Below are positions 1 to 64,000 of a stretch of DNA of 64,000 bases, in pieces. Under the pieces are notes generated by a model. It made no database searches. It was given only the letters and a program-made list of their open reading frames with translations, and was not told where the DNA came from. The stretch lies in assembly GCF_004614235.1 (NCBI RefSeq), contig NZ_SPVH01000007.1:1-64000 (forward strand), given 5' to 3'. The position numbers and the translations under genes are program-made. The DNA is from Brevundimonas intermedia. Its GTDB lineage: Bacteria > Pseudomonadota > Alphaproteobacteria > Caulobacterales > Caulobacteraceae. The first letter of the stretch is position 1, and every line of letters starts with the position of its first letter.

Positions 1-2
1 CG

Positions 3-485
3 GGTGTCGACCTTCAGGTTGACTGGCGCTTCACCCTTGCTGACATCGGCGCTCCCGATTGGGGCACGATCGACCTGAACACGGTCGTCAGCTGGTTGGA
101 GAACCGTGAAGACAACGTCGTCGAAGGCGGCGTGTTCACCGACCGGACCGGCACGATCGCCAGCTCGTTCGGCAACACCTTCCCGGAATGGAAGACGCTG
201 AGCTCGATCAACTGGTCCAGCGGACCGGTCTCGGTCGGCGCACGCTGGCGCCGCGTGGGCGAAATGACCGTCTTCGGCGGCGGCGACACTCTGCCCGCCA
301 TCGACTACTTCGACCTCAACGGGTCGTGGTCGGTCAACGACACGGTCGTCGTGCGCGCCGGTGTGAACAACCTGACGGACGAAGAGCCCAACGTCTTCTC
401 GCCGGGCGTTCAAGCCAACACCGACCCGTCGACCTATGACGTCCTGGGTCGCCGCTACTACGTCGGCATGACCGCCAAGTTCTAA
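3..485 (+). CDS. TonB-dependent receptor, C-terminal fragment
   Basis: The frame is open from the window edge to a TAA at 483-485, giving the last 160 residues of a longer protein. It reads as alternating beta strands (VNDTVVVRAGVNNLTDEEP, then a final YYVGMTAKF) and ends in phenylalanine, as outer-membrane barrels do. The GVNNLTDEEP-type stretch is typical of the last strands of TonB-dependent receptors in Caulobacterales and sphingomonads. The plug domain and substrate clues lie outside the window. A strong terminator follows at 510-540. Confidence 0.85.
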   Translation, partial: GVDLQVDWRFTLADIGAPDWGTIDLNTVVSWLENREDNVVEGGVFTDRTGTIASSFGNTFPEWKTLSSINWSSGPVSVGARWRRVGEMTVFGGGDTLPAIDYFDLNGSWSVNDTVVVRAGVNNLTDEEPNVFSPGVQANTDPSTYDVLGRRYYVGMTAKF

Positions 486-509
486 GGCCGGTCAACGACA
501 CGAAACTGA

Positions 510-540
510 GGCGGCGGAGCAACGCTCCGCCGCCTTTTTC
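510..540 (+). terminator. Rho-independent terminator after the receptor
   Basis: An 11-bp perfect GC-rich stem (510-520 with 524-534) with a 3-nt loop is followed by five T residues (535-539). It lies 25 bp after the receptor stop and is the clearest intrinsic terminator near the left edge. Confidence 0.85.
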
Positions 541-624
541 GTTTAAGCGCCGCCGTAGAAAAACCATCGGGGCGGGCGAGCGTTGATGATCGTCGCCCGT
601 TCGCGGCGCTCCTGAAGGAAGACC

Positions 625-1179
625 ATGCTCAAACTCCTCGTTCCCGGTATCTCGGCACTGTCGCTGCTGGCCGCAGGCTCCGTAGTCGCCCAAACCCAAG
701 ATGGCCCCATCGTCACGGGCAATCGTTCGGGCGAGACCGCCGATGCGCTGAAAACCCGAGAAGCGATCGCTTATGCGCGGCCGCTGCCGCGGGGCGCGCC
801 CAGCGCCGACTATCCGCTGGTGGCGTGGTGCGATGCGCTGGTGACGGGGCATGCCGATTTGGGCGACACCCTGCCGACCAAGGCGCCCGAGGACGTGGAA
901 CTGGTTCGTCTGGGTCGGCTCGAAGCTCAGGATTTCCGTGGCGCTCTAGCGGCTGCTGCGCCGCGTCAGTCGGCGGCCTCCAAGGCCGAGGCCGAACAGG
1001 CCGTCGCCGGCGTCAAGGCCCAGTGGGCGACGCTGATGAGCAATCCCGACGCGGAAGCCCGCAGCCAATCCTTCGGCCTGTTCTTCGGGCTGCCCGGTCG
1101 TTGCGAACATGCTGCACGGCGTATCCGCAACAATGTTACGACGCCGCCCGCCACGCTGGAAATCGTCGGCATCAACTAG
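625..1179 (+). CDS. Exported hypothetical protein
   Basis: This 184-residue protein begins with a signal peptide (MLKLLVPGISALSLLAAGSV, cleaved near VVAQ). The mature part is alanine-rich, with a helical region around residues 95-130 and two cysteines (near residues 70 and 160) that could form a disulfide. An AGGAAGA Shine-Dalgarno-like sequence precedes the ATG. I do not recognise a family. It stands alone between a terminator and the converging metH gene. The periplasm or cell surface is its likely place. Confidence 0.6.
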   Translation: MLKLLVPGISALSLLAAGSVVAQTQDGPIVTGNRSGETADALKTREAIAYARPLPRGAPSADYPLVAWCDALVTGHADLGDTLPTKAPEDVELVRLGRLEAQDFRGALAAAAPRQSAASKAEAEQAVAGVKAQWATLMSNPDAEARSQSFGLFFGLPGRCEHAARRIRNNVTTPPATLEIVGIN

Positions 1180-1208
1180 GCGGTATTCGCGCGACCTGAC
1201 TGACAAAC

Positions 1209-1228
1209 ACGGCGGCTTGAGCTTCGGC

Positions 1229-1240
<12 letters not shown>
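1209..1240. terminator. Hairpin terminator shared by converging genes
   Basis: A 14-bp stem (1209-1222 with 1227-1240, one G-U pair) is closed by a UUCG loop. It lies between the exported protein gene and metH and covers the metH stop codon at 1229-1231. No long T-run follows on either side, so termination strength is uncertain. Confidence 0.6.
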
Positions 1241-3894
<2,654 letters not shown>

Positions 3895-3895
<1 letters not shown>

Positions 3896-4305
3896 CAGGC
3901 TTTTCTGCTTGCTTGGTTCGCGTGACCGAAGTCGAAGAATACGGTTGAGCGATCTCTCCACACCGTATCCAGGCCTCTTGTCTTCAGTGAAACGGCTGTC
4001 TCGATGCGCCGGCAAATCGGTAGGCCGCTTCTGTGCGAACTGGCGGTGCCGGCTAGAATTCCATCACAAATGGCGAGCAGACGATCTGCTACTTCACGGT
4101 CGCTCACGGGGACGTCTTCTATAAAGAGATATTCCCAAGCGATGCTCACGGTCGGGGCTTTGACAATGACTTCTAAGGCGCCAGTCGGGGGATAGAAGAT
4201 CGCCTCGAAATCACCCGCAGCATCTCCGTCCATTGTGAGGGCACCTTCCGAGGCATGAGCTAATGCTCTTAACTCATCGGAAAAATAGCCGATACACGGC
4301 GTCAT
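3895..4305 (-). CDS. Small hypothetical protein between the two MetH halves
   Basis: This gene encodes 136 residues of unknown function, starting [20 protein letters not shown]. Its start overlaps the stop of the homocysteine methyltransferase gene (TGATG at 4303-4307) and its stop overlaps the metH start (TGATG at 3893-3897), so all three are probably translationally coupled. The protein looks soluble, mixed alpha/beta, with no signal or membrane segment. Base composition is visibly less GC-rich than both neighbours and codon use is less biased, which suggests later acquisition. It may be a MetH accessory protein or a neutral insertion; the sequence does not decide. The tight coupling makes a spurious reading frame unlikely. 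Confidence 0.7.
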
Positions 4306-5387
4306 CACGCCACCATCTCGAATGGTTCCAGCCCCGACAGGCGCAAGGCCACCGGCCGTTCCGGGATCGCACGCGGCTTCAGCGGCGCGACCTCTTCGGC
4401 GACGTGTTTGATATGGTCCGGCGTCGTGCCGCAACAGCCGCCGACGATATTGACCAGGCCGGAGGCGGCCCATTCCTCGATGAAGTGGGCGGTTTCGTGC
4501 GGCTCCTCGTCGTATTGGCCCATGGCGTTGGGCAGGCCGGCGTTGGGATAGGCGGCGACCAGGGTGTCGGCGACGCGGCTAAGCTCGGCGATGAAGGGCC
4601 GCATCAGGTCGGCGCCGAGGGCGCAATTGAAACCAACGGCGAAGGGTTTGGCGTGGCGCACGCTGTTCCAGAAGGCCTCAGCCGTCTGGCCCGACAGGGT
4701 GCGGCCCGACCGGTCGGTGATGGTGCCGCTGATCCAGATGGGCAGGGCGTCCATGCCCTCGTCCTCCAGGTCCTTGATCGCCTTGATCGCGGCCTTGCAG
4801 TTCAGCGTGTCGGTGATGGTTTCGATCAGATAGAGGTCGACGCCGCCTTCGTTCAGCGCCTTCACCTGATGGCGATAGGCCTCATAGACCTGGTCGAAGG
4901 TGACCAGTCGCGCGCCGGGGTCGTTCACGTCGGACGACATCGACAGCATCTTGTTCAGCGGACCGATCGAACCGGCGGCGAAGCGCGGCTTGTGCGGCTC
5001 CTTCTCCGTCCAGCGGTCGGCGGCGGCGCGGGCCAGTTTGGCGCCTTCCAGATTGATGTCCCACACCGCCTGGGCGTCCAGGGCGTAGTCTTCCTGGGCG
5101 ATGGTGGTGCCGGAGAAGGTGTTGGTCTCGGAGATGTCGGCGCCCGCGCCGTAATACTGGTCGTGCAGGTCCGAGATGATGTCCGGGCGGGTGATGCAGA
5201 GGATGTCGTTGTTCCCCTTCATCTGGTGCTTTTCGTCATAGCCGTTGGCGGCGACGAAACGGTCGGCGCGGAAGTCGGCTTCGTCTAGGCCGCGCCGCTG
5301 GATCATCACGCCCCAGGATCCGTCGAGAACCAGGATCCGTTCCTTGGCCGCCTGATGCAGGGCCGCGATGCGTTCAGCGCGGGTCAT
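4305..5387 (-). CDS. metH1: Homocysteine S-methyltransferase domain of split MetH
   Basis: This 360-residue protein corresponds to the N-terminal homocysteine-binding domain of MetH. It opens with ILVLDGSWGVMIQRRGL. The zinc-binding cysteines of the family are present: C255 in GFNCALGAD, and C318 and C319 in VGGCCGTTPDH. It should bind homocysteine and receive the methyl group from methylcobalamin carried by the separate MetH protein (1229-3895), so the two must work as a complex. In E. coli these are one polypeptide; a two-gene form is known in some Alphaproteobacteria. A 160-bp gap with a palindromic repeat separates it from metF. The symbol metH1 is only a label for the half-gene. Confidence 0.92.
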   Translation of the reverse strand: MTRAERIAALHQAAKERILVLDGSWGVMIQRRGLDEADFRADRFVAANGYDEKHQMKGNNDILCITRPDIISDLHDQYYGAGADISETNTFSGTTIAQEDYALDAQAVWDINLEGAKLARAAADRWTEKEPHKPRFAAGSIGPLNKMLSMSSDVNDPGARLVTFDQVYEAYRHQVKALNEGGVDLYLIETITDTLNCKAAIKAIKDLEDEGMDALPIWISGTITDRSGRTLSGQTAEAFWNSVRHAKPFAVGFNCALGADLMRPFIAELSRVADTLVAAYPNAGLPNAMGQYDEEPHETAHFIEEWAASGLVNIVGGCCGTTPDHIKHVAEEVAPLKPRAIPERPVALRLSGLEPFEMVA

Positions 5388-5416
5388 ACTTGATCCTCCA
5401 CAGCGAGCGAAGCGAA

Positions 5417-5516
5417 GCGGGGGAGGGGGACCGCCCGAAGGGTGGTGGAGGGGGCGACTTCACACGCCTGTGTCTGGGGTCGCCCCCTCCACCACTTCGT
5501 GGTCCCCCTCCCCCGC
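5417..5516. repeat. Long imperfect palindrome, intergenic REP-like element
   Basis: Left arm 5417-5458 and right arm 5479-5516 are nearly complementary and are built from GGGGGAGGGGGACC and GGTGGTGGAGGGGGCGAC blocks. The element fills most of the gap between metF and the homocysteine methyltransferase gene. A related block occurs at 10767-10815, so it belongs to a dispersed family. In the transcript it would form a very stable hairpin that could separate expression of metF from the downstream genes. Confidence 0.75.
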
Positions 5517-5547
5517 GAAGGGGCGGGGGAGGATTTGGTCGTCGGCG

Positions 5548-6483
5548 TCATTGCGAGGCCTCACGCACGCCCAGCACGCGGCAGATCGCATAGACCAGAT
5601 CGGCGCGGTTCAGGGTGTAGAAGTGGAAGTCGGAGAAGCCCTCTTCCTGCAGACGCGCGCAGGTCTCGGCGGCGACGGACGCGGCAAGCAGTTTGCGGGT
5701 CTCCGGGTCGTCGTCCAGTCCGTCGAAATGGGCCTTCAGCCAGTCGGGGATGCTGGCCCCGCAGGCGCCGCACATTCGGGTCAGACCGGCGAAGTTGGAC
5801 ACGGGCATGACGCCGGGGATCAGCGGAATGGTGACGCCCGCCGCACGCACCCGGTCGCGGAAACGCAGGAAGGCGTCGATGTCGAAGAAGAACTGGCTGA
5901 CCGCGCGCGTCGCGCCGGCATCCACCTTGGCCTTCAGCACGTCGATGTCGTGGTCGATGGAGGGGCTTTCGGGGTGGCGTTCGGGGTAGGCGCCGACGGT
6001 GACGTCGAACCCGCCGGCGCGGCTGATGGCCTGGGTCAGTTCGGTGGCGTTGGCATAGCCGTCTGAGCGAGGTTGATAGACGCCGCCGATGCCGGAACCG
6101 CCCGGTGGATCGCCGCGCAGGGCGACGATGTGATCGACGCCGATGGTCTTGTAGCCCGCGATGACCTCATCAACTTCTTCGCGGCTGGCCTCGACGCAGG
6201 TCAGGTGGGCGGCGGGACGCAAGCTGGTCTCGGCGATGATCCGCTGGACCGTGCGGTGGGTCCGCTCACGGGTCGAGCCGCCGGCGCCATAGGTGACCGA
6301 GACGAAGGCGGGGTTCAGCGGTTCCAGACGGCGGATCGCCTTCCACAGATTGGCCTCGGCCTCGTCGGTCTTGGGGGGGAAGAACTCGAACGAGACGCGC
6401 ACGTCGTCGCGGTTGGACCCGGCGCGAGCGACAGGGCCCAGGGGCGACAGCAGCAGGGCGCGGGCGTCAGCTAAGGAGGCCAT
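5548..6483 (-). CDS. metF: 5,10-methylenetetrahydrofolate reductase
   Basis: This 311-residue FAD enzyme reduces methylene-tetrahydrofolate to methyl-tetrahydrofolate, the methyl donor for MetH. The family opening VSFEFFPPKTDEAE carries the catalytic glutamate. It is followed by FVSVTYGAGGSTRERT, HIVALRGDPP for folate and flavin contacts, and a TRAVSQFFFD segment. Length fits bacterial MetF. The start codon overlaps the stop of the upstream SahR-like gene (TGATG at 6481-6485), so translation is coupled. With the two MetH genes downstream, the operon covers the methylation half of the methionine cycle. Confidence 0.95.
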   Translation of the reverse strand: MASLADARALLLSPLGPVARAGSNRDDVRVSFEFFPPKTDEAEANLWKAIRRLEPLNPAFVSVTYGAGGSTRERTHRTVQRIIAETSLRPAAHLTCVEASREEVDEVIAGYKTIGVDHIVALRGDPPGGSGIGGVYQPRSDGYANATELTQAISRAGGFDVTVGAYPERHPESPSIDHDIDVLKAKVDAGATRAVSQFFFDIDAFLRFRDRVRAAGVTIPLIPGVMPVSNFAGLTRMCGACGASIPDWLKAHFDGLDDDPETRKLLAASVAAETCARLQEEGFSDFHFYTLNRADLVYAICRVLGVREASQ

Positions 6484-7442
6484 CAGGCGGTCTTTCTGTC
6501 CTGGACGCGGCGTTCCGCCGTCCAGATGGTCACGGTCAGGCCCTCGGCGTCATGCGGCAGGGCGATGGGGGCGGAGGGCGTCAGGCCGCCGTCCAGCAGC
6601 CAGCCATTGATCTCGCTGTCGGCGAAACCGAGGCGGCGATGCTTGTGCGCCTCGCGCATATGTTCGAAGTCGTGGGGCGCGAAGTCGATGATGACCAGGC
6701 GGCCGTTCGGGCTGACCAGGCGGGCGGCCTCGGCGACGGCGGCGGATGGGTCGGACAGGTAGTGCAGAACCTGGTGAACGATCACCAGATCGGCGCTGGC
6801 GGCGGGCAGGCGGGTGGCGAAGATGTCGCCGTGGCGCAGCTCGACCTTGTCCAGCCCGGCCTTGGTGACGTTGGTGCGGGCGATGTTGAGCATGTTCTGG
6901 CTGAGGTCCAGCCCGACCGACATCTTGGCCTTCTTGCCGAACAGGGTCAGCATCCGGCCCGAGCCGGTGCCCAGATCGACGACTCGTTCGAAGGGACCGG
7001 GACCGACGGCCTTTTCCAGGGCGGCTTCGACGGCGGTCTCGCTGACGTAGAGCGAGCGCAGGCGGTCCCACTGGGGCGCGACCTGTTCGAAATAGGTGAC
7101 GGCGGCTTCCTCGCGATCCCTGCGAACCTCGTCCAGGCGGCGGTGATCGGCCTCACCGGCATCCTCGGCCAGGATGTCCAGCACCGTGTCGATCAGGCGG
7201 CGCGCCTGGGCGTCGTGCGACAGGCGGTAATAGACGCGGGCGCCGTCCGGGAAGCGTTCGATCAGGCCGGCGTCGGTCATCAGCTTCAGATGGCGCGACA
7301 CGCGCGGCTGGCTCTGGTCCAGGATGCGCGACATCTCCATGACCGAAAGCTCTTCGCCGGCCAGCAGCGACAGGATGCGCAGGCGGGTGGGTTCTCCGGC
7401 TGCGCGCAGGGCTTCGACAGTCTGATCGGCGGACAGGCTCAT
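6483..7442 (-). CDS. ArsR-family regulator fused to a SAM methyltransferase-like domain (SahR-like)
   Basis: Residues 1-95 form an ArsR winged helix (GEPTRLRILSLLAGEELSV, then a recognition helix in QSQPRVSRHLKLM). Residues 120-310 form a class I methyltransferase fold with the glycine-rich SAM/SAH motif DLGTGSGR at 156-163 and the acidic GLDLSQNM. This architecture matches SahR, a repressor known to sense S-adenosylhomocysteine and control SAM-cycle genes. Its place at the head of metF-metH supports that reading. I prefer the ATG at 7442 because it begins just before the helix-turn-helix and follows a palindrome at 7448-7469; an upstream start at 7478 would cross that palindrome. True methyltransferase activity cannot be excluded. 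Confidence 0.85.
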   Translation of the reverse strand: MSLSADQTVEALRAAGEPTRLRILSLLAGEELSVMEMSRILDQSQPRVSRHLKLMTDAGLIERFPDGARVYYRLSHDAQARRLIDTVLDILAEDAGEADHRRLDEVRRDREEAAVTYFEQVAPQWDRLRSLYVSETAVEAALEKAVGPGPFERVVDLGTGSGRMLTLFGKKAKMSVGLDLSQNMLNIARTNVTKAGLDKVELRHGDIFATRLPAASADLVIVHQVLHYLSDPSAAVAEAARLVSPNGRLVIIDFAPHDFEHMREAHKHRRLGFADSEINGWLLDGGLTPSAPIALPHDAEGLTVTIWTAERRVQDRKTA

Positions 7443-7447
7443 ATGTT

Positions 7448-7469
7448 CATATAAAGATATCCTTATATG
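7448..7469. promoter_or_regulatory. Probable operator of the SahR-like regulator
   Basis: CATATAAAG, a 4-nt ATAT spacer, then CCTTATATG: nine-base arms with one mismatch, very AT-rich against the GC-rich surroundings. It lies 5 bp upstream of the regulator start and shape and position fit ArsR-type autoregulation of the methionine operon. The same intergenic stretch also serves the divergent EF-hand gene. Confidence 0.7.
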
Positions 7470-7561
7470 ATTTGGCAAGCGAAATCGCTTTCATGACGGG
7501 GCCGCGACGGGAATAGTTCGTGCGTGCGTTCAAGGGTTCAGAGCCCTTTTGGAGCAGTCCC

Positions 7562-7960
7562 ATGCGTCACCTGTTGATCACCGCCTTCGCTCTCGCCGCC
7601 GCCGGTCCGGCGTTGGCCCAGAGCGACTTTCCTGAGCCGCCGATGCCGCAGATGTCGGGTCCACCGATGGACGGGCAGATGGGCGGGATGCGGCCGCCGG
7701 AGCGCGAGAGCCTGGCGCAGATGCAGGCCCGGATGACCCAGATGTTCGATCGGCTGGACGCCAATGACGACGATCTGGTCGATGCAAACGAACTTGCCAA
7801 TGCGCGCGGCGGTCGGATGCTGACGCGGATGGATACGGACGCGGACGGTCGAGTGACGCGCGACGAGTTCAACATCGGCGTCGACGCCCAGTTCAAGACG
7901 CTGGACAAGAACGGCGACGGCGTCGTGACGGCGGACGAGCGGCCGCAGCGTCCCCGCTGA
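7562..7960 (+). CDS. Exported EF-hand calcium-binding protein
   Basis: This 132-residue protein has a signal peptide (MRHLLITAFALAAAGPALAQ). A proline/methionine-rich linker follows, then three EF-hand loops: residues 66-77 (DANDDDLVDANE), 91-102 (DTDADGRVTRDE) and 115-126 (DKNGDGVVTADE). All have acidic residues at the usual positions 1, 3, 5 and 12. GGAGCAG lies just upstream of the ATG at 7562, which puts the signal peptide at the N terminus; an earlier in-frame start at 7520 would precede it. A periplasmic calcium-binding or buffering role is likely, but the partner is unknown. Confidence 0.85.
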   Translation: MRHLLITAFALAAAGPALAQSDFPEPPMPQMSGPPMDGQMGGMRPPERESLAQMQARMTQMFDRLDANDDDLVDANELANARGGRMLTRMDTDADGRVTRDEFNIGVDAQFKTLDKNGDGVVTADERPQRPR

Positions 7961-7962
7961 AC

Positions 7963-8889
7963 TCAGACGACGGGCGTCTTCAGCGGTTCGCCCGCGAAAT
8001 GCGCCTGAAGGTTCTGCATCAGCAGCATAAGCATGCCCTGCACCCCGGCGGTCGTGGCCCCGGCGGTGTGGGGCGTCAGGACGACGTTGGGCACGTCGGC
8101 CCAGCGGTTCGGGTCGGTCGGCTCCTCGATGAAGACATCAATCGCGGCCTGACCCAGACTTCCTGATTTCAGGGCGGCGATCAGGGCATCTTCGTCCACG
8201 ACCTGACCGCGCGAGACGTTGACCAGCAGGCCGTCGGGGCCGAGGGCTTCGAGAATTTCGCGCGAGATCAGGCCACGATTGGTCTCGTCTGCCTTGCAGG
8301 CGACGACGAGGATGTCGCTGGCCTTGGCCAGGGCCAGCAGGCTGTCGGCGCGCGGCCATTCGGCGTCGTGCGGGCGCGGGCCCCACCAGCTGACCGCCAT
8401 GCGGAAGGCTTCGGCGCGGTCGGCGACGGCCTTGCCGATATGGCCCAGGCCGATGATGCCCAGTTTCTGGCCGCCGAGGGAGGCGGTGATCGTGCGGGTC
8501 TCGGCGGTCCAGCCGCCGGAACGGACCTGACGATCACCCGACGCGATCTGGCGGCGTGCGGCGAGGATCAGGCCCAGGGCGTGATCGGCGACATCCTCGT
8601 GATTGACGCCGGGGGCATGGGTGACGGGCAGGTCGCGCTCACGGCACCAGCCGATGTCGATTCCGTCATAGCCCGAGGTGAAACAGGCGATCAGGTCGAG
8701 ATTGGGCAGGCGTTCGATCAGCGCCTTGTCCAGCGCAGCCTCGCCGGCGACGACCATGATGCGGATGTCGTGAGCCGCCTCAATCGGCGGACCTTCCCAG
8801 AAACGATAGACGTCGTAGGCGCTCTCCAGAAACCCCGAGAGCGGGGCGAGATGCCGCTGCATGATGAGAACGGCGGGGCGTTGGGTCAT
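7963..8889 (-). CDS. D-isomer specific 2-hydroxyacid dehydrogenase
   Basis: This 308-residue NAD(P)-dependent oxidoreductase has the Rossmann motif GLGHIGKAVADR in the middle. The catalytic pieces are VNVSRGQVVDEDAL (Arg), IDVFIEEPTD (Glu) and LTPHTAGAT (His). These point to reduction of glyoxylate, hydroxypyruvate or another 2-keto acid, but the substrate cannot be set from sequence. It ends 2 bp from the converging EF-hand gene and lies just downstream of ettA on the same strand. Confidence 0.88.
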   Translation of the reverse strand: MTQRPAVLIMQRHLAPLSGFLESAYDVYRFWEGPPIEAAHDIRIMVVAGEAALDKALIERLPNLDLIACFTSGYDGIDIGWCRERDLPVTHAPGVNHEDVADHALGLILAARRQIASGDRQVRSGGWTAETRTITASLGGQKLGIIGLGHIGKAVADRAEAFRMAVSWWGPRPHDAEWPRADSLLALAKASDILVVACKADETNRGLISREILEALGPDGLLVNVSRGQVVDEDALIAALKSGSLGQAAIDVFIEEPTDPNRWADVPNVVLTPHTAGATTAGVQGMLMLLMQNLQAHFAGEPLKTPVV

Positions 8890-8918
8890 GCAGCGGCTCC
8901 TCTTTTCAGGTCAGGCGA

Positions 8919-10586
<1,668 letters not shown>

Positions 10587-10925
10587 GAGGTGCGGTTTCG
10601 CCCTTCGGATTCGTCTGATTTGGGAGTTGGGCCGGATGTAGCGATCCTGACGCCCGAGAGCAAATAAGGCGACGGACAGGCGAGTGCGTCCTCGTGCTTT
10701 CGCTGCGAAGTTTGGAGGGCTGGGCGGAGCGCCGGGCCTTCGCGGACGCCTGTGGGACTTCAAGAGCCCCTCCACCACGCTTCGCGCGGTCCCCCTCCCC
10801 ACGCTGTGTGGAGGAGACAAGGGTGCGGGAACATGCCGAAAGCTTGTCCGTTGATCAGGCTCCCACGCCTTGATCCGGCCCGAAACCGGGTGCGGTATGG
10901 CGTGGCTTGAAGCCTGACTTTCTGG
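10587..10925. other. Intergenic region between ettA and the HtrA-type protease gene
   Basis: These 339 bp lie between two divergent genes and must carry both promoters. No convincing coding sequence or RNA gene is seen. The middle part (10767-10815) is a GC-rich palindromic repeat. The segment next to ettA (10590-10660) is less GC-rich and is the likelier site of its promoter. Confidence 0.5.
10767..10815. repeat. Second copy of the intergenic palindromic repeat
   Basis: CCCTCCACCACGCTTCGCGC followed by GGTCCCCCTCCCC closely matches the right arm of the palindrome at 5479-5516. The flank CACGCTGTGTGGAGG forms a second small hairpin. It appears to be a member of the same dispersed element, cut or diverged on one side. 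Confidence 0.6.
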
Positions 10926-10931
10926 ATGCCC

Positions 10932-12335
10932 ATGAAGACCCGATCGATCGTGCTCGTCGCCGCCTTCGCCCTGTCGGCGTGCGGCAATCCCAACAATTCG
11001 AGGGCGCAGGAGGGCGAGTTCGCCCAGCCGACGCGCACGGCGCCGTCCGACGCGGCAGGCATGAAGTCCAGCTTCGCCCCCGTGGTGCGATCCGCCGCGC
11101 CCGCCGTAGTCAATATCTCGGCCCGCAGCGTGCAGCGGGTCCAGGCCGATCCCTTCTTCCAGTTCTTCGGTGGCGGCATCCCCCAGGCGCGGGTGGCGGA
11201 ATCGGTCGGGTCGGGCGTCATCGTCCGCTCGGACGGGATCGTGGTGACCAACAATCACGTCATCGACGGCGCCCAACAGATCAAGGTCGTGCTGAACGAT
11301 CGGCGCGAGTTTCCCGCCACAGTCATCCTGGCCGACGAGCGCAGCGACATCGCGGTGCTGCGGCTGGAGAACGTCAGCGACCGCCTGCCGGTCCTCGCCA
11401 TCGACGATCAGGAGGAGCAGCAGGTCGGCGACTTGGTCCTAGCCATCGGCAATCCGTTCGGCGTGGGCCAGACGGTGACCAACGGCATCATCTCGGCCCT
11501 GAACCGGACCGAGACCGGCATTTCCGACAGCGGCTCCTTCATCCAGACCGACGCGGCCATCAACCCCGGCAATTCAGGCGGGGCCCTGGTGGACATGGAC
11601 GGCGACCTGATCGGCATCAACACCGCCATCTTCTCCCGCTCAGGCTCGTCGGCCGGGGTCGGGTTCGCCGTGCCCGCCGCCATGGTCAAGCGTGTGGTGG
11701 ATTCGGCGCTGGGCGGCGCGACGACGGTCGTTCGGCCCTGGCTGGGGGTCAAGGGCGACACGGTCACCGGCGACATCGCCGGCAGCCTGGGCCTGACCCG
11801 GCCGCAGGGCTTGGTCGTCACAGACGTCTACGCCAATGGCCCGGCGGCTCGCGCGGGCGTGCGTCAGGGCGACGTGATCACCGCCGTCGACGGTCAGGAA
11901 ATCAACGACCAGGGCGGGCTGAACTATCGCGTCGGCTCACGCAATCCGAACGACCAGGTCCAGGTCGCCATACTGCGCGACGGGCGGGCGCAGACCCTGA
12001 CGGCGCGCGTTCAGCCCCTGCCGGGCGACGCCGATCCGAAACAGGGCGTCACCATAGCCGCCGGTCCCTTCGCCGGGGCCGAGGTCGTGGCCCTGAACCC
12101 GGCCCTGGCCGACCGGCTGGGCGGCGATCCGTTCGCCACGGGCGTCATCGTCACCGGCGTCTCCGGCCGAGGCTACGCCGCACGTGCGGGCTTCCGCCAA
12201 AACGACCTGATCGTCAGCATCAACGGCCGCGCCATCGCCAGCGCCCGCGACGTCGAGACCGCCAGTTCCGGGCGCGGCCCGTGGGAGGTCGTGGTCAACC
12301 GCGGCGGCCGTCAGATAAGGGGCGTGCTGCGATAA
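10932..12335 (+). CDS. Do/DegP-type serine protease, lipoprotein-like
   Basis: This protein of about 467 residues begins with a lipoprotein-type signal (AAFALSACGN, cysteine near residue 18). The trypsin-like domain has His in TNNHVID (residue 109), Asp in ERSDIAVL (139) and Ser in NPGNSGGAL (215), then one clear PDZ domain (about 260-350) and a second, more divergent PDZ domain at the C terminus. Substrates would be misfolded envelope proteins. The lipobox suggests it is anchored in the inner or outer membrane, unlike soluble DegP. Two ATGs lie 6 bp apart; CTGGA is spaced well for the second, at 10932. Confidence 0.88.
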   Translation: MKTRSIVLVAAFALSACGNPNNSRAQEGEFAQPTRTAPSDAAGMKSSFAPVVRSAAPAVVNISARSVQRVQADPFFQFFGGGIPQARVAESVGSGVIVRSDGIVVTNNHVIDGAQQIKVVLNDRREFPATVILADERSDIAVLRLENVSDRLPVLAIDDQEEQQVGDLVLAIGNPFGVGQTVTNGIISALNRTETGISDSGSFIQTDAAINPGNSGGALVDMDGDLIGINTAIFSRSGSSAGVGFAVPAAMVKRVVDSALGGATTVVRPWLGVKGDTVTGDIAGSLGLTRPQGLVVTDVYANGPAARAGVRQGDVITAVDGQEINDQGGLNYRVGSRNPNDQVQVAILRDGRAQTLTARVQPLPGDADPKQGVTIAAGPFAGAEVVALNPALADRLGGDPFATGVIVTGVSGRGYAARAGFRQNDLIVSINGRAIASARDVETASSGRGPWEVVVNRGGRQIRGVLR

Positions 12336-12376
12336 GTCAGGCTGGACACAGTCTTCGGTTGTGGCGATGTTAGGCC

Positions 12377-12580
12377 ATGAGTGAGCCCACGATCTTCGGA
12401 CTTTTTAGTGGAACTGTTGGCTTTGCTGTCTTCGTGATCGCCGCCTGGAAGATTGCGTCATGGCTTGCTCGGAAGGGCCACGTCGTCCGTCCCGCCACCT
12501 GGATGGATCACCAGATGACGAAGATTGAAAATGTGGCGGCGGAGAAGAAGCGCGCGGCGGAGACGTTCGACAGGGACTGA
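12377..12580 (+). CDS. Small single-span membrane protein
   Basis: This 67-residue protein has one hydrophobic segment (about residues 7-28, FGLFSGTVGFAVFVIAAWKI). A basic, then amphipathic lysine/glutamate-rich tail ends in TFDRD. I do not recognise the family. It lies 41 bp after the protease gene, so they may be co-transcribed. The coding region is less GC-rich than its neighbours. Confidence 0.55.
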   Translation: MSEPTIFGLFSGTVGFAVFVIAAWKIASWLARKGHVVRPATWMDHQMTKIENVAAEKKRAAETFDRD

Positions 12581-12586
12581 CCATCC

Positions 12587-13009
12587 TCAGCCCTTCGTCG
12601 GACCGCCGATGGACCAGGTGTGGCCGAAGGGGTCGCGCAGGACGCCGTAGCGATCGCCCCAGAACTGGTCGGCCATGTCCATGACCGGCTCTGCGCCGCC
12701 GACGGTCATGGCGCGGGTCCACCAGGCGTCAGGATCGAGGACCTGAAGGTGAAGGGTGACGCCGGCGGGACGCACGTCCTGGCCGCCTGCGTATTCCGGG
12801 AACTCGTCGTTCAGCATGACGCTGGCGCCGTTGATCTTCAGATGGGCGTGCATCAGGCGTTCGCCGTCGTCGGCCAGCTTGCGGTCCAGCACCTCGGCCC
12901 CGAAGGCGATGATGTAGAAGTCCACCGCCGCCGAGGCGCCGCGCGACGGGATCGTCAGATGGGGCGTCAGGCCCGCAGTCGGACCCTGCTTCGGATCGGC
13001 GGCGGTCAT
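12587..13009 (-). CDS. VOC (glyoxalase/PhnB-like) family protein
   Basis: This 140-residue protein has the paired beta-alpha-beta-beta-beta repeats of the vicinal oxygen chelate fold. PhnB-type landmarks are TPHLTIPSRGASAAVDFY near the start, a central LMHAHLKINGASVMLNDEF, and a final FWGDRYGVLRDPFGHTWSIG. Such proteins bind a metal or small ligand; the true substrate of this subgroup is usually unknown. The start at 13009 (MTAADPKQG) is chosen because the frame upstream lacks family sequence and crosses the divergent rarA promoter. Confidence 0.82.
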   Translation of the reverse strand: MTAADPKQGPTAGLTPHLTIPSRGASAAVDFYIIAFGAEVLDRKLADDGERLMHAHLKINGASVMLNDEFPEYAGGQDVRPAGVTLHLQVLDPDAWWTRAMTVGGAEPVMDMADQFWGDRYGVLRDPFGHTWSIGGPTKG

Positions 13010-13084
13010 GAAGGCGGTCTCCTTGGCGGGCCGCCATACTAGCGCGTGAAAAGCGCTCGGCGAATGACTACATAGGTCGCAAGC

Positions 13085-14413
13085 ATGACCGATTTGTTCG
13101 AAGCCTCCGGCATTCTGCCCCCCGATGCGCCCCTGGCTGACCGCCTGCGCCCGCGCACGCTGGACGAGGTGGTGGGGCAGGATCATCTACTGGGGCCGGG
13201 TGGGCCGATCCGGCGCATGATCGAGGCTGGACGGCTGGGCTCGATGATCCTGTGGGGGCCGCCCGGCACCGGCAAGACCACCATCGCCCGGCTGCTGGCC
13301 CAGGCGGCGGGCTATGAATATCAGGCGATCAGCGCCGTCTTCTCGGGCGTGGCCGATCTGAAGAAGGCGTTCGAGGCGGCGCGGATGCGGCGGGCGGCGG
13401 GGCAGAGCACCCTGCTGTTCGTCGACGAGATCCACCGCTTCAACCGCGCCCAGCAGGACGGCTTTCTGCCCTTCGTCGAGTCGGGGGTGGTCACCCTGGT
13501 CGGGGCCACGACCGAGAACCCCAGTTTCGAGCTGAACGGGGCGCTGCTGTCGCGGTCGCAGGTCTATGTGCTGAAGCGGCTGGACGACGCGGCGCTGGAT
13601 CAACTGTTGAGCCGGGCCGAGGCGCATATGGACAAGGCCCTGCCGCTGTCGCCCGAGGCGCGGCAGGCGATGCTGGCTCTGGCGGATGGCGACGGGCGTT
13701 ATCTGCTGACGATGTCGGAGGTGCTGTTCGACCTGCCCGAAGGCGAAATGCTGGACGTGCAGGGTCTGGCCGGGGTGCTGCAGCGGCGCGCGCCGGCTTA
13801 CGACAAGTCGAGAGAAGAACACTACAACCTCATATCCGCCCTGCATAAATCGGTGCGCGGGTCGGATCCGGATGCGGCGCTGTATTGGCTGGCGCGGATG
13901 CTGAACGGGGGCGAGGATCCGCTGTATCTGGCGCGGCGGATCGTGCGAATGGCGGTCGAGGACATCGGCGAGGCGGACCCGCTGTCGATCCTGGTCGCCA
14001 ATGCGGCCAAGGATACGTACGACTTCCTGGGCAGCCCCGAGGGCGAACTGGCCCTGGCGCAGGCGGTGGTCCACCTGGCGACCGCGCCCAAGTCTGTAGG
14101 GGTGTACGAAGCGTTCAAGGCGGCCAAGAAGGCGGCCTATGAGACTGGCTCGCTGATGCCGCCCGCCCATATCCGCAACGCCCCGACCAAGCTGATGAAG
14201 TCGCTCGGCTACGGCAAGGGCTACCAGTATGATCCGGATACGCCCGAAGGCTTTTCCGGCGCGAACTTCTTCCCCGACGAGATGGAGCGCCGCACCTTCT
14301 ACAAGCCCAAGGGCGAGGGGCATGAGGAGAAGGTCAAGGCGCGGTTGGACCGCTGGGCCGAGATGCGGGCGCGGATGGCGGTGGACGGCGCTGTGGACGC
14401 GGCGGGCGACTGA
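13085..14413 (+). CDS. rarA: Replication-associated recombination ATPase RarA
   Basis: This 442-residue AAA+ protein of the clamp-loader group has Walker A GPPGTGKT at residues 58-65 and Walker B LLFVDEIHRFNR (D114, E115). A sensor-1 segment VTLVGATTENPSFELN and the C-terminal tetramerisation region YLARRIVRMAVEDIG follow. RarA (MgsA) acts at stalled replication forks with RecA and SSB. The ATG at 13085 directly precedes the recognisable N terminus. The next gene begins 16 bp after its stop. Confidence 0.95.
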   Translation: MTDLFEASGILPPDAPLADRLRPRTLDEVVGQDHLLGPGGPIRRMIEAGRLGSMILWGPPGTGKTTIARLLAQAAGYEYQAISAVFSGVADLKKAFEAARMRRAAGQSTLLFVDEIHRFNRAQQDGFLPFVESGVVTLVGATTENPSFELNGALLSRSQVYVLKRLDDAALDQLLSRAEAHMDKALPLSPEARQAMLALADGDGRYLLTMSEVLFDLPEGEMLDVQGLAGVLQRRAPAYDKSREEHYNLISALHKSVRGSDPDAALYWLARMLNGGEDPLYLARRIVRMAVEDIGEADPLSILVANAAKDTYDFLGSPEGELALAQAVVHLATAPKSVGVYEAFKAAKKAAYETGSLMPPAHIRNAPTKLMKSLGYGKGYQYDPDTPEGFSGANFFPDEMERRTFYKPKGEGHEEKVKARLDRWAEMRARMAVDGAVDAAGD

Positions 14414-14429
14414 CCTCTAGAAGCCCCCG

Positions 14430-15155
14430 ATGACAACCCGCCAACCCGTCGTCCTGTCCGAGGATGAGATCGCCGCCGTCCGTTCGTGGGTGATCCACGA
14501 GGATGCCCATGTGATCGCCTTTTCCAAGCCGCCGGGCCTATCCAGCCAGGGCGGGCGGATCCAGGCCCATACGCTGGACGACCTGCTGTGGGCTTTTGCG
14601 CGGTCGAACGGCAAGCGGCCGGAGTTGGTGCATCGGCTGGATCGCGACACCTCGGGCGTGATCCTGGCGGCCAAGACCAAGCCGGCGGCGAGTTTCCTGG
14701 GCAAGGCGCTGCAGATGCGGCGGTTCAGAAAACAGTATCTGGCCCTGCTGTCGGCCGCGCCCGAACCGGCGTCTGCGACCATCGACGCGCCGCTGCGCCG
14801 CGAGGAGATCGGGCGCGAAAGCTATATGCGCGTCGTCGCCTTCGATGCGCCGGGCGCGCAGGGCTCGCAGAGCAAATACCGGACCCTGGCCTCGGGACCG
14901 GAGGGAGCGGTGGTCGAGCTGGAGCCGCTGACCGGGCGGATGCACCAGCTGCGGGTGCATATGGCGCACATCGGTCGGCCGTTGATCGGGGACGTGCGTT
15001 ACGGCGGCGCCCTGACCACGCCGGTCGGGCCGGCTCCGCGCCTGATGCTGCACGCCGCTAGGCTGAGCTTTCCCCATCCCGAAGGCGGCACGACGACGGT
15101 GGAGACGCCGCCGCCCGAGGACTTCGCCAGACTGCGTGCGGCTCTGGGCCTGTAG
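14430..15155 (+). CDS. RluA-family pseudouridine synthase, no S4 domain
   Basis: This 241-residue protein has the catalytic motif HRLDRDTSGV at residues 68-77, with D71 as the nucleophile. ALYALLSA-like strands and GRMHQLRVHMAHIGRPLIGD near the C terminus are typical of RluA enzymes. The N-terminal S4 domain is lacking, so it resembles RluA/TruC-like short forms. The RNA target (tRNA or rRNA) cannot be told. It follows rarA by 16 bp and is probably co-transcribed with it. Confidence 0.88.
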   Translation: MTTRQPVVLSEDEIAAVRSWVIHEDAHVIAFSKPPGLSSQGGRIQAHTLDDLLWAFARSNGKRPELVHRLDRDTSGVILAAKTKPAASFLGKALQMRRFRKQYLALLSAAPEPASATIDAPLRREEIGRESYMRVVAFDAPGAQGSQSKYRTLASGPEGAVVELEPLTGRMHQLRVHMAHIGRPLIGDVRYGGALTTPVGPAPRLMLHAARLSFPHPEGGTTTVETPPPEDFARLRAALGL

Positions 15156-15217
15156 GTCGCCCGTCTCCTTAGGGAACGTCGTGTCGGTTTTGGCGCTATG
15201 TGGTTGAAAGGATACCT

Positions 15218-15709
15218 ATGATGAAGCGTCTCGCCATCGCCTTGACCGGCCTTTCCGCCCTCGCGCTGACCGCCTGCGCCAGCCTGGCCCCCTACGGCGC
15301 CCAGCAGGGACCGAACGGGCAGGGGTATTCCGAGCAGCGGATCGAATCCAACCGCTATCGCGTCAGCTATAACGGCGTCGGAGCGGCCGGGCGTGTCGCC
15401 GACTGGGCCTTGCTGCGCGCCGCCGATCTGACCACTGAGCAGGGCTACGACTGGTTCGAGGTGACCCAGAGCTGGACCGATGGGCGACCGGGTGGTGCGG
15501 GCGGCGTTCGCCCCAGCGTGTCCATCGGCGGCGGCAGCAGCCGCTACGGCGGCTATTCCGCGTCCGGCGTCGGGGTGGGCGTGGGTCTGAACTTCAGCGG
15601 TCCGCAGCCGACCTCGACCACGCTGGAGGTCGTTCTGGGTCGGGGCCAGAAGCCGGATCGCCCCAACGCCTATGATGGGCGCTCGGTCCAGGGTTCCATC
15701 CCGCGCTGA
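15218..15709 (+). CDS. Lipoprotein resembling the CC0125/CC1285 family
   Basis: This 163-residue protein has a lipoprotein signal with lipobox LTACAS (cysteine near residue 19). A family-like core YRVSYNGVGAAGRVADWALL then AADLTTEQGYDWFEV follows, and later glycine/serine-rich stretches. The core is what I recall for the CC0125/CC1285 lipoproteins of Caulobacter; function is unknown. GAAAGGA precedes the double ATG at 15218. The fluoride channel gene follows 40 bp later. Confidence 0.7.
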   Translation: MMKRLAIALTGLSALALTACASLAPYGAQQGPNGQGYSEQRIESNRYRVSYNGVGAAGRVADWALLRAADLTTEQGYDWFEVTQSWTDGRPGGAGGVRPSVSIGGGSSRYGGYSASGVGVGVGLNFSGPQPTSTTLEVVLGRGQKPDRPNAYDGRSVQGSIPR

Positions 15710-15749
15710 CCATCGCTTTCGGCGCGTGCGGCGTATAGAAGGCCGCACG

Positions 15750-16145
15750 ATGACACGTTTTCTTCTCGTTGCGGCGGGCGGAGCCATCGGCTCCATGGCT
15801 CGCTATGGGCTGGGGCTCGCCGTGGGCCGGTTGGCGCCCAACATCGGCTGGCCGCTGGGCACGTTCGCGGCCAATGTTCTGGGCGGCCTGTTGATGGGTC
15901 TGCTGGTCGGTTGGCTGGCGTTCCGGAGCGGGGCGCAGCAGGAGGCCGTCAGGCTGTTCGCCGCCGTCGGCGTGCTGGGCGGGTTCACGACCTTTTCGTC
16001 CTATTCGCTGGAGGCGGCGCAGATGATCGAGCGCCGCGAAATCGGCCTGGCCGCCGCCTATGTGGTCGGCTCGGTCGTCCTGGCGATCGTCGCCCTGTTC
16101 GTCGGCCTGATGATCGCCCGCCGCGCCCTTGGAGCTCCGCTTTGA
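15750..16145 (+). CDS. crcB: Fluoride channel CrcB/FluC
   Basis: This 131-residue protein has four membrane segments. Family motifs are GGAIGSMARYGLG at the N terminus, GTFAANVLGGLLMG in segment 2, and GFLGGFTTFSSYS-like VGVLGGFTTFSSYSLE in segment 3. It forms a dual-topology dimer that exports fluoride. I saw no fluoride riboswitch in the 40 bp upstream. Its stop TGA overlaps the TTG start of the next gene (TTTGA at 16141-16145), so expression is linked to rluC. Confidence 0.92.
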   Translation: MTRFLLVAAGGAIGSMARYGLGLAVGRLAPNIGWPLGTFAANVLGGLLMGLLVGWLAFRSGAQQEAVRLFAAVGVLGGFTTFSSYSLEAAQMIERREIGLAAAYVVGSVVLAIVALFVGLMIARRALGAPL

Positions 16146-17200
16146 CCGACTATTCTCCAGCGGACGAGCCGCATGACGCTGAAAAAGACGCCCCCAAGGA
16201 CGCCCCGAAACGCGAAGTTCTGACGATCTACGTCGCGGAGGACGAGGACGGCATCCGCCTGGACCGCTGGTTCCGCCGCCGCTGGCCGCACCTGTCCAAT
16301 ATCCAGGTGCAGAAGATGGCCCGCAGCGGCCAGATCCGCGTGGACGGCGCCCGCATCAAGCCCGAAGGCCGCCTGACCGCCGGGGCCGCCGTGCGCGTGC
16401 CGCCGATTCCGGACGACACCTCGCGCCAAGCCGGGGACATGCACACTTTGTCCGAGCAGGACATCCGGTTCGTCAAGTCGCTGGTCCTGTACGAAGACGA
16501 CATGGTCATTGCGATTAACAAGCCGCACGGCCTAGCGGTCCAGGGCGGAACGAAAACCAGCCGTCACGTCGACCGTCTGCTGTCGGCCTGGGGCGAGGGG
16601 GTCAATCGTCCGCGCCTGGTTCACCGTCTGGACCGCGATACCTCAGGCGTCCTGCTGCTGGGCAAGGGGCCGGAGTCGGCCAAGCGGTTGGCCGGGGCCT
16701 TTGCCCGACGTCAGGCCAAGAAGACCTACTGGGCTATCGTGATCGGCAATCCGAAACCCTATTCGGGCCAGATCGACATGCCGCTGAAGAAGACCGGCAT
16801 CAACGACTTCGAGATGATGCGCCCGGCCGAGCGCAAGGACCCCAAGGCCGAACCGGCCGAGACGGCGTTCAGCACCGTCAGCCGCGCCTCGCACCGGGCG
16901 TCCTGGATGGCGTTGCGGCCCTTCACCGGGCGGACGCACCAGCTGCGCGCCCATATGGCCGGGATCGGTCACCCGATCCTGGGCGACCCCAAATACGGGG
17001 ACGAGAAATCCAAGGAACTATCCGGGCCGCTGAAGCTGCAACTGCATGCGCGCAGTATTGAACTGGATCACCCGCGCGGCGGCGTGCTGAAGGTCACGGC
17101 GCCGCTGAGCCCCGAAATGAAGGCCGGCTTTGCCCACTTCGGCTTCTCGGAGGACGAGGCGGAGGACGATCCCTTCCTGGGCGTGAAGCGAATCCGGTGA
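16142..17200 (+). CDS. rluC: Ribosomal large-subunit pseudouridine synthase, RluC-like
   Basis: This 352-residue protein has an S4 RNA-binding domain (about residues 38-100, LDRWFRRRWPHLSNIQVQKM). The RluA-type catalytic domain has HRLDRDTSGVLLLGKGPES at 161 onward (D164 catalytic) and GRTHQLRAHMAGIGHPILGD. The start is a TTG at 16142 that overlaps the crcB stop; no ATG or GTG fits before the S4 domain. RluC modifies several 23S rRNA uridines in E. coli; the exact sites here are inferred. The next gene overlaps it as GTGA. Confidence 0.88.
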   Translation: MTDYSPADEPHDAEKDAPKDAPKREVLTIYVAEDEDGIRLDRWFRRRWPHLSNIQVQKMARSGQIRVDGARIKPEGRLTAGAAVRVPPIPDDTSRQAGDMHTLSEQDIRFVKSLVLYEDDMVIAINKPHGLAVQGGTKTSRHVDRLLSAWGEGVNRPRLVHRLDRDTSGVLLLGKGPESAKRLAGAFARRQAKKTYWAIVIGNPKPYSGQIDMPLKKTGINDFEMMRPAERKDPKAEPAETAFSTVSRASHRASWMALRPFTGRTHQLRAHMAGIGHPILGDPKYGDEKSKELSGPLKLQLHARSIELDHPRGGVLKVTAPLSPEMKAGFAHFGFSEDEAEDDPFLGVKRIR

Positions 17201-18681
17201 CGGCGGTCGGGCAGGCACAGGTCGAGCATGCAAAGGCCTTGGTCGCCGCTGGGCGGCTGAATGAGGCGTTGGACGTGCTGACGCCGGTGGTCGCAAATGC
17301 GAACGCGCCGTGGCAGGCGCTGTCGGTTCAGGCCGACTTGCTGAAACGTGCGGGGCGTCTGGCGGAAAGCGCGGCTGCCTCCCAGCGACTGGTCGCGGTT
17401 CGGCCGCACAGCGTGCCTGCGCGGCACAATCTGGCCTCGACCCTTGGCGATCTGGGCCGGGCGGCCGAGGCGGAGGTCGCCTGTCGCGGGGCGATGACTG
17501 TCGGCGGGGACGCGCCGGAGACCTGGCTGGTTCTGGCGCGCGCGTTGCAGGCGCAGAGCCGGTTCGATGAGGCCGAGGACGCCTATCGTCAGGCGCTGTC
17601 GCGACGACCCGGCTATGGCGACGCGCTGAGGGATCTGAGCCAGTTGATCTGGATGCGCGACGCCGATCTTGAGGCAGCCTGCGCGCCGCTGGACGCCGCC
17701 ATCGTCGCATCGCCCGCCGCGCCCATGCCGCGTCAGATCAAGGCGCGGCTGCTGGAATACGCCGGGGAGGCTGAGCGGGCGTATCGCACGCTGGTCGCCG
17801 GGCCATTGGATGGGCCGGGAGAGCTGGCGGCGGCGCAGGCGTGCCTGATGCTGGATGCGCGACGCGCCCTGGATCATGCGAACCGCGCCGCGGCTCTGGC
17901 CGGCGGCGAGGTCGCGGCGATCATGGTGACCCAGGCGGAGTGTTTACTGGCTTTGGGCGAGGCCGAGGCGGCGCTGGTTCCGATCGAGGCGCTGCGGGCG
18001 CGAGAGCCGTTGAACCAGCATGTGCTGGCCTTCCAGGCGACCGCCTGGCGGATGCTGGGCGATGATCGCTATGGCCGGATGTACGACTACGACGCCTTCG
18101 TGCGTCCCTATCGGCTGGAGACGCCGCAGGGGTGGGCGTCGCTGGACGCCTATCTGGTCGATCTGGCCAAGGCGCTGCATCAGCTGCACACGCTGAAGAC
18201 CCATCCGGTGGGTCAGTCGCTGCGCGGGGGATCGCAGACCGCCGCTGCGCTGTCCGAAAGCGACGATCCGGCCATCCAAGCCTTCTTCCAGGTCATCGAC
18301 CGGCCGATCCGCGACTACATGGCGGCGGTCGGTCAGGGCGACGATCCGTTGAGGGCGCGCAACACCGGCGAGTATCGCATCCAGGGCAGCTGGTCGGTGC
18401 GGTTGCGGCCGAACGGGTTTCACGCCGACCATATTCATTCGAACGGCTGGCTGTCGTCGGCCTGCCATATCGAACTGCCGCCAGAGGTTGCGGGCGAGGT
18501 GCGCGAGGGCTGGTTGCGGTTCGGTGCGCCGCCCGGCTTGCCGAACCTTGCAGCCGAACACCATGTGCAGCCCCAGCCGGGGACGCTGGTGCTGTTTCCT
18601 TCCTATATGTGGCACGGCACCCAGCCGTTCGGGGGCGAGGCGTCACGTCTGACGCTGGCGTTCGACGTCGTGCCGGCCTGA
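17197..18681 (+). CDS. TPR-repeat protein with C-terminal 2-oxoglutarate/Fe(II) oxygenase domain
   Basis: This protein has 494 residues. Residues 1-290 are helical tandem repeats of TPR type (for example TWLVLARALQAQSRFDEAED). Residues about 370-494 form a 2OG-Fe(II) dioxygenase with iron ligands H409 and D411 in FHADHIHSNGW, distal H473 in MWHGTQPF, and R484 to hold 2-oxoglutarate. TPR plus oxygenase suggests hydroxylation of a protein partner. Its GTG start overlaps the rluC stop, so a link to ribosome or translation factors is possible but only inferred from position. Confidence 0.85.
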   Translation: MTAVGQAQVEHAKALVAAGRLNEALDVLTPVVANANAPWQALSVQADLLKRAGRLAESAAASQRLVAVRPHSVPARHNLASTLGDLGRAAEAEVACRGAMTVGGDAPETWLVLARALQAQSRFDEAEDAYRQALSRRPGYGDALRDLSQLIWMRDADLEAACAPLDAAIVASPAAPMPRQIKARLLEYAGEAERAYRTLVAGPLDGPGELAAAQACLMLDARRALDHANRAAALAGGEVAAIMVTQAECLLALGEAEAALVPIEALRAREPLNQHVLAFQATAWRMLGDDRYGRMYDYDAFVRPYRLETPQGWASLDAYLVDLAKALHQLHTLKTHPVGQSLRGGSQTAAALSESDDPAIQAFFQVIDRPIRDYMAAVGQGDDPLRARNTGEYRIQGSWSVRLRPNGFHADHIHSNGWLSSACHIELPPEVAGEVREGWLRFGAPPGLPNLAAEHHVQPQPGTLVLFPSYMWHGTQPFGGEASRLTLAFDVVPA

Positions 18682-18697
18682 TTTCAACGGACCTTTG

Positions 18698-19450
18698 ATG
18701 ACCGACAAGCCCGCCCCGCATCGCCCGCGTTTCGTCGAACAGTCGCCGGATCGGATCTCGCGCTTCTGGAAGGAGGCGGTTGTCGGTCCGCATGCCGACG
18801 GCGGCTGGGCCGTGCTGCTGGACGGGCGCACGCCCAAGACGCCGGACAAGGCGGCGCTGGTGCTGCCGACGCAGGCGGCAGCCCAGCTGGTCGCCGACGA
18901 ATGGGCGGCGCAGGGCAAGTATCTGGATCCCTCGACCATGCCGGCGACGCGGCTGGCCTCGACCGCCATCGACCGGATCGGTCAGGCGCGCGAGCCGGTG
19001 GCGGACGAGATCGCCGCCTATGCCGGGTCGGACGTGGTCTGCTACCTGGCCGAACATCCCACGCCGCTGGTCGAACGCCAGGTGCGGGAATGGGGGCCGT
19101 GGCGTGACTGGGCCGCGCGCGAGATGGGCGTGGTGCTGGAGCCTGTGGCAGGCATCGTGCATCGGCCGCAGTCGCCGGACGCCATCGCTCGGGTCAAGGC
19201 TCACGCTCTGTCGCTGGATGACTTCCGCCTGACGGGGCTGGCGACCGCCGTGCCGTTGCTGGGGTCGGCGGTGCTTGCGCTGGCGGTGGAGCAGGGCGTG
19301 CTGGACGGCGGCGCGGCGTTCGATCTGTCGCGGATCGACGAGCTGTTCCAGGAAGAACAATGGGGCGTGGACGCCGAGGCCGCCGAACGCACCGACGCGC
19401 GCCGCGCCGAGGCGCAACTGCTGGATCAATGGTTCAGAGCCCTCGATTAG
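18698..19450 (+). CDS. ATP12-family F1-ATPase assembly chaperone
   Basis: This 250-residue protein has the ATP12 landmarks: RFWKEAVVG near residue 18, WAVLLDGRTPKTP, LVADEWAAQGKYLDP and MPATRLASTAIDRI. ATP12 proteins hold the F1 alpha subunit during assembly in mitochondria and Alphaproteobacteria. The ATG at 18698 is used; a TTG just before it is also in frame. It lies 16 bp after the oxygenase gene, completing a tight four-gene run from crcB. Confidence 0.9.
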   Translation: MTDKPAPHRPRFVEQSPDRISRFWKEAVVGPHADGGWAVLLDGRTPKTPDKAALVLPTQAAAQLVADEWAAQGKYLDPSTMPATRLASTAIDRIGQAREPVADEIAAYAGSDVVCYLAEHPTPLVERQVREWGPWRDWAAREMGVVLEPVAGIVHRPQSPDAIARVKAHALSLDDFRLTGLATAVPLLGSAVLALAVEQGVLDGGAAFDLSRIDELFQEEQWGVDAEAAERTDARRAEAQLLDQWFRALD

Positions 19451-19459
19451 GGGCTGAAC

Positions 19460-20227
19460 TCAGGATGCGGAGTGGGCGATCAGCATCGCGCGCTCTTCGT
19501 TCGTCAGGTGACGCCAGCGGCCCTCGGGCAGATCGCCCAGCTCCAGCGGGCCGATGCGGGTGCGATACAGGTCCACGACCTCCAGCCCGACCAGGTCGCA
19601 CATGCGACGGATTTGACGGTATTTGCCTTCGTCCAGAATGAACCGCAGGCGTTGTGGCCCGATCTGAGTGACGCGGGCGGGCTTCAGCGGCTTGTCGTTC
19701 AACACCAGGCCGTGGCGCAGGCGGCTGAGCTTGCCCTCGGTGATCAGGCCGTCGACAACGACCAGATATTCCTTGTCCAGTTCTGACGCCGGACCGATCA
19801 CCGCCTTGGCGACGACGCCGTCGGACGACAGCAGCAACAGGCCGCGTGAATCCTCGTCCAGTCGGCCGATGGGAGGCAGGGAGGCGTCACGGGCGGGAAT
19901 CTCGCCCTCGCCGATGCGGTTGGGTTTGTTAAGCAGGCGAACGGCGGGAATCTTGCCGGGATCGGGCTGGCCCGAGACGTAACCGACCGGTTTGTGCAGC
20001 ACCAGGGTCATGCCCGACGCCAGGGCCGCCTGGGCGGTGTCGTTCAGGGTCAGGGTCTCGCCGGGCTGAATTTTGCGGCCCGCATCGCTGATGGTCTCGC
20101 CGTCGATGGACACCAGGCCGTTGGCGATCAGGGTATCGGCCTCGCGCCGGGAACAGACGCCGGTCTGGCCCAGCCATTTGTTCACGCGAACGGGTTCGTC
20201 GCCGTCATAGGTGCGGGTGAAGGCCAT
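19460..20227 (-). CDS. RsuA/RluB-family pseudouridine synthase
   Basis: This 255-residue protein has an S4 domain at the N terminus (VRVNKWLGQTGVCSRREAD). The RsuA-type catalytic site GRLDEDSRGLLLLSSDG has the nucleophilic Asp, followed by YRQIRRMCDLVGLEVVDLYR. The family acts on 16S (RsuA) or 23S (RluB, RluE, RluF) rRNA; this sequence does not settle which. It converges on the ATP12 gene with 9 bp between the stops. Confidence 0.88.
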   Translation of the reverse strand: MAFTRTYDGDEPVRVNKWLGQTGVCSRREADTLIANGLVSIDGETISDAGRKIQPGETLTLNDTAQAALASGMTLVLHKPVGYVSGQPDPGKIPAVRLLNKPNRIGEGEIPARDASLPPIGRLDEDSRGLLLLSSDGVVAKAVIGPASELDKEYLVVVDGLITEGKLSRLRHGLVLNDKPLKPARVTQIGPQRLRFILDEGKYRQIRRMCDLVGLEVVDLYRTRIGPLELGDLPEGRWRHLTNEERAMLIAHSAS

Positions 20228-20506
20228 GCGATTCCGTCGTCCAGTCGATGTCGCTGTCTAGAGCCGGGCGAGGTCGCGAGCAAGCCGGACACGGTTTTCA
20301 GGATCAGGAAGGCCAGCCTGTTCCAATTGGCAGGTTGATCCTGACGCGATCGCCACTATATCTGACCGCATTCCACAAATGATCCAGAGTGCGGGACGAC
20401 AGGCGTCGGACCCGTCGATTTTCTTTTTTCTGATCATTGGCGTGGGCGGTTCGACAGCGTGGCTCGTCGGATCTGGATCAATATTGAAACATTTCAAGGA
20501 GACGTC

Positions 20507-20998
20507 TTGTTCGCTCAAAACAAATCTTCCGCAGGCCCCCGTCGCACCGGTTACAACCGTCCTGTTCCCACCCGTCTGCGCATGGGGCTGGTGATGCGGC
20601 GTGACATGGAGTTCGGCGAGCTGGGCGACGTGGAGGGCGCGTTGAGAGCCGAAGGCGTGGGCCTGGCCCCGATCTCGACGGGCGACGCCAGCCTGATCAC
20701 CGGCGGCGTGACGGTGCTGGCCACCGCGACGGCCAAGGACATCGTCGAAGGGCGGCTGAAGGGTTTGGTCGTGCCGGGCGGTTCGACGGACGAGGCGTCG
20801 CTGGCGGCGGTCAAGTCGCTGCTGGACCTGGCCCGCGCCAACGCTCTGACGGTCATCGCTTTCGCCGACGGCGTGGCCTTGGCGGCCGAGAGCTTCGGCG
20901 TGTCGGCCGAGGCCGACGGCGCGGTGTTCAAGGACGGCGCTGTGACCTTGCTGAGCGACAACGGCGCACTGTCCAAGATCGTCGGCGCGATCACCTGA
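20507..20998 (+). CDS. DJ-1/PfpI-like protein
   Basis: This protein has about 163 residues. The C-terminal two thirds look like a DJ-1/PfpI (class I glutamine amidotransferase-like) fold: a strand-turn LKGLVVPGGS where the acidic loop would be, then ANALTVIAFADGVALAAESF at the nucleophile elbow. In that elbow the usual cysteine is replaced by alanine/aspartate, so activity may be lost. The TTG at 20507 has a strong AAGGAGA 5 nt upstream; I prefer it to an earlier start that lacks such a site. The preceding 280 bp hold no gene I can support. Confidence 0.6.
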   Translation: MFAQNKSSAGPRRTGYNRPVPTRLRMGLVMRRDMEFGELGDVEGALRAEGVGLAPISTGDASLITGGVTVLATATAKDIVEGRLKGLVVPGGSTDEASLAAVKSLLDLARANALTVIAFADGVALAAESFGVSAEADGAVFKDGAVTLLSDNGALSKIVGAIT

Positions 20999-21775
20999 TC
21001 AGACGGCGCGGAACAGCAGGATGAGGTTGTTCGCCGGCATCTGAACCCGCAGCGTGGCCGCAAGGCCATGCGAGCGGGCCAGGGCCTCGACCGCCGCGCG
21101 GTCGCGCAGGCCCCATTCTGCGTTTCGCGCCTTCAGACTGTCGTCGAAGGCGGCGTTCGACGCCGCCAGCTCGACTTCGGTGCGGTCGCGCAGGCCCCAT
21201 TCTGCGTTTCGCGCCTTCAGACTGTCGTCGAAGGCGGCGTTCGACGCCGCCAGCTCGACTTCGGTCTCGCGGTAGGGTCCGTAAAGCGCCAATAGACCGC
21301 CGGGGCGTCGCTAGATGCGATCGGCTTGTTCCATCAGCCCCTCGGTCGCCGACCAGGGGCTGATGTGCGTCATGTTCGCACAATAGATCGCATCGACGGG
21401 CCCCTGGGGCCACGTCGCCGGATCGGCCGCGTCGAGCGCCAGCGGCGGGTTCAGGTTCGCCAGCGCGAGCTGGCGCGTCCAGGCGGCGATGCTGTCGCGC
21501 GCCTGTTGGCTGGGGTCGCTGGGCGTCCAGTTCACGCCGGGCAGTGCGGCGGCGAAGGCGGTGGCGTGTTCACCCGATCCCGAGGCGATCTCAAGCACGC
21601 GTCCGCGCGCCGGCAGATGGGCGCGCAGGACCTGCAGAATCGCCTCCGCATTGCGACGCGCGGCGGGCGAGCTGAGGGCGCCGTCAGGCAGGGCGGAGAG
21701 GGTATCCAGCGTTTGCACACGCTCTTCTAGCGCCCGACCGCGCCGCTGACACCTGCGATCTTTTGCCGACGACAC
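20999..21775 (-). pseudogene. DUF938 SAM-dependent methyltransferase gene, disrupted
   Basis: One reading frame runs from 21775 to a stop at 20999 but is cut by an in-frame TAG at 21311-21313. The first part has a methyltransferase core (RGRVLEIASGSGEHATAFAA, then DAIYCANMTHISPW) and the part after the TAG continues naturally with [13 protein letters not shown] and ends [13 protein letters not shown], as DUF938 proteins do. The second part also holds a perfect 84-bp tandem duplication (28 residues). The gene is therefore probably inactive. Start position is uncertain (21775 or a GTG near 21715). Confidence 0.8.
21098..21265. repeat. Perfect 84-bp tandem duplication
   Basis: Copies 21098-21181 and 21182-21265 are identical over all 84 bases. 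The unit is a multiple of three, so it adds 28 residues ([18 protein letters not shown] onward) in frame inside the DUF938 gene. Full identity indicates a recent event. Confidence 0.95.
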
Positions 21776-21914
21776 CGGTGGACATCGGCGCTTTCTTGCA
21801 CGGTTTGACGTGGCGGAAAGACCGGCGCATCTCGCCTGTAACAGTGCGTGATCGTCGCGTGCTGAAGGTCACGACGGCGTCAGATCGTCGGGCCTGTTCG
21901 CTCAGGAGACGCCC

Positions 21915-23762
21915 TTGCCCATTTCCGCCACGCCCGGACTCCATCCGGCGCCGACCGCCCATTCCGGCCTCGTCGCCTGGGTCGAGCAGATCGCCGCCCT
22001 GACTAAGCCCGCCCGCGTCCACTGGTGCGACGGGTCGCAGGAGGAGAAGGCGGCCATTACCGCCGACCTGCTGGCCAAGGGCACGCTGAAGGCTTTGGAT
22101 CAGAACAAGCGGCCGGGCTGCTATTACGCCGCGTCCGATCCCCGCGACGTGGCGCGGGTCGAGAGCCGGACGTTCATCTGCTCGGACGATGAAGCCGATG
22201 CCGGTCCGACGAACAACTGGGCCGATCCGATCGAGATGCGCGCGCGTCTGGACGGGCTGTTCGACGGCTGCATGGCGGGGCGGACGATGTATGTCGTGCC
22301 TTTCTGCATGGGGCCGCTGGGATCGGCCATCAGCGCCCTGGGTGTGGAGATCACCGACAGCGGCTATGTCGCCCTGTCGATGGGGGTGATGACCCGCATG
22401 GGCAAGCCGGCGCTGGACCAGTTGAGCGACACGGGTGTGTTCGTGCCGGCCGTCCATACGCTGGGCGCGCCGTTGGCTGAGGGACAGGCCGACGTGCCCT
22501 GGCCCTGCAACGACGACAAGTGGATCGTGCATTTCCCCGAGACGCGGGAAATCTGGTCTTATGGCTCGGGCTATGGCGGCAACGCCCTGCTGGGCAAGAA
22601 ATGCTACGCCCTGCGCATCGCCTCGATCATGGCCCGCGACGAGGGGTGGCTGGCCGAGCATATGCTGATCCTGAAGCTGACCGATCCGAAGGGGCGCGCG
22701 AAATATGTGGCCGCCGCCTTCCCGAGCGCCTGCGGCAAGACCAACCTGGCCATGCTGCAACCCAGCCTGCCGGGCTGGAAGGCCGAGACCATCGGCGACG
22801 ACATCGCCTGGATGCGGTTCGGCGAGGACGGGCGGCTGTATGCCGTGAACCCGGAGGCCGGTTTCTTCGGCGTCGCGCCGGGCACCAGCCGCAACACCAA
22901 CCACAATGCGCTGGAGACCCTGGCGACAAACACCATCTTCACCAACACCGCCCTGACGGCGGACGGCGACGTGTGGTGGGAGGGGCTGACGAAACAGGCG
23001 CCGGAAGGCCTGACGAACTGGAAAGGGTTACCGCATGATCCGGCGTCCGGCGAACCGGCGGCGCACCCAAACGCCCGCTTCGCCGCGCCCGCCAGCCAGT
23101 GCCCGGCCATCGCGCCGGAGTGGGAAGACCCCAGGGGCGTGCCGATCGACGCCATCCTGTTCGGCGGCCGGCGGGCCAGTGCCGTACCTCTGGTGACCGA
23201 GGCGTTCGATTGGGAGCACGGCGTCTTCATGGGCTCGACCGTGGCGTCCGAAGGCACGGCGGCGGCCGAGAACAAGGTCGGGGAGCTACGCCGCGATCCC
23301 TTCGCCATGCTGCCCTTCTGCGGCTACAACATGGGTGATTACTTCGCCCACTGGCTGGAGATGGGGGAGGGGCGCGACGCGTCGAAACTGCCGCGTATCT
23401 TCTTCGTCAACTGGTTCAGGAAGGATCAGGATGGGCGGTTCGTCTGGCCCGGATTCGGCGACAATGCGCGCGTGCTGAAGTGGATCAGCGAACGGATCGA
23501 CGGCGAGGCCGAGGCGGTGGAGACCGCGGTGGGGCGTGTGCCGTCCGTGGCCGCGCTGGACCTGTCCGGCCTGGACCTGACAGCGGCTCAACTCTCGATC
23601 CTGCTGGATGTCGATGCGGGCGTCTGGGCCGAGGAGGCGGCGCTGATCCCGGACTTCTATCGCCAGTTCGGCGACCGTCTGCCCACCGCCCTGTGGGACC
23701 AGCATACGGCCCTGGTCGCGCGCCTGGACGATGCGGGCGCGGCCTCGATGGCGGCGGAATAG
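21915..23762 (+). CDS. pckG: Phosphoenolpyruvate carboxykinase (GTP)
   Basis: This 615-residue enzyme converts oxaloacetate and GTP to phosphoenolpyruvate, the first step of gluconeogenesis. The GTP-type signature [12 protein letters not shown] lies at residues 269-280 with the P-loop lysine K275. [20 protein letters not shown] precedes it and [12 protein letters not shown] follows. Start is a TTG at 21915 preceded by CAGGAGA; no better start lies before the family N terminus. Such an enzyme fits growth on lactate, pyruvate and sugar acids like those made by the catabolic genes later in the window. Confidence 0.95.
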
Positions 23763-23813
23763 GCTGAAGCCATCTTGCAATAGGAGCGTCGCGGGTCGAT
23801 CAGACGGCCCGTG

Positions 23814-24824
23814 ATGTCTTCCCCTCCCATCGTGATCGTCGGCGCCGGTGTCCTAGGCCTTTGCACCGCGTTCGAACTGCATCGGCGCGGCCGGGCGGTA
23901 ATGGTGGTCGATCCAGGCGAGGTGAACGCCTCACTGGTCGCGGCGGGGATGATCGCGCCGGCGATGGAATCAGCCATCGACGATGTGTCGCCCGATCATG
24001 CCCGGCTGTTCCGGGCGGGGCGCGACCTGTGGCCCGCGTTCGCGGTGGCGGCGGGGATCGCCCTGGCGCATCGACCGGCTGAATGGCGGGGCGGCGACGT
24101 GGACGGGATGGAGGCGAGGCTTCGCGCGATGGGCTTCGACGCGCGGCGCGAGGGCGACCATGTCACGACTGACGAGGATTATCAGGTCGATCCCGCACAG
24201 GCCCTGGCGGCGCTGAAACAGGCGCTCGGTCAGGCCGTCATCACGGGCCGAGTGACGGAGATCGTCCGCACCGACCACGGCTGGCGGGTCCCTGTCGGCG
24301 ACAAGCTGCTGGACGCCGAGACGGTAGTGCTGGCGACGGGGGCGGGCGAGGCTGTCGCGGGTCTGCCTGAGCCTGCTCGGGTTCTGATCGACGCCATCCA
24401 GCCGATCCGGGGACAGATCGGCGTCGCGGCCCGAGATCTGGTGGCTCATGTCGTGCGCGGGCCGGGAGCCTATGTGGCGCCGATGGCTTCGGGGGCGGTG
24501 ATCGGGGCGACGATGGAGCCCGGGCGGCGAGACACCGCGCCGGATGACGAGACGTCCGAACGCCTGACACAGGCGGCCTGGCGCGTGCTGGATCGGATGC
24601 CCGAGCCGCTGGACATCGAATGGCGGGCGGGCGTGCGCGGCGCGAGCGCGGACGGCCTGCCGATGGCGGGCGCTGCGCCGGGAGGCGAGGGGCTGTTCAT
24701 GGCCCTGGCGCCGCGTCGCAACGGTTGGCTGCTGGGCCCGCTGGTGGGTGCGGTCGTCGCCGATGCGATCGAGGGGCGGGCGGCCTCGACGGAAGCCCGC
24801 GCCCTCGACCCTGGTCGGTTCTAG
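23814..24824 (+). CDS. FAD-dependent oxidoreductase, DAO/glycine oxidase type
   Basis: This 336-residue protein begins with the dinucleotide-binding motif [20 protein letters not shown]. It ends with [20 protein letters not shown]-like [12 protein letters not shown] and an [10 protein letters not shown]-type C-terminal FAD contact. The DAO fold covers amine and amino acid oxidases such as glycine oxidase (ThiO); the substrate is not evident. A GTG lies directly before the ATG. It overlaps the converging TonB-like gene by 4 bp. Confidence 0.8.
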
Positions 24825-25555
24825 CTCGCCATCGCGAAGCGGACGGTGAAGTTGACCGTCGCCCCGTCGACGGGGCGGCCGTCGACCGTGCGCGGGTTCA
24901 TGCGGAAGTCGCGGGTCAGGCTCTGAGCCGCGCGGCCGAAGCCCTGGCCGCTCGGCGTTTCGCCCACGACACGGCAGCCGGTCAGGCCGCCGTCCACGCG
25001 AACCATGCAGCTGAGGCTGGCGGAACCGGGCGTGCCGTTTTCCGCCGCGCGGGTTGGATAGGCGCGCGCCATCTGCGCCGGCGACGGGCGGCTGGCCCAG
25101 GTCGGGTTGTTGATCACCGAGGGCGGGCGCGGCGGCGTTTCCACCGTGGCCGTGCCGCCTTCGACGCCGGTGGGCGCCGTGCTGACGATCACCTGCCCGG
25201 CCGGGGCCGTATTGGTCGGGCTATCCGGCGGCGTCAGGGCGAGCGACGGCACATCGGCGGGCACGGTCAGCGCCGGCTTGTGGATCGGCGTCGGCGGGGC
25301 CGCCGTGACCGTGGGCGGAAGCGGCTTGGGCTTGGGCGGGGTCTGGAAGAACACGTCGATGGGCTTGTCGGGCTCGGCGGGTTGCGTCGTCCCGCTCAAC
25401 TCGAACCGCTGATTATACAGCGCCACCCCCGCCGCGACGTGGAGGACGACCGAGACGCCGATGGCGCCCAGCATCCAGCGTGGGATGGGTTTCTTGCGTT
25501 CCCCGAAGTCGATGGGGCTGATCAAGCCGGGTCCACCGGCGGCACGGATCATCAT
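24821..25555 (-). CDS. TonB-family energy transducer protein
   Basis: This 244-residue protein has one N-terminal membrane anchor (about residues 27-47, [20 protein letters not shown]). A proline-rich periplasmic spacer follows ([16 protein letters not shown] and similar), then a C-terminal TonB-like domain with [19 protein letters not shown] and [11 protein letters not shown]. It would pass proton-motive energy to outer-membrane receptors such as those at both ends of the galacturonate region. ExbB and ExbD are not beside it. Confidence 0.82.
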
Positions 25556-25684
25556 GGCTTCACTCCCTCGTTCACCGCCCCCGCAGCGCCCGTAACTGCA
25601 AGTTGAGCGCGCAGGTTGTGGCGGCTTTGCGGCGGAGGTTTCGGGGTTCGACCAATGTCGATCCGTTAACGGCCGCGTTAAGAA

Positions 25685-25700
25685 TTAAGGGTTGGTTAAC
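25685..25700. promoter_or_regulatory. CtrA box upstream of the lytic transglycosylase gene
   Basis: TTAAGGGTTGGTTAAC matches the full CtrA consensus TTAA-N7-TTAAC. It lies 22 bp before the ATG at 25723, in a local AT-rich patch with two further TTAA words (25668-25681). Position fits cell-cycle control of the following gene by the master regulator CtrA. Confidence 0.75.
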
Positions 25701-25722
25701 TACGTTCGCCGACCATCCGCAC

Positions 25723-26520
25723 ATGGGCATCGGAGCGATTCCATCGACAGGCGGGGTAGAGGCGGCCATTCGGCGTGCCTCGAACGCCGTGGGCGTGGAC
25801 TACGACTTCCTGATCAAGACGGCGCGTCGCGAAAGCGCGATGAACCCGTCCGCCAAGGCGCCGACCTCTTCGGCGGCCGGCCTGTTCCAGTTCATCGAGC
25901 AGACCTGGCTCGGCACCGTCAAACAGCACGGCGCCCAGCACGGCTATGGCCAGTACGCCGACCTGATCCACCGGGGTAGCGACGGGCGTTGGCGGGTCGA
26001 GGGTTCGGCGCGCAATGTGGTGCTGGACCTGCGTTTCGATCCCCATGCCGCCTCGACCATGGCGGCCGAGCTGACGGCTTCGAACGCGGCCTATCTGCGG
26101 GGGCGCACGGGCAAGGAGCCGGGGGCCGGCGATCTTTATGCCGCCCACTTCCTGGGTCCGGCTGGAGCGGCGGGCCTGATGCAGGCGATGGATCGCAATC
26201 CGGGCGCCAGCGCCGTCGCCATGTTCCCCGAAGCCGCGCGGGCCAATCGCAGCATCTTCTACCGCAGCGGCCGCCCCGCCACCGTCGCCGAGGTTCACGC
26301 CAATCTGCAACGCACGGCGGGCGAGGGCGCGCCGGCGGCCGGGACAGGCGAAACCAAATACGCGGTTCCGAATCTGAGCGACAAGGACCAGATGCTGGCG
26401 GCGCGGATGGATCGGCTGAAGCAGGATCAGGGTCTGCTGGCCCTGCTGCTGGGTCAGGACGGGTCGTCCAGCAGCGGCTTCGGCGGCGCTTTCTCGCCAA
26501 ATGGCAAACAATCGACCTGA
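25723..26520 (+). CDS. Lytic transglycosylase, SLT domain
   Basis: This 265-residue protein has an SLT lysozyme-like domain at residues 10-170: a catalytic glutamate in ARRESAMNPSAKAPTSSAAG, then GLFQFIEQTWLGTVKQHG. The C terminus is low-complexity (GQDGSSSSGFGGAFSPNG). No signal peptide is visible from the chosen ATG at 25723. An upstream start at 25603 would run through the CtrA box, so I reject it. CtrA control and this protein type suggest a role in passing flagellum or pilus parts through peptidoglycan, as known for similar Caulobacter enzymes. Confidence 0.8.
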   Translation: MGIGAIPSTGGVEAAIRRASNAVGVDYDFLIKTARRESAMNPSAKAPTSSAAGLFQFIEQTWLGTVKQHGAQHGYGQYADLIHRGSDGRWRVEGSARNVVLDLRFDPHAASTMAAELTASNAAYLRGRTGKEPGAGDLYAAHFLGPAGAAGLMQAMDRNPGASAVAMFPEAARANRSIFYRSGRPATVAEVHANLQRTAGEGAPAAGTGETKYAVPNLSDKDQMLAARMDRLKQDQGLLALLLGQDGSSSSGFGGAFSPNGKQST

Positions 26521-26608
26521 GTCGTTGCATTGCAACCGATGGTAAACCAGCCGTTAAGCATGGCAGTCTCATTCTGGGATCCACGCCCGATTCCATGACG
26601 AGCCGTCC

Positions 26609-27748
26609 ATGACCGCCTTCCGCGCACGCCTCACAGAAGTGGACATTCGACGCCTCATAAAGGCGACGGACGACGATGAACGGGCCGAGGCGGCGCACAA
26701 GCTGTGCCGCAACATGGAACGCGCCGAACTGGACGAGGACGACCGGGCTGCGGCGCAGAAAATCCTGCGTCTGCTGGCCAATGACGCGGCCGAACTTGTG
26801 CGACGCGCCATGGCCGTCACGCTTAAGGCGTCGGACCTGATCCCCAATGATGTGGCGCGCAAGTTGGCCGGCGATCTGGACAGTATCGCCCTGCCGATCA
26901 TCGCCTCGTCTCCCGCCTTCAGCGACGAGGATCTGATCGAGATCGTGCGCGCCGGGTCGGTGGTGCGTCAGATTGCGGTGGCGGGGCGGTCGCGGGTCTC
27001 GCGCGATGTCGCGACCGTGCTGGCCGAGGAAGGCTGCGAACAGGCGGTGCGCACGGTGGCGGCCAACGACAACGCCGATCTATCGGAAGCCGCGCTGGCG
27101 GCTGTGGTTGATCGTTTCGCCGAGGCGCCCGAGGTGCTGACGGCTCTGGCCTATCGCCAGGTCTTGCCGATGAGCGTGACCGAGCGCCTGATCCAGCTGG
27201 CCAGCGACGCGGTGCGCGAGCACCTGATCAGCCGCCACGCCGTCGCGCCGGAAACCGCCATCCGTCTGGCCCAATATGCGCGCGAGCGCACCACCGTCGA
27301 TCTGGCCGATCAGGCCGCCGTCAGTGCGGATCTGGCCGCTTTCATGACCCATCTGAACGCGCGTCGCGTCCTGAACGCCTCGCTGTTGTTGCGCGGCCTG
27401 GCGCGCGGTCAGATGGCGATGTTCGAACATGGCCTGGCCGAACTCGCCAACACGCCCCATCACCGGGCCTGGCTGATGGTGCATGACGCGGGGCCCTTGG
27501 GGCTGAAGGCCATCTATGATCGGGCGGGCCTGCCGCCGCGCCTGTTCCAGGCCTTCCGCGCCGGGGTCGATACCTGGAGGACGCTGGCGTCCGAGGGGAT
27601 CGACACGTCCAGCGCCTATTTCCGCGAGCAGATGCTGGAGCGGTTCCTGACCCAGCGCCCCAATGTCCAGCGAGACGACCTGGCCTATCTGATGGAACGG
27701 CTGGATCAGTCGCCGTCTCCGGCGCTGTCCGCCGCCAACGCCGCATAA
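26609..27748 (+). CDS. DUF2336 domain protein (first copy)
   Basis: This 379-residue, all-helical protein has DUF2336 (HEAT-like) sequence across most of its length, for example IALPIIASSPAFSDEDLIEIV then SVVRQIAVAGRSRVSRDV. The function of the family is unknown. No signal or membrane segment is seen. A weak CtrA-like word (TAAA-N7-TTAA at 26543-26557) lies upstream, next to a CtrA-boxed gene. A paralogue lies at 29169-30296 with the same [13 protein letters not shown]-type segment. A terminator follows at 27753. Confidence 0.85.
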   Translation: MTAFRARLTEVDIRRLIKATDDDERAEAAHKLCRNMERAELDEDDRAAAQKILRLLANDAAELVRRAMAVTLKASDLIPNDVARKLAGDLDSIALPIIASSPAFSDEDLIEIVRAGSVVRQIAVAGRSRVSRDVATVLAEEGCEQAVRTVAANDNADLSEAALAAVVDRFAEAPEVLTALAYRQVLPMSVTERLIQLASDAVREHLISRHAVAPETAIRLAQYARERTTVDLADQAAVSADLAAFMTHLNARRVLNASLLLRGLARGQMAMFEHGLAELANTPHHRAWLMVHDAGPLGLKAIYDRAGLPPRLFQAFRAGVDTWRTLASEGIDTSSAYFREQMLERFLTQRPNVQRDDLAYLMERLDQSPSPALSAANAA

Positions 27749-27752
27749 AAAG

Positions 27753-27777
27753 AGGCCCGCCGTTCGGCGGGCCTTTC
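27753..27777 (+). terminator. Rho-independent terminator between converging genes
   Basis: A 9-bp perfect stem (27753-27761 with 27766-27774, loop GTTC) is preceded by AAAAAG and followed by TTTCG. It lies 5 bp after the DUF2336 stop and can also serve the converging Hpt gene. Confidence 0.8.
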
Positions 27778-27800
27778 GCATCATGGCTGAGGGGGACGTT

Positions 27801-28277
27801 TCAGCCTGCGAGATGGTCTGCGACGCGCGCTTCCAGGGTTTCGGCCAGGGCGCGGCCCGTAGGGTGTTCGTCGGTCTTGATCTGGTCGCGGACCACGGCG
27901 CGGATGGCGTCGATGTGGGCGTCCAGAACGACGACCGGCGCGGTCATGCGGCGGTCCGCGTCGTCCAGCATCTTGCACAGCGAACCGGCGATGCGCGTCA
28001 CCAGCGGGTATTCGTAAGTCGTTCCCAGACCCTTCAGGTCATGGGCGCGGAAATACAGGGCTTCGGCGGTAGTCGGATTGTAGCCCTGTTCGCGAATGTC
28101 GGCCTGGGCCTTGTCCAGCTTGACGATTTCGTCGTTCAGCCACTGGCCGAACTGGGCCGACATGGCCTTCAGCGCCTCTTCGGCCCTGGCGATGGCGTCG
28201 GCGTTGATGCCGAAACCGCCGCCGACCTTCATGCGCAGGGCGTTCGTCGGGGGGGTGATTTGCGCCGGATTGCTCAT
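27801..28277 (-). CDS. Histidine phosphotransfer (Hpt) domain protein
   Basis: This 158-residue helical protein has the phosphoacceptor motif AHDLKGLG with H79. It would relay phosphate between a hybrid histidine kinase and a response regulator. No kinase or receiver gene lies in the window, so the partner is unknown. The start at 28277 has GGAG at a good distance; a second ATG 12 bp upstream lacks one. It is downstream of nadK and the second DUF2336 gene on the same strand. Confidence 0.82.
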   Translation of the reverse strand: MSNPAQITPPTNALRMKVGGGFGINADAIARAEEALKAMSAQFGQWLNDEIVKLDKAQADIREQGYNPTTAEALYFRAHDLKGLGTTYEYPLVTRIAGSLCKMLDDADRRMTAPVVVLDAHIDAIRAVVRDQIKTDEHPTGRALAETLEARVADHLAG

Positions 28278-28339
28278 GGCGGGCTCCATAGGACTTTGAA
28301 GGCAAGGTACGGGTTCGGGCTTAAGAACCCGTGACCGGA

Positions 28340-29137
28340 TCAGTTGGCGAACTGTTCGGCCATCACGCGTTCGTCGAACGAGCGTCCGGCGTCGAACAGC
28401 ATGGTCAGGCTGAGGTCGCGCCGTTCGCGTACCTCGACGCGGGCGACGCGCCTGACCTCGAAGTTGTCGGCGGTGGCCGAGACCGGACGTTTGTCGGCCT
28501 CCAGCACCTCGAACCGCACCTTGGCGCCATGCGACAAAAGGGCGCCGCGCCAGCGCCGGGGCCGAAACGCGCTGATCGGCGTCAGGGCCAGGATGCGGGC
28601 GTCCAACGGAATGATCGGGCCGTGCGCCGACAGATTATAGGCGGTCGATCCCGCCGGCGTCGCCACCAGGCAGCCGTCACAGGACAGTTCTTCCAGCCGC
28701 ACGCGGTCGTCGACCGTGATCCGCAGCTTTGCGCTCTGGCGCGTCTGACGCAGCAGCGAGACCTCGTTGATGGCCAGGCCGGTATGGACCTCGCCGCTCT
28801 CGGTCCAGGCGTCCATCTGCAGCGGATGAATGACGGTGCGCTCGGCGGCGACGATTCGCTCCAGCAGGCCGTCTTCCTCGTAGTCGTTCATCAGGAAGCC
28901 GACCGAACCGCGGTTCATGCCATAGACAGGCGTGCGCTGGCGCAGGTTGGCGTGCAGCGTCTCCAGCATCTGGCCGTCGCCGCCCAGCGCCACGATCACG
29001 TCGGCTTCCTGCTCGGATACCGCGCCATAGCGCGCGATCAGGGACTTGCGCGCCGCCTGGGCTTCAGGGCGATCGCTGGCGACGAAGGCCAGCGAGGGTG
29101 AGGCTGGAATGGGGGAGGAGGGACTGGGCTGGGTCAC
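28340..29137 (-). CDS. nadK: NAD kinase
   Basis: This 265-residue enzyme phosphorylates NAD to NADP. The family motif [12 protein letters not shown] has GGDG at residues 52-55. GSVGFLMN, then the second motif [18 protein letters not shown] follow. Length is slightly short but normal for alphaproteobacterial NadK. It sits 31 bp after the DUF2336 gene and before the Hpt gene. Confidence 0.93.
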
Positions 29138-29168
29138 GGCGGGACGTGAGCCGAGCTTGAAGGCGAAG

Positions 29169-30296
29169 TCAAACGATCGCGGGCTTTTCCATCATCTGGC
29201 GGAAGGCCCGCGAGGCGGAATGGGCGTTCATCGGCGTCGCCGTCCAGCCGCCGCCGGCAGGCATTCCGCCCGACAGCTTGCGCACCTCGACCAGCAGGGA
29301 GGCGAAGACGGCCTTGTCCACGCCTACGGCGATACAGGCCAGATAGAGGGGTTCGGCGGTCGGGGCGCGTACGGCGTGATGGACCTGGGCGTCGCTGAAA
29401 CCGCCCAGGGCCGCGAGCGCCTGTTCGAACAGTTCGAACCGCTGTTCCCGCAACGCGCGGACGAGCAGGCCGGGACGCAGCTGGCCGGCGGCCTGAAGCT
29501 TGTCGACCAGGCGACGTTCCATGTCGGAGCGTTCGCGGTCTTCGACCAGCCGACTGGTCGGCGCCGTGCGCCATTCCGGGCTGCCCACGGCCTTGGCGGC
29601 GGCCTGCTGGACGGCGGCGTTCAGCTGGGCGTCGTCGATGCGGAACCGTTCGCCGATCGACTGGCGCAAGGCCTGGCCGACCCATTGATACAGCTGCTGG
29701 GCCAGTTGTTCGTTCAGCCGGGGGTGGCGCGTCAGCGGCGCGCGCAGGCCGGCGATGCGGCGCGAATGGTCAACCAGCTTTCGCATGGCGTCTTCGCTGA
29801 TGTCCGCCGAACGGTTCGATGCCAGGGCCGTCATGGTCACGGCCTCGCCCCGGTCGATGATCGTGTCCGCCACGGGCCGGGACAGCTGGGGCCGGCGCGC
29901 GACGGCGATCTGATGCTCCAGCGTCGCCTCGATCAACAGGCGGATCAGGTCGGCGTCCTTCAGCAGCGGGCTGGAGGTGATCACCGGGCGAGCGATCTCG
30001 ATCTCGTCCAGCGCCAGCATGTTGATCAGGGCGGGCGGCGCCCAGTCGACGCCGGCGATTCGCTCGGACAGGGCCAAACGAATGTCCCGCTCGGCCTGGG
30101 CGGCGAGGGTCAGGAAGATGTCGCTGAGCAGCGGGCCGACCTCGGCCGGCGGGCGCGTCGCTTCGCAAAGGGAGGTGACCTTCAGCAGCAGTCGCTGGCG
30201 GTCCTCAGCCGAGCGGCTTTGCGCCAGGGTCAGAAGTTGGGAAACGGTCCGGTCGTCCCAGGCGTCGCGGGGCGGCTCCAATTGAACGACAGGCAC
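29169..30296 (-). CDS. DUF2336 domain protein (second copy)
   Basis: This 375-residue helical protein is related to the one at 26609-27748. It shares the [20 protein letters not shown]-like core, the [17 protein letters not shown] repeat and the [21 protein letters not shown] segment. The role is unknown. A CtrA half-site TTAACCAT lies about 28 bp upstream of the start, so both DUF2336 genes may be cell-cycle controlled. It probably heads an operon with nadK and the Hpt gene. Confidence 0.82.
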
Positions 30297-30323
30297 AGCG
30301 GCTCCCCGAACCGACGACGATGC

Positions 30324-30331
30324 TTAACCAT
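30324..30331 (+). promoter_or_regulatory. CtrA half-site between DUF2336 and aldolase genes
   Basis: TTAACCAT is the 8-base CtrA half-site word. A further TTAA lies at 30355-30358. Spacing does not make a full TTAA-N7-TTAA site, so this is weaker evidence than the box at 25685. It may act on the minus-strand DUF2336 gene. Confidence 0.4.
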
Positions 30332-30471
30332 AAGGCGCGGTCGTGAAGACGGCGTTAAGCAAAGCTGACGCCTGCCTGATGACGTAGCGTCAACATCCGT
30401 CAAGGCGGGTTGACGGCGCTGGCGGGCAGGGGGACGGTTCCTCAAAGCCCGTTCAGAGGCAGGAGAAAACC

Positions 30472-31236
30472 ATGGCGGACGGAACGAGTCCCTCGATCAA
30501 GTCGCGCGTGTCCGAGGCCGAATGGCAGGTCCGCGTGGAGCTGGCGGCCCTGTATCGGCTAGTCGCCCTGCATGGTTGGGACGACATGATCTTCACCCAT
30601 ATCTCGGCGCGTGTGCCGGGGCCGGAGCATCATTTCCTGATCAATCCCTATGGCTTCTATTTCGACGAAATCACGGCCTCGTCGCTGGTGAAGGTCGATC
30701 TGGAGGGGAACATCGTCCAGGACACGACCCACTTCATCAATCCGGCGGGATTCACCATCCACTCCGCCGTCCACGCCGCGCGCGACGACGCCAAGTTTGT
30801 CATCCACCTGCACACGGTGAACGGCGTCGGCGTCGCGGCCCAGGCCGAAGGTTTGCTGCCGATCAGCCAGAACGCGTGTTTACTACAGTATCAGGTTGCG
30901 TATCATGGGTACGAGGGGTTGGCTCTGAACCATGACGAACGCGAACGTCTGGTAGCCGACTTGGGGGACAAACCGCTGATGCTGCTGCGAAACCACGGCA
31001 CGCTGGCGGTCGGGGAAACGGCGGCTCAGGCATGGATCGGCATCTTCTTTCTGGAGAGGGCCTGCGCGCAGCAGGTCGCGGCCCTGTCGGGCGGGCGTCA
31101 GCACATCCTGCTGGCCCCCGACGAGGCGCAGGCGGAAACCAAGGAGCAGGGTCGGGGCATCGGCTTCATCTCGGCCCTGGCCTGGCCGGGCGCTCTGCGT
31201 CAGCTGGATCGCAAGTCGCCGGGCTACGACGCCTAG
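30472..31236 (+). CDS. Class II aldolase/adducin family protein
   Basis: This 254-residue protein has the fold of fuculose-phosphate aldolase. Zinc ligands are expected in FVIHLHTVNGVGVA (two histidines) and LLRNHGTLAVG, with a catalytic acid in ITASSLVKVDLEG. Members are sugar-phosphate aldolases or decarboxylases of unclear substrate. A good AGGAG site precedes the ATG. Its end overlaps the reading frame of the next gene in an unclear way. Confidence 0.85.
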   Translation: MADGTSPSIKSRVSEAEWQVRVELAALYRLVALHGWDDMIFTHISARVPGPEHHFLINPYGFYFDEITASSLVKVDLEGNIVQDTTHFINPAGFTIHSAVHAARDDAKFVIHLHTVNGVGVAAQAEGLLPISQNACLLQYQVAYHGYEGLALNHDERERLVADLGDKPLMLLRNHGTLAVGETAAQAWIGIFFLERACAQQVAALSGGRQHILLAPDEAQAETKEQGRGIGFISALAWPGALRQLDRKSPGYDA

Positions 31237-31256
31237 GTCTCGCCGGGGCTGCGGCG

Positions 31257-32009
31257 GTGCTGGCGCTGGGTGCGCTGGCACCCGCTCCGACCTTCGCCGG
31301 CGCCTGGGTCCAGCCCAAGGGCAAGGGGCAGGCGATCGTCAAATATGAGCAGCTGAGCGCCGATACCGGCTTTAACGCCTCTGGCGAAGAGCGCGACCTG
31401 CCCGGCGACCGGCGCGACGCGGCGCTGGGCCTGTTCGCCGAATATGGCGCATCGGACCGGCTGACCCTGCAGTTGAAGGCCGACTGGCAGGACGGCGAGG
31501 ACGCCTTCGTCGATTACAACGGGCGCGGTCCCATCGAGATCGGCGCGACCTGGCAGGTCTGGCGCGACGACCGCAACGCCGTCAGCCTTTATGGCGGCTA
31601 CACCTGGGCCGGGGAGGGGCGCAACGCCGGCTATGCCCAGCCCGGCGTCGGCGAGCACGACTGGGAGGCGCGGGTGTCGGTCGGCCGATCTTTGGGCGAT
31701 ATGGGCGCGCGCTGGGGCATGGAGGGTTCGTTCGTCGAGCTTCAGGCCGCGCGTCGCCTCCGTGACGGCCTGCCGGACGAGACGCGCATCGACGCCACGG
31801 CGGGCGCCCGGATCGGTCGCGACTGGATGGTTCTGGGTCAGGCCTTCGGCGGGGCGGCGGACGGCGGCTCACGCTGGCTGTCGTTGGAAACCTCGGTGGT
31901 GCGCGATTTCGGGGGCTGGAGCGTGCAGGCCGGATGGAGACAAACCGTCGCAGGCCGAGAGGCCGCAAACGCCCGTGGGCCTGTCCTGGCGGTGTGGCGT
32001 AGCTTTTAG
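31257..32009 (+). CDS. Exported beta-barrel-like protein, start unresolved
   Basis: From the GTG at 31257 the protein has 250 residues. The mature part (from AGAWVQPKGKGQAIVKYEQL) is rich in alternating strands and ends RGPVLAVWRSF, with the terminal phenylalanine of outer-membrane barrels. Just upstream, in frame, the DNA encodes LRRLGLAGAAAVLALGALAP, a far better signal peptide than the GTG start gives, but no ATG, GTG or TTG precedes it before 31032. Either CTG (31182) is the start, or a start codon was lost. I do not know the function. Confidence 0.6.
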   Translation: MLALGALAPAPTFAGAWVQPKGKGQAIVKYEQLSADTGFNASGEERDLPGDRRDAALGLFAEYGASDRLTLQLKADWQDGEDAFVDYNGRGPIEIGATWQVWRDDRNAVSLYGGYTWAGEGRNAGYAQPGVGEHDWEARVSVGRSLGDMGARWGMEGSFVELQAARRLRDGLPDETRIDATAGARIGRDWMVLGQAFGGAADGGSRWLSLETSVVRDFGGWSVQAGWRQTVAGREAANARGPVLAVWRSF

Positions 32010-32044
32010 GGAAGATTTCTGCGACGGAAAATGTGATCCGCCAC

Positions 32045-32088
32045 GTTACTGATACGTAACATTGCGCGCACTTCATTACCCGGTAATG
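32045..32088. promoter_or_regulatory. Two palindromes upstream of the RND efflux genes
   Basis: GTTAC-N6-GTAAC (32045-32060) and CATTACC-C-GGTAATG (32074-32088, perfect 7-base arms) lie 33-77 bp before the GTG start of the adaptor gene, in an AT-richer patch. They look like operators for a dimeric repressor, for example of TetR or MarR type. Confidence 0.55.
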
Positions 32089-32121
32089 CATGCGGCGTCC
32101 CCCTGACCGAGAGACCCCCGC

Positions 32122-33246
32122 GTGATCAAACGTCACTTCTTCCTCATCGCCGCAGCCGTTCTGCTGGGGCTGATGGTCATCGCCGCCATCGTCAAGATCT
32201 CCACCGGAGACGAAAAGTCCACCCAAGGGCCGGGCGCCGCAGGCGGCCGACGTGGCGGCCAAGAGGTGTCGCAGGCCGTCGTGGGCCAGCGTCAGTTCTC
32301 GGACCAGATCCGGGTGCTGGGCGTGGCGCGCGGGCAGCGGTCGGTCAACATCACCTCCTCGACCACCGAACTGATCACGCGCGTCCTGTTCGCCGACGGC
32401 CAGTTGGTGTCGGCCGGCGCGCCCCTGGTCGAGCTTCAGGCGCGCGAGGAAGACGCAGCAATCATCGAGGCCCGCGCCAACGTCAATCAGGCCCAGCGCG
32501 AATATGATCGCTACAAGGCCCTGGCCGACCGGGGCATCGCGCCCCAGGTGATGCTGGAACAGGCCGAGACGGGTCTGGAGACCGCACGCGCCTCGCTTGA
32601 GGCCGCGCAGGCGCGGCGCGGCGACCGCGTCATCCGCGCGCCCTTCGCGGGCCGCATGGGTCTGACGACGGTGACGGCGGGCACCCTGATCAATCCGGGC
32701 GCGGTGATCGCGACCTTGGACGACACCTCGACCATTCGCGTCGATTTCCCCCTGCCGGAACGCTACCTGAACCTGCTTCAGCCCGGCGCCCAGCTGACGG
32801 CGACGGCGGACGCCTATGGCGACGAACCCTTCCAGGGCCGGATCGCCCTGATCGACACCCGCGTCAACGAGGCCACCCGCGCCGCCACAGCCCGCGCCGA
32901 GTTCGCCAATCCCGGCGGTCGGATCCGCCCCGGCATGCTGCTGCGCGTCGTGGTCCAGCAGGGCCAGCGCCAGGCGGCGGCGGCCCCGGAATCAGCCGTG
33001 CAATATGAGGGCGCCGGCGCCTTCGTCTATCGTATCGCACCCGGCCAGAACGGATCGACCGCCCAGCGGGTCGAGGTCGAGGCCGGCGCCGTCGAGAACG
33101 GCTTCGTCGAAATCCTGTCGGGCATCGAACCCGGCGACCGTATCGTCGGCTCGGGCCTGAACCGCATCCAGCCGGGGGCGCCGGTCAGCGTCGCGGGCGC
33201 AGATCGCAAGTCGTCTGCCGACCGCAAGTCGGGCGCCGCCCAATGA
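32122..33246 (+). CDS. RND efflux periplasmic adaptor (membrane fusion protein)
   Basis: This 374-residue protein has an N-terminal anchor (HFFLIAAAVLLGLMVIAAIV). The barrel-sandwich pieces VLFADGQLVSAGAPLVELQ and RVIRAPFAGRMGLTTVTAGT flank a coiled coil (about residues 115-165). It would join an RND pump to an outer-membrane channel. The start is a GTG at 32122. Its stop overlaps the pump gene as ATGA. Confidence 0.9.
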   Translation: MIKRHFFLIAAAVLLGLMVIAAIVKISTGDEKSTQGPGAAGGRRGGQEVSQAVVGQRQFSDQIRVLGVARGQRSVNITSSTTELITRVLFADGQLVSAGAPLVELQAREEDAAIIEARANVNQAQREYDRYKALADRGIAPQVMLEQAETGLETARASLEAAQARRGDRVIRAPFAGRMGLTTVTAGTLINPGAVIATLDDTSTIRVDFPLPERYLNLLQPGAQLTATADAYGDEPFQGRIALIDTRVNEATRAATARAEFANPGGRIRPGMLLRVVVQQGQRQAAAAPESAVQYEGAGAFVYRIAPGQNGSTAQRVEVEAGAVENGFVEILSGIEPGDRIVGSGLNRIQPGAPVSVAGADRKSSADRKSGAAQ

Positions 33247-36200
33247 TGCTGTCCGACGTTTCGGTCCGGCGTCCCGTCTTCGCGGCCGTCGCCGCCATCG
33301 TGCTGTGCGTGATCGGCGCGGCGGCCTTCTTCTTCCTGCCGGTGCGCGAACTGCCGGACGTCGACCCGCCTATCGTCTCGGTCAACACCACCTATGCCGG
33401 CGCCTCGGCCGAGGTGATCGAGAGCCGGATCACCGAGCCGGTGGAACAGCAGATCGCCGGCATCCAGGGCGTCGAGCGCATCAACTCGACCAGCCGCGAC
33501 GGCCGTTCAAACGTGAACATCGAGTTCTCGCTGGACCGCAACATCGACGACGCCGCCAACGATGTGCGCGACCGCGTCAGCCGTGTTGTCGGCCGCCTGC
33601 CGGACCAGGCCGATCCGCCGGAAGTGGCCAAGGCCGATTCCGACAGCCAGCCGATCATTATCGTCTTCCTGCGCTCCACCAGCATGAACCGGCTTCAACT
33701 GACCGACTACGCCGACCGCTATCTGGTCGACCGGATGGCGACCGTGCCCGGCGTGGCCCAGGTCAACATCTATGGCGAGCAGCGCTATTCGATGCGGGTC
33801 TGGCTGGATTCCGCCGCCCTGGCGGCGCGCGGCCTGACGGTCAACGACGTCGAGACGGCCCTGACCAACCAGAACGTCGAACTGCCCGCTGGCTCGCTGG
33901 AATCGACGGACAAGGACTACACCGTCCGCGTGGCGCGCACCTACGCCTTGCCGGAAGACTTCCGGCAGTTGCCCATCGGCACCCGCGGTTCGGCCTCTGC
34001 TTCGGCGTCCGTCGCCACCGGGACGGGCAGCGGCTCGTCGGCCATCATCCAGGGCCAGCCTACCTACGTCACCCGTCTGGGCGACGTCGCGCGCGTCGAG
34101 GAGGCGCCGGAAGAGGATCGTCGCCTGTTCCGCGGCAACGGCATGGACCAGATCGGCCTGGCCGTGACCCGTCAGGCCCAGTCGAACGACCTGGCCATTT
34201 CAGACGGCGTCCATGCGATGATCGACGAGATTCGGCCGACCCTGCCGCCGGGCGTGACCATCGAGATCGGGTCGGACAACTCCGTCTTCACCTCGCACGC
34301 CATCGACGAGGTCTGGATCACCATCGGCATCTCCATGGCCCTGGTGGCCCTGGTCAACTTCATCTTCCTGGGCAGTCTGCGGGCGGCGCTGATTCCGTCC
34401 ATCGTGGCGCCCATCTGCCTGTTGGCGACCTTCATCGTCCTGGCGCCGCTGGGCTTCTCGCTGAACCTTCTGACGCTGCTGGCCTTGGTGCTGGCCATCG
34501 GCCTGGTGGTGGATGACGCCATCGTCGTGGTCGAGAACATCCAGCGTCGTCTGGACCTGGGCGAGCCCCCCCTGGTCGCGGCAGAGCGGGGCGCGCGTCA
34601 GGTCTTCTTCGCCGTCGTGGCCACGACCATCGTGCTGCTGTCGGTGTTTGCGCCCCTGCTGTTCCTGCCCGGCTACGTCGGGCGGCTGTTCGTCGAACTG
34701 GCGGCGGCCATCGCGGCCGCCGTGGCCTTCTCCGCCTTCCTGGCGCTCAGCCTATCGCCGATGCTGGCGTCAAAGATTCTGAAACCGGCGCACGGCGGCG
34801 GCCGGGTCGCGCGCCGGGTGGACTGGGGCATGGATCGGTTGAAGCGCTCCTATGCGCGATCGCTGGACATGATGTTGGGCCGGCGGATCGCGGTGATCGG
34901 CGTCGGCGCCCTGATTCTGCTGGTGGCGGCGGGCGCAGGGGGCATCTTCCTGACCCTGCCCAACGAACTGGTGCCGGACGAGGATCGCGGCCGGGTGACG
35001 GTGCGCGTCGCCGGCCCCGAGGGCGCCGGCTTCGACTATACGCGCAAGATCATGCTGGGGCTGGAACCCCTGCTGGCCGAATACAAGGCGAACGGCGAGG
35101 CCGACAGCTATCTGGTCTCCGCGCCGGGCTTCGGCGGCGGCAGCTTCAACTCCGGCAACGCCGTCCTGACCCTGGCCGACTGGTCCATGCGCGACCGGAC
35201 GGCGGCCGAGATCGCCCAGGAACTCAACGGCAAGCTGCGCGGGCAGACGGACGCCCAGGTCAACGCCTCGACTCCCGGCGCCTTCCAACGCGGGGGCGGC
35301 AACTCCAACTCCATCGAGATGATCGCCACAGGCACCGACTATCAGCAGATCTACAACTGGCTTCAGCCTATGCTGGCGGCGGCACAGGCCAATCCAGGCT
35401 TCTCGCGTCCGCGCCTGAACTATGAGCCGAACTCGCCGCGCCTGCTGGTCGATGTCGATCCGCAGAAGGCGGCGGCGCTGGGCGTGTCTTCCCAGTCGAT
35501 CGGCCGCACGCTGGAGACTATGTTCGGGTCGCGTACCGCCACCACCTACATCAAGGGCGGACAGGAATACGACGTCATCCTGCAGACCGAGCGCGACAAC
35601 CGGCGCGAGGTCGCTGACCTTGAGGCCCTGTACGTCGCGACCGGCGGCGGGCAGCTGGTGCCGCTGTCGGCCGTGGTCACGACCAAGACCAGCGGCGACA
35701 CGCCGGACCGTCGTCGTCTGGATCGTCAGCGGTCCATTTCGCTGCAGGCCGACCTGAACCCCGGCACGACCATCGACGACGCCATTCAGTTCCTCGGCGC
35801 CGAGGCGGCCAAACAGCCCCAGGGCGGTGTCGTCACCCAATGGGGCGGCGCGGCGCGCGACCAGCAGGAGGCGGGCGGAGCGGTGTTCGCGGCCTTCGGC
35901 CTCGCTTTGCTGCTGGTCTTCCTGGTGCTGGCGGCCCAGTTCGAAAGCTGGATCACGCCTGCGGTCATCATGCTGACGGTGCCGCTGGCTGCGGCGGGCG
36001 GACTGTTCGGCCTGCTGATGGCCGGGTCCAGCCTGAACATCTACAGCCAGATCGGACTGATCATCCTGATCGGCGTCGCGGCCAAGAACGGCATTCTGAT
36101 CGTGGAGTTCGCCAACCAGCTGCGCGACCAGGGCCGGTCGATCCGCGAGGCGATCATCGAGTCGTCGTCCTTGCGTCTTCGGCCGATCATCATGACCTCG

Positions 36201-36452
36201 ATCGCCACCGCCTTCGGCGCCTTGCCGTTGGTGCTGTGGCAGGGTGCGGGCGCGGGCAGCCGTCAGACCATCGGCGTGGTGATCTTCACCGGCGCCATGT
36301 TCGCCACCGTCCTGACCTTGTTCGTGGTGCCTGTGATCTATGGCGTCCTGGCCCGCTTCACCAAGTCGCCGGAATGGACCTCGCGCAAGATCGAGGAATG
36401 GGAAGCCCAGGAAATGCGCGAAGGCGGACCCAAGGAACTGCCGGAAGGCTGA
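33243..36452 (+). CDS. RND multidrug efflux permease, AcrB/HAE1 type
   Basis: This 1069-residue protein has 12 membrane segments and two large periplasmic loops. The proton-relay aspartate pair lies in GLVVDDAIVVVENIQRR, and segment 11 has GVAAKNGILIVEFANQL. A serine/glycine-rich insertion (SASASVATGTGSGSS) lies near residue 250. It exports drugs or other amphiphiles by proton antiport. No outer-membrane TolC-type gene follows; the pump may borrow one from elsewhere. Confidence 0.93.
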   Translation: MMLSDVSVRRPVFAAVAAIVLCVIGAAAFFFLPVRELPDVDPPIVSVNTTYAGASAEVIESRITEPVEQQIAGIQGVERINSTSRDGRSNVNIEFSLDRNIDDAANDVRDRVSRVVGRLPDQADPPEVAKADSDSQPIIIVFLRSTSMNRLQLTDYADRYLVDRMATVPGVAQVNIYGEQRYSMRVWLDSAALAARGLTVNDVETALTNQNVELPAGSLESTDKDYTVRVARTYALPEDFRQLPIGTRGSASASASVATGTGSGSSAIIQGQPTYVTRLGDVARVEEAPEEDRRLFRGNGMDQIGLAVTRQAQSNDLAISDGVHAMIDEIRPTLPPGVTIEIGSDNSVFTSHAIDEVWITIGISMALVALVNFIFLGSLRAALIPSIVAPICLLATFIVLAPLGFSLNLLTLLALVLAIGLVVDDAIVVVENIQRRLDLGEPPLVAAERGARQVFFAVVATTIVLLSVFAPLLFLPGYVGRLFVELAAAIAAAVAFSAFLALSLSPMLASKILKPAHGGGRVARRVDWGMDRLKRSYARSLDMMLGRRIAVIGVGALILLVAAGAGGIFLTLPNELVPDEDRGRVTVRVAGPEGAGFDYTRKIMLGLEPLLAEYKANGEADSYLVSAPGFGGGSFNSGNAVLTLADWSMRDRTAAEIAQELNGKLRGQTDAQVNASTPGAFQRGGGNSNSIEMIATGTDYQQIYNWLQPMLAAAQANPGFSRPRLNYEPNSPRLLVDVDPQKAAALGVSSQSIGRTLETMFGSRTATTYIKGGQEYDVILQTERDNRREVADLEALYVATGGGQLVPLSAVVTTKTSGDTPDRRRLDRQRSISLQADLNPGTTIDDAIQFLGAEAAKQPQGGVVTQWGGAARDQQEAGGAVFAAFGLALLLVFLVLAAQFESWITPAVIMLTVPLAAAGGLFGLLMAGSSLNIYSQIGLIILIGVAAKNGILIVEFANQLRDQGRSIREAIIESSSLRLRPIIMTSIATAFGALPLVLWQGAGAGSRQTIGVVIFTGAMFATVLTLFVVPVIYGVLARFTKSPEWTSRKIEEWEAQEMREGGPKELPEG

Positions 36453-36456
36453 TGGA

Positions 36457-36960
36457 TCAGGAGGCGGGCGCCGGCTCCGGCTTGTAGCCCGTCTCCACCT
36501 TCAGGAAGGCGATGACATCGCGGCGATCCGCAGCGTCGGGCAGGCCGGGGAAGGTCATCTTGTTGCCGGGCAGGAACGTGCGCGGGTTCTCCAGCCAGTG
36601 ATCCAGCTTCTCCGCATCCCAAGTGAAGTCTGCGGTGCGCATGGCGTTGGAATAGTTGTAGCGCGGCCGATCGCCCGCCTTTCGCCCGAAAACGCCGTAC
36701 AGGTTCGGACCCGCCATGTCTGGGCCGCCTTCGCCGATGGTGTGGCAGGCGCGGCAGCGCGCGAAGGCGCGGCGGCCGTTCTCCAGATCGCCAGCATCGT
36801 AAGGGGCGGGCAAGGAGGCCAGCAGTGTGGCCTTCTCCGTCTCCGTCAGGACATGAACGGGCTTGGTCGGGGCCGTCGGCGACGGCTCGCCCTGACCACA
36901 GGCGGCCAGGGCGAGGATGGGGCTTAGAAGAAGCGGGGCGGCGAGGGCGAAACGGGTCAT
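36457..36960 (-). CDS. Cytochrome c, lipoprotein-like
   Basis: This 167-residue protein has a signal with lipobox LALAAC (C21). One heme c site CRACH lies at residues 69-73 and the distal methionine M135 is in PGNKMTFPG. This matches class I (c2-type) cytochromes. If the lipobox is used, it is membrane-anchored and could carry electrons to an oxidase. It converges on the efflux pump gene, 4 bp away. Confidence 0.9.
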   Translation of the reverse strand: MTRFALAAPLLLSPILALAACGQGEPSPTAPTKPVHVLTETEKATLLASLPAPYDAGDLENGRRAFARCRACHTIGEGGPDMAGPNLYGVFGRKAGDRPRYNYSNAMRTADFTWDAEKLDHWLENPRTFLPGNKMTFPGLPDAADRRDVIAFLKVETGYKPEPAPAS

Positions 36961-37110
36961 GGCGGCTCCTGTTCAGCCTGTGATAGCGCAATGCGTCGGC
37001 GCGGCAATTGGTCAGGCTGTCCTGCTGGACGCGGGGGGCTCGCACCTGATAATCACTGTCAAGGAAACGCGGAGCCGCTGGGGAGCGGCCTCGCCCGTGC
37101 GAGCGTAAAA

Positions 37111-37392
37111 TTGACTGACACCATCAAGCTGAGCCAGGCCCGACGCGGCGATCGCGGCGTCATCGTCCAGGTGGGCGCACATTGTCACCATCAGGGGGAA
37201 GCGGTCGAGCTGGAACGCCGCCTGCTCGAACTGGGCTTCGTCGAGGGCGCGCAGATTGAACTGCTGCACGAAGGCCTGTTCGGTCAGGACCCCATCGCCA
37301 TGAAGGTGGACGATATGCGCGTGGCCCTGCGCCGCCATGAAGCCGAGAGCCTGACGATCAAGCTCGACTCTGGCAAGCTGGATACGGTCTGA
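37111..37392 (+). CDS. feoA: Ferrous iron transport protein A
   Basis: This 93-residue protein has an SH3-like fold with RRLLELGFVEGAQIELLHEG and a final MKVDDMRVALRRHEAESL. FeoA binds FeoB on the cytoplasmic side. The start I choose is TTG at 37111 (LTDTIKLSQ), since no ATG or GTG lies between there and the stop-free frame far upstream. A TGATAATCA word at 37047-37055 could belong to a Fur-type iron operator. Its stop overlaps feoB as TGATG. Confidence 0.85.
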   Translation: MTDTIKLSQARRGDRGVIVQVGAHCHHQGEAVELERRLLELGFVEGAQIELLHEGLFGQDPIAMKVDDMRVALRRHEAESLTIKLDSGKLDTV

Positions 37393-39260
37393 TGGACATC
37401 GCCCTGAAGACCGCCCGCGTCGCCCTGGTCGGCAATCCCAACAGCGGCAAGACGGCCCTGTTCAACGCCCTGACCGGCGCGCACCAGAAGGTCGCCAACT
37501 ACGCCGGCGTCACGGTGGAGCGTAAGGAAGGCCTGATCCGCGCCGCCTCGGGTCGGACCATGTCCGTGCTGGACCTGCCCGGCACCTATTCCCTGCGCGC
37601 CCGCAGTCCAGACGAGGAGGTCACGCGCGACGCCGTCCTGGGGCGCCTGGCCGGAGAGACGCCGCCCGACGTGGTGGTCTGCGTCGCCGACGCCACCAAC
37701 CTGCGCCTGGTCCTGCGTCTGATCCTGGAGCTGAAGGCTGTCGGGCGGCCCATGGTTCTGGCGCTGAACATGTACGACATCGCCCAGCGTCAGGGACTGC
37801 GGATCGATCTGGAGAAACTGGGCGCCGAACTGGGCGTGCCGATCATCACCACGGTCGCCACCCGCAAGCGCGGCATCGACGATCTGATCGCCGCCATCGA
37901 AGACCGGGCCGCCGTCGCCGCCGTTTCGGAAAGCCAGTGGCATAGCCCCGACGCCGCCGAGCTGCGCACCGCCGCCCGCGAGGCCGAGCGGATCATGAAG
38001 GCCTGCGTGCGTCCGCCCGAGCGGCCCGACACCCTGACCGGCAAGATCGATTCGATCCTGCTGCATCCGGTCGCCGGCCTGGTCATCCTGTTCACGCTTC
38101 TGTTCGTCATGTTCCAGGCCGTATTCAGCTGGGCCGCGCCTTTGATGGACGGCATCGAGGCCGGTATCGGCTGGCTGGGCGGTCTGGTCGCCACGGTCCT
38201 GCCCGACGGCCTGTTGCAAAGTCTGATCGTGGACGGAATCATTTCCGGCGTCGGCAGCGTGCTGGTCTTCCTGCCGCAGATCCTGATCCTGTTCCTTTTC
38301 ATCATCGCCCTGGAAGACTTCGGCTACATGGCCCGCGCGGCCTTCCTGATGGACAAGATCATGGGCGGGGCGGGCCTGCATGGCCGGGCCTTCATTCCGC
38401 TGTTGTCCAGCTTCGCTTGCGCCATTCCCGGCGTGATGGCGGCGCGGGTGATCGATTCCAAACGCGACCGTCTGACCACCATCCTGGTGGCGCCGCTGAT
38501 GACCTGTTCGGCGCGGATCCCGGTCTATACGCTGATCATCGCCGCCTTCATTCCCAACGAGACGGTCTGGGGCTTCGCCAATCTGCAAGGATTGGTGATG
38601 TTCGGGCTCTACGCCGCCGGCATCGTCAGCGCCCTGATCGTATCGCTTCTGATCCGCAAGGTGTTCTGGCGGGGCGCGGTCGAGCCTTTCATGATGGAGC
38701 TTCCGGCCTACAAGACGCCTGATCTGCGCAGCGTCGGGTTCAATCTGTGGCTCCGGGCCAAGATCTTCCTGAACCGCGCGGGTCGCATCATCCTGCCGCT
38801 GGTGATCATCCTGTGGGTGCTGGCGACCTTCCCCTATCCGCCCGAGAACGCGACACTGCCGGCCATCGACTATTCGTTCGCCGGCATGCTGGGCCGGGCG
38901 CTTGAGCCGATCTTCGCTCCCATCGGCTTCAACTGGCAGATGGTCATCGCCCTGATCCCCGGGATGGCGGCGCGCGAGGTCGCCGTGGCGGCGTTGGGCA
39001 CCACCTACGCCATCGCGGATGCGGAGAATGCGACCGGACTTCTGGCCTCGACGCTGGCCTCGCACTGGTCGCTCGCGACGGCCCTGTCCTTCCTGGCCTG
39101 GTACATCTTCGCGCCCCAGTGCGTGGCGACCCTGGGCGTGGTCAAGCGCGAGACCAATTCGTGGAAATGGACGTGGATCATGATCGGCTACATGTTCGGT
39201 CTGGCCTATCTGGCGTCGCTGGTGACCTATCATGTGGCGGTGGTGCTCGGAGGCGGCTAA
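37392..39260 (+). CDS. feoB: Ferrous iron transporter B
   Basis: This 622-residue protein has a cytosolic GTPase at the N terminus: G1 GNPNSGKT at residues 14-21, G3 DLPGTYSL, and a G4-like LNMYD. It is followed by about 8-9 membrane segments with two gate repeats (for example FIPLLSSFACAIPGVMAARV). It is shorter than E. coli FeoB but normal for Alphaproteobacteria. No FeoC follows. It imports Fe(II) under low oxygen or iron shortage. Confidence 0.95.
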   Translation: MDIALKTARVALVGNPNSGKTALFNALTGAHQKVANYAGVTVERKEGLIRAASGRTMSVLDLPGTYSLRARSPDEEVTRDAVLGRLAGETPPDVVVCVADATNLRLVLRLILELKAVGRPMVLALNMYDIAQRQGLRIDLEKLGAELGVPIITTVATRKRGIDDLIAAIEDRAAVAAVSESQWHSPDAAELRTAAREAERIMKACVRPPERPDTLTGKIDSILLHPVAGLVILFTLLFVMFQAVFSWAAPLMDGIEAGIGWLGGLVATVLPDGLLQSLIVDGIISGVGSVLVFLPQILILFLFIIALEDFGYMARAAFLMDKIMGGAGLHGRAFIPLLSSFACAIPGVMAARVIDSKRDRLTTILVAPLMTCSARIPVYTLIIAAFIPNETVWGFANLQGLVMFGLYAAGIVSALIVSLLIRKVFWRGAVEPFMMELPAYKTPDLRSVGFNLWLRAKIFLNRAGRIILPLVIILWVLATFPYPPENATLPAIDYSFAGMLGRALEPIFAPIGFNWQMVIALIPGMAAREVAVAALGTTYAIADAENATGLLASTLASHWSLATALSFLAWYIFAPQCVATLGVVKRETNSWKWTWIMIGYMFGLAYLASLVTYHVAVVLGGG

Positions 39261-39293
39261 GCCAAGGCGGTTCGCCGCCGTCTGGACGTCTCG

Positions 39294-40058
39294 ATGCACC
39301 CTGTGATCGCCGCCGCCGTCATGGGCGGGCTGGGCCTGATTTTCGGCAGTTTCATCGCCGCCGTCAGCGTGCGTCTGCCGCGTGACGAGGACATTGTCGT
39401 CGCCCGCTCGCGATGCCGGGGCTGCGACCAACCGTTGCGCCCATGGGAATTGGTTCCGCTGTTCAGCTGGCTGGCGCTGCAGGGCCGTTGCGCGCGGTGC
39501 CAGACCCGGATTTCCCGGCGCTATCCGCTGATCGAACTGGCGGGTGGGGCGGTCGGCGTTTGGTCCGCGCTTTGGGCGTCTGGCGGCGGGACATCAGTCT
39601 TTCTGATGGCGGCGACAGCAGTGCTGGGCTGGCAACTGCTGCTGATCGCGATTGTAGACGGCGAGAACTTCTGGCTTCCCGACATTCTGACCCTGCCATT
39701 GATCGCCACGGGTCTGGTCGTCGCCATTTGCGCGAGCTGGGATCTGGCCTTGTCGCATCTGATCGGGGGCGTGGTCGGGTTCGGCGGCCTGTGGCTGGTC
39801 GGCTGGCTCTACAAGGCGATCCGCAAGCGCGACGGCCTGGGCGGGGGCGACCCCTTCCTGTTCGCCGGGGCGGGGGCCTGGGTCGGCTGGGTGGGTCTGC
39901 CCAGCGTGCTGCTGTGGGCCTGCGCCGTCGGCCTCAGCCTAGTGTTCGGCATGCTGGTGGTGCGTCGCACGGTCAGCGGAACCGAGAAGCTGCCCTTCGG
40001 CGTCTTCCTGGCCGTAGGTATCTGGCTGACCTGGCTGTACGGGCCGCTGGGGCTTTAA
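39294..40058 (+). CDS. Prepilin peptidase (A24 family)
   Basis: This 254-residue polytopic protein has the zinc-binding N-terminal domain with two CxxC pairs (C41, C44, C66, C69). The aspartyl protease acids are near D122/D130 (IVDGENFWLPD) and D186 (GGGDPF). It would cleave and N-methylate type IV pilin or type II secretion pseudopilin leaders. No pilin or secretion genes are beside it. It follows feoB by 33 bp, probably by chance of packing. Confidence 0.9.
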   Translation: MHPVIAAAVMGGLGLIFGSFIAAVSVRLPRDEDIVVARSRCRGCDQPLRPWELVPLFSWLALQGRCARCQTRISRRYPLIELAGGAVGVWSALWASGGGTSVFLMAATAVLGWQLLLIAIVDGENFWLPDILTLPLIATGLVVAICASWDLALSHLIGGVVGFGGLWLVGWLYKAIRKRDGLGGGDPFLFAGAGAWVGWVGLPSVLLWACAVGLSLVFGMLVVRRTVSGTEKLPFGVFLAVGIWLTWLYGPLGL

Positions 40059-40681
40059 CGTCCGGTCGTCAGCTTGACGATGATGATGGCCGCCGTGTCC
40101 AGAATGGCTTCCGGCGTGTCGGCGCGACGCAGCAGGTCGAAGCTGGCCGCCGTTGATTCCGCGATCGAGGCGATCTGGTATGAGGCCAGGCGGGGATTGT
40201 AATCCTTGGGGTGCAGGCCGCTGGCGTGGGCCTGGGCCACACGGCGTTCGATGGCCAGGTGAAGCCGGCGCAGCCGGCGCACCCGGCTCTCGACGAAGGC
40301 CACGTCGCCATTGTCGGCCAGCATGTGCTCGACCCGCAGGACTTGGCCGTGGCTTCGCCAGATCGCCATCACGTCCAGAATGAAGGCCCGGGCGATGACG
40401 AAGGCTCGGTCGCCCGGCCAGTCGGCCTGGAAATGCGTCGCCAGCCCCTGGAAATCAGTCGCCGCAACCTCGCAAAGTGCCAGAACAGGCTCTTCGACGG
40501 TCTTGAAATAGGTGTAGAAATTCGATGGAGATACACCGGCGGCCGAGGCCAGGTCGGCGACGCGGATTTCACCGTAATGCCGCTCGTTCAACAGGCGTTG
40601 GGTCGCGTCGAGGATCGCCTGGCGGGTTCTCCCGCCGCGCGCACCGATCTTGTGGCCCAGCTTGTTGGTTGTGTCGGCCAT
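40055..40681 (-). CDS. TetR/AcrR-family transcriptional regulator
   Basis: This 208-residue protein has an N-terminal helix-turn-helix of TetR type (TRQAILDATQRLLNERHYGE then VADLASAAGVSPSNFYTYF). The helical ligand domain follows. The ligand is unknown. It overlaps the converging prepilin peptidase gene by 4 bp. The TetR-like palindromes at 32045-32088 lie 8 kb away and a link is only conceivable. tRNA-Thr lies just upstream. Confidence 0.88.
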   Translation of the reverse strand: MADTTNKLGHKIGARGGRTRQAILDATQRLLNERHYGEIRVADLASAAGVSPSNFYTYFKTVEEPVLALCEVAATDFQGLATHFQADWPGDRAFVIARAFILDVMAIWRSHGQVLRVEHMLADNGDVAFVESRVRRLRRLHLAIERRVAQAHASGLHPKDYNPRLASYQIASIAESTAASFDLLRRADTPEAILDTAAIIIVKLTTGR

Positions 40682-40703
40682 GTCCCCGATGGTCGCATAG
40701 AGA

Positions 40704-40779
40704 TGGTGCCGGCTGCAGGAATCGAACCCGCGACATCCAGTTTACAAAACTGGCGCTCTACCAACTGAGCTAAGCCGGC
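40704..40779 (-). tRNA. tRNA-Thr (anticodon UGU)
   Basis: The minus strand folds into a full cloverleaf: acceptor GCCGGCT/AGCCGGC, D arm with AGCTCAGTTGGTAGAGC, anticodon stem CCAGT/ACTGG around loop TTTGTAA (anticodon TGT), and T arm with GGTTCGATTCC. The CCA end is encoded (40704-40706). It reads ACA codons. Confidence 0.97.
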
Positions 40780-40863
40780 CCGCGTGTGCGGTGTCCGGCC
40801 CTTATGTCCAGCCTCGCGCCGGGACGCAAGACGGCCTTGCGCCCCGGACGGACAAATCGCCCG

Positions 40864-43095
40864 TCAACGCCACGGAACGGGCGGCGTATAGCTGGCGACG
40901 AAGCTTTCCCAGGCCTCGCGGGTCTTGAAGTCCAGCCCGCCGTCCCATGCCGACCCCATATAATAGGTGAAGGGCTGGCCCGGCGTGACGCGCAGCAGGA
41001 TCAGATAGTTGTCGGCGTCCTGCGTAAAGCCCTCGACCATGGCCGGATCGACCAGGATGGCGATGCCGATACTGCCGTGCTCGGGGTTTTCCGGTTCCCA
41101 GAAGGTCAGTCGGCCGTTGGCGGCGTCGCGGGTGACGAAGCCCGAGCCGTTGTCATTGGTGCGCCGGGTGATGCCGACGCCGACGATCAGGGGCTCGGTG
41201 CTGTCCGAGTTCAGCGTCGAGGTCATGCGAGTGAAGTTCGACCCCATCGGCAGGGAGAAGTCGCGCGTCTCCCACACCCGGCGGTTCACGTCGACCGGCC
41301 AGGGAGCATAGTCGACGCTGAAGCGCGCCTCGTCTTCGCCGGTCTCTTCAATGCGATAGGTCTTGAAGTTGCGGCTGGTCCACAGCTTGTTGTCCTGCCA
41401 GACGCCCAGGCCCCCGGCGCCGCGACCGCGCCCGACGTCGTAGTAGTCCAGACCCTCGCCGCGGTCGGTGTGATAGTTGGGGAACTTCAGCTGGCGGTCC
41501 ATGAAGGGATAGCGGACACGCTTGGCCCAGACGTCGATGCCCGATCCCGACGGCGGCTCGCGGCCTTCCAGGGCCGGACCATAGATGCGGTGGGCGACGC
41601 GGTCGTTTTCCCACAACAGGTCATCGAGCCGATCCGGCGCGAAGCGGGCGACGGCGCGCGGGCGCTGTTCCTCGGCCGTCGGCGGCGTCAGGCGCTCGAT
41701 GGTCGAGGGCCGGGCCAGTCCGGCGGGATCGTAGGACAGGGCGGCGGTTGCGCGCATTTCCTCGGCGCGGCGACGCAGTTCCTCCTCGCCGACGACGGTG
41801 ACGGGGGCGGGGGGCATGGGCGTCGTTGCGGCGATGACCTCGGGCGTGTCACGCTCGGGCTCGGCCTGGGGCAGGGACTGGACCGGGCCGTTCAGGTCCG
41901 CGATCTCAAGCCCCGCCAGGACATAGGCGCCGGTGGCGTAAAGGCCGGTCTCTTCCGGCCGGGTATGCACCGGCATGTCGCCGGTCTTCTGCGCTGCGCC
42001 GATCAGGCCGCTGGGCAGGACATGACGGTTCAGCGCCGCCCAGCCCTTGGTCACCGCCGGCAGATAGGTCTCGCGATCCAGCAGGCCGTGGTTGATGCCC
42101 CAGGCCAGGCCATAGACATAGAAGCCCGACCCGGACGTCTCGGCCTCGGGATAGACCTCGGGCGCCAACAGGCTGGCGCGCCACAGGCCGTCGTCCTGCT
42201 GCAGTTCCAGGATGCGGCTCGACAGTTGCTGGAACAGATCGACGTAATAGGCCCGGTTCGGATGATCGGCCGGCAGGCTCTCCAGCCAGCGCGCCAGACC
42301 CGCCATGGTCCAGGCGTTTGCCCGCGACCAGTAGATGGGCGCGCCGTTCGCCTCGGTGCGATCCTTGAATCGTTCGTCGCGCAGGAACAGCCGCTGCTCG
42401 GGAACCCACAGATGCTCGGCCGTGCGTCGCCATTCCCGGTCCGCTGCCGTCAGATATTTGGGATCGCCGGTCAGGGCCGACATCCGCGCCAGCACCGGTG
42501 GCACCATGAACAGGGCGTCCGCCCACCACCAGACCAGGGCCGGGGTCTCGACCGAGCGGTTCAGGTGCGGGACCTGCCAGTCCAGCCGCTGGCGCAGCGG
42601 CATCAGCACGCCTTCCTGGCGGCGCCGGGCGTAGAGTTCTTCGTACAGGTCGCCGATGGCGATATCGTCGGCGTTCAGCATGGTCGGCCCCGACCGGGCG
42701 CCGCGCACGCTATAATTATAGTGTTCGGCCACGGCGGTCAGGAACCGCAGGGTCTCGGGATCTTCCGACACTCGCGCCAGCCGCGCCGCCCCGACATAGA
42801 AGGTCGCGGCGACCCAGTTGGACGACATCTGCGTCAGGTTGCTGCCGGTGGACAGGGCCAACGGCTCGCGCGCCATGGCGGCGATCTGGGACGCCGTTAC
42901 ATATTCGGCGGCCGCCAGGGCTTCGGCGCGCGACGGCAGGACGTTGGGATCGAAATCAAGCGCCGGCCTCGCCGTGGGCTCCAGCCAGGCCGCTTCGACG
43001 CCGGGGGGCAGGGCGGTCTGCGCCGCCGTCGGGCCGGCCAGCAGGGTTGTCGCCATCAAAACGGCCGTCAGGCCGACAAACGAACGGTACGCCAT
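40864..43095 (-). CDS. GH105 unsaturated rhamnogalacturonyl hydrolase fused to DUF4861
   Basis: This 743-residue exported protein has a signal peptide that ends ...AGPTAAQ. Residues about 30-375 form the (alpha/alpha)6 barrel of GH105, with WWWADALFMVPP and IYWSRANAWTMAGLARW around the expected catalytic aspartates. A linker of about 40 residues follows. Residues about 440-743 match DUF4861 (SGIDVWAKRVRYPFMDRQL, VRYPF, then TPGQPFTYYMGSAWDGG). GH105 removes unsaturated galacturonate from pectin fragments left by lyases. DUF4861 has no known activity to me. ATG at 43095 follows GGAGG. The gene is divergent from uxaC. Confidence 0.88.
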   Translation of the reverse strand: MAYRSFVGLTAVLMATTLLAGPTAAQTALPPGVEAAWLEPTARPALDFDPNVLPSRAEALAAAEYVTASQIAAMAREPLALSTGSNLTQMSSNWVAATFYVGAARLARVSEDPETLRFLTAVAEHYNYSVRGARSGPTMLNADDIAIGDLYEELYARRRQEGVLMPLRQRLDWQVPHLNRSVETPALVWWWADALFMVPPVLARMSALTGDPKYLTAADREWRRTAEHLWVPEQRLFLRDERFKDRTEANGAPIYWSRANAWTMAGLARWLESLPADHPNRAYYVDLFQQLSSRILELQQDDGLWRASLLAPEVYPEAETSGSGFYVYGLAWGINHGLLDRETYLPAVTKGWAALNRHVLPSGLIGAAQKTGDMPVHTRPEETGLYATGAYVLAGLEIADLNGPVQSLPQAEPERDTPEVIAATTPMPPAPVTVVGEEELRRRAEEMRATAALSYDPAGLARPSTIERLTPPTAEEQRPRAVARFAPDRLDDLLWENDRVAHRIYGPALEGREPPSGSGIDVWAKRVRYPFMDRQLKFPNYHTDRGEGLDYYDVGRGRGAGGLGVWQDNKLWTSRNFKTYRIEETGEDEARFSVDYAPWPVDVNRRVWETRDFSLPMGSNFTRMTSTLNSDSTEPLIVGVGITRRTNDNGSGFVTRDAANGRLTFWEPENPEHGSIGIAILVDPAMVEGFTQDADNYLILLRVTPGQPFTYYMGSAWDGGLDFKTREAWESFVASYTPPVPWR

Positions 43096-43272
43096 ACATC
43101 CTCCGAAGCGCCGACAGGCGACGCCTTCCATTATTTGCTTTCTCGTACCATAAGATGGACGTCGCTTCTCGCCAAGGTAACCGGTGTCTTTTCTGATGCG
43201 ACATTGTATCTGGTGAGATCAGACTCGCGAGGCGATCCAACGCCTCCGTATTGAGGAACAGTGAAGGACGTC
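43096..43272. promoter_or_regulatory. Divergent promoter region, GH105 and uxaC
   Basis: The 177 bp between the two divergent genes are AT-richer than the surroundings. They contain TCGTACCATAA (43143-43153), whose reverse TTATGGTACGA resembles the TTGGTAT half of hexuronate GntR-type operators. GGTAACCGGTGTC (43176-43188) shares ACCGGTGTC with the site before the receptor gene (52032-52045). Shared control of the galacturonate genes is inferred. Confidence 0.45.
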
Positions 43273-44688
43273 ATGGCTCATCCGCTCAAGCTCAATCCCG
43301 ACCGGCTGTTTCCGGCCGACGCCGATACCCGCACGGTCGCGCGTCGCCTCTATGCCCAGATCAAGAGCCTGCCGATCATCAGCCCGCACGGCCACACGGA
43401 CCCCAGTTGGTTTGCCTTGAACGAACCCTTCGCCAATCCCGCCGAACTGCTGATCACGCCCGACCACTATGTCTTCCGCATGCTGCACTCGCAGGGGATG
43501 GCGATGGAGGATCTGGGGGTTCCCCGCGCCGACGGCGGCCCGGTCGAGACTGATCCGCGTGTGATCTGGCGTCGGTTCGCCGAAAACTATCACCTGTTCC
43601 GCGGCACGCCGTCGCGGATGTGGCACGACTGGGTCTATGCCGAGGCCTTCGGCATCGACGTGCAGCTGTCGGTCGAGACGGCGGACCACTACTACGACAT
43701 CATCGACGCCGCGCTGAAGACCGACGCCTTCAGGCCCCGCGCCCTGTTCGACCGCTACAATATCGAGGTCCTGACCACGACCGAGAGTCCGCTCGATACG
43801 CTGGAACATCACAAGGCCATCGCCGCCTCGGGCTGGAAGGGACGGGTGCTGACCGCCTATCGCCCCGACCCGGTGCTGGATCCCGACTATGAGGGCTTCC
43901 GCGACAATCTGAAGGTTCTGGCCGAACAGACCGGCCGCGATACGCTGTCGTGGGACGGCTATCTGCAGGCCCTGCGCGATCGCCGTGCCTTCTTCATCGC
44001 GATGGGCGCCACCTCGACCGACCACGGCCACCCGACCGCCTTCACCGCCGACCTGTCCAAGGGCGAGGCCGAGGCCCTGTTCAAGCGGGTCTCGACGGCC
44101 CCGGCCAGCGCCGCCGACGCCGAGCTGTTCCGGGGGCAGATGCTGACGGAGATGGCCGCCATGTCGGTCGAGGACGGGCTGGTGATGCAGCTTCACCCCG
44201 GCAGTTTCCGCAACCACTCGGCCACGGTGTTCAACCGCTTTGGCCGCGACAAGGGCTGCGATATTCCGACCCAGACGGACTACGTCCGGGCGCTGAAGCC
44301 GCTGCTGGACCGCTTCGGGTCGGACACCCGCCTGACCCTGATCCTCTTCACCCTGGATGAGACCAGCTACAGCCGCGAACTGGCGCCCCTGGCCGGCCAC
44401 TATCCGGCGCTGAAGCTGGGCCCCAGCTGGTGGTTCCACGACAGTCCCGAGGGCATGCGTCGCTTCCGCGAGCAGGTCACCGAGACGGCCGGCTTCTACA
44501 ACACCGTCGGCTTCAACGACGACACCCGCGCCTTCCTGTCGATCCCGGCCCGCCACGACGTGGCGCGGCGCATGGATTGCGGCTTCCTGGCCAAGCTGGT
44601 GGTCGAACACCGGATGGAGGAGGACGAGGCCCACGAACTGGCCCACGCCCTGACCTATGGTCTGGTCAAGGCGGCATACAAGCTGTGA
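43273..44688 (+). CDS. uxaC: Uronate isomerase
   Basis: This 471-residue amidohydrolase-type enzyme isomerises D-galacturonate to D-tagaturonate (or glucuronate to fructuronate). The metal-binding HGH lies in IISPHGHTDPSWF near residue 40. Other family stretches are LFRGTPSRMWHDW, MQLHPGSFRNHS and GFNDDTRAFLSIPARHDVAR. ATG at 43273 has AAGGA in place; a GTG at 43261 is also possible. It opens the plus-strand galacturonate operon and overlaps the next gene as GTGA. Confidence 0.93.
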   Translation: MAHPLKLNPDRLFPADADTRTVARRLYAQIKSLPIISPHGHTDPSWFALNEPFANPAELLITPDHYVFRMLHSQGMAMEDLGVPRADGGPVETDPRVIWRRFAENYHLFRGTPSRMWHDWVYAEAFGIDVQLSVETADHYYDIIDAALKTDAFRPRALFDRYNIEVLTTTESPLDTLEHHKAIAASGWKGRVLTAYRPDPVLDPDYEGFRDNLKVLAEQTGRDTLSWDGYLQALRDRRAFFIAMGATSTDHGHPTAFTADLSKGEAEALFKRVSTAPASAADAELFRGQMLTEMAAMSVEDGLVMQLHPGSFRNHSATVFNRFGRDKGCDIPTQTDYVRALKPLLDRFGSDTRLTLILFTLDETSYSRELAPLAGHYPALKLGPSWWFHDSPEGMRRFREQVTETAGFYNTVGFNDDTRAFLSIPARHDVARRMDCGFLAKLVVEHRMEEDEAHELAHALTYGLVKAAYKL

Positions 44689-46154
44689 CGCGCCTGAACC
44701 CAGCGGCTCTTTCAAGCCTGCCCGCCGATGTCGCCGTTCCCGGTTACGACCGCGCCCAGGTGAAAATCGGCGTGGTCCATCTGGGGATCGGCGCCTTCCA
44801 TCGCGCCCACCAGGCGGTCGTGTTCGACGATGCGCTGGCGAGCGGCGACCTGCGGTGGGGCGTGCTGGGGGCTTCGCTGCGATCGCCCGGCGTGCGGGAC
44901 CAGCTGAACCCGCAGGACGGGCTCTACACCCTGGTCGTACGTGACGGATCGGACGAGCATCTGCGGATCATCGGCGCCGGTCGCGGCGTGATGGTCGGGC
45001 CGGAAGACCCCGCCGCCCTGGTCGCGGCCATGGCCGACGCGGATGTCCACATCGTGACTCTGACGGTAACGGAGAAGGGCTATCGCCTCGACCCGGCGAC
45101 GGGCGACCTGCTGCTGGACGACGCGGATGTCGCCGCCGACCTGGCCGACATCGCCGCGCCCCGAACCGCGCCCGGCTTCATCGTTGCGGCGCTGCGGGCG
45201 AGGAAGGCGGCAGGCCTTCAGCCCTTCACCGTCATCAGTTGCGACAACCTTCCCCACAACGGCAAGCGCATCCGCGCCGGGGTGCTGGCGATGGCCCGCC
45301 GTATCGACCCGTCTCTGGCCGACTGGATCGAGGCCGAGGGCGCCTTCCCCCAGACGATGATCGACCGGATCGTCCCCGCGACCATCCCCGACGACATCGC
45401 TCGCCTGACCGCCCGTCTAGGCGTCGAGGACCAGGGCATGGTCAAGGCCGAACCCTTCACCCAGTGGGTGATCGAGGATCGGTTCGCAGGCGAACGGCCG
45501 GACTTCGCATCGCTGGGTGTCCAACTGACCGACGCGGTCGAACCGTGGGAGGACGCCAAGCTGCGCCTGCTGAACGGCGCTCACTCGGCCATCGCCTATC
45601 TCGGCGCCCTGTCGGGTCATGAGCATGTTCATGAGGCCGTCGCCGTTCCTGCTTTCCGCGCCTATGTCGAGGCCCTGTGGGACGAGGCGCAGCCCACGCT
45701 GGACCCGCCGCCGGGCTTGGACACCCCTCCCTATCGTGACGCGCTGATGTCACGGTTCTCGAACGCGGCCCTGATGCACCGCACCCGCCAGATCGCCATG
45801 GACGGGTCGCAGAAACTGCCCCAGCGGCTGCTGGCCGGGGCCGCCGAACGTCTGGCGGCCGGGCAGGGTATCGACGCCATGGCCCTGGGCGTTGCCGCCT
45901 GGATGAAATGGCAGTCGGGCTTGACCGAAAGCGGCGAGGCCTTCGTCGTCGATGACCCGCTGGCGGCGAAGACCGCCGAACTGCTGGCCGACGCCGACAA
46001 CGACCAGGCCCGAGTTTCGGCCCTGCTGAGTTTGTCCGCCGTCTTCCCGCCAGCGCTCGCCGCCGACGACCGGTTCGCGGTCGCGGTCACGAGCGCCTAT
46101 CTGTCGCTCAGCCGGAACGGCGCGGTCGAGGCCGCGCGTCTGGCAGCGGAGTAG
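44685..46154 (+). CDS. uxuB: Mannitol dehydrogenase-family uronate reductase (fructuronate/tagaturonate)
   Basis: This 489-residue NADH-dependent enzyme has the family motif VVHLGIGAFHRAHQ at the N terminus. ISCDNLPHNGKRIRAGVL follows, with the catalytic KLRLLNGAHSAIAYLGAL in the middle. By sequence it looks like UxuB (fructuronate reductase). Next to uxaA and without uxuA, it should work on tagaturonate to give altronate. The symbol is therefore provisional. GTG start overlaps the uxaC stop. Confidence 0.85.
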   Translation: MTRLNPAALSSLPADVAVPGYDRAQVKIGVVHLGIGAFHRAHQAVVFDDALASGDLRWGVLGASLRSPGVRDQLNPQDGLYTLVVRDGSDEHLRIIGAGRGVMVGPEDPAALVAAMADADVHIVTLTVTEKGYRLDPATGDLLLDDADVAADLADIAAPRTAPGFIVAALRARKAAGLQPFTVISCDNLPHNGKRIRAGVLAMARRIDPSLADWIEAEGAFPQTMIDRIVPATIPDDIARLTARLGVEDQGMVKAEPFTQWVIEDRFAGERPDFASLGVQLTDAVEPWEDAKLRLLNGAHSAIAYLGALSGHEHVHEAVAVPAFRAYVEALWDEAQPTLDPPPGLDTPPYRDALMSRFSNAALMHRTRQIAMDGSQKLPQRLLAGAAERLAAGQGIDAMALGVAAWMKWQSGLTESGEAFVVDDPLAAKTAELLADADNDQARVSALLSLSAVFPPALAADDRFAVAVTSAYLSLSRNGAVEAARLAAE

Positions 46155-46157
46155 ACC

Positions 46158-47657
46158 ATGTCTCGCGTTCTGATTCTGAACCCCGCCGACGACGTCGCCA
46201 TCGCCCTGGATGACATCGCCGTCGGCGATACGCCCGGCGGACTGGACGCTCCATCGCGCGCCGACATCGCCACCGGGCACAAGATCGCCCGCCATGCGGT
46301 GGAGGAGGGCGGTCTGGTCCGCCGCTACGGCCAGGTCATTGGACGCGCCAAGGCGGCCATCGCCGCCGGGGATCACGTCCACGTCCATAACCTGGCCATG
46401 GCCGAGGACGGGCGCGAGGCCGAGGTTGGCGCCGATCTGCGTCCGCCCGCGCCGCTGTCGGGCGCGACGTTCAACGGCATCGTCCGCCCGGACGGTCGGA
46501 TCGGCACGCGGAACTACATCGGCGTCCTGACCAGCGTGAACTGTTCGGCGACCGTGGCGCGCCGCATCGCCGACGCCTTCCCGGACTCCAGCCTGCCCAA
46601 GGGCGTGGACGGCGTCGTCGCCTTTACACACCAGGGCGGCTGCGGCGGCTCGTCGCTTAGCAGCGACGTGACCCTGCTGCAGCGGACATTGGCGGGTTAC
46701 GCCAAGCATCCGAACTTTCATTCCATCCTGATCGTCGGCCTGGGCTGTGAAGCCAACCAAATCCCGGCCTGGCTCGCCAACGAAGGCCTTCAATCCGGCC
46801 CGCATCTGCGCGCCCTGACCATCCAGGAGGCCGGCGGCACCGCTCGCGCAATCGAGGCCGGGATCGAGGTCGTCCGCGATCTTGTGGCCGAGGCGGCCAA
46901 GGTCGAACGCCAGCCTGTTTCTGCATCCCACCTGACGGTCGGCCTGCAATGCGGCGGTTCGGACGGCTGGTCCGGCGTCACCGCCAATCCCGCTCTGGGT
47001 GCGGCGGTGGATCTGCTGGTCGCCCACGGTGGTTCGGCCATGCTGTCGGAAACGCCCGAGATCTGGGGCGCCGAACACCTGCTGCTGCGTCGTGCGGCGT
47101 CGCAGGACGTGGCGGACAAGCTGAACGCGCGTCTGGAGTGGTGGCGCGACTATGCCGACCGCCATCAGATGGAGCTGAACAACAATCCGTCGCCGGGAAA
47201 TCTGAAGGGCGGCCTGACCACCATCCTGGAAAAGTCGCTGGGCGCGGTGGCCAAGTCCGGTTCCACCCCGTTGAACGACGTGATCGGCTACGCCGAACCG
47301 CTGGAAGCCAAGGGGCTCAGCTTCATGGACAGCCCCGGCTACGATCCGTGCTCGGCCACGGGCCAGATCGCCTCGGGCGCCAATCTGATCGTCTTCACCA
47401 CGGGCCGGGGGTCGGTCTTCGGCGCCAAGCCTGCGCCGTCGATCAAGGTCGCCTCCAACGCCAAACTGGCCAACTGGATGGACGAGGACATGGACATTGA
47501 CGCCTCGCCCGTCCTGACCGGGACCAGCCTGGCCGAGGTTGGGGTCGTCATCTTCCAGAAGATGCTCGACGTCGCCTCGGGCGAGCCGTCCAAGTCCGAA
47601 GCCCTCGGCGTCGGCGACAACGAGTTCGTGCCCTGGCAGGTGGGGGCCTATCTCTGA
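46158..47657 (+). CDS. uxaA: Altronate dehydratase
   Basis: This 499-residue protein has an N-terminal SAF domain (residues 1-95, with HKIARHAVEEGGLVRRYGQ). The large catalytic domain begins RPDGRIGTRNYIGVLTSVNC and contains FTHQGGCGG, GLGCEANQIP and MDSPGYDPCSATGQIASGAN; conserved cysteines suit iron binding. It dehydrates D-altronate to 2-keto-3-deoxygluconate. The KDG kinase and aldolase are outside the window. Confidence 0.94.
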   Translation: MSRVLILNPADDVAIALDDIAVGDTPGGLDAPSRADIATGHKIARHAVEEGGLVRRYGQVIGRAKAAIAAGDHVHVHNLAMAEDGREAEVGADLRPPAPLSGATFNGIVRPDGRIGTRNYIGVLTSVNCSATVARRIADAFPDSSLPKGVDGVVAFTHQGGCGGSSLSSDVTLLQRTLAGYAKHPNFHSILIVGLGCEANQIPAWLANEGLQSGPHLRALTIQEAGGTARAIEAGIEVVRDLVAEAAKVERQPVSASHLTVGLQCGGSDGWSGVTANPALGAAVDLLVAHGGSAMLSETPEIWGAEHLLLRRAASQDVADKLNARLEWWRDYADRHQMELNNNPSPGNLKGGLTTILEKSLGAVAKSGSTPLNDVIGYAEPLEAKGLSFMDSPGYDPCSATGQIASGANLIVFTTGRGSVFGAKPAPSIKVASNAKLANWMDEDMDIDASPVLTGTSLAEVGVVIFQKMLDVASGEPSKSEALGVGDNEFVPWQVGAYL

Positions 47658-47679
47658 CGGCTGCGACACGCGGGCGCTT

Positions 47680-47732
47680 GCGTCTCACGGCTTGTCCATT
47701 ATCGTGGGACGAATAAGCATAATGTGAGACGC
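47680..47732. promoter_or_regulatory. Nested inverted repeats before the GH28 gene
   Basis: GCGTCTCAC (47680-47688) and GTGAGACGC (47724-47732) are exact complements 35 nt apart. Inside them CATTAT (47697-47702) and ATAATG (47719-47724) form a second pair. The region is AT-richer and may be a promoter with operators for GH28, or a structured leader. It lacks the T-run of a terminator. Confidence 0.5.
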
Positions 47733-47758
47733 CGCGCAGACGGCGAAGGAAAACGCCC

Positions 47759-49147
47759 ATGCATCGTCGCTCCCTGCTGCAACTCGGCCTGACCGGCGCG
47801 CTCGCTTCAGCCGCGCCTGCCTTCGCTCAATCGGTCGGTCGCACCTTCGACGCCGCCGACTATGGCGCGGTCGGCGATGGCGTGACGATCAACACCCGCC
47901 CGGTCCAGGCCGCCATCGACGCGGCAGCGGGGCAGGGCGGGGGCGTGGTGGTGCTGAAGCCCGGCCTGTATCTGTCCGGCTCCCTGTTCGTGAAATCGGG
48001 CGTGACCCTGTCGATCGGCCGAGGCGCGACCCTGCGCGGGGTTCAGAACTTAGACGCCTATCCGATTGTCCGCACCCGCGTCGCCGGGGTGGAGATGGAC
48101 TGGCCCGCCGGCCTGCTGAACATCTATCAGCAGCAGAACGCCAGGATCACCGGCGAGGGCCTGGTCGATGGCGACGGCAAGGTCTTCTGGGACAGCTATT
48201 GGGCCATGCGTCGCGACTATGACCCGCGCGACCTGCGCTGGGCCGCCGATTACGACTGCCGTCGCCCGCGATTGATCCACGTCTATGATTCCCAACAGGT
48301 CGAGGTCTCAGGCCTGAACCTGGCGCGGTCGGGTTTCTGGACGGTCCACATTTGCTATTCGCACGACGTTAAGGTCGCCGATCTGATCATCCGCAACAAC
48401 CTGGGCGGCCGAGGCCCCTCGACTGACGGGATCGACATCGACTCGTCGGAACGGGTGCTGGTCGAGCGGTGCGACCTGTCGGTCAACGACGACGCCATCT
48501 GCATCAAGGCCGGCCGCGACTGGGATGGGCTGCGTGTCGCCCGCCCGTGCCGCCAGGTGAAGATCCGCGACTGTATCGTCCGCGACGCCCTGGCGGGCAT
48601 GACGTTCGGGTCGGAAACCTCGGGCGGCTTCGACGACATCGAGGTGTCGGGCCTGCGGATCGAATATCCGGTGCCGCTGGGCATCTTCTTCAAGTCGGGT
48701 CACACGCGTGGCGGCGTCATTTCCAACATCCATCTGCGCGACATCCATCTGCAGGACGTGCGAACGCTGATGCAGGTCAATCTGAACTGGTATCCGAACT
48801 ACAGCTACGCCCAGATCCCGGCGGGTATCACCGACATCCCCGACTATTGGCGCGCCCTGGCCACGCCGGTCCCGCGCGAGCAGGGCATCCCCCGCATCCA
48901 CGATGTCCGCCTGTCGAACATCAAGGCCGTCGGCGGCAAGGTCGGCTTTGCCGCCGCCGCCTATCCCGAGGCGCCGCTGAAGGATTTCACCTTCGAACGG
49001 CTGGACTGGGACGTGCAGGACGCGGGCGCCATCGCCAACGCCGAGAACTGGCGCTTCCGCGACTGCAAGATCGACACCCTGGACGGCAAGGGCCCCAAGG
49101 TGACCGACTCGACGGGCGTCACCGGCCTGCGCCCACGGGGCGCCTGA
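47759..49147 (+). CDS. GH28 polygalacturonase/rhamnogalacturonase-type hydrolase
   Basis: This 462-residue beta-helix protein has a Tat-like signal (HRRSLLQLG, cleavage near AFAQS). The N-terminal RTFDAADYGAVGDGVTINTR is typical of GH28. Catalytic acids are in PSTDGIDIDSS and NDDAICIKAG. The usual GHG loop is replaced by TFGSETSGGFDD, seen in exo-acting and rhamnogalacturonan-active members. It would cut pectin oligomers in the periplasm. A terminator follows. Confidence 0.88.
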   Translation: MHRRSLLQLGLTGALASAAPAFAQSVGRTFDAADYGAVGDGVTINTRPVQAAIDAAAGQGGGVVVLKPGLYLSGSLFVKSGVTLSIGRGATLRGVQNLDAYPIVRTRVAGVEMDWPAGLLNIYQQQNARITGEGLVDGDGKVFWDSYWAMRRDYDPRDLRWAADYDCRRPRLIHVYDSQQVEVSGLNLARSGFWTVHICYSHDVKVADLIIRNNLGGRGPSTDGIDIDSSERVLVERCDLSVNDDAICIKAGRDWDGLRVARPCRQVKIRDCIVRDALAGMTFGSETSGGFDDIEVSGLRIEYPVPLGIFFKSGHTRGGVISNIHLRDIHLQDVRTLMQVNLNWYPNYSYAQIPAGITDIPDYWRALATPVPREQGIPRIHDVRLSNIKAVGGKVGFAAAAYPEAPLKDFTFERLDWDVQDAGAIANAENWRFRDCKIDTLDGKGPKVTDSTGVTGLRPRGA

Positions 49148-49182
49148 CACCTGCCCCCAAACCTTCAGCACCGAACAAAAAG

Positions 49183-49212
49183 AAGGCCCGGAGCGGTTCG
49201 CTCCGGGCCTTT
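49183..49212. terminator. Bidirectional terminator between GH28 and the receptor
   Basis: A 12-bp perfect stem (49183-49194 with 49200-49211, loop GGTTC) has an A-run on its left and T residues on its right, so it can stop transcription from both sides. Confidence 0.85.
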
Positions 49213-49246
49213 AGTCTATCGCGCTAGAAGCGTCAGGGAGGGAAGA

Positions 49247-52003
49247 TCAGTACTTCCAGCGCAATCCCACGGCGATCTCACGGCCGGTGTGACGGTAGTC
49301 GGACACGCGGTCCGTCACATCGACGTAGCGATCGGTATAAGCGTCAGTCAGGTTGATGCCTTCGAGCGAGAAGGTCAGGTTCGGCGTGAACTCGTACGAC
49401 ATGGAGGCGTCGATATTGGTGGTGTCGTTGACGCCCTCTTCCGAGTTGCCGTTCGAGCCGGGGAAGGACAGCAGATACTGGCTGCGGTGCGCGACTGAGA
49501 CGCGGGCCTGGAAGGGGCCGTCCTCGTAATACAGGGTCGCGTTGGCGGTGTTCTTCGACTGGCCCGTCAGACGGTTCTTGCCGGCCGTGCCGTAGCTGAC
49601 CTCGGAATCGACCCAGGTGACGTTGCCGGTGAAGCCGAAGTTGGACCACAGGCCGGGCAGGAAGGTGAAGGGCTGCTGGTACTGGATCTCGATCCCCTTC
49701 AGCGCCCCGCCTGCGCCGTTCAGGCGACGTGTGACCTGGAAGATGTCGGTCGGGGAGGCCGCGCCTTGCAGCAGTTCGTTCGGCAGGCCCAACTGGTTGT
49801 AGGGAATGCCCACCGTCTCGGACGTGATGAAGCTGTCGATGTCCTTGTAGAAAAGAGCGCCGGCCAGCAGGCCTTCGTTCTGGAAATACCACTCGACGGA
49901 GAAGTCGTAGTTTGTGGCGCGGAACGGGTCGAGCAGGGGGTTGCCGTAGGAGACGGTTCGCGTCGTCGGAGACACGCTGCCCCCGGGCGTCAGGTCGCCC
50001 AATGTCGGACGCGACATCACCTTGGCGGCGCCCAGGCGGATGACCAGGTCCTCACGCGGTTCCAGCGCCAGGTTGAAGGACGGAAGCACGTCTTCGTAGT
50101 CGTTCTCGGTCGTGACGTAGTCGTAGGTGGTGACCGGAGGCGTGCCCGTGGCGATCGTTTGCCAACCCTTGGCCGTGACCTCGGTCTGGGCGTAGCGGAT
50201 GCCGGCGTTGCCGCGCAGGACCATGCCGGCGACGGTCGTGTTGAAGTCCGCCTGCAGGAAGATGCCCTTGTCCGTCTCGTCCACTTCCCGCTCGCTGCGG
50301 TTGGCGACCAAGGGGTCGTCGTAGAAGCTGAGGAAGTCGGCGATCTTCGAGATGTCGGGAACGATGAACGACAGGTCGGAGCCCGCGCCCGCGTCCACGC
50401 CGCCCGAGATGTCGACGACGCGGCCGATGCTGTCCACGCCCGTCAGCCGGTCCGCGCCGGTCGGGTTGGTCTTTGTGCGCGTCAGGCCGAAGGTCTCGAA
50501 CCCATAGGTTCGGTATTCGCCGCCTACCTTGAAGGTCAGCGAGTCGGACCAGTCGTAGGCCAGCGAACCGGCGCCGACCTGATTGTCGAAGTTGCCGCCG
50601 GAGGTGCTGCGCGTGGCGTTGACCAGGGTGAAACGCTGGCCTGAAGTGACGTCGAAGCCGTAGTTGATCGTCGGCTTGCGATCATCCTCTCGGAAGTCGA
50701 AGCTGTAGCCGTTCACGCCAGCGGCCTCGAAGGCATAGGCGACGTTCATCGGCGTTCGCGCTTCCGAACGGTTGGCCCCGATCTTCAGATTGCCGCGCAG
50801 GCGGTCCGTGAAGTCGTGGCGCACGTTCAGCGACGCCTGGTAGAAGTTGCTTTCGTTGCGCGTGAAGCCGTTCTCGGCTCGCACCAGCATATTGTCGAAG
50901 ACGCCGTACGACAGGATGTTCTTGTCGGCGTCGATCTCGTAGTCGCGCACGACGACGCTGTTCACAGCGGCGCGGCTGAACGACCAGGCCTCGATGTTGG
51001 GACTTTCCAATTCTGAGTTGGCCCGCGACCACAGCACGTCAAGCACCGCCTCGGTGCGATCGCTGGGCCGCCATTGCAGCGAGCCGGTCATGCCCAGGCG
51101 ATCTTCCTGAGTATTGCCGAGGGTGTAACGCGGAATGCGCGGATAGAAGGCGTTCAGGACCGCATCACGCTGTGCCGTCGTCGTGCAGGGAATGCAGTTG
51201 CCGAAGTTCTGACCACGTCCATAAGGCGAGCCGGTCACTGGATTGACGTCCAGCGGATTGCCCTTCTGCCAGCGTGTGGTGTTGAAGCTGCCCAGGATCG
51301 GAGAACGTTCGGAGTAGGCGACCGACAGCAGGGCGCCGAAGGTGCGGTCTTCGTTCGACCAACTAAGCAGGCCCGCCAGACGCGGGATCGTCTTCTCCGA
51401 CAGGTCGTTGTACGAGCCCTGCACCGACAGGGCGGAGTTGAAGCCGCTGCCGCTGAAGTCCAGCGGGCGGCCGGTCTGCAAATCCACGGTCGCGCCCAGC
51501 GAGCCTTCCTCGATCTCGGCCGACTGCGTCTTGCGGACCTTGATGCTGTTGAACAGCTCGGACGCGAACATCGAGAAGTCGAAGCTGCGGCTGCGGTTGC
51601 CGCCGGATGCGGCCTGGGCTTCCAGGCCGTTGATGCGCGTGCGGGTAAAGTCGGAGTTCAGCCCGCGAACCGAAATGGTCGTGCCCTGGCCGTTGACGCG
51701 TTCGATGGTCACGCCGGGCAGGCGTTGAATGGCCTCGGCAAGGTTCTGATCAGGGAAGTCTGCCATGTCTTCGGCGAAGATCGCGTCCACGGCGCCAGCT
51801 TCTTGGCGCTTGATGTTCAGCGCCTGTTGCAAGCTGGAGCGGAAGCCGGTGACGACGATTTCATCGACGACGGTCGCGTCCTGGGCGGCTTCTTCCGCCA
51901 CGGGTGCGGCCGGGGCGGTCTGGGCCAGCGCCGACGAAGCGCCCATCAGGGCCGCCAGGGATACGCCAACGGCGCACAGAGTCCGGGTGTTGGTCCGTCG
52001 CAT
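49247..52003 (-). CDS. TonB-dependent receptor for pectin oligomers (predicted)
   Basis: This 918-residue outer-membrane receptor has a signal peptide (MRRTNTRTLCAVGVSLAALM, cleaved near ALAQT). A TonB-box-like DEIVVTGFRSSLQQAL, the plug (ADFPDQNLAEAIQRLPGVTI), and a 22-strand-type barrel ending GLRWKY follow. ATG at 52003 has a strong GGGGAGAG site; starts farther up (52030) do not. The substrate is inferred from position between GH28 and PL22 genes. A LacI-type palindrome lies just upstream. Confidence 0.92.
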   Translation of the reverse strand: MRRTNTRTLCAVGVSLAALMGASSALAQTAPAAPVAEEAAQDATVVDEIVVTGFRSSLQQALNIKRQEAGAVDAIFAEDMADFPDQNLAEAIQRLPGVTIERVNGQGTTISVRGLNSDFTRTRINGLEAQAASGGNRSRSFDFSMFASELFNSIKVRKTQSAEIEEGSLGATVDLQTGRPLDFSGSGFNSALSVQGSYNDLSEKTIPRLAGLLSWSNEDRTFGALLSVAYSERSPILGSFNTTRWQKGNPLDVNPVTGSPYGRGQNFGNCIPCTTTAQRDAVLNAFYPRIPRYTLGNTQEDRLGMTGSLQWRPSDRTEAVLDVLWSRANSELESPNIEAWSFSRAAVNSVVVRDYEIDADKNILSYGVFDNMLVRAENGFTRNESNFYQASLNVRHDFTDRLRGNLKIGANRSEARTPMNVAYAFEAAGVNGYSFDFREDDRKPTINYGFDVTSGQRFTLVNATRSTSGGNFDNQVGAGSLAYDWSDSLTFKVGGEYRTYGFETFGLTRTKTNPTGADRLTGVDSIGRVVDISGGVDAGAGSDLSFIVPDISKIADFLSFYDDPLVANRSEREVDETDKGIFLQADFNTTVAGMVLRGNAGIRYAQTEVTAKGWQTIATGTPPVTTYDYVTTENDYEDVLPSFNLALEPREDLVIRLGAAKVMSRPTLGDLTPGGSVSPTTRTVSYGNPLLDPFRATNYDFSVEWYFQNEGLLAGALFYKDIDSFITSETVGIPYNQLGLPNELLQGAASPTDIFQVTRRLNGAGGALKGIEIQYQQPFTFLPGLWSNFGFTGNVTWVDSEVSYGTAGKNRLTGQSKNTANATLYYEDGPFQARVSVAHRSQYLLSFPGSNGNSEEGVNDTTNIDASMSYEFTPNLTFSLEGINLTDAYTDRYVDVTDRVSDYRHTGREIAVGLRWKY

Positions 52004-52031
52004 TCGTTCTCTCCCCATCCCGGTGGCCATC

Positions 52032-52045
52032 TGGCACCGGTGTCA
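52032..52045. promoter_or_regulatory. LacI-type palindrome upstream of the receptor gene
   Basis: TGGCACCGGTGTCA is a 14-bp palindrome with one mismatch around CCGG, the usual shape of LacI/GalR operators. A TTTTTTGGTATGC word follows directly (52046-52057). No LacI-family gene is in the window. Confidence 0.55.
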
Positions 52046-52157
52046 TTTTTTGGTATGCTGTCGCGCATAGTCGGATTGGCGACGTGCCGTTTATTGCAAC
52101 AGCTTCCCGCATTTTGCAACAAGGTCATGTTCGAACAGAGACAATCCGTCGAAAATT

Positions 52158-52206
52158 CTCGACAAAACCTCGACAATTCAGGCGTCGGGTCTCGACAAAT
52201 TGTCGA
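52158..52206. repeat. Repeated CTCGACAA boxes before the receptor gene
   Basis: CTCGACAA occurs at 52158-52165, 52169-52176 and 52191-52198; the last joins an inverted TTGTCGA to make a perfect 15-bp palindrome at 52192-52206. The stretch lies between the PL22 stop and the receptor promoter in low-GC DNA. It could be a regulator array, though its distance from the start is large. Confidence 0.5.
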
Positions 52207-52211
52207 TGTTT

Positions 52212-53666
52212 CTAGGCGCGGCGCTCGACTTCGACGGCATAGACGTGGTTGGCGCCGTGCATGTTCGACACGAAGACGATCCATTTGGCGTCCGGCGTGA
52301 AGGTCAGATTCGGCTCCAGCCGGTAGTCGTGGTTCGACAGGTCCACCAGCCGTTCCGAGCGCAGATATTCGACGAAGATCTGGTCATCCTTGTCGCTGGA
52401 CGGATCGGCGTCGACGATCGGTTCGGGGCGCAGCAGGACGAGCCATTTGCCGTCGGGCGCATGGGCGACCATGTCGCCGTCGCCGCCGTCGCCGGCGAAC
52501 AGGGTTCCGTCCGGCGAGACGTTGTAGTGGACGGACCAGTCGTTCTGCTCGACCCGGCGATAGACGCGACGGCCCGTCTCCAGATCGACCGAGGCGACCC
52601 AGAAGACCTGGCCGCGTGGGGTCTGCAGGTCATAGAGGACCTGCTTTCCGTCCGGGCTGAACCATTCGTGGCCGAAAATCTCGAAGTTCATCGTCCGCTG
52701 GTGGGTTTTCCTCAGGCCCGTGCCGTCGGCGCGGATGGCCCACATCCGGTCCACCCGGTGCCAGGGCCCTTCGTGGCAGAAGATGATCTGCTGCGGATCG
52801 GTGGGCGAGAACTGGGTGTGGCCGATCCATTCGTTGGTCTTGTGGATCACGCGCCGTTCGCCCGTCGCCAGGTCGATGACGAAAATCTCCATCGGATAGC
52901 GGGCGGCCCAGCGCTGGAGCATCCGCACGCCCTTGGCGCGGGCGAAGTTCAGCGGCTTCCCGTCGGGGCCGTTGGCTTCGTACTCGGCCTGGTCGAAGCG
53001 ACGGTTGCGGGGGTCGGGCACAGTGGGCTGAAGCGGCTGGCTGTCATAGGCGACGAAGCCCAGCAGCAGGGTCTCGTCGGCGTTGACCGAGTTGATCTGG
53101 CCGTTCGGTATCCGGCCGATTTCGCGACGTTGTTTGGTGTCGGCGTCGATGACGAACAGGGTCTTGGCGCGGTCCATCAACTGGCCTTCGCCAGGCGCGG
53201 TGACGGAATAATAGACGTTGCGGCCCTTGCGGCCGGTGAACATCAGGTCGGCGTCGTGATCGGGGACCAGGACGCTGACGGCCCAGGTCGCCAGATCAAC
53301 GGTCGAGATGCCTTGGGGCGTGGAAATGACCATCAGGTCGGGCGCGCCGGCCTTGGGCGGCAGGAACATGTTCTTGTAGAAATAGGGCTTTCCGCCGCCG
53401 CCATCGGGCGAGACGCGGCGTATGCGGTGGCCGGTCTTGGGATCTACCCACTCGGTCGGGACCGGGCCGTCCCAGCGCGGCCGCTCGACCGGCGTCTCTT
53501 GGGTGGACGGCGGGGCGGTGTTGGGCGCGGGCCAGACGGGGGTCTGGCCCGGCGCAGGTGGGGCGGCGGGCGCGGTCTGCTGCGCCTGAACGGTCGTCGT
53601 GGCGAAGGCGCCGACGGCGGGGGCCGCGAACAGGGCCTTCAGGGCGGTGCGTCTGGAGGTCGTCAT
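52212..53666 (-). CDS. ogl: Oligogalacturonate lyase, PL22 type
   Basis: This 484-residue exported protein has a Tat signal (TSRRTALKALFAAPAVGAF). The seven-bladed beta-propeller has the PL22 markers IGHTQFSPTDPQQIIFCHEG, GPWHRVDRMW and IFGHEWFSPDGKQV, where His and Gln bind manganese. It would split di- and oligogalacturonates into 5-keto-4-deoxyuronate. Many PL22 enzymes are cytoplasmic; the Tat signal puts this one in the periplasm. It is the last gene of the rhamnose operon. KduI and KduD are not in the window. Confidence 0.88.
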   Translation of the reverse strand: MTTSRRTALKALFAAPAVGAFATTTVQAQQTAPAAPPAPGQTPVWPAPNTAPPSTQETPVERPRWDGPVPTEWVDPKTGHRIRRVSPDGGGGKPYFYKNMFLPPKAGAPDLMVISTPQGISTVDLATWAVSVLVPDHDADLMFTGRKGRNVYYSVTAPGEGQLMDRAKTLFVIDADTKQRREIGRIPNGQINSVNADETLLLGFVAYDSQPLQPTVPDPRNRRFDQAEYEANGPDGKPLNFARAKGVRMLQRWAARYPMEIFVIDLATGERRVIHKTNEWIGHTQFSPTDPQQIIFCHEGPWHRVDRMWAIRADGTGLRKTHQRTMNFEIFGHEWFSPDGKQVLYDLQTPRGQVFWVASVDLETGRRVYRRVEQNDWSVHYNVSPDGTLFAGDGGDGDMVAHAPDGKWLVLLRPEPIVDADPSSDKDDQIFVEYLRSERLVDLSNHDYRLEPNLTFTPDAKWIVFVSNMHGANHVYAVEVERRA

Positions 53667-53694
53667 TGGGGGCGTTCCTCTCGGTTCTTGTGGA

Positions 53695-55977
53695 TTACGG
53701 CGCGGGGGTCAGGCCTTCGACCCGAACGGTCCAGCCGTTCTTGGGAAAGCCTGGGGCGTGGCCGCTCGATCCGTCCCAGCCTGCCGCCATCAGGCCGACG
53801 GCCATCAGCAGCGAGCCATTGGACGGGAAATAGGTCTCGGCGGCGCGGCGATAGCCGGGACCGTCGGGATTGACCGCCATCTCGACCCCGCCGGCGCCGG
53901 CCGAAACAGGGACCAGCTCGTCGGCGTGCTCGTCTAGGTGAACGCGCGGGGTCATGCCGGTGACGCCCCACTGATTGTTCTTCAGGTCGGCGAACAGCCA
54001 GTTCACGGCCTTTTCCGGTTCGCCGATGCGGGCCGCCGTCATGGCCATCATCGGGAAGTCCCAGCCCCAGGTCTGACGCACGTCCCAGGTCTGCTCGACC
54101 GCCTCGAATGTGCGGCGCATGGCTGCCGGGTCGATCCGCGCGCCGGGTATGAAGCCATAGGCCATCAGGAAGGAGGGATGGTCGCGGTTCTTGCACTGGG
54201 CCGCCGCCGCGTGCTTGCGACAGGCGTCGGACATGGCTGTTTCCCAGAAGTCCGGCAGGTTCTCGATCGGCAGATACAGGCCGTCCTTCATCGGCGGCGG
54301 TGCGATCCTGGCCAGGGCCTGATCCCAGTCGGCGCGGCGGGCCTGTCCCTTGCGTTCACGCCAGGCTTGCGCGGTTTCCAGCGCCCAGCGGAAATACTCG
54401 ACCTCGAAGGTCGGGTTCACGGTGGTCAGGGGATCGTAGTTCTCCTGCGCCGGGATCATCGGCGTGCCCAGGTTCAGCCGGCCTTCGTGTTCGATGGGCC
54501 AGGAGGCCAACAGGTCGGCGGTCGCCTCGACCAGCTCGCCATACCGATCCAGCACGGCCGGGTCCTTCTCGGCGCGCCAGACCAGTTCGGCCAGGAGGAT
54601 CGGGTGCGGCTGCTGCCACATGATGAAGGGCGAGACCAGGCTGGGGCTGTTGCGGCCCTCGGGTCCGACCATCTTGGGCCACCACGCGCCCTTGACGTGG
54701 TGACGGGCGGCCTCGGCGCGGGCGTTGTCCAGATTGCCGACATACCAGGGCAGGCTGCGCTCCAGCATGTCGGGATGGCCCCACATGGCCTGCCAGCCGG
54801 CGTGCCAAGGGTGCATTTCAAGGTGGAACTTGCCGTACCAGCTGTTGGAGAACAGGCCCTCTTCCTGGGGCGGCAGTTCGCCGGCGCCGTTCACGGCCGA
54901 CAGGTATTGGGACAGGACCACGCGACGTTCCAGCTCGGCCGCGCGCGGGTCGGTAGAGCCCGTGAAATCGACGGCGCCGCCTTGGGTCCAGAAGCCGTTC
55001 CAGTGGGCGGTCGTCGCCTGAACACCGGCGCTATAGGCGGGGGTCGCGGGCGCCTGGGCCTGTTGGTCGAAACGGACCATGACGGTCAGCCGGTCGCGAC
55101 CGGAGGAGACGACGCGGAAGGTGTCGGCGCCGCTCTGTTCGATCTTACCCGAGGCGGTGATGCTGGAATAATAGGTGGTGTCGTCCAGAGTGCGGCGAAT
55201 GTGGACGTCGCCCGTGTCGGAGGCGACGATGCTCAGGCTTTGCGCGTCAGAGGCCTCGAACGTCGTCGGGTCGGGATTGATGGCGGGGTTCACGCCGGGA
55301 TAGCGGACCTGGACGCCCAGACCATTGGCTGCAACGAGAGGCGAGGCGATCTCGACCATGACCATGTCCAGCGTCGGGTGGACGCGGGTCACGACCTCGA
55401 CCGGCTGGCCGTCATAGGTGAAGCGGCTGGTCAGGGCGCCGGACCACAGGTCCAGCGTCTGGCGCGTGTCGGCGACCTTGGCGAAGTCCAGCGGCTTGCC
55501 GTCGGCGAAGGTCAGGCCGATGCGGCTGAGCGAGAACCGATGCGGATTGGCCCGCAGCCAGGTGTAGGCGGGCTGGGTCTCGGCCACCGCCCAGGACTTC
55601 ATCCAGGCATAGGGCTGTTCGCCCCGACCCGGCACGGGCACGTCGATCAGGCCGTCCTGTTCGGTATAGCCGTTCGGATTCGGGAAGCTGTGCCAGGCCC
55701 ACTGGGCCATGGTCAGCAGGGGGGCCAGTTCCGAATACTGCTCGGGGAAGGTCTGAAGCCCCGTGATGTCGGCGGTGAAGCCCAGGTCGCCGTTGCCCAG
55801 CATGATCGGGGCATGGCGGTCGATCGCGGTCAGGCTGACGTTGTGACGCGTGACCAGGGCGTGACGGTCTATCGGCGCGGCGGGCGCGACGGCGGCGGTA
55901 GGCGTCACCGTCTGGGCGCAGGCGGCTGTGGGGCCGGCCAGCAGGGTGAAGGCGAGGAGGGCGGTGCGAAGACGCAT
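53695..55977 (-). CDS. Exported (alpha/alpha)6-type putative glycoside hydrolase, family unclear
   Basis: This 760-residue protein has a signal peptide (RTALLAFTLLAGPTAACAQ). An N-terminal beta-rich part follows (about residues 35-330; HAPIMLGNGDLGFTADITGL, then YSELAPLLTMAQWAWHSFPN). The C-terminal helical barrel (about 340-720) has FHLEMHPWHAGWQAMWGHP and VRQTWGWDFPMMAMTAARIG. This layout resembles GH65/GH95-like six-hairpin hydrolases, but I cannot assign a family. The operon around it handles rhamnose and galacturonate, so an exo-rhamnosidase or related pectin activity is a fair guess. Its start overlaps the permease stop (TGATG). Confidence 0.7.
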   Translation of the reverse strand: MRLRTALLAFTLLAGPTAACAQTVTPTAAVAPAAPIDRHALVTRHNVSLTAIDRHAPIMLGNGDLGFTADITGLQTFPEQYSELAPLLTMAQWAWHSFPNPNGYTEQDGLIDVPVPGRGEQPYAWMKSWAVAETQPAYTWLRANPHRFSLSRIGLTFADGKPLDFAKVADTRQTLDLWSGALTSRFTYDGQPVEVVTRVHPTLDMVMVEIASPLVAANGLGVQVRYPGVNPAINPDPTTFEASDAQSLSIVASDTGDVHIRRTLDDTTYYSSITASGKIEQSGADTFRVVSSGRDRLTVMVRFDQQAQAPATPAYSAGVQATTAHWNGFWTQGGAVDFTGSTDPRAAELERRVVLSQYLSAVNGAGELPPQEEGLFSNSWYGKFHLEMHPWHAGWQAMWGHPDMLERSLPWYVGNLDNARAEAARHHVKGAWWPKMVGPEGRNSPSLVSPFIMWQQPHPILLAELVWRAEKDPAVLDRYGELVEATADLLASWPIEHEGRLNLGTPMIPAQENYDPLTTVNPTFEVEYFRWALETAQAWRERKGQARRADWDQALARIAPPPMKDGLYLPIENLPDFWETAMSDACRKHAAAAQCKNRDHPSFLMAYGFIPGARIDPAAMRRTFEAVEQTWDVRQTWGWDFPMMAMTAARIGEPEKAVNWLFADLKNNQWGVTGMTPRVHLDEHADELVPVSAGAGGVEMAVNPDGPGYRRAAETYFPSNGSLLMAVGLMAAGWDGSSGHAPGFPKNGWTVRVEGLTPAP

Positions 55978-57242
55978 CAGGCGGCATCCTTCTTCAGGCC
56001 AAGGCCGGCGCCCTTCCAGCCGTACCAGGCGACGACGGCGAAGCAGACGGCGGGCAGCAGGAAGGCGACATTGGCGCCGTAGAGGTCCGCGATCTTGCCC
56101 ATGGGCCAGGGCAGCAGCACGCCGCCGCCGATGGCCATGACCATCAGGGACGAGGCCTTCTTGGTGCCGGCGCCCAGGCCGGTGGTGCCCAAGGCGAAGA
56201 TGGTGGCGAACATGGTGGACATGAAGAAGAAGACGGCCAGCAGGGCGATGGGCGAAACCTTGTCGATGCCCGCCGCCACGATCAGGGTCAGGACCACATT
56301 GATCACGCCATAGGTGGTCAGCAGGACGCGCGGCCTGATCTTCAGCAGCAGCGCGGTGGCGAAGAAGCGGCCGACCAGATAGCCGATGGCCGCCAGCGAC
56401 AGCATGAAGGCGCCTTGCTGAGACGTCAGACCCTGCCAGTTGTGGGTCACCAGATTGATGAAATAGGCGCCGATGCCAACCTGGGCGCCGATATAGAGGG
56501 CCTGGGTGATCACGCCGGCGATGAAGTGCGGCTGCTTCGACAGGGGCAGGGCGGGGGCGTCGCCCTCCACTGCGTTACCGTGGTCCGACAGGCCGGTTTC
56601 CGGCAGGCGGGCGCGCCAGACGGCGAGGGCGAACAGGACGACGCCGACGGCGATCAGGCCATAGACGATCTGGATCGAGCGGGTCGCGCCGCCCAGGGCT
56701 TCGGTCGTGGTGGGGCTGAAGAAGACGGCGCCGCCGATCAGCGGGCCGAAGAAGACGCCCAGGGCATTGAACGACTGGGCCAGGTTCAGCCGCTGCGAGG
56801 CCTTGGCCGGATCGCCCAGCACGTTGACGTAGGTGTCAGCGCTGGTCTCCAGAATGCACAGGCCCGCGGCGAGCACGAACATCGAGCCGACGAAGGGCAG
56901 GAAGGCGTCCGCGCCCGCCGCCGGGATGAACAACAGGGCGCCGATGGCGGTGACCGCCAGGCCCGACACGATGCCGAACTTGTAGCCCCGCGCGTGCAGC
57001 AGCATTCCCGCCGGGATCGACAGCAGCAGATAGGCCCCGAAATAGGCGATCTGCAGCCAGGCGCTGTCGGCCTGGCTGATGCTCAGCGTTTCCTGGAAAT
57101 GCTTGTTCAGCACGTCCAGCAGACCGTAGGCCAGGCCCCAGATCAGAAAGCAGGCGATGGCGAAGGCCAGCGGGCCCTTCAGCGAACCGGCGGGTTTGGC
57201 GAGCCCTCCGGGGGTGTGGGCGGCGTCGGTCTCGATGACCAT
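55977..57242 (-). CDS. Sugar permease of the FucP (fucose:H+ symporter) MFS group
   Basis: This 421-residue protein has 12 membrane segments. FucP-type stretches are FAIACFLIWGLAYGLLDVLN near residue 30, with NKHFQETLSISQADSAWLQ, and LCILETSADTYVNVLGDP. In this operon L-rhamnose is the most likely substrate, since FucP relatives carry 6-deoxyhexoses. It is the only inner-membrane sugar carrier in the pectin region, so it might also take galacturonate. It lies 63 bp after the lactonase gene. Confidence 0.85.
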   Translation of the reverse strand: MVIETDAAHTPGGLAKPAGSLKGPLAFAIACFLIWGLAYGLLDVLNKHFQETLSISQADSAWLQIAYFGAYLLLSIPAGMLLHARGYKFGIVSGLAVTAIGALLFIPAAGADAFLPFVGSMFVLAAGLCILETSADTYVNVLGDPAKASQRLNLAQSFNALGVFFGPLIGGAVFFSPTTTEALGGATRSIQIVYGLIAVGVVLFALAVWRARLPETGLSDHGNAVEGDAPALPLSKQPHFIAGVITQALYIGAQVGIGAYFINLVTHNWQGLTSQQGAFMLSLAAIGYLVGRFFATALLLKIRPRVLLTTYGVINVVLTLIVAAGIDKVSPIALLAVFFFMSTMFATIFALGTTGLGAGTKKASSLMVMAIGGGVLLPWPMGKIADLYGANVAFLLPAVCFAVVAWYGWKGAGLGLKKDAA

Positions 57243-57305
57243 GGGATACTCTCCTGGATTTCCTCGGGGCCTAGCCGTCTTGATGCGGCTTCGGCGGAAT
57301 GGGTG

Positions 57306-58208
57306 TCAGATGCGGTAGATCGCCTCGGCGTTGGCGGCGAACAGGCGGTCGCGTTCGTCGGCCGAAAAGTCGGCCGTGATCGCGTCGAAGGCGGAATAGA
57401 AGGCGTCAAAGGTCCCGTGAACGCTCTCGACGGGGAAGTCGGAGGCGAACATGGCGCGCTGGGTCCCGAAGGCGTCGATGCAGTCCAGCACGACAGGCCG
57501 GATGCTGTCGGGCGTCCAGGCGCGGTCGGTGATGCCAAGGCCGGAGATCTTGATCGAGACCTGGGGCTGGGCGGCCAGCAGGCGCAGGCCCGTGCGCCAC
57601 CGCTCAATACCGATGGCGTCGCGGTCGGTCGGCAGGCCAGCGTGGTTGACGATCATGGGGATGTCGGGATGGCGCGCGGCGATGATGGCGGCGGTCGCCA
57701 TCTGCGACGGATAGAGCTGAAGGTCGAACGACAGGCCGTGGCGCGCCAGCCTGGCGAACCCCTCGACCCACTGCGGATCGCGCAACAGGTCGCGGTCGGT
57801 ATAGGTCTTCAGCGGATCCTCGTGCCAGCAGACGATCTGGCGGATCCCGCGCACGTTCGGCCGGGCGGCGTGGGCCTCCAGCAGGGCGTCGAGGTCGGGA
57901 TCGAGCAGGTCGGCGCCGGCGACGATGGCGTGCGGATAGCCGTACTCATCCGCCAGCGACTGGAGCCAATCGGTTTCGGCCAGTTGCCGGCCGATGGGCT
58001 GGCCGGCCTCGACATGGACGATCTTATCCACGCGCCAGCCGGCCGTGTCGGCGAGGTAGTCCTTCAGCAGATAGTTCCTGTGCGCGATGGGCGACATGTC
58101 CCCCGCCGGATTGTTCGGCAGGGGATCGTCCTGAAGCCAGCCATAGCGCGCCCGCGACAGGTCCCACAGGTGGACGTGGCCGTCGACGATGCGAAGATCA
58201 GACGCCAC
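57306..58208 (-). CDS. Amidohydrolase-family sugar lactonase (predicted L-rhamnono-lactonase)
   Basis: This 300-residue TIM-barrel protein has metal ligand HVH in IVDGHVHLWDLSRARYGWLQ. Later motifs are MIVNHAGLP and MFASDFPVESVHG. This is the COG3618 amidohydrolase group known for L-fucono- and L-rhamnono-lactonases. It would open L-rhamnono-1,4-lactone to L-rhamnonate. GTG at 58208 is chosen; farther upstream the frame overlaps the next gene without family sequence. It is 10 bp from the SDR gene. Confidence 0.82.
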   Translation of the reverse strand: MASDLRIVDGHVHLWDLSRARYGWLQDDPLPNNPAGDMSPIAHRNYLLKDYLADTAGWRVDKIVHVEAGQPIGRQLAETDWLQSLADEYGYPHAIVAGADLLDPDLDALLEAHAARPNVRGIRQIVCWHEDPLKTYTDRDLLRDPQWVEGFARLARHGLSFDLQLYPSQMATAAIIAARHPDIPMIVNHAGLPTDRDAIGIERWRTGLRLLAAQPQVSIKISGLGITDRAWTPDSIRPVVLDCIDAFGTQRAMFASDFPVESVHGTFDAFYSAFDAITADFSADERDRLFAANAEAIYRI

Positions 58209-58218
58209 CCGCGCGCGC

Positions 58219-58968
58219 CTAATAGGTCGTTCTGCCGCCCGACGTATCGAACGTCGAGGCGGTGGTAAAGCTGCATTCTTCCGAGGCCATGAAACAGACC
58301 ATGGCGGCGCTCTCGTCGACCTCACCCAAGCGACCCATCGGGATCTTGGAGCGCATGTAGTCGACCTGGCTTTGCGGCATCTGGGCCAGGATCGGGCTTT
58401 CGAAGGTGGCGGGGGTCAGGGCGTTGGCGATGACGCCCTTGCCGGCCAGTTCCTTGCCCAACGACTTGGTGAAACCGATTACGCCCGCCTTGGACGCCGA
58501 ATAGGCGCTGGCGTTCGGATTGCCTTCCTTGCCGGCGACCGAGGCCACATTGACGATCCGGCCGTAGCCGTTGGCCAGCATGAAGGGCACGACGGCGCGC
58601 GAGCAGTAGAAGACGCCGTTCAGATTGATGTCGACGACCCGCTTCCAGCTGTCGATCGGGAACTCGTGGACCGGCACGGTGGCCCCGGTGATGCCGGCCG
58701 AGGCGACCAGGATGTCGATGTGGCCCAAGGCCTTGTTCGAGTCCTCGGCCGCCGCAGCGACGGCGTCGGCGTCGGATACGTCCAGGGCCACGACGTGGGT
58801 CGCGCCAACTTCCTCGGCCGCCGCTTTCAGCGCGTCGGCGTTCAGGTCCCACAGCACGACCTTGCCGCCCTCGGCGACGATCCGGGCGGCCGAGGCCTTG
58901 CCCAGGCCCGAGGCGCCGCCGGTGACGACGGCGGTGCGGCCCGAAAAACGGCCTTGATAGGCGCTCAT
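58219..58968 (-). CDS. SDR dehydrogenase (predicted 2-keto-3-deoxy-L-rhamnonate 4-dehydrogenase)
   Basis: This 249-residue short-chain dehydrogenase has the cofactor motif TGGASGLG at residues 16-23 and catalytic YSASKAG. NPNASAYSASK and TPATFESPILAQMP are typical of the sugar-acid subgroup. In the oxidative rhamnose pathway this step oxidises 2-keto-3-deoxy-L-rhamnonate to the 2,4-diketo acid. Assignment rests on operon context. ATG overlaps the preceding gene stop (ATGA at 58965-58968). Confidence 0.85.
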   Translation of the reverse strand: MSAYQGRFSGRTAVVTGGASGLGKASAARIVAEGGKVVLWDLNADALKAAAEEVGATHVVALDVSDADAVAAAAEDSNKALGHIDILVASAGITGATVPVHEFPIDSWKRVVDINLNGVFYCSRAVVPFMLANGYGRIVNVASVAGKEGNPNASAYSASKAGVIGFTKSLGKELAGKGVIANALTPATFESPILAQMPQSQVDYMRSKIPMGRLGEVDESAAMVCFMASEECSFTTASTFDTSGGRTTY

Positions 58969-59813
58969 CGCGTCCACTCCACGAAGGTCTGGCCTTGCTC
59001 GCCCAGCTTCTGGATGCCCAGGCGAACCGTGTCGCCGGCCTTCAGATAGAGCGGCGGCTTCTGGCCCAGGCCCACGCCCGGAGGGGTGCCCGTGGTGATC
59101 AGATCGCCGGGCTCCAGCGTCATGAACTCCGACAGATAGGAGACGATCTCGGCGACGCCAAAGATCATGGTCTTCGTATTGCCGGTCTGCATGCGCCTGC
59201 CGTTCAGGTCCAGCCACATGTCCAGGTCCTGGACGTCGCCCACCTCGTCGGTGGTGACGAGCCAGGGGCCGACCGGGCCGAAGGTGTCGCAACCCTTGCC
59301 CTTGTCCCAGGTGCCGCCGCGCTCGGTCTGGAAGGCGCGCTCGGACACGTCGTTGATCAGCACATAGCCGGCGACGTGATCCAGCGCCTCGTCCTGGGTG
59401 ACATAGGTTGCGGGCTTGCCGATCACGATACCGAGTTCGACTTCCCAGTCTGTCTTTTCCGAACCGCGCGGAATGATGACGTCGTCGTTCGGCCCGTTCA
59501 GGCAGGTGATGGCCTTGGTGAAGACCACCGGCTCGCCCGGAATAGGCAGGTTGGATTCTGCGGCGTGGTCGGCGAAGTTCAGGCCGATGGCGATGAACTT
59601 GCGGCTGCCGTTCACCGGAACGCCATAGCGGGGCTGGCCCTCGACCAGGGGCAGGGTGGTCGGGTCGATGGCCTTCAGCGCTTCGAGCGCCGCGCCATGC
59701 AGTTGATCCGGCGTGATGTCGGCGACGACGCCCGACAGGTCGCGGATCCGCCCCTCGGCGTCCAGCGTGCCCGGCTTCTCCTGGCCCTTGGGGCCATAAC
59801 GCAGCAGTTTCAT
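58965..59813 (-). CDS. FAH-family hydrolase (predicted 2,4-diketo-3-deoxy-L-rhamnonate hydrolase)
   Basis: This 282-residue protein of the fumarylacetoacetate hydrolase fold has metal ligands in DWEVELGIVIG and catalytic region FIAIGLNFADHAAESNLP. MIFGVAEIVSYLS and GDLITTGTPPGVGLG follow. It would hydrolyse 2,4-diketo-3-deoxy-L-rhamnonate to pyruvate and L-lactate. It sits between rhmD and the SDR gene. Confidence 0.88.
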   Translation of the reverse strand: MKLLRYGPKGQEKPGTLDAEGRIRDLSGVVADITPDQLHGAALEALKAIDPTTLPLVEGQPRYGVPVNGSRKFIAIGLNFADHAAESNLPIPGEPVVFTKAITCLNGPNDDVIIPRGSEKTDWEVELGIVIGKPATYVTQDEALDHVAGYVLINDVSERAFQTERGGTWDKGKGCDTFGPVGPWLVTTDEVGDVQDLDMWLDLNGRRMQTGNTKTMIFGVAEIVSYLSEFMTLEPGDLITTGTPPGVGLGQKPPLYLKAGDTVRLGIQKLGEQGQTFVEWTR

Positions 59814-59831
59814 TCTTGAGTGTCTTTCGTC

Positions 59832-61025
59832 TTAGCGCGCGTAGGGGCGGTGCAGGGCGATGTCGCGGTTCAGCTCGACGCCGAAACCAGGCGCATCCGG
59901 CACCTTGAGCTTGCCGTTCACCGGAACCGGTTCACCGATCAGCTGCGGATGGAACATGGGCACGACCTCGTCGGCGCCGGGGGCCATCATCAGGAACTCC
60001 GCGAACGGGCTGTTATGGCGCGTCACCACGAAGTGGTAGGAATAGACGGACGATCCGTGCGGGATCATCAGCACGCCCTTGGCGTCGGCCATGGCGGAAA
60101 TCTTGATCAGTTCGGTCACGCCGCCGCACCAGCCCACGTCCGGCTGGATGATGTCGCAGCATTCCATTTCCAGCAGCATGCGGAAGCCCCAGCGGGTGGC
60201 CTCATGCTCGCCGGTGGTGACCAGCATGCCCTTGGGCGCATTCTTCTTCAGCGCCTGATAGCCCCAGTAGTCGTCAGGGCTCAGCGCCTCCTCGATCCAC
60301 TTCAGACCCAGCTTGTGGGCTTCGTGGGCCAGGCGGGTGGCGTAGTTCAGATCCAGCGCCATCCAGCAGTCGAACATCAGCCAGAAGTCGTCGCCGCAGG
60401 CGTTCCTCATGGCCTCCAGCTCGGCCAGGTTCTTACGCAGGCCTTCTTCACCTTCGGCGGGGCCGTGGTGCAGGGGCATCTTGCCGCCGATGAAGCCCAG
60501 TTCCTTGGCTTTGTCGGGTCGCGCGCCGGTGGCGTAGAAGGTCAGCTCGTCGCGGACAGGGCCGCCCAGCATGGCGAAGACCGGTTCCTGGCGCAGACGA
60601 CCGAGCAGATCCCACAGCGCCAGATCGACGCCGGAGATGGCGTTCACCACCAAGCCCTTGCGGCCATAGTACTGGGTGGAGAAATACATCTGGTCCCAGA
60701 TCTTCTCGACCTCGGACGGATCGCGCCCTTCCAGAAAGCGGGCCAGGTGTTTTTCGACGATATAGGCGGCGGGTTCGCCGCCGGTCGTGACGGCAAAGCC
60801 GACGACGCCGTTCTCGGCCTCGATCTCGACCACCAAGGTGCCCAGCACATTGATGCCGAAGCTGCGGCGGCTCTGGCGATACTCGGGATATTTCGCCATG
60901 GGCGTGGCGATATGGTCGTCGATCCAGTGGCCATCGCCCTGGTCATGATAGTCGGCGCCGCCGCCTGAACCGTCGTTCTTCACGACGAAGGCGCGGACGT
61001 GTTTGATCTTCGGCAGGCGGCTCAT
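59832..61025 (-). CDS. rhmD: L-rhamnonate dehydratase
   Basis: This 397-residue enolase-superfamily enzyme has the RhmD-specific N terminus [18 protein letters not shown] with H33. Metal ligands are D219 (MFDCW), E245 (IEEALSPDD) and E273 ([11 protein letters not shown]). D296 and H323 ([10 protein letters not shown]) form the acid/base pair. It dehydrates L-rhamnonate to 2-keto-3-deoxy-L-rhamnonate. It heads the minus-strand operon, with an IclR-type palindrome ending 5 bp before its start codon. Confidence 0.94.
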
Positions 61026-61029
61026 TGAG

Positions 61030-61052
61030 AAATCACCGGCATTTGGTGATTT
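61030..61052. promoter_or_regulatory. Operator for the IclR regulator
   Basis: AAATCACC-N7-GGTGATTT is a palindrome with perfect 8-bp arms, between divergent rhmD and the IclR gene. It lies at the rhmD ribosome-binding region, so protein bound here would block transcription of the rhamnose operon. Confidence 0.75.
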
Positions 61053-61165
61053 GCTCCCATCATGCGGGATTTCACTGGCTTTCCTCCGTGCGCCGCGTCA
61101 AACTCAACCCAGTTCCCCGGACAAGCTTGCGTGTTTTGCTACATTCTGAGAATGAGGATTACGAA

Positions 61166-61972
61166 ATGGGACGAGTGGCGTCAATCAAGACCGCACAGGT
61201 CGATGGGGAAGAAGAAGTCGGCGCCAAGGCGTCCGGCAGTCAGACCCTGCTGCGCGGCCTGGACGTGATCGACGCCCTGATGGAGGGCTCGCTGCCTCTG
61301 GCCGAGCTGTCCGAGAAGCTGGACCTGACCCGCAGCACGACCCACCGGCTGGCCTCGGCCCTGGTAGATCGTCGCCTGCTGTCGTTCCGCCCGCGCGAGG
61401 GTTACAGCCTGGGGCCGAAACTGCTGGAACTGGGCCATGCCGCCAGCCAGCAGATGCATCTGCCGCGCGTCGCCCGGCCCTGGCTGGAACAGCTGTCGGC
61501 CCAGACCGACGACACGGTTCACCTGGGCGTCCTCGATGGCCGCCACGCGCTCTATCTGGACAAGGTCGCCGGTCGTCGCCGCATCAACATCGGCTCTCGC
61601 CTGGGCGAACGGCATCCCATCGCCTCGACCGGTCTGGGCAAGGCTTTGATTCTCGACAAGTCCGAGCCTGAGTGGATCGACTTCTATGCGCCCGAAGGCG
61701 CGCCCTATGATTCGTCGGCCCGGGCCGTCTGGCTGGAGCGGATGCATGGCTACGCCCAGAAGGGCTACGCCTTCGACCTGGAAGAAAACGAGGACCAGAT
61801 TCGCTGCGTCGCCGCCCCGATCCGTTCGGTGGACGGCCATATCGTCGCCGCGCTCAGCGTCTCCTCGGCCGCCCAATACATGTCCGACGCCCGGATGACG
61901 GAACTGACCAAGACCGTCACCGACGCCGCCAACGCCATCAGCGCCGACCTCGGTTGGCTGCCGAAACCCTGA
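61166..61972 (+). CDS. IclR-family regulator of the rhamnose genes
   Basis: This 268-residue protein has a winged helix (LAELSEKLDLTRSTTHRLAS, residues about 35-95). The IclR effector domain follows (VHLGVLDGRHALYLDKVAG, GSRLGERHPIASTGLGKALI). It probably senses rhamnose, its lactone or a keto-acid product. ATG at 61166 has GAGG upstream; earlier in-frame starts overlap the operator region. It is transcribed away from rhmD and leads into the L-rhamnose dehydrogenase gene. Confidence 0.9.
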   Translation: MGRVASIKTAQVDGEEEVGAKASGSQTLLRGLDVIDALMEGSLPLAELSEKLDLTRSTTHRLASALVDRRLLSFRPREGYSLGPKLLELGHAASQQMHLPRVARPWLEQLSAQTDDTVHLGVLDGRHALYLDKVAGRRRINIGSRLGERHPIASTGLGKALILDKSEPEWIDFYAPEGAPYDSSARAVWLERMHGYAQKGYAFDLEENEDQIRCVAAPIRSVDGHIVAALSVSSAAQYMSDARMTELTKTVTDAANAISADLGWLPKP

Positions 61973-61996
61973 ACACAGTGAAACGCCGGAGCCCGC

Positions 61997-62758
61997 ATGC
62001 TGCTTGAGAACAAGGTCGTCCTGATCACGGGCGCATCGCGGGGTATCGGACGGGCGACGGCGATCGAGGCCGCACGCCAGGGCGCGAACGTCGCCATCAA
62101 CACCTACAAGGATGAGGCGGTCGCCGCCGAGGTGGTCGCCGAGATCGAGGCCTTGGGCCGCAAGGCCATCGTGGTCGACGCCGATGTGGCCCAGCCGGAC
62201 AGCGCCACGGCCTTCGTGAATGCGGCGGTCGAGGCGTTCGGGCGGGTGGACGTCTTCGTCTCCAACGCCGGCATCTGCCCCTTCCACGCCTTCCTCGACA
62301 TGCCGGTCGAGACCCTGCGCCGCACGATGGAGGTCAATCTCCACGGGGCCTATTTCATGACCCAGGCGGCGGCGAACCAGATGGTGCAGCAAGGGGAGGG
62401 TGGATCGATCGTCGCCATCAGCTCGATCTCGGCCCTGGTCGGCGGCGAGATGCAGACCCACTACACCCCGACCAAGGCGGGGGTGCACAGCCTGATGCAA
62501 TCCTGCGCCGTCGCCCTGGGTCGCCATGGCATTCGCTGCAACTCGGTCCTGCCCGGCACCATCGCCACCGACATCAACAAGGACGATCTCGCCGACCCGG
62601 CCAAGCGCGAATATATGGAAGGCCGCATTCCGTTGGGGCGTCTGGGCAGGCCCGAGGACATCGCCTCGGTCGTCGCCTTCCTGGCCTCGGACATGGCCGG
62701 CTATATGTCGGGCGCAGCCTTGCTGGTCGATGGCGGCGCCTTCGCCAACTTCCAGTAG
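61997..62758 (+). CDS. L-rhamnose 1-dehydrogenase (SDR)
   Basis: This 253-residue SDR has TGASRGIGRA at the N terminus and catalytic YTPTKAG. It shares NAGICPFHAFLDMP, SSISALVGGEMQTHYTPTKA and LPGTIATDINKDDL with the known L-rhamnose 1-dehydrogenases of Azotobacter and Sphingomonas, as far as I recall those sequences. It oxidises L-rhamnose to L-rhamnono-lactone, the first step of the pathway. It begins 24 bp after the IclR gene. Confidence 0.9.
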   Translation: MLLENKVVLITGASRGIGRATAIEAARQGANVAINTYKDEAVAAEVVAEIEALGRKAIVVDADVAQPDSATAFVNAAVEAFGRVDVFVSNAGICPFHAFLDMPVETLRRTMEVNLHGAYFMTQAAANQMVQQGEGGSIVAISSISALVGGEMQTHYTPTKAGVHSLMQSCAVALGRHGIRCNSVLPGTIATDINKDDLADPAKREYMEGRIPLGRLGRPEDIASVVAFLASDMAGYMSGAALLVDGGAFANFQ

Positions 62759-62767
62759 GACGGGCGC

Positions 62768-63901
62768 GTGATCATCTCGTCGCCGGGCGATTACCGAGAG
62801 GCCGCGCGGCGCAAGCTGCCGCCCTTCCTGTTCCATTACATCGACGGCGGCGCCTACGCCGAGCAGACCCTGCGCCGCAACGTCGAGGACTGGCAGGCCA
62901 TCGCCCTGCGTCAGCGCGTGCTGCAGGACATGACCAGCCTCAGCCTGGAAACCCGGCTGTTCGACGAGACCCTGCGCCTGCCCATCATCCTGGCGCCCGT
63001 CGGCCTGACCGGAATGTACGCCCGGCGCGGCGAGGTGCAGGCGGCCAAGGCGGCGGCGTCGCGCGGCGTGCCCTTCACCCTGTCCACCGTCTCGGTCTGT
63101 CCGATCGAGGAGGTGGCCCCCGCCATCGACCGGCCCATGTGGTTCCAGCTCTATGTGCTGCGCGATCGGGGCTTTATGCGGAATGCGCTGGAGCGGGCCA
63201 AGGAAGCGGGGGTGAAGACCCTGGTCTTCACCGTCGACATGCCGACCCCCGGTGCCCGCTACCGCGACGCCCATTCGGGCATGAGCGGCCCCAATGCCGA
63301 GATCCGCCGCATGGTCCAGGCCATGACCCATCCGGCCTGGGCCTGGGATGTGGGGCTGAACGGCCGGCCGCACGACCTGGGCAATGTGTCGGCCTATCTG
63401 GGCAAGCCGACGGGCCTGGCCGACTATATCGGCTGGCTGGCCAACAACTTTGATCCGTCGATCTCGTGGAAGGACCTGCAATGGATCCGCGACTTCTGGG
63501 ACGGGCCGATGATCATCAAGGGCATCCTCGACGCCCAAGACGCCCGTGACGCCGTCAGCTTCGGCGCCGACGGCATCGTGGTTTCGAACCATGGCGGGCG
63601 CCAGCTGGATGGGGTGCTGTCTTCGGCCCGGGCGCTTCCGGCCATCGCCGAGGCGGTGAAGGGCGATCTGAAGATCCTGGTCGATTCCGGCATTCGCAAC
63701 GGCCTGGACGTGGTCCGCGCCATCGCCTTGGGCGCCGACGCCGTCATGCTGGGTCGGGCCTTCGTTTATGCGCTGGCGGCGGGCGGCGAGGCTGGCGTCG
63801 GCAACCTGCTCGACCTGTTCGAGAAGGAGATGCGGGTGGCGATGACCCTGACCGGCGCCAAGTCGGTTGCCGGGATCACGCGGAACATGCTGGCGCTCTA
63901 G
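62768..63901 (+). CDS. lldD: FMN-dependent L-lactate dehydrogenase
   Basis: This 377-residue alpha-hydroxyacid dehydrogenase has [20 protein letters not shown] at the start. Active-site pieces are [11 protein letters not shown], the lysine in [10 protein letters not shown], and [15 protein letters not shown] with the catalytic His. It oxidises L-lactate to pyruvate, passing electrons to quinone. Here it completes the rhamnose route, which makes L-lactate. Start is GTG at 62768, 9 bp after the previous stop. Confidence 0.92.
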
Positions 63902-63928
63902 CCGAGCGGTCGCACTCCTCAACGCGTC

Positions 63929-63994
63929 ATCCTCGCCCTCGTGGCGAGGATTCAGACCCCGGTGCATCCGTCCTGAGACCGGGAGTCTGGATCC
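63929..63994. repeat. Hairpin and inverted repeat after lldD
   Basis: ATCCTCGCC/GGCGAGGAT (63929-63937 and 63943-63951) forms a 9-bp stem, and GGATTCAGACCCCGGT (63948-63963) pairs imperfectly with 63978-63994. The 99 bp to the window end hold no gene. It looks like an intergenic palindromic repeat that may also help end transcription. Confidence 0.55.
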
Positions 63995-64000
63995 TTGGGA

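Follow-up and report, generated by a model that had tools for sequence, protein, structure and literature searches.

The 64,000-nucleotide stretch of the Brevundimonas intermedia genome analyzed here (the window) carries, among genes for rhamnose and galacturonate use, a gene for a 760-residue protein, which we call GHX. What does this protein do? Pectin ranks among the main polymers of plants, and to our knowledge the exo-enzymes that act on the backbone of rhamnogalacturonan I (RG-I) are few: GH78, GH106, GH28, and GH105. We found no paper on the GHX family in the open-licence PMC literature; among nine plasmid records with a GHX relative, seven say "hypothetical protein" and two carry no annotation at that place, so that a family spread over several phyla would fill an annotation gap in pectin degradation. 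We conclude, with a probability of roughly 0.85, that GHX represents a new family of inverting-type exo-α-glycosidases for pectic oligosaccharides. Its most likely activity, proposed tentatively and at somewhat under even odds, is that of an α-L-rhamnosidase on RG-I.

GHX is a conserved gene with a predicted GH65-like fold

The reading frame runs from an ATG at 55977 to a stop at 53695, exactly the coordinates and length given in the first-pass annotation of this DNA. Synonymous substitution runs at a much higher rate than nonsynonymous substitution when GHX is compared with its closest relatives (dS 0.25 and dN 0.013 against locus L001; dS 0.63 and dN 0.135 against L010), and 189 of 193 pattern-matching stretches of other genomes encode a relative. 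For these two reasons, GHX is a conserved, genuine gene. Its N terminus has an Arg-containing start, a hydrophobic stretch, and an ACA-Q end, and residues 1 to 27 have pLDDT values below 50 in the predicted model. Read by eye, this signal-like start agrees with the exported look noted earlier, and GHX is probably exported to the periplasm.

The predicted model (pLDDT 91.5) consists of a β domain and an (α/α)6 barrel of the GH65 kind, and both its secondary structure and a structure search bear out the GH65/GH95 likeness that had first been read from the sequence. The top structural neighbor was FjGH65A (7fe3; Z 33.9 over 581 of 760 residues, rmsd 2.9, 14% identity), followed by human PGGHG (Z 32.2); the fold is shared over most of the chain even though identity to the two is only 13 to 14%. 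Next came GH95 enzymes (7kmq, 4ufc, and 2eac; Z 22–25, 12–16% identity) and GH139 BT0984 (9hyq; Z 24.2, 16% identity), the latter found by structure, the single-sequence search of the PDB giving nothing at E ≤10. The rhamnosidases 4xhc, which we take to be a GH78 member, and 2okx share the barrel as well (Z 20.8 and 20.0), but their alignments with GHX cover only about 330 to 350 residues. Of the comparisons that had been suggested, GH65 and GH95 ranked above GH78, which came lower, at a Z of about 20; the absence of GH106 from the 50 structure matches listed carried no weight as evidence.

GHX lies in a rhamnose operon next to pectin genes

LRA3, LRA6, LRA5, LRA2, FucP, GHX, and PL22 form a single-strand run in which intergenic distances range from −19 to 63 bases (Table 1). 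In line with the proposed coupling to a FucP-type permease, the FucP stop and the GHX ATG overlap by one base (TGATG); the PL22-like gene starts 28 bases downstream of GHX. The neighbors include rhamnose and galacturonate genes, as had been claimed: the LRA genes, three of which (LRA1, LRA3, and LRA6) score over their NCBIfam cut-offs, together with UxaC, the altronate/galactarate dehydratase, GH28, and PL22. We also considered a fucose-pathway operon, given FucP and the fucono-lactonase-like amidohydrolase, and rejected it because all three equivalogs over cut-off are rhamnose-specific. No sigma-70 promoter-like site was seen in 52000–62000, a result that is weakly informative for a GC-rich alphaproteobacterium.

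Table 1. Features of the GHX locus and of the GHX protein (window coordinates)
Feature	Position	Strand	Basis
Galacturonate genes: UxaC-type isomerase, mannitol-dehydrogenase-family reductase, altronate/galactarate-type dehydratase	43261..47657	+	family search
GH28	47759..49147	+	PF00295 over cut-off; best NCBIfam NF049899 rhamnogalacturonidase, 213 bits, cut-off 650
TonB-dependent receptor	49247..52030	−	TIGR01782 over cut-off
PL22-like protein	52212..53666	−	PF14583 2e-23; PDB 3pe7 oligogalacturonate lyase 8.5e-24
GHX, 760-residue exported-looking (α/α)6 glycosidase-like protein	53695..55977	−	sequence, alignment, model, structure comparison
(α/α)6 barrel, ~residues 315–735	53773..55035	−	model; structural alignments to GH65, GH95, and glucoamylase chains; limits approximate
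Asp640, invariant WGWD motif	54058..54060	−	sequence alignment
Glu512, proposed general acid	54442..54444	−	aligned with GP-DE motif Glu of 3wiq; invariant 83/83
Lys435, invariant	54673..54675	−	aligned with FjGH65A Trp391 (+1 subsite)
Glu387	54817..54819	−	aligned with FjGH65A Asp344 of subsite −1; 83/83
Lys383, invariant	54829..54831	−	aligned with GH95 Lys
Glu372, candidate base or catalytic-loop residue	54862..54864	−	83/83; one before residue aligned with FjGH65A Met330
N-terminal β domain, ~residues 33–310	55048..55881	−	model secondary structure; limits approximate
Putative Sec signal peptide, ~residues 1–22	55912..55977	−	read off sequence by eye
FucP-like sugar:H+ symporter	55977..57242	−	TIGR00885 233 bits, below cut-off 280; PDB 3o7q E 3e-53
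LRA2, amidohydrolase, probable L-rhamnono-lactonase (start codon chosen by us)	57306..58202	−	operon position; L-fucono-lactonase model below cut-off
LRA5, SDR, probable 2-keto-3-deoxy-L-rhamnonate dehydrogenase	58219..58983	−	operon position
LRA6, 2,4-didehydro-3-deoxy-L-rhamnonate hydrolase	58965..59813	−	NF053535 504 bits, cut-off 500
LRA3, L-rhamnonate dehydratase	59832..61025	−	NF011968 752 bits, cut-off 393
IclR-type regulator	61100..61972	+	family search
LRA1, L-rhamnose 1-dehydrogenase	61997..62758	+	NF053807 462 bits, cut-off 400
Presumed LldD-like L-lactate dehydrogenase	62768..63901	+	named from the sequence

Among same-family genomes, GHX co-occurs with L-rhamnonate dehydratase

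Across 149 genomes of the same family, L-rhamnonate dehydratase was present in 19 of 19 GHX carriers versus 25 of 130 noncarriers (Fisher 3e-12), and within the 77 genomes that have UxaC the figures were 19/19 versus 23/58 (Fisher 1e-6); both values overstate independence, as the genomes are kin. The Brevundimonas genome itself gave no GH106 match at E 0.001 and no GH78 match over cut-off. Because every same-family carrier has the dehydratase and the Brevundimonas genome has neither GH106 nor an over-cut-off GH78, an α-L-rhamnosidase is our best single guess for GHX. The earlier reading, an exo-rhamnosidase or related hydrolase of a new family, is supported in part, namely as to the exported look, the superfamily, the want of a named family in Pfam and NCBIfam, and the rhamnose/galacturonate locus; the proposed substrate stays tentative. 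The single sub-cut-off GH78 match in this genome (L081) was rejected as a GH78 candidate, as it turned out to be GDE_N_bis/MGH1-like and resembles glycogen-debranching enzymes.

Several observations count against a rhamnosidase. The nearest folds act on α-glucosides and L-fucosides, with GH78 lower, and a known rhamnosidase family is already present in 15 of the 19 same-family carriers (GH106 in nine, GH78 in 12); the remaining four have neither, a point in favor of the rhamnosidase. The absence of a known rhamnosidase proves little, since GH78, GH106, and GHX are all missing from 12 of the 44 genomes that have L-rhamnonate dehydratase. Elsewhere, L-rhamnonate dehydratase over cut-off and RhaA were both absent from 15 of 50 carrier genomes; every one of the seven genomes of the set named Massilia or Pseudoduganella belongs to these 15, one of them with a sub-cut-off relative. 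These 50 come from the 61 loci first listed, with L014, L019, L020, L037, L039, L044, L048, L057, L067, L072, and L074 omitted; L001–L010, L013, L024, L025, L029, L050, L061, L071, and L075 stand outside that list.

Relatives occur in varied pectin-related contexts

GHX relatives, the nearest named one 97% identical, were found in Proteobacteria, Halothermothrix, Acidobacteriota, Planctomycetota, and Actinomycetota, where some phylum and class names are our assumption from the genus names. Among 79 relative loci (3.3 to 22.3 kb, scanned at identity thresholds from 28% for GH28 to 55% for LRA3, with a crude gene caller that misses genes), pectin or galacturonate genes occurred in 58 and rhamnose genes, namely LRA3 or LRA6 inside the examined stretch, in 21. 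In the GHX tree, the rhamnose-gene loci turn up on several branches apart from one another (seven changes, with context labels assigned by hand and L003 and L071, which have one LRA-like match each, not labeled rhamnose), a point in favor of a rhamnosidase.

The contexts also include GH43, Gfo/Idh/MocA, PL10/GH105/DUF4450, GH3, and GH97, and four pairs of loci (L010/L025, L013/L029, L016/L071, and L045/L061) are two GHX copies of one genome in different places. This variation favors a polyspecific family in which subfamilies would cut different α-linked caps from pectic or other plant oligosaccharides (L-fucose, L-galactose, L-arabinopyranose, or galactose), the Brevundimonas-type member being one of these and not a rhamnosidase. 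The fold neighbors point the same way: the substrates are L-fucose/L-galactose for GH95 and 2-O-methyl-fucose for GH139, and BT0984 is reported as an inverting exo-α-1,2-(2-O-methyl)-fucosidase in the context of the pectin RG-II (PMC12282258); a pectin context is common to it and GHX. However, the operon that holds the window copy is one for rhamnose, and among the ten neighbors scanned, nothing specific to fucose, galactose, or arabinose catabolism scored over an NCBIfam cut-off. We regard this explanation as unlikely, though one that retains real weight.

Because 15 of the 50 carriers lack both rhamnose markers, an α-galacturonidase or other pectic glycosidase also has to be weighed. GHX would then be an inverting exo-α-D-galacturonidase (or other α-uronidase) on pectic oligosaccharides, for example at GalA-α-1,2-Rha. 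The top fold match is an α-1,2-glucosidase, pectin or galacturonate genes occur in 58 of the 79 loci, and UxaC is present in all 19 same-family carriers. The Halothermothrix GHX neighbors comprise galactose and galacturonate genes (UxaC, UxaB/UxaA-like) and none of the LRA genes, which also counts against a rhamnosidase, as do the Streptomyces and Paenarthrobacter contexts, where the neighbors are GH97 and GH3. Two invariant lysines align with active-site loops. Against this, the adjoining GH28 and PL22 already handle galacturonate, and the link of GHX to UxaC is weaker than that to L-rhamnonate dehydratase because UxaC also occurs in 58 of 130 noncarriers. As for the lysines, Lys383 aligns with a Lys of the neutral-sugar family GH95, and Lys435 was rejected as a galacturonate-binding residue, being equally invariant in Streptomyces, Paenarthrobacter, and Nonomuraea, the first two seen outside pectin loci and the third at a place without annotation. 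A galacturonidase is therefore an improbable assignment, if one to be taken seriously.

GHX falls below the thresholds of known families

At E ≤10, the sole Pfam match of GHX was GH95 (PF22124, 16.9 bits versus a cut-off of 27); PF03632 (GH65 catalytic; cut-off 27 bits), PF17389 (GH78), and PF17132 (GH106) gave none, and PF17389 is not among the six families matched by 36 family members. NCBIfam gave no match, and the single sequence found nothing among PDB sequences at E ≤10. GHX thus lies below every Pfam and NCBIfam family cut-off, in keeping with the first-pass annotation, which recognized no family; neither these two libraries nor the PDB yielded a strong match to a characterized family.

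Searches with further members and with profiles gave sub-threshold matches. PF03632/GH65m matched 29 of 36 members at E ≤1 (best 4e-4), with four GH65 bit scores at 13.3 to 19.6, an E of 4.8e-4 corresponding to 19.6 bits versus 27. A profile search with the family reached 7fe3 (E 5e-5) and 3wiq (E 2e-4), and hhalign of the GHX profile against GH65 and GH95 profiles gave a probability of 97% each, in forced global runs with one template per family and without calibration against a database. These data support GHX as an (α/α)6 enzyme of the GH65/GH95 superfamily that is nameless in Pfam and NCBIfam. They would also suit a merely divergent GH65 or GH95 with the usual α-glucosidase or α-L-fucosidase activity, but the best Pfam values lie under the cut-offs, a separate GH95 scores over cut-off in 18 of the 19 carrier genomes tested, and elements of both families differ in GHX: the Asn-containing element of GH95 falls in a gap, and Trp343 of FjGH65A is replaced by Leu386. 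We consider such a divergent member quite improbable.

An invariant candidate for the general acid, and candidate residues for the base

Conservation was assessed in 83 sequences, the one from the window included; of the tblastn pieces, those that cover 400 or more query residues were kept. Alignment A1 holds 36 chosen sequences. According to PMC8626586, FjGH65A of Flavobacterium johnsoniae is a GH65 α-1,2-glucosidase with general acid Glu472 and base Glu616 on the α11–α12 loop, with Trp343 and Asp344 in subsite −1 and Trp391 at the +1 subsite. We propose Glu512 as the general acid of GHX from its alignment and position. It lies between helices 473–492 and 523–542 of the model and so on the α5–α6 loop, where GH65 enzymes, FjGH65A included, carry the acid. 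It matches exactly in the 3wiq alignments, is one residue off the general acid in the PGGHG and GH95 alignments, and is the residue after the last aligned one in that with 7fe3. The acidic character of the Asp344 position is kept (Glu387), whereas Trp391/Glu392 are aligned with Lys435/Met436.

No counterpart of the Glu616 base is recognizable in GHX, and no residue could be placed as the base, which counts against the proposed reading. In residues 700 to 721, where the alignment is weak, no acid is common to all 83 sequences; Asp705 is present in 70 and falls in a gap in 13, and the Glu714 position is acidic in 75. For GH95 the base is an Asn, and for BT0984 Asn412 with Asp723 was proposed (PMC12282258). 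GHX and GH95 have W-x-x-K, M-x-x-W, H-x-S, and GW elements in common by hhalign. Unlike in GH95, with its catalytic Asn on the α1–α2 side, the ININ element, presumably the holder of the base Asn, falls in a gap, GHX residues 380 to 392 contain no Asn, and QIDGN has no clear counterpart, with YFPSNG nearby. The KQAD element of GH65, which we assume holds Lys538/Gln539, likewise falls in a gap, and Asp599-His600 were rejected as counterparts of these two residues. GHX would add a catalytic-site variant to the superfamily. GH65 is rich in phosphorylases (PMC8626586), but a phosphorylase or noncatalytic sugar-binding relative is very improbable, as GHX looks exported, all 83 sequences keep Glu512, Glu373 takes the place of the phosphorylase Lys (Met330 in FjGH65A), and the GxH His aligns with Tyr716, albeit in a weakly aligned region. 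This His we take to be the phosphate His.

A model for GHX in pectin use

In the rhamnosidase reading, pectin fragments imported through the TonB-dependent receptor would reach the periplasm, the probable site of GHX, whose barrel pocket would bind the nonreducing end of a short RG-I oligosaccharide. Glu512 would protonate the glycosidic oxygen while water attacks the opposite face, resulting in inversion, and the sugar most likely released would be L-rhamnose from Rha-α-1,4-GalA. GHX would alternate with the GH28 and PL22 enzymes as removers of galacturonate. Rhamnose would enter via FucP and be converted by LRA1-2-3-5-6 to pyruvate and L-lactate, the latter being burned by LldD.

A broader and more doubtful proposal is that the family comprises α-L-rhamnosidases or matched RG-I exo-glycosidases with the acid on the α5–α6 loop and a base that is neither that of the GH65 α11–α12 loop nor the GH95 Asn, and that part of it cooperates with a neighboring Gfo/Idh/MocA oxidoreductase on one oligosaccharide. 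For another neighbor, the DUF4450 protein, no PDB relative was found at E 0.01, and neither DUF4450 (with pectin) nor DUF4861 returned a paper in the open-licence PMC literature. The Gfo/Idh/MocA neighbor is, in some Proteobacteria, probably Tat-exported.

GHX likely shares an operon with rhamnose genes

We assign a probability of about 0.85 to GHX, the exported-looking, glycosidase-like protein P0001, being an exo-acting alpha-glycosidase for pectic oligosaccharide breakdown from a family unnamed in the libraries searched. Its gene stands in the same-strand order LRA3, LRA6, LRA5, LRA2, FucP, GHX, PL22-like, and because these genes follow closely, spaced by -19 to 63 bases, the run from LRA3 to the PL22-like gene likely forms one operon. 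The FucP-like stop and the GHX start have one base in common (TGATG). On the opposite strand, the run is flanked by IclR, LRA1, and an LldD-like gene at one end and by GH28 and the galacturonate genes at the other. Three rhamnose enzymes scored above the NCBIfam cut-offs (Lra1, L-rhamnonate dehydratase, and diketo-deoxyrhamnonate hydrolase); for the lactonase, second dehydrogenase, and permease, the assignment rests on family and operon alone, the FucP-like permease reaching 233 bits versus a FucP cut-off of 280. The GHX DNA is under purifying selection, with dS of 0.25 to 0.63 and dN of 0.013 to 0.135 in comparisons with four relatives whose identity ranges from 97 down to 80%. The closest relative that bears a name is a Brevundimonas. 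Elsewhere in the window, long ORFs occupy both strands of one region, and the two that were scanned had no Pfam match at E 1e-5.

Coordinates of GHX and other features in the window and in stretches of other genomes or plasmids with GHX relatives (L numbers)
Feature	Location	Strand	Remark
GHX	window 55977 (ATG) to 53695 (stop)	minus	760 residues
Region of long ORFs	window 37284-43254	both	
Scanned ORF	window 37284-39431	minus	
Scanned ORF	window 40786-43254	plus	
tRNA-Thr	window 40704-40779		
Gfo/Idh/MocA oxidoreductase gene	L018:8415-9884		
Gfo/Idh/MocA oxidoreductase gene	L077:8645-9934		ten more loci
Second GHX paralogue	L052:12509-14662		
Second GHX paralogue	L055:14576-16717		
Second GHX paralogue	L065:6340-8463		
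MFS transporter, GHX relative, GH3 protein	L108:13518-19437		conjugative plasmid
DUF4450 protein	L041:13368-16925		1185 aa
DUF4450 protein	L110:24567-27932		
Tryptophan-halogenase-family protein	L062:13200-14744		
Tryptophan-halogenase-family protein	L063:14067-15386		
L-rhamnonate dehydratase gene in pieces	G094 contig C1 2881753-2882947		

The GHX fold resembles GH65 enzymes

Nothing in Pfam matched GHX above cut-off (the sole match, GH95 catalytic, reached 16.9 bits; cut-off, 27), NCBIfam gave no family, and searching the PDB with the single sequence gave nothing at E up to 10. When 36 relatives were combined into a profile, it weakly matched GH65 proteins (7fe3, 5e-5; 3wiq, 2e-4); individually, 29 of them matched the GH65 model with E values no higher than 1, the lowest being 4e-4. 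With hhalign, GHX gave 97% against profiles of 5 GH65 and of 19 GH95 proteins from GHX-carrying genomes, in forced global alignments with one template each. The AlphaFold model, built from a 36-row alignment (mean pLDDT 91.5, pTM 0.91; pLDDT < 50 in residues 1-27 and 690-696), opens with a beta domain that leads into an (alpha/alpha)6 barrel. Its top structural match by Foldseek and VIA-align was FjGH65A, the GH65 alpha-1,2-glucosidase of Flavobacterium johnsoniae (7fe3), aligned over 581 residues with Z 33.9, rmsd 2.9, and 14% identity. Human PGGHG came next, then kojibiose phosphorylase, and after these GH95 (Z 22-25) and GH139 (Z 23-24); the rhamnosidases 4xhc (Z 20.8 over 328 residues) and 2okx (Z 20.0 over 350) ranked lower.

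As described in PMC8626586, FjGH65A has Glu472 as acid and Glu616 as base, with Trp343, Asp344, Lys538, and Gln539 at subsite -1 and Trp391, Glu392, Thr407, and Glu472 at subsite +1; PDB-chain numbering was matched to that of the paper through the WD and WE pairs. In profile alignments, Glu512 of GHX falls on the acid, Glu387 on Asp344, Leu386 on Trp343, and Lys435-Met436 on Trp391-Glu392. From sequence, Glu512 is fairly clearly the predicted acid; its position is offset by one residue in alignments to PGGHG and GH95. Glu372, Lys383, Glu387, Lys435, Glu512, Asp599, His600, and Asp640 are identical in 83 of 83 aligned sequences, and one actinobacterial member aligned afterward has Glu in place of Asp599. 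The region expected to match Glu616 holds no acid common to all 83: Asp705 is present in 70 and falls in a gap in 13, and the Glu714 position is acidic in 75. Candidates for the base are Glu372, Glu387, and Asp640 and, in most members, also Asp705 and Glu714. The GH95 ININ element lies opposite a gap in the GHX alignment; for both GH139 and GH95, an Asn base is proposed in PMC12282258.

Most GHX relatives lie near pectin or galacturonate genes

One scan of genome contigs yielded 189 GHX relatives, and the 79 loci kept belong to Alpha-, Beta-, and Gammaproteobacteria, Halothermothrix, one Bryobacterales genome, and one planctomycete. Nine plasmid records added Actinomycetota; the relative is called hypothetical in seven of them and has no annotation in two. 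Pectin or galacturonate genes were present at 58 of the 79 loci, LRA3 or LRA6 relatives inside the fetched stretch at 21, and one or the other at 61. By gene, PL22 was counted at 36 loci, GH105-DUF4861 at 28, PL10 at 27, GH28 at 25, DUF4450 at 18, and AbnA-like GH43 at 15; for the large DUF4450 protein, no PDB relative was found at E 0.01. On a quick GHX tree of 83 rows, with 22 of 80 inner branches open, the rhamnose-locus label changes 7 times, the rhamnose loci falling in the Hyphomonas/Parvularcula branch, Caulobacter L030, Sphingomonas L026 and L033/L035, and the Brevundimonas branch. In the annotated Asticcacaulis excentricus, GHX has kduI, oligogalacturonate lyase, GH88, a TonB receptor, GH28, and pelA on one flank and GalB, a TonB receptor, DUF4450, and GH92, with further genes interspersed, on the other.

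A Gfo/Idh/MocA oxidoreductase gene, which may work with GHX on the same sugar, was found near it at 12 of the 79 loci, from Sphingomonas to Halothermothrix, adjoining in 10 and one gene off in L033 and L056. The Halothermothrix version (43% identity) is immediately upstream of GHX, and the Sphingomonas L018 protein has a twin-arginine-like N-terminal stretch and glucose-fructose oxidoreductase as closest PDB relative. As called or annotated, the Halothermothrix and Paenarthrobacter GHX sequences have no evident signal peptide and so may act intracellularly on imported oligosaccharides. On the conjugative Paenarthrobacter plasmid, this relative shares a row with an MFS transporter and a GH3 protein, an arrangement resembling a plant-glycoside uptake unit. 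Three loci, two of them Massilia, have a second paralogue near the first, with 41-44% identity to the window protein.

GHX co-occurs with rhamnose genes

In a single sample of 149 genomes from the window's family, 19 carried GHX, 44 L-rhamnonate dehydratase, 20 GH106, 28 GH78, and 77 UxaC. Without correction for relatedness, L-rhamnonate dehydratase was present in 19/19 carriers versus 25/130 others (Fisher 3e-12) and UxaC in 19/19 versus 58/130 (Fisher 1e-6). The link with rhamnose remains inside the UxaC genomes (dehydratase in 19/19 carriers versus 23/58 others; 1e-6, likewise uncorrected). GH106 occurred in 9 of the 19 carriers and GH78 in 12; only 4, including the window's genome, had neither, and therefore most carriers also have a known rhamnosidase family.

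We tentatively propose rhamnose as the sugar released, since the window has a rhamnose operon and permease and its genome no GH106 and no GH78 above cut-off, and since galacturonate would be covered by the GH28 and PL22 partners. The strongest objection to a pure rhamnose story is that 15 of 50 carrier genomes reached via the loci had neither rhamnose marker (34 had L-rhamnonate dehydratase above cut-off and one other had RhaA). These 15, several of which are metagenome bins and possibly incomplete, are seven Massilia/Pseudoduganella genomes, the L055 genome, four Steroidobacter-like or neighboring ones (L036, L051, L062, and L063), Phenylobacterium deserti, Halothermothrix, and the Bryobacterales genome. 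Another or a mixed specificity is less likely than rhamnose release. An alpha-galacturonidase, in keeping with the many pectin loci and the UxaC association, is less likely still, given the GH28 and PL22 partners.

In one carrier genome, G094, the L-rhamnonate dehydratase gene matched as two overlapping pieces, as if frameshifted. Near two GHX genes (L062 and L063) we also saw tryptophan-halogenase-family proteins, which are odd for a sugar locus.
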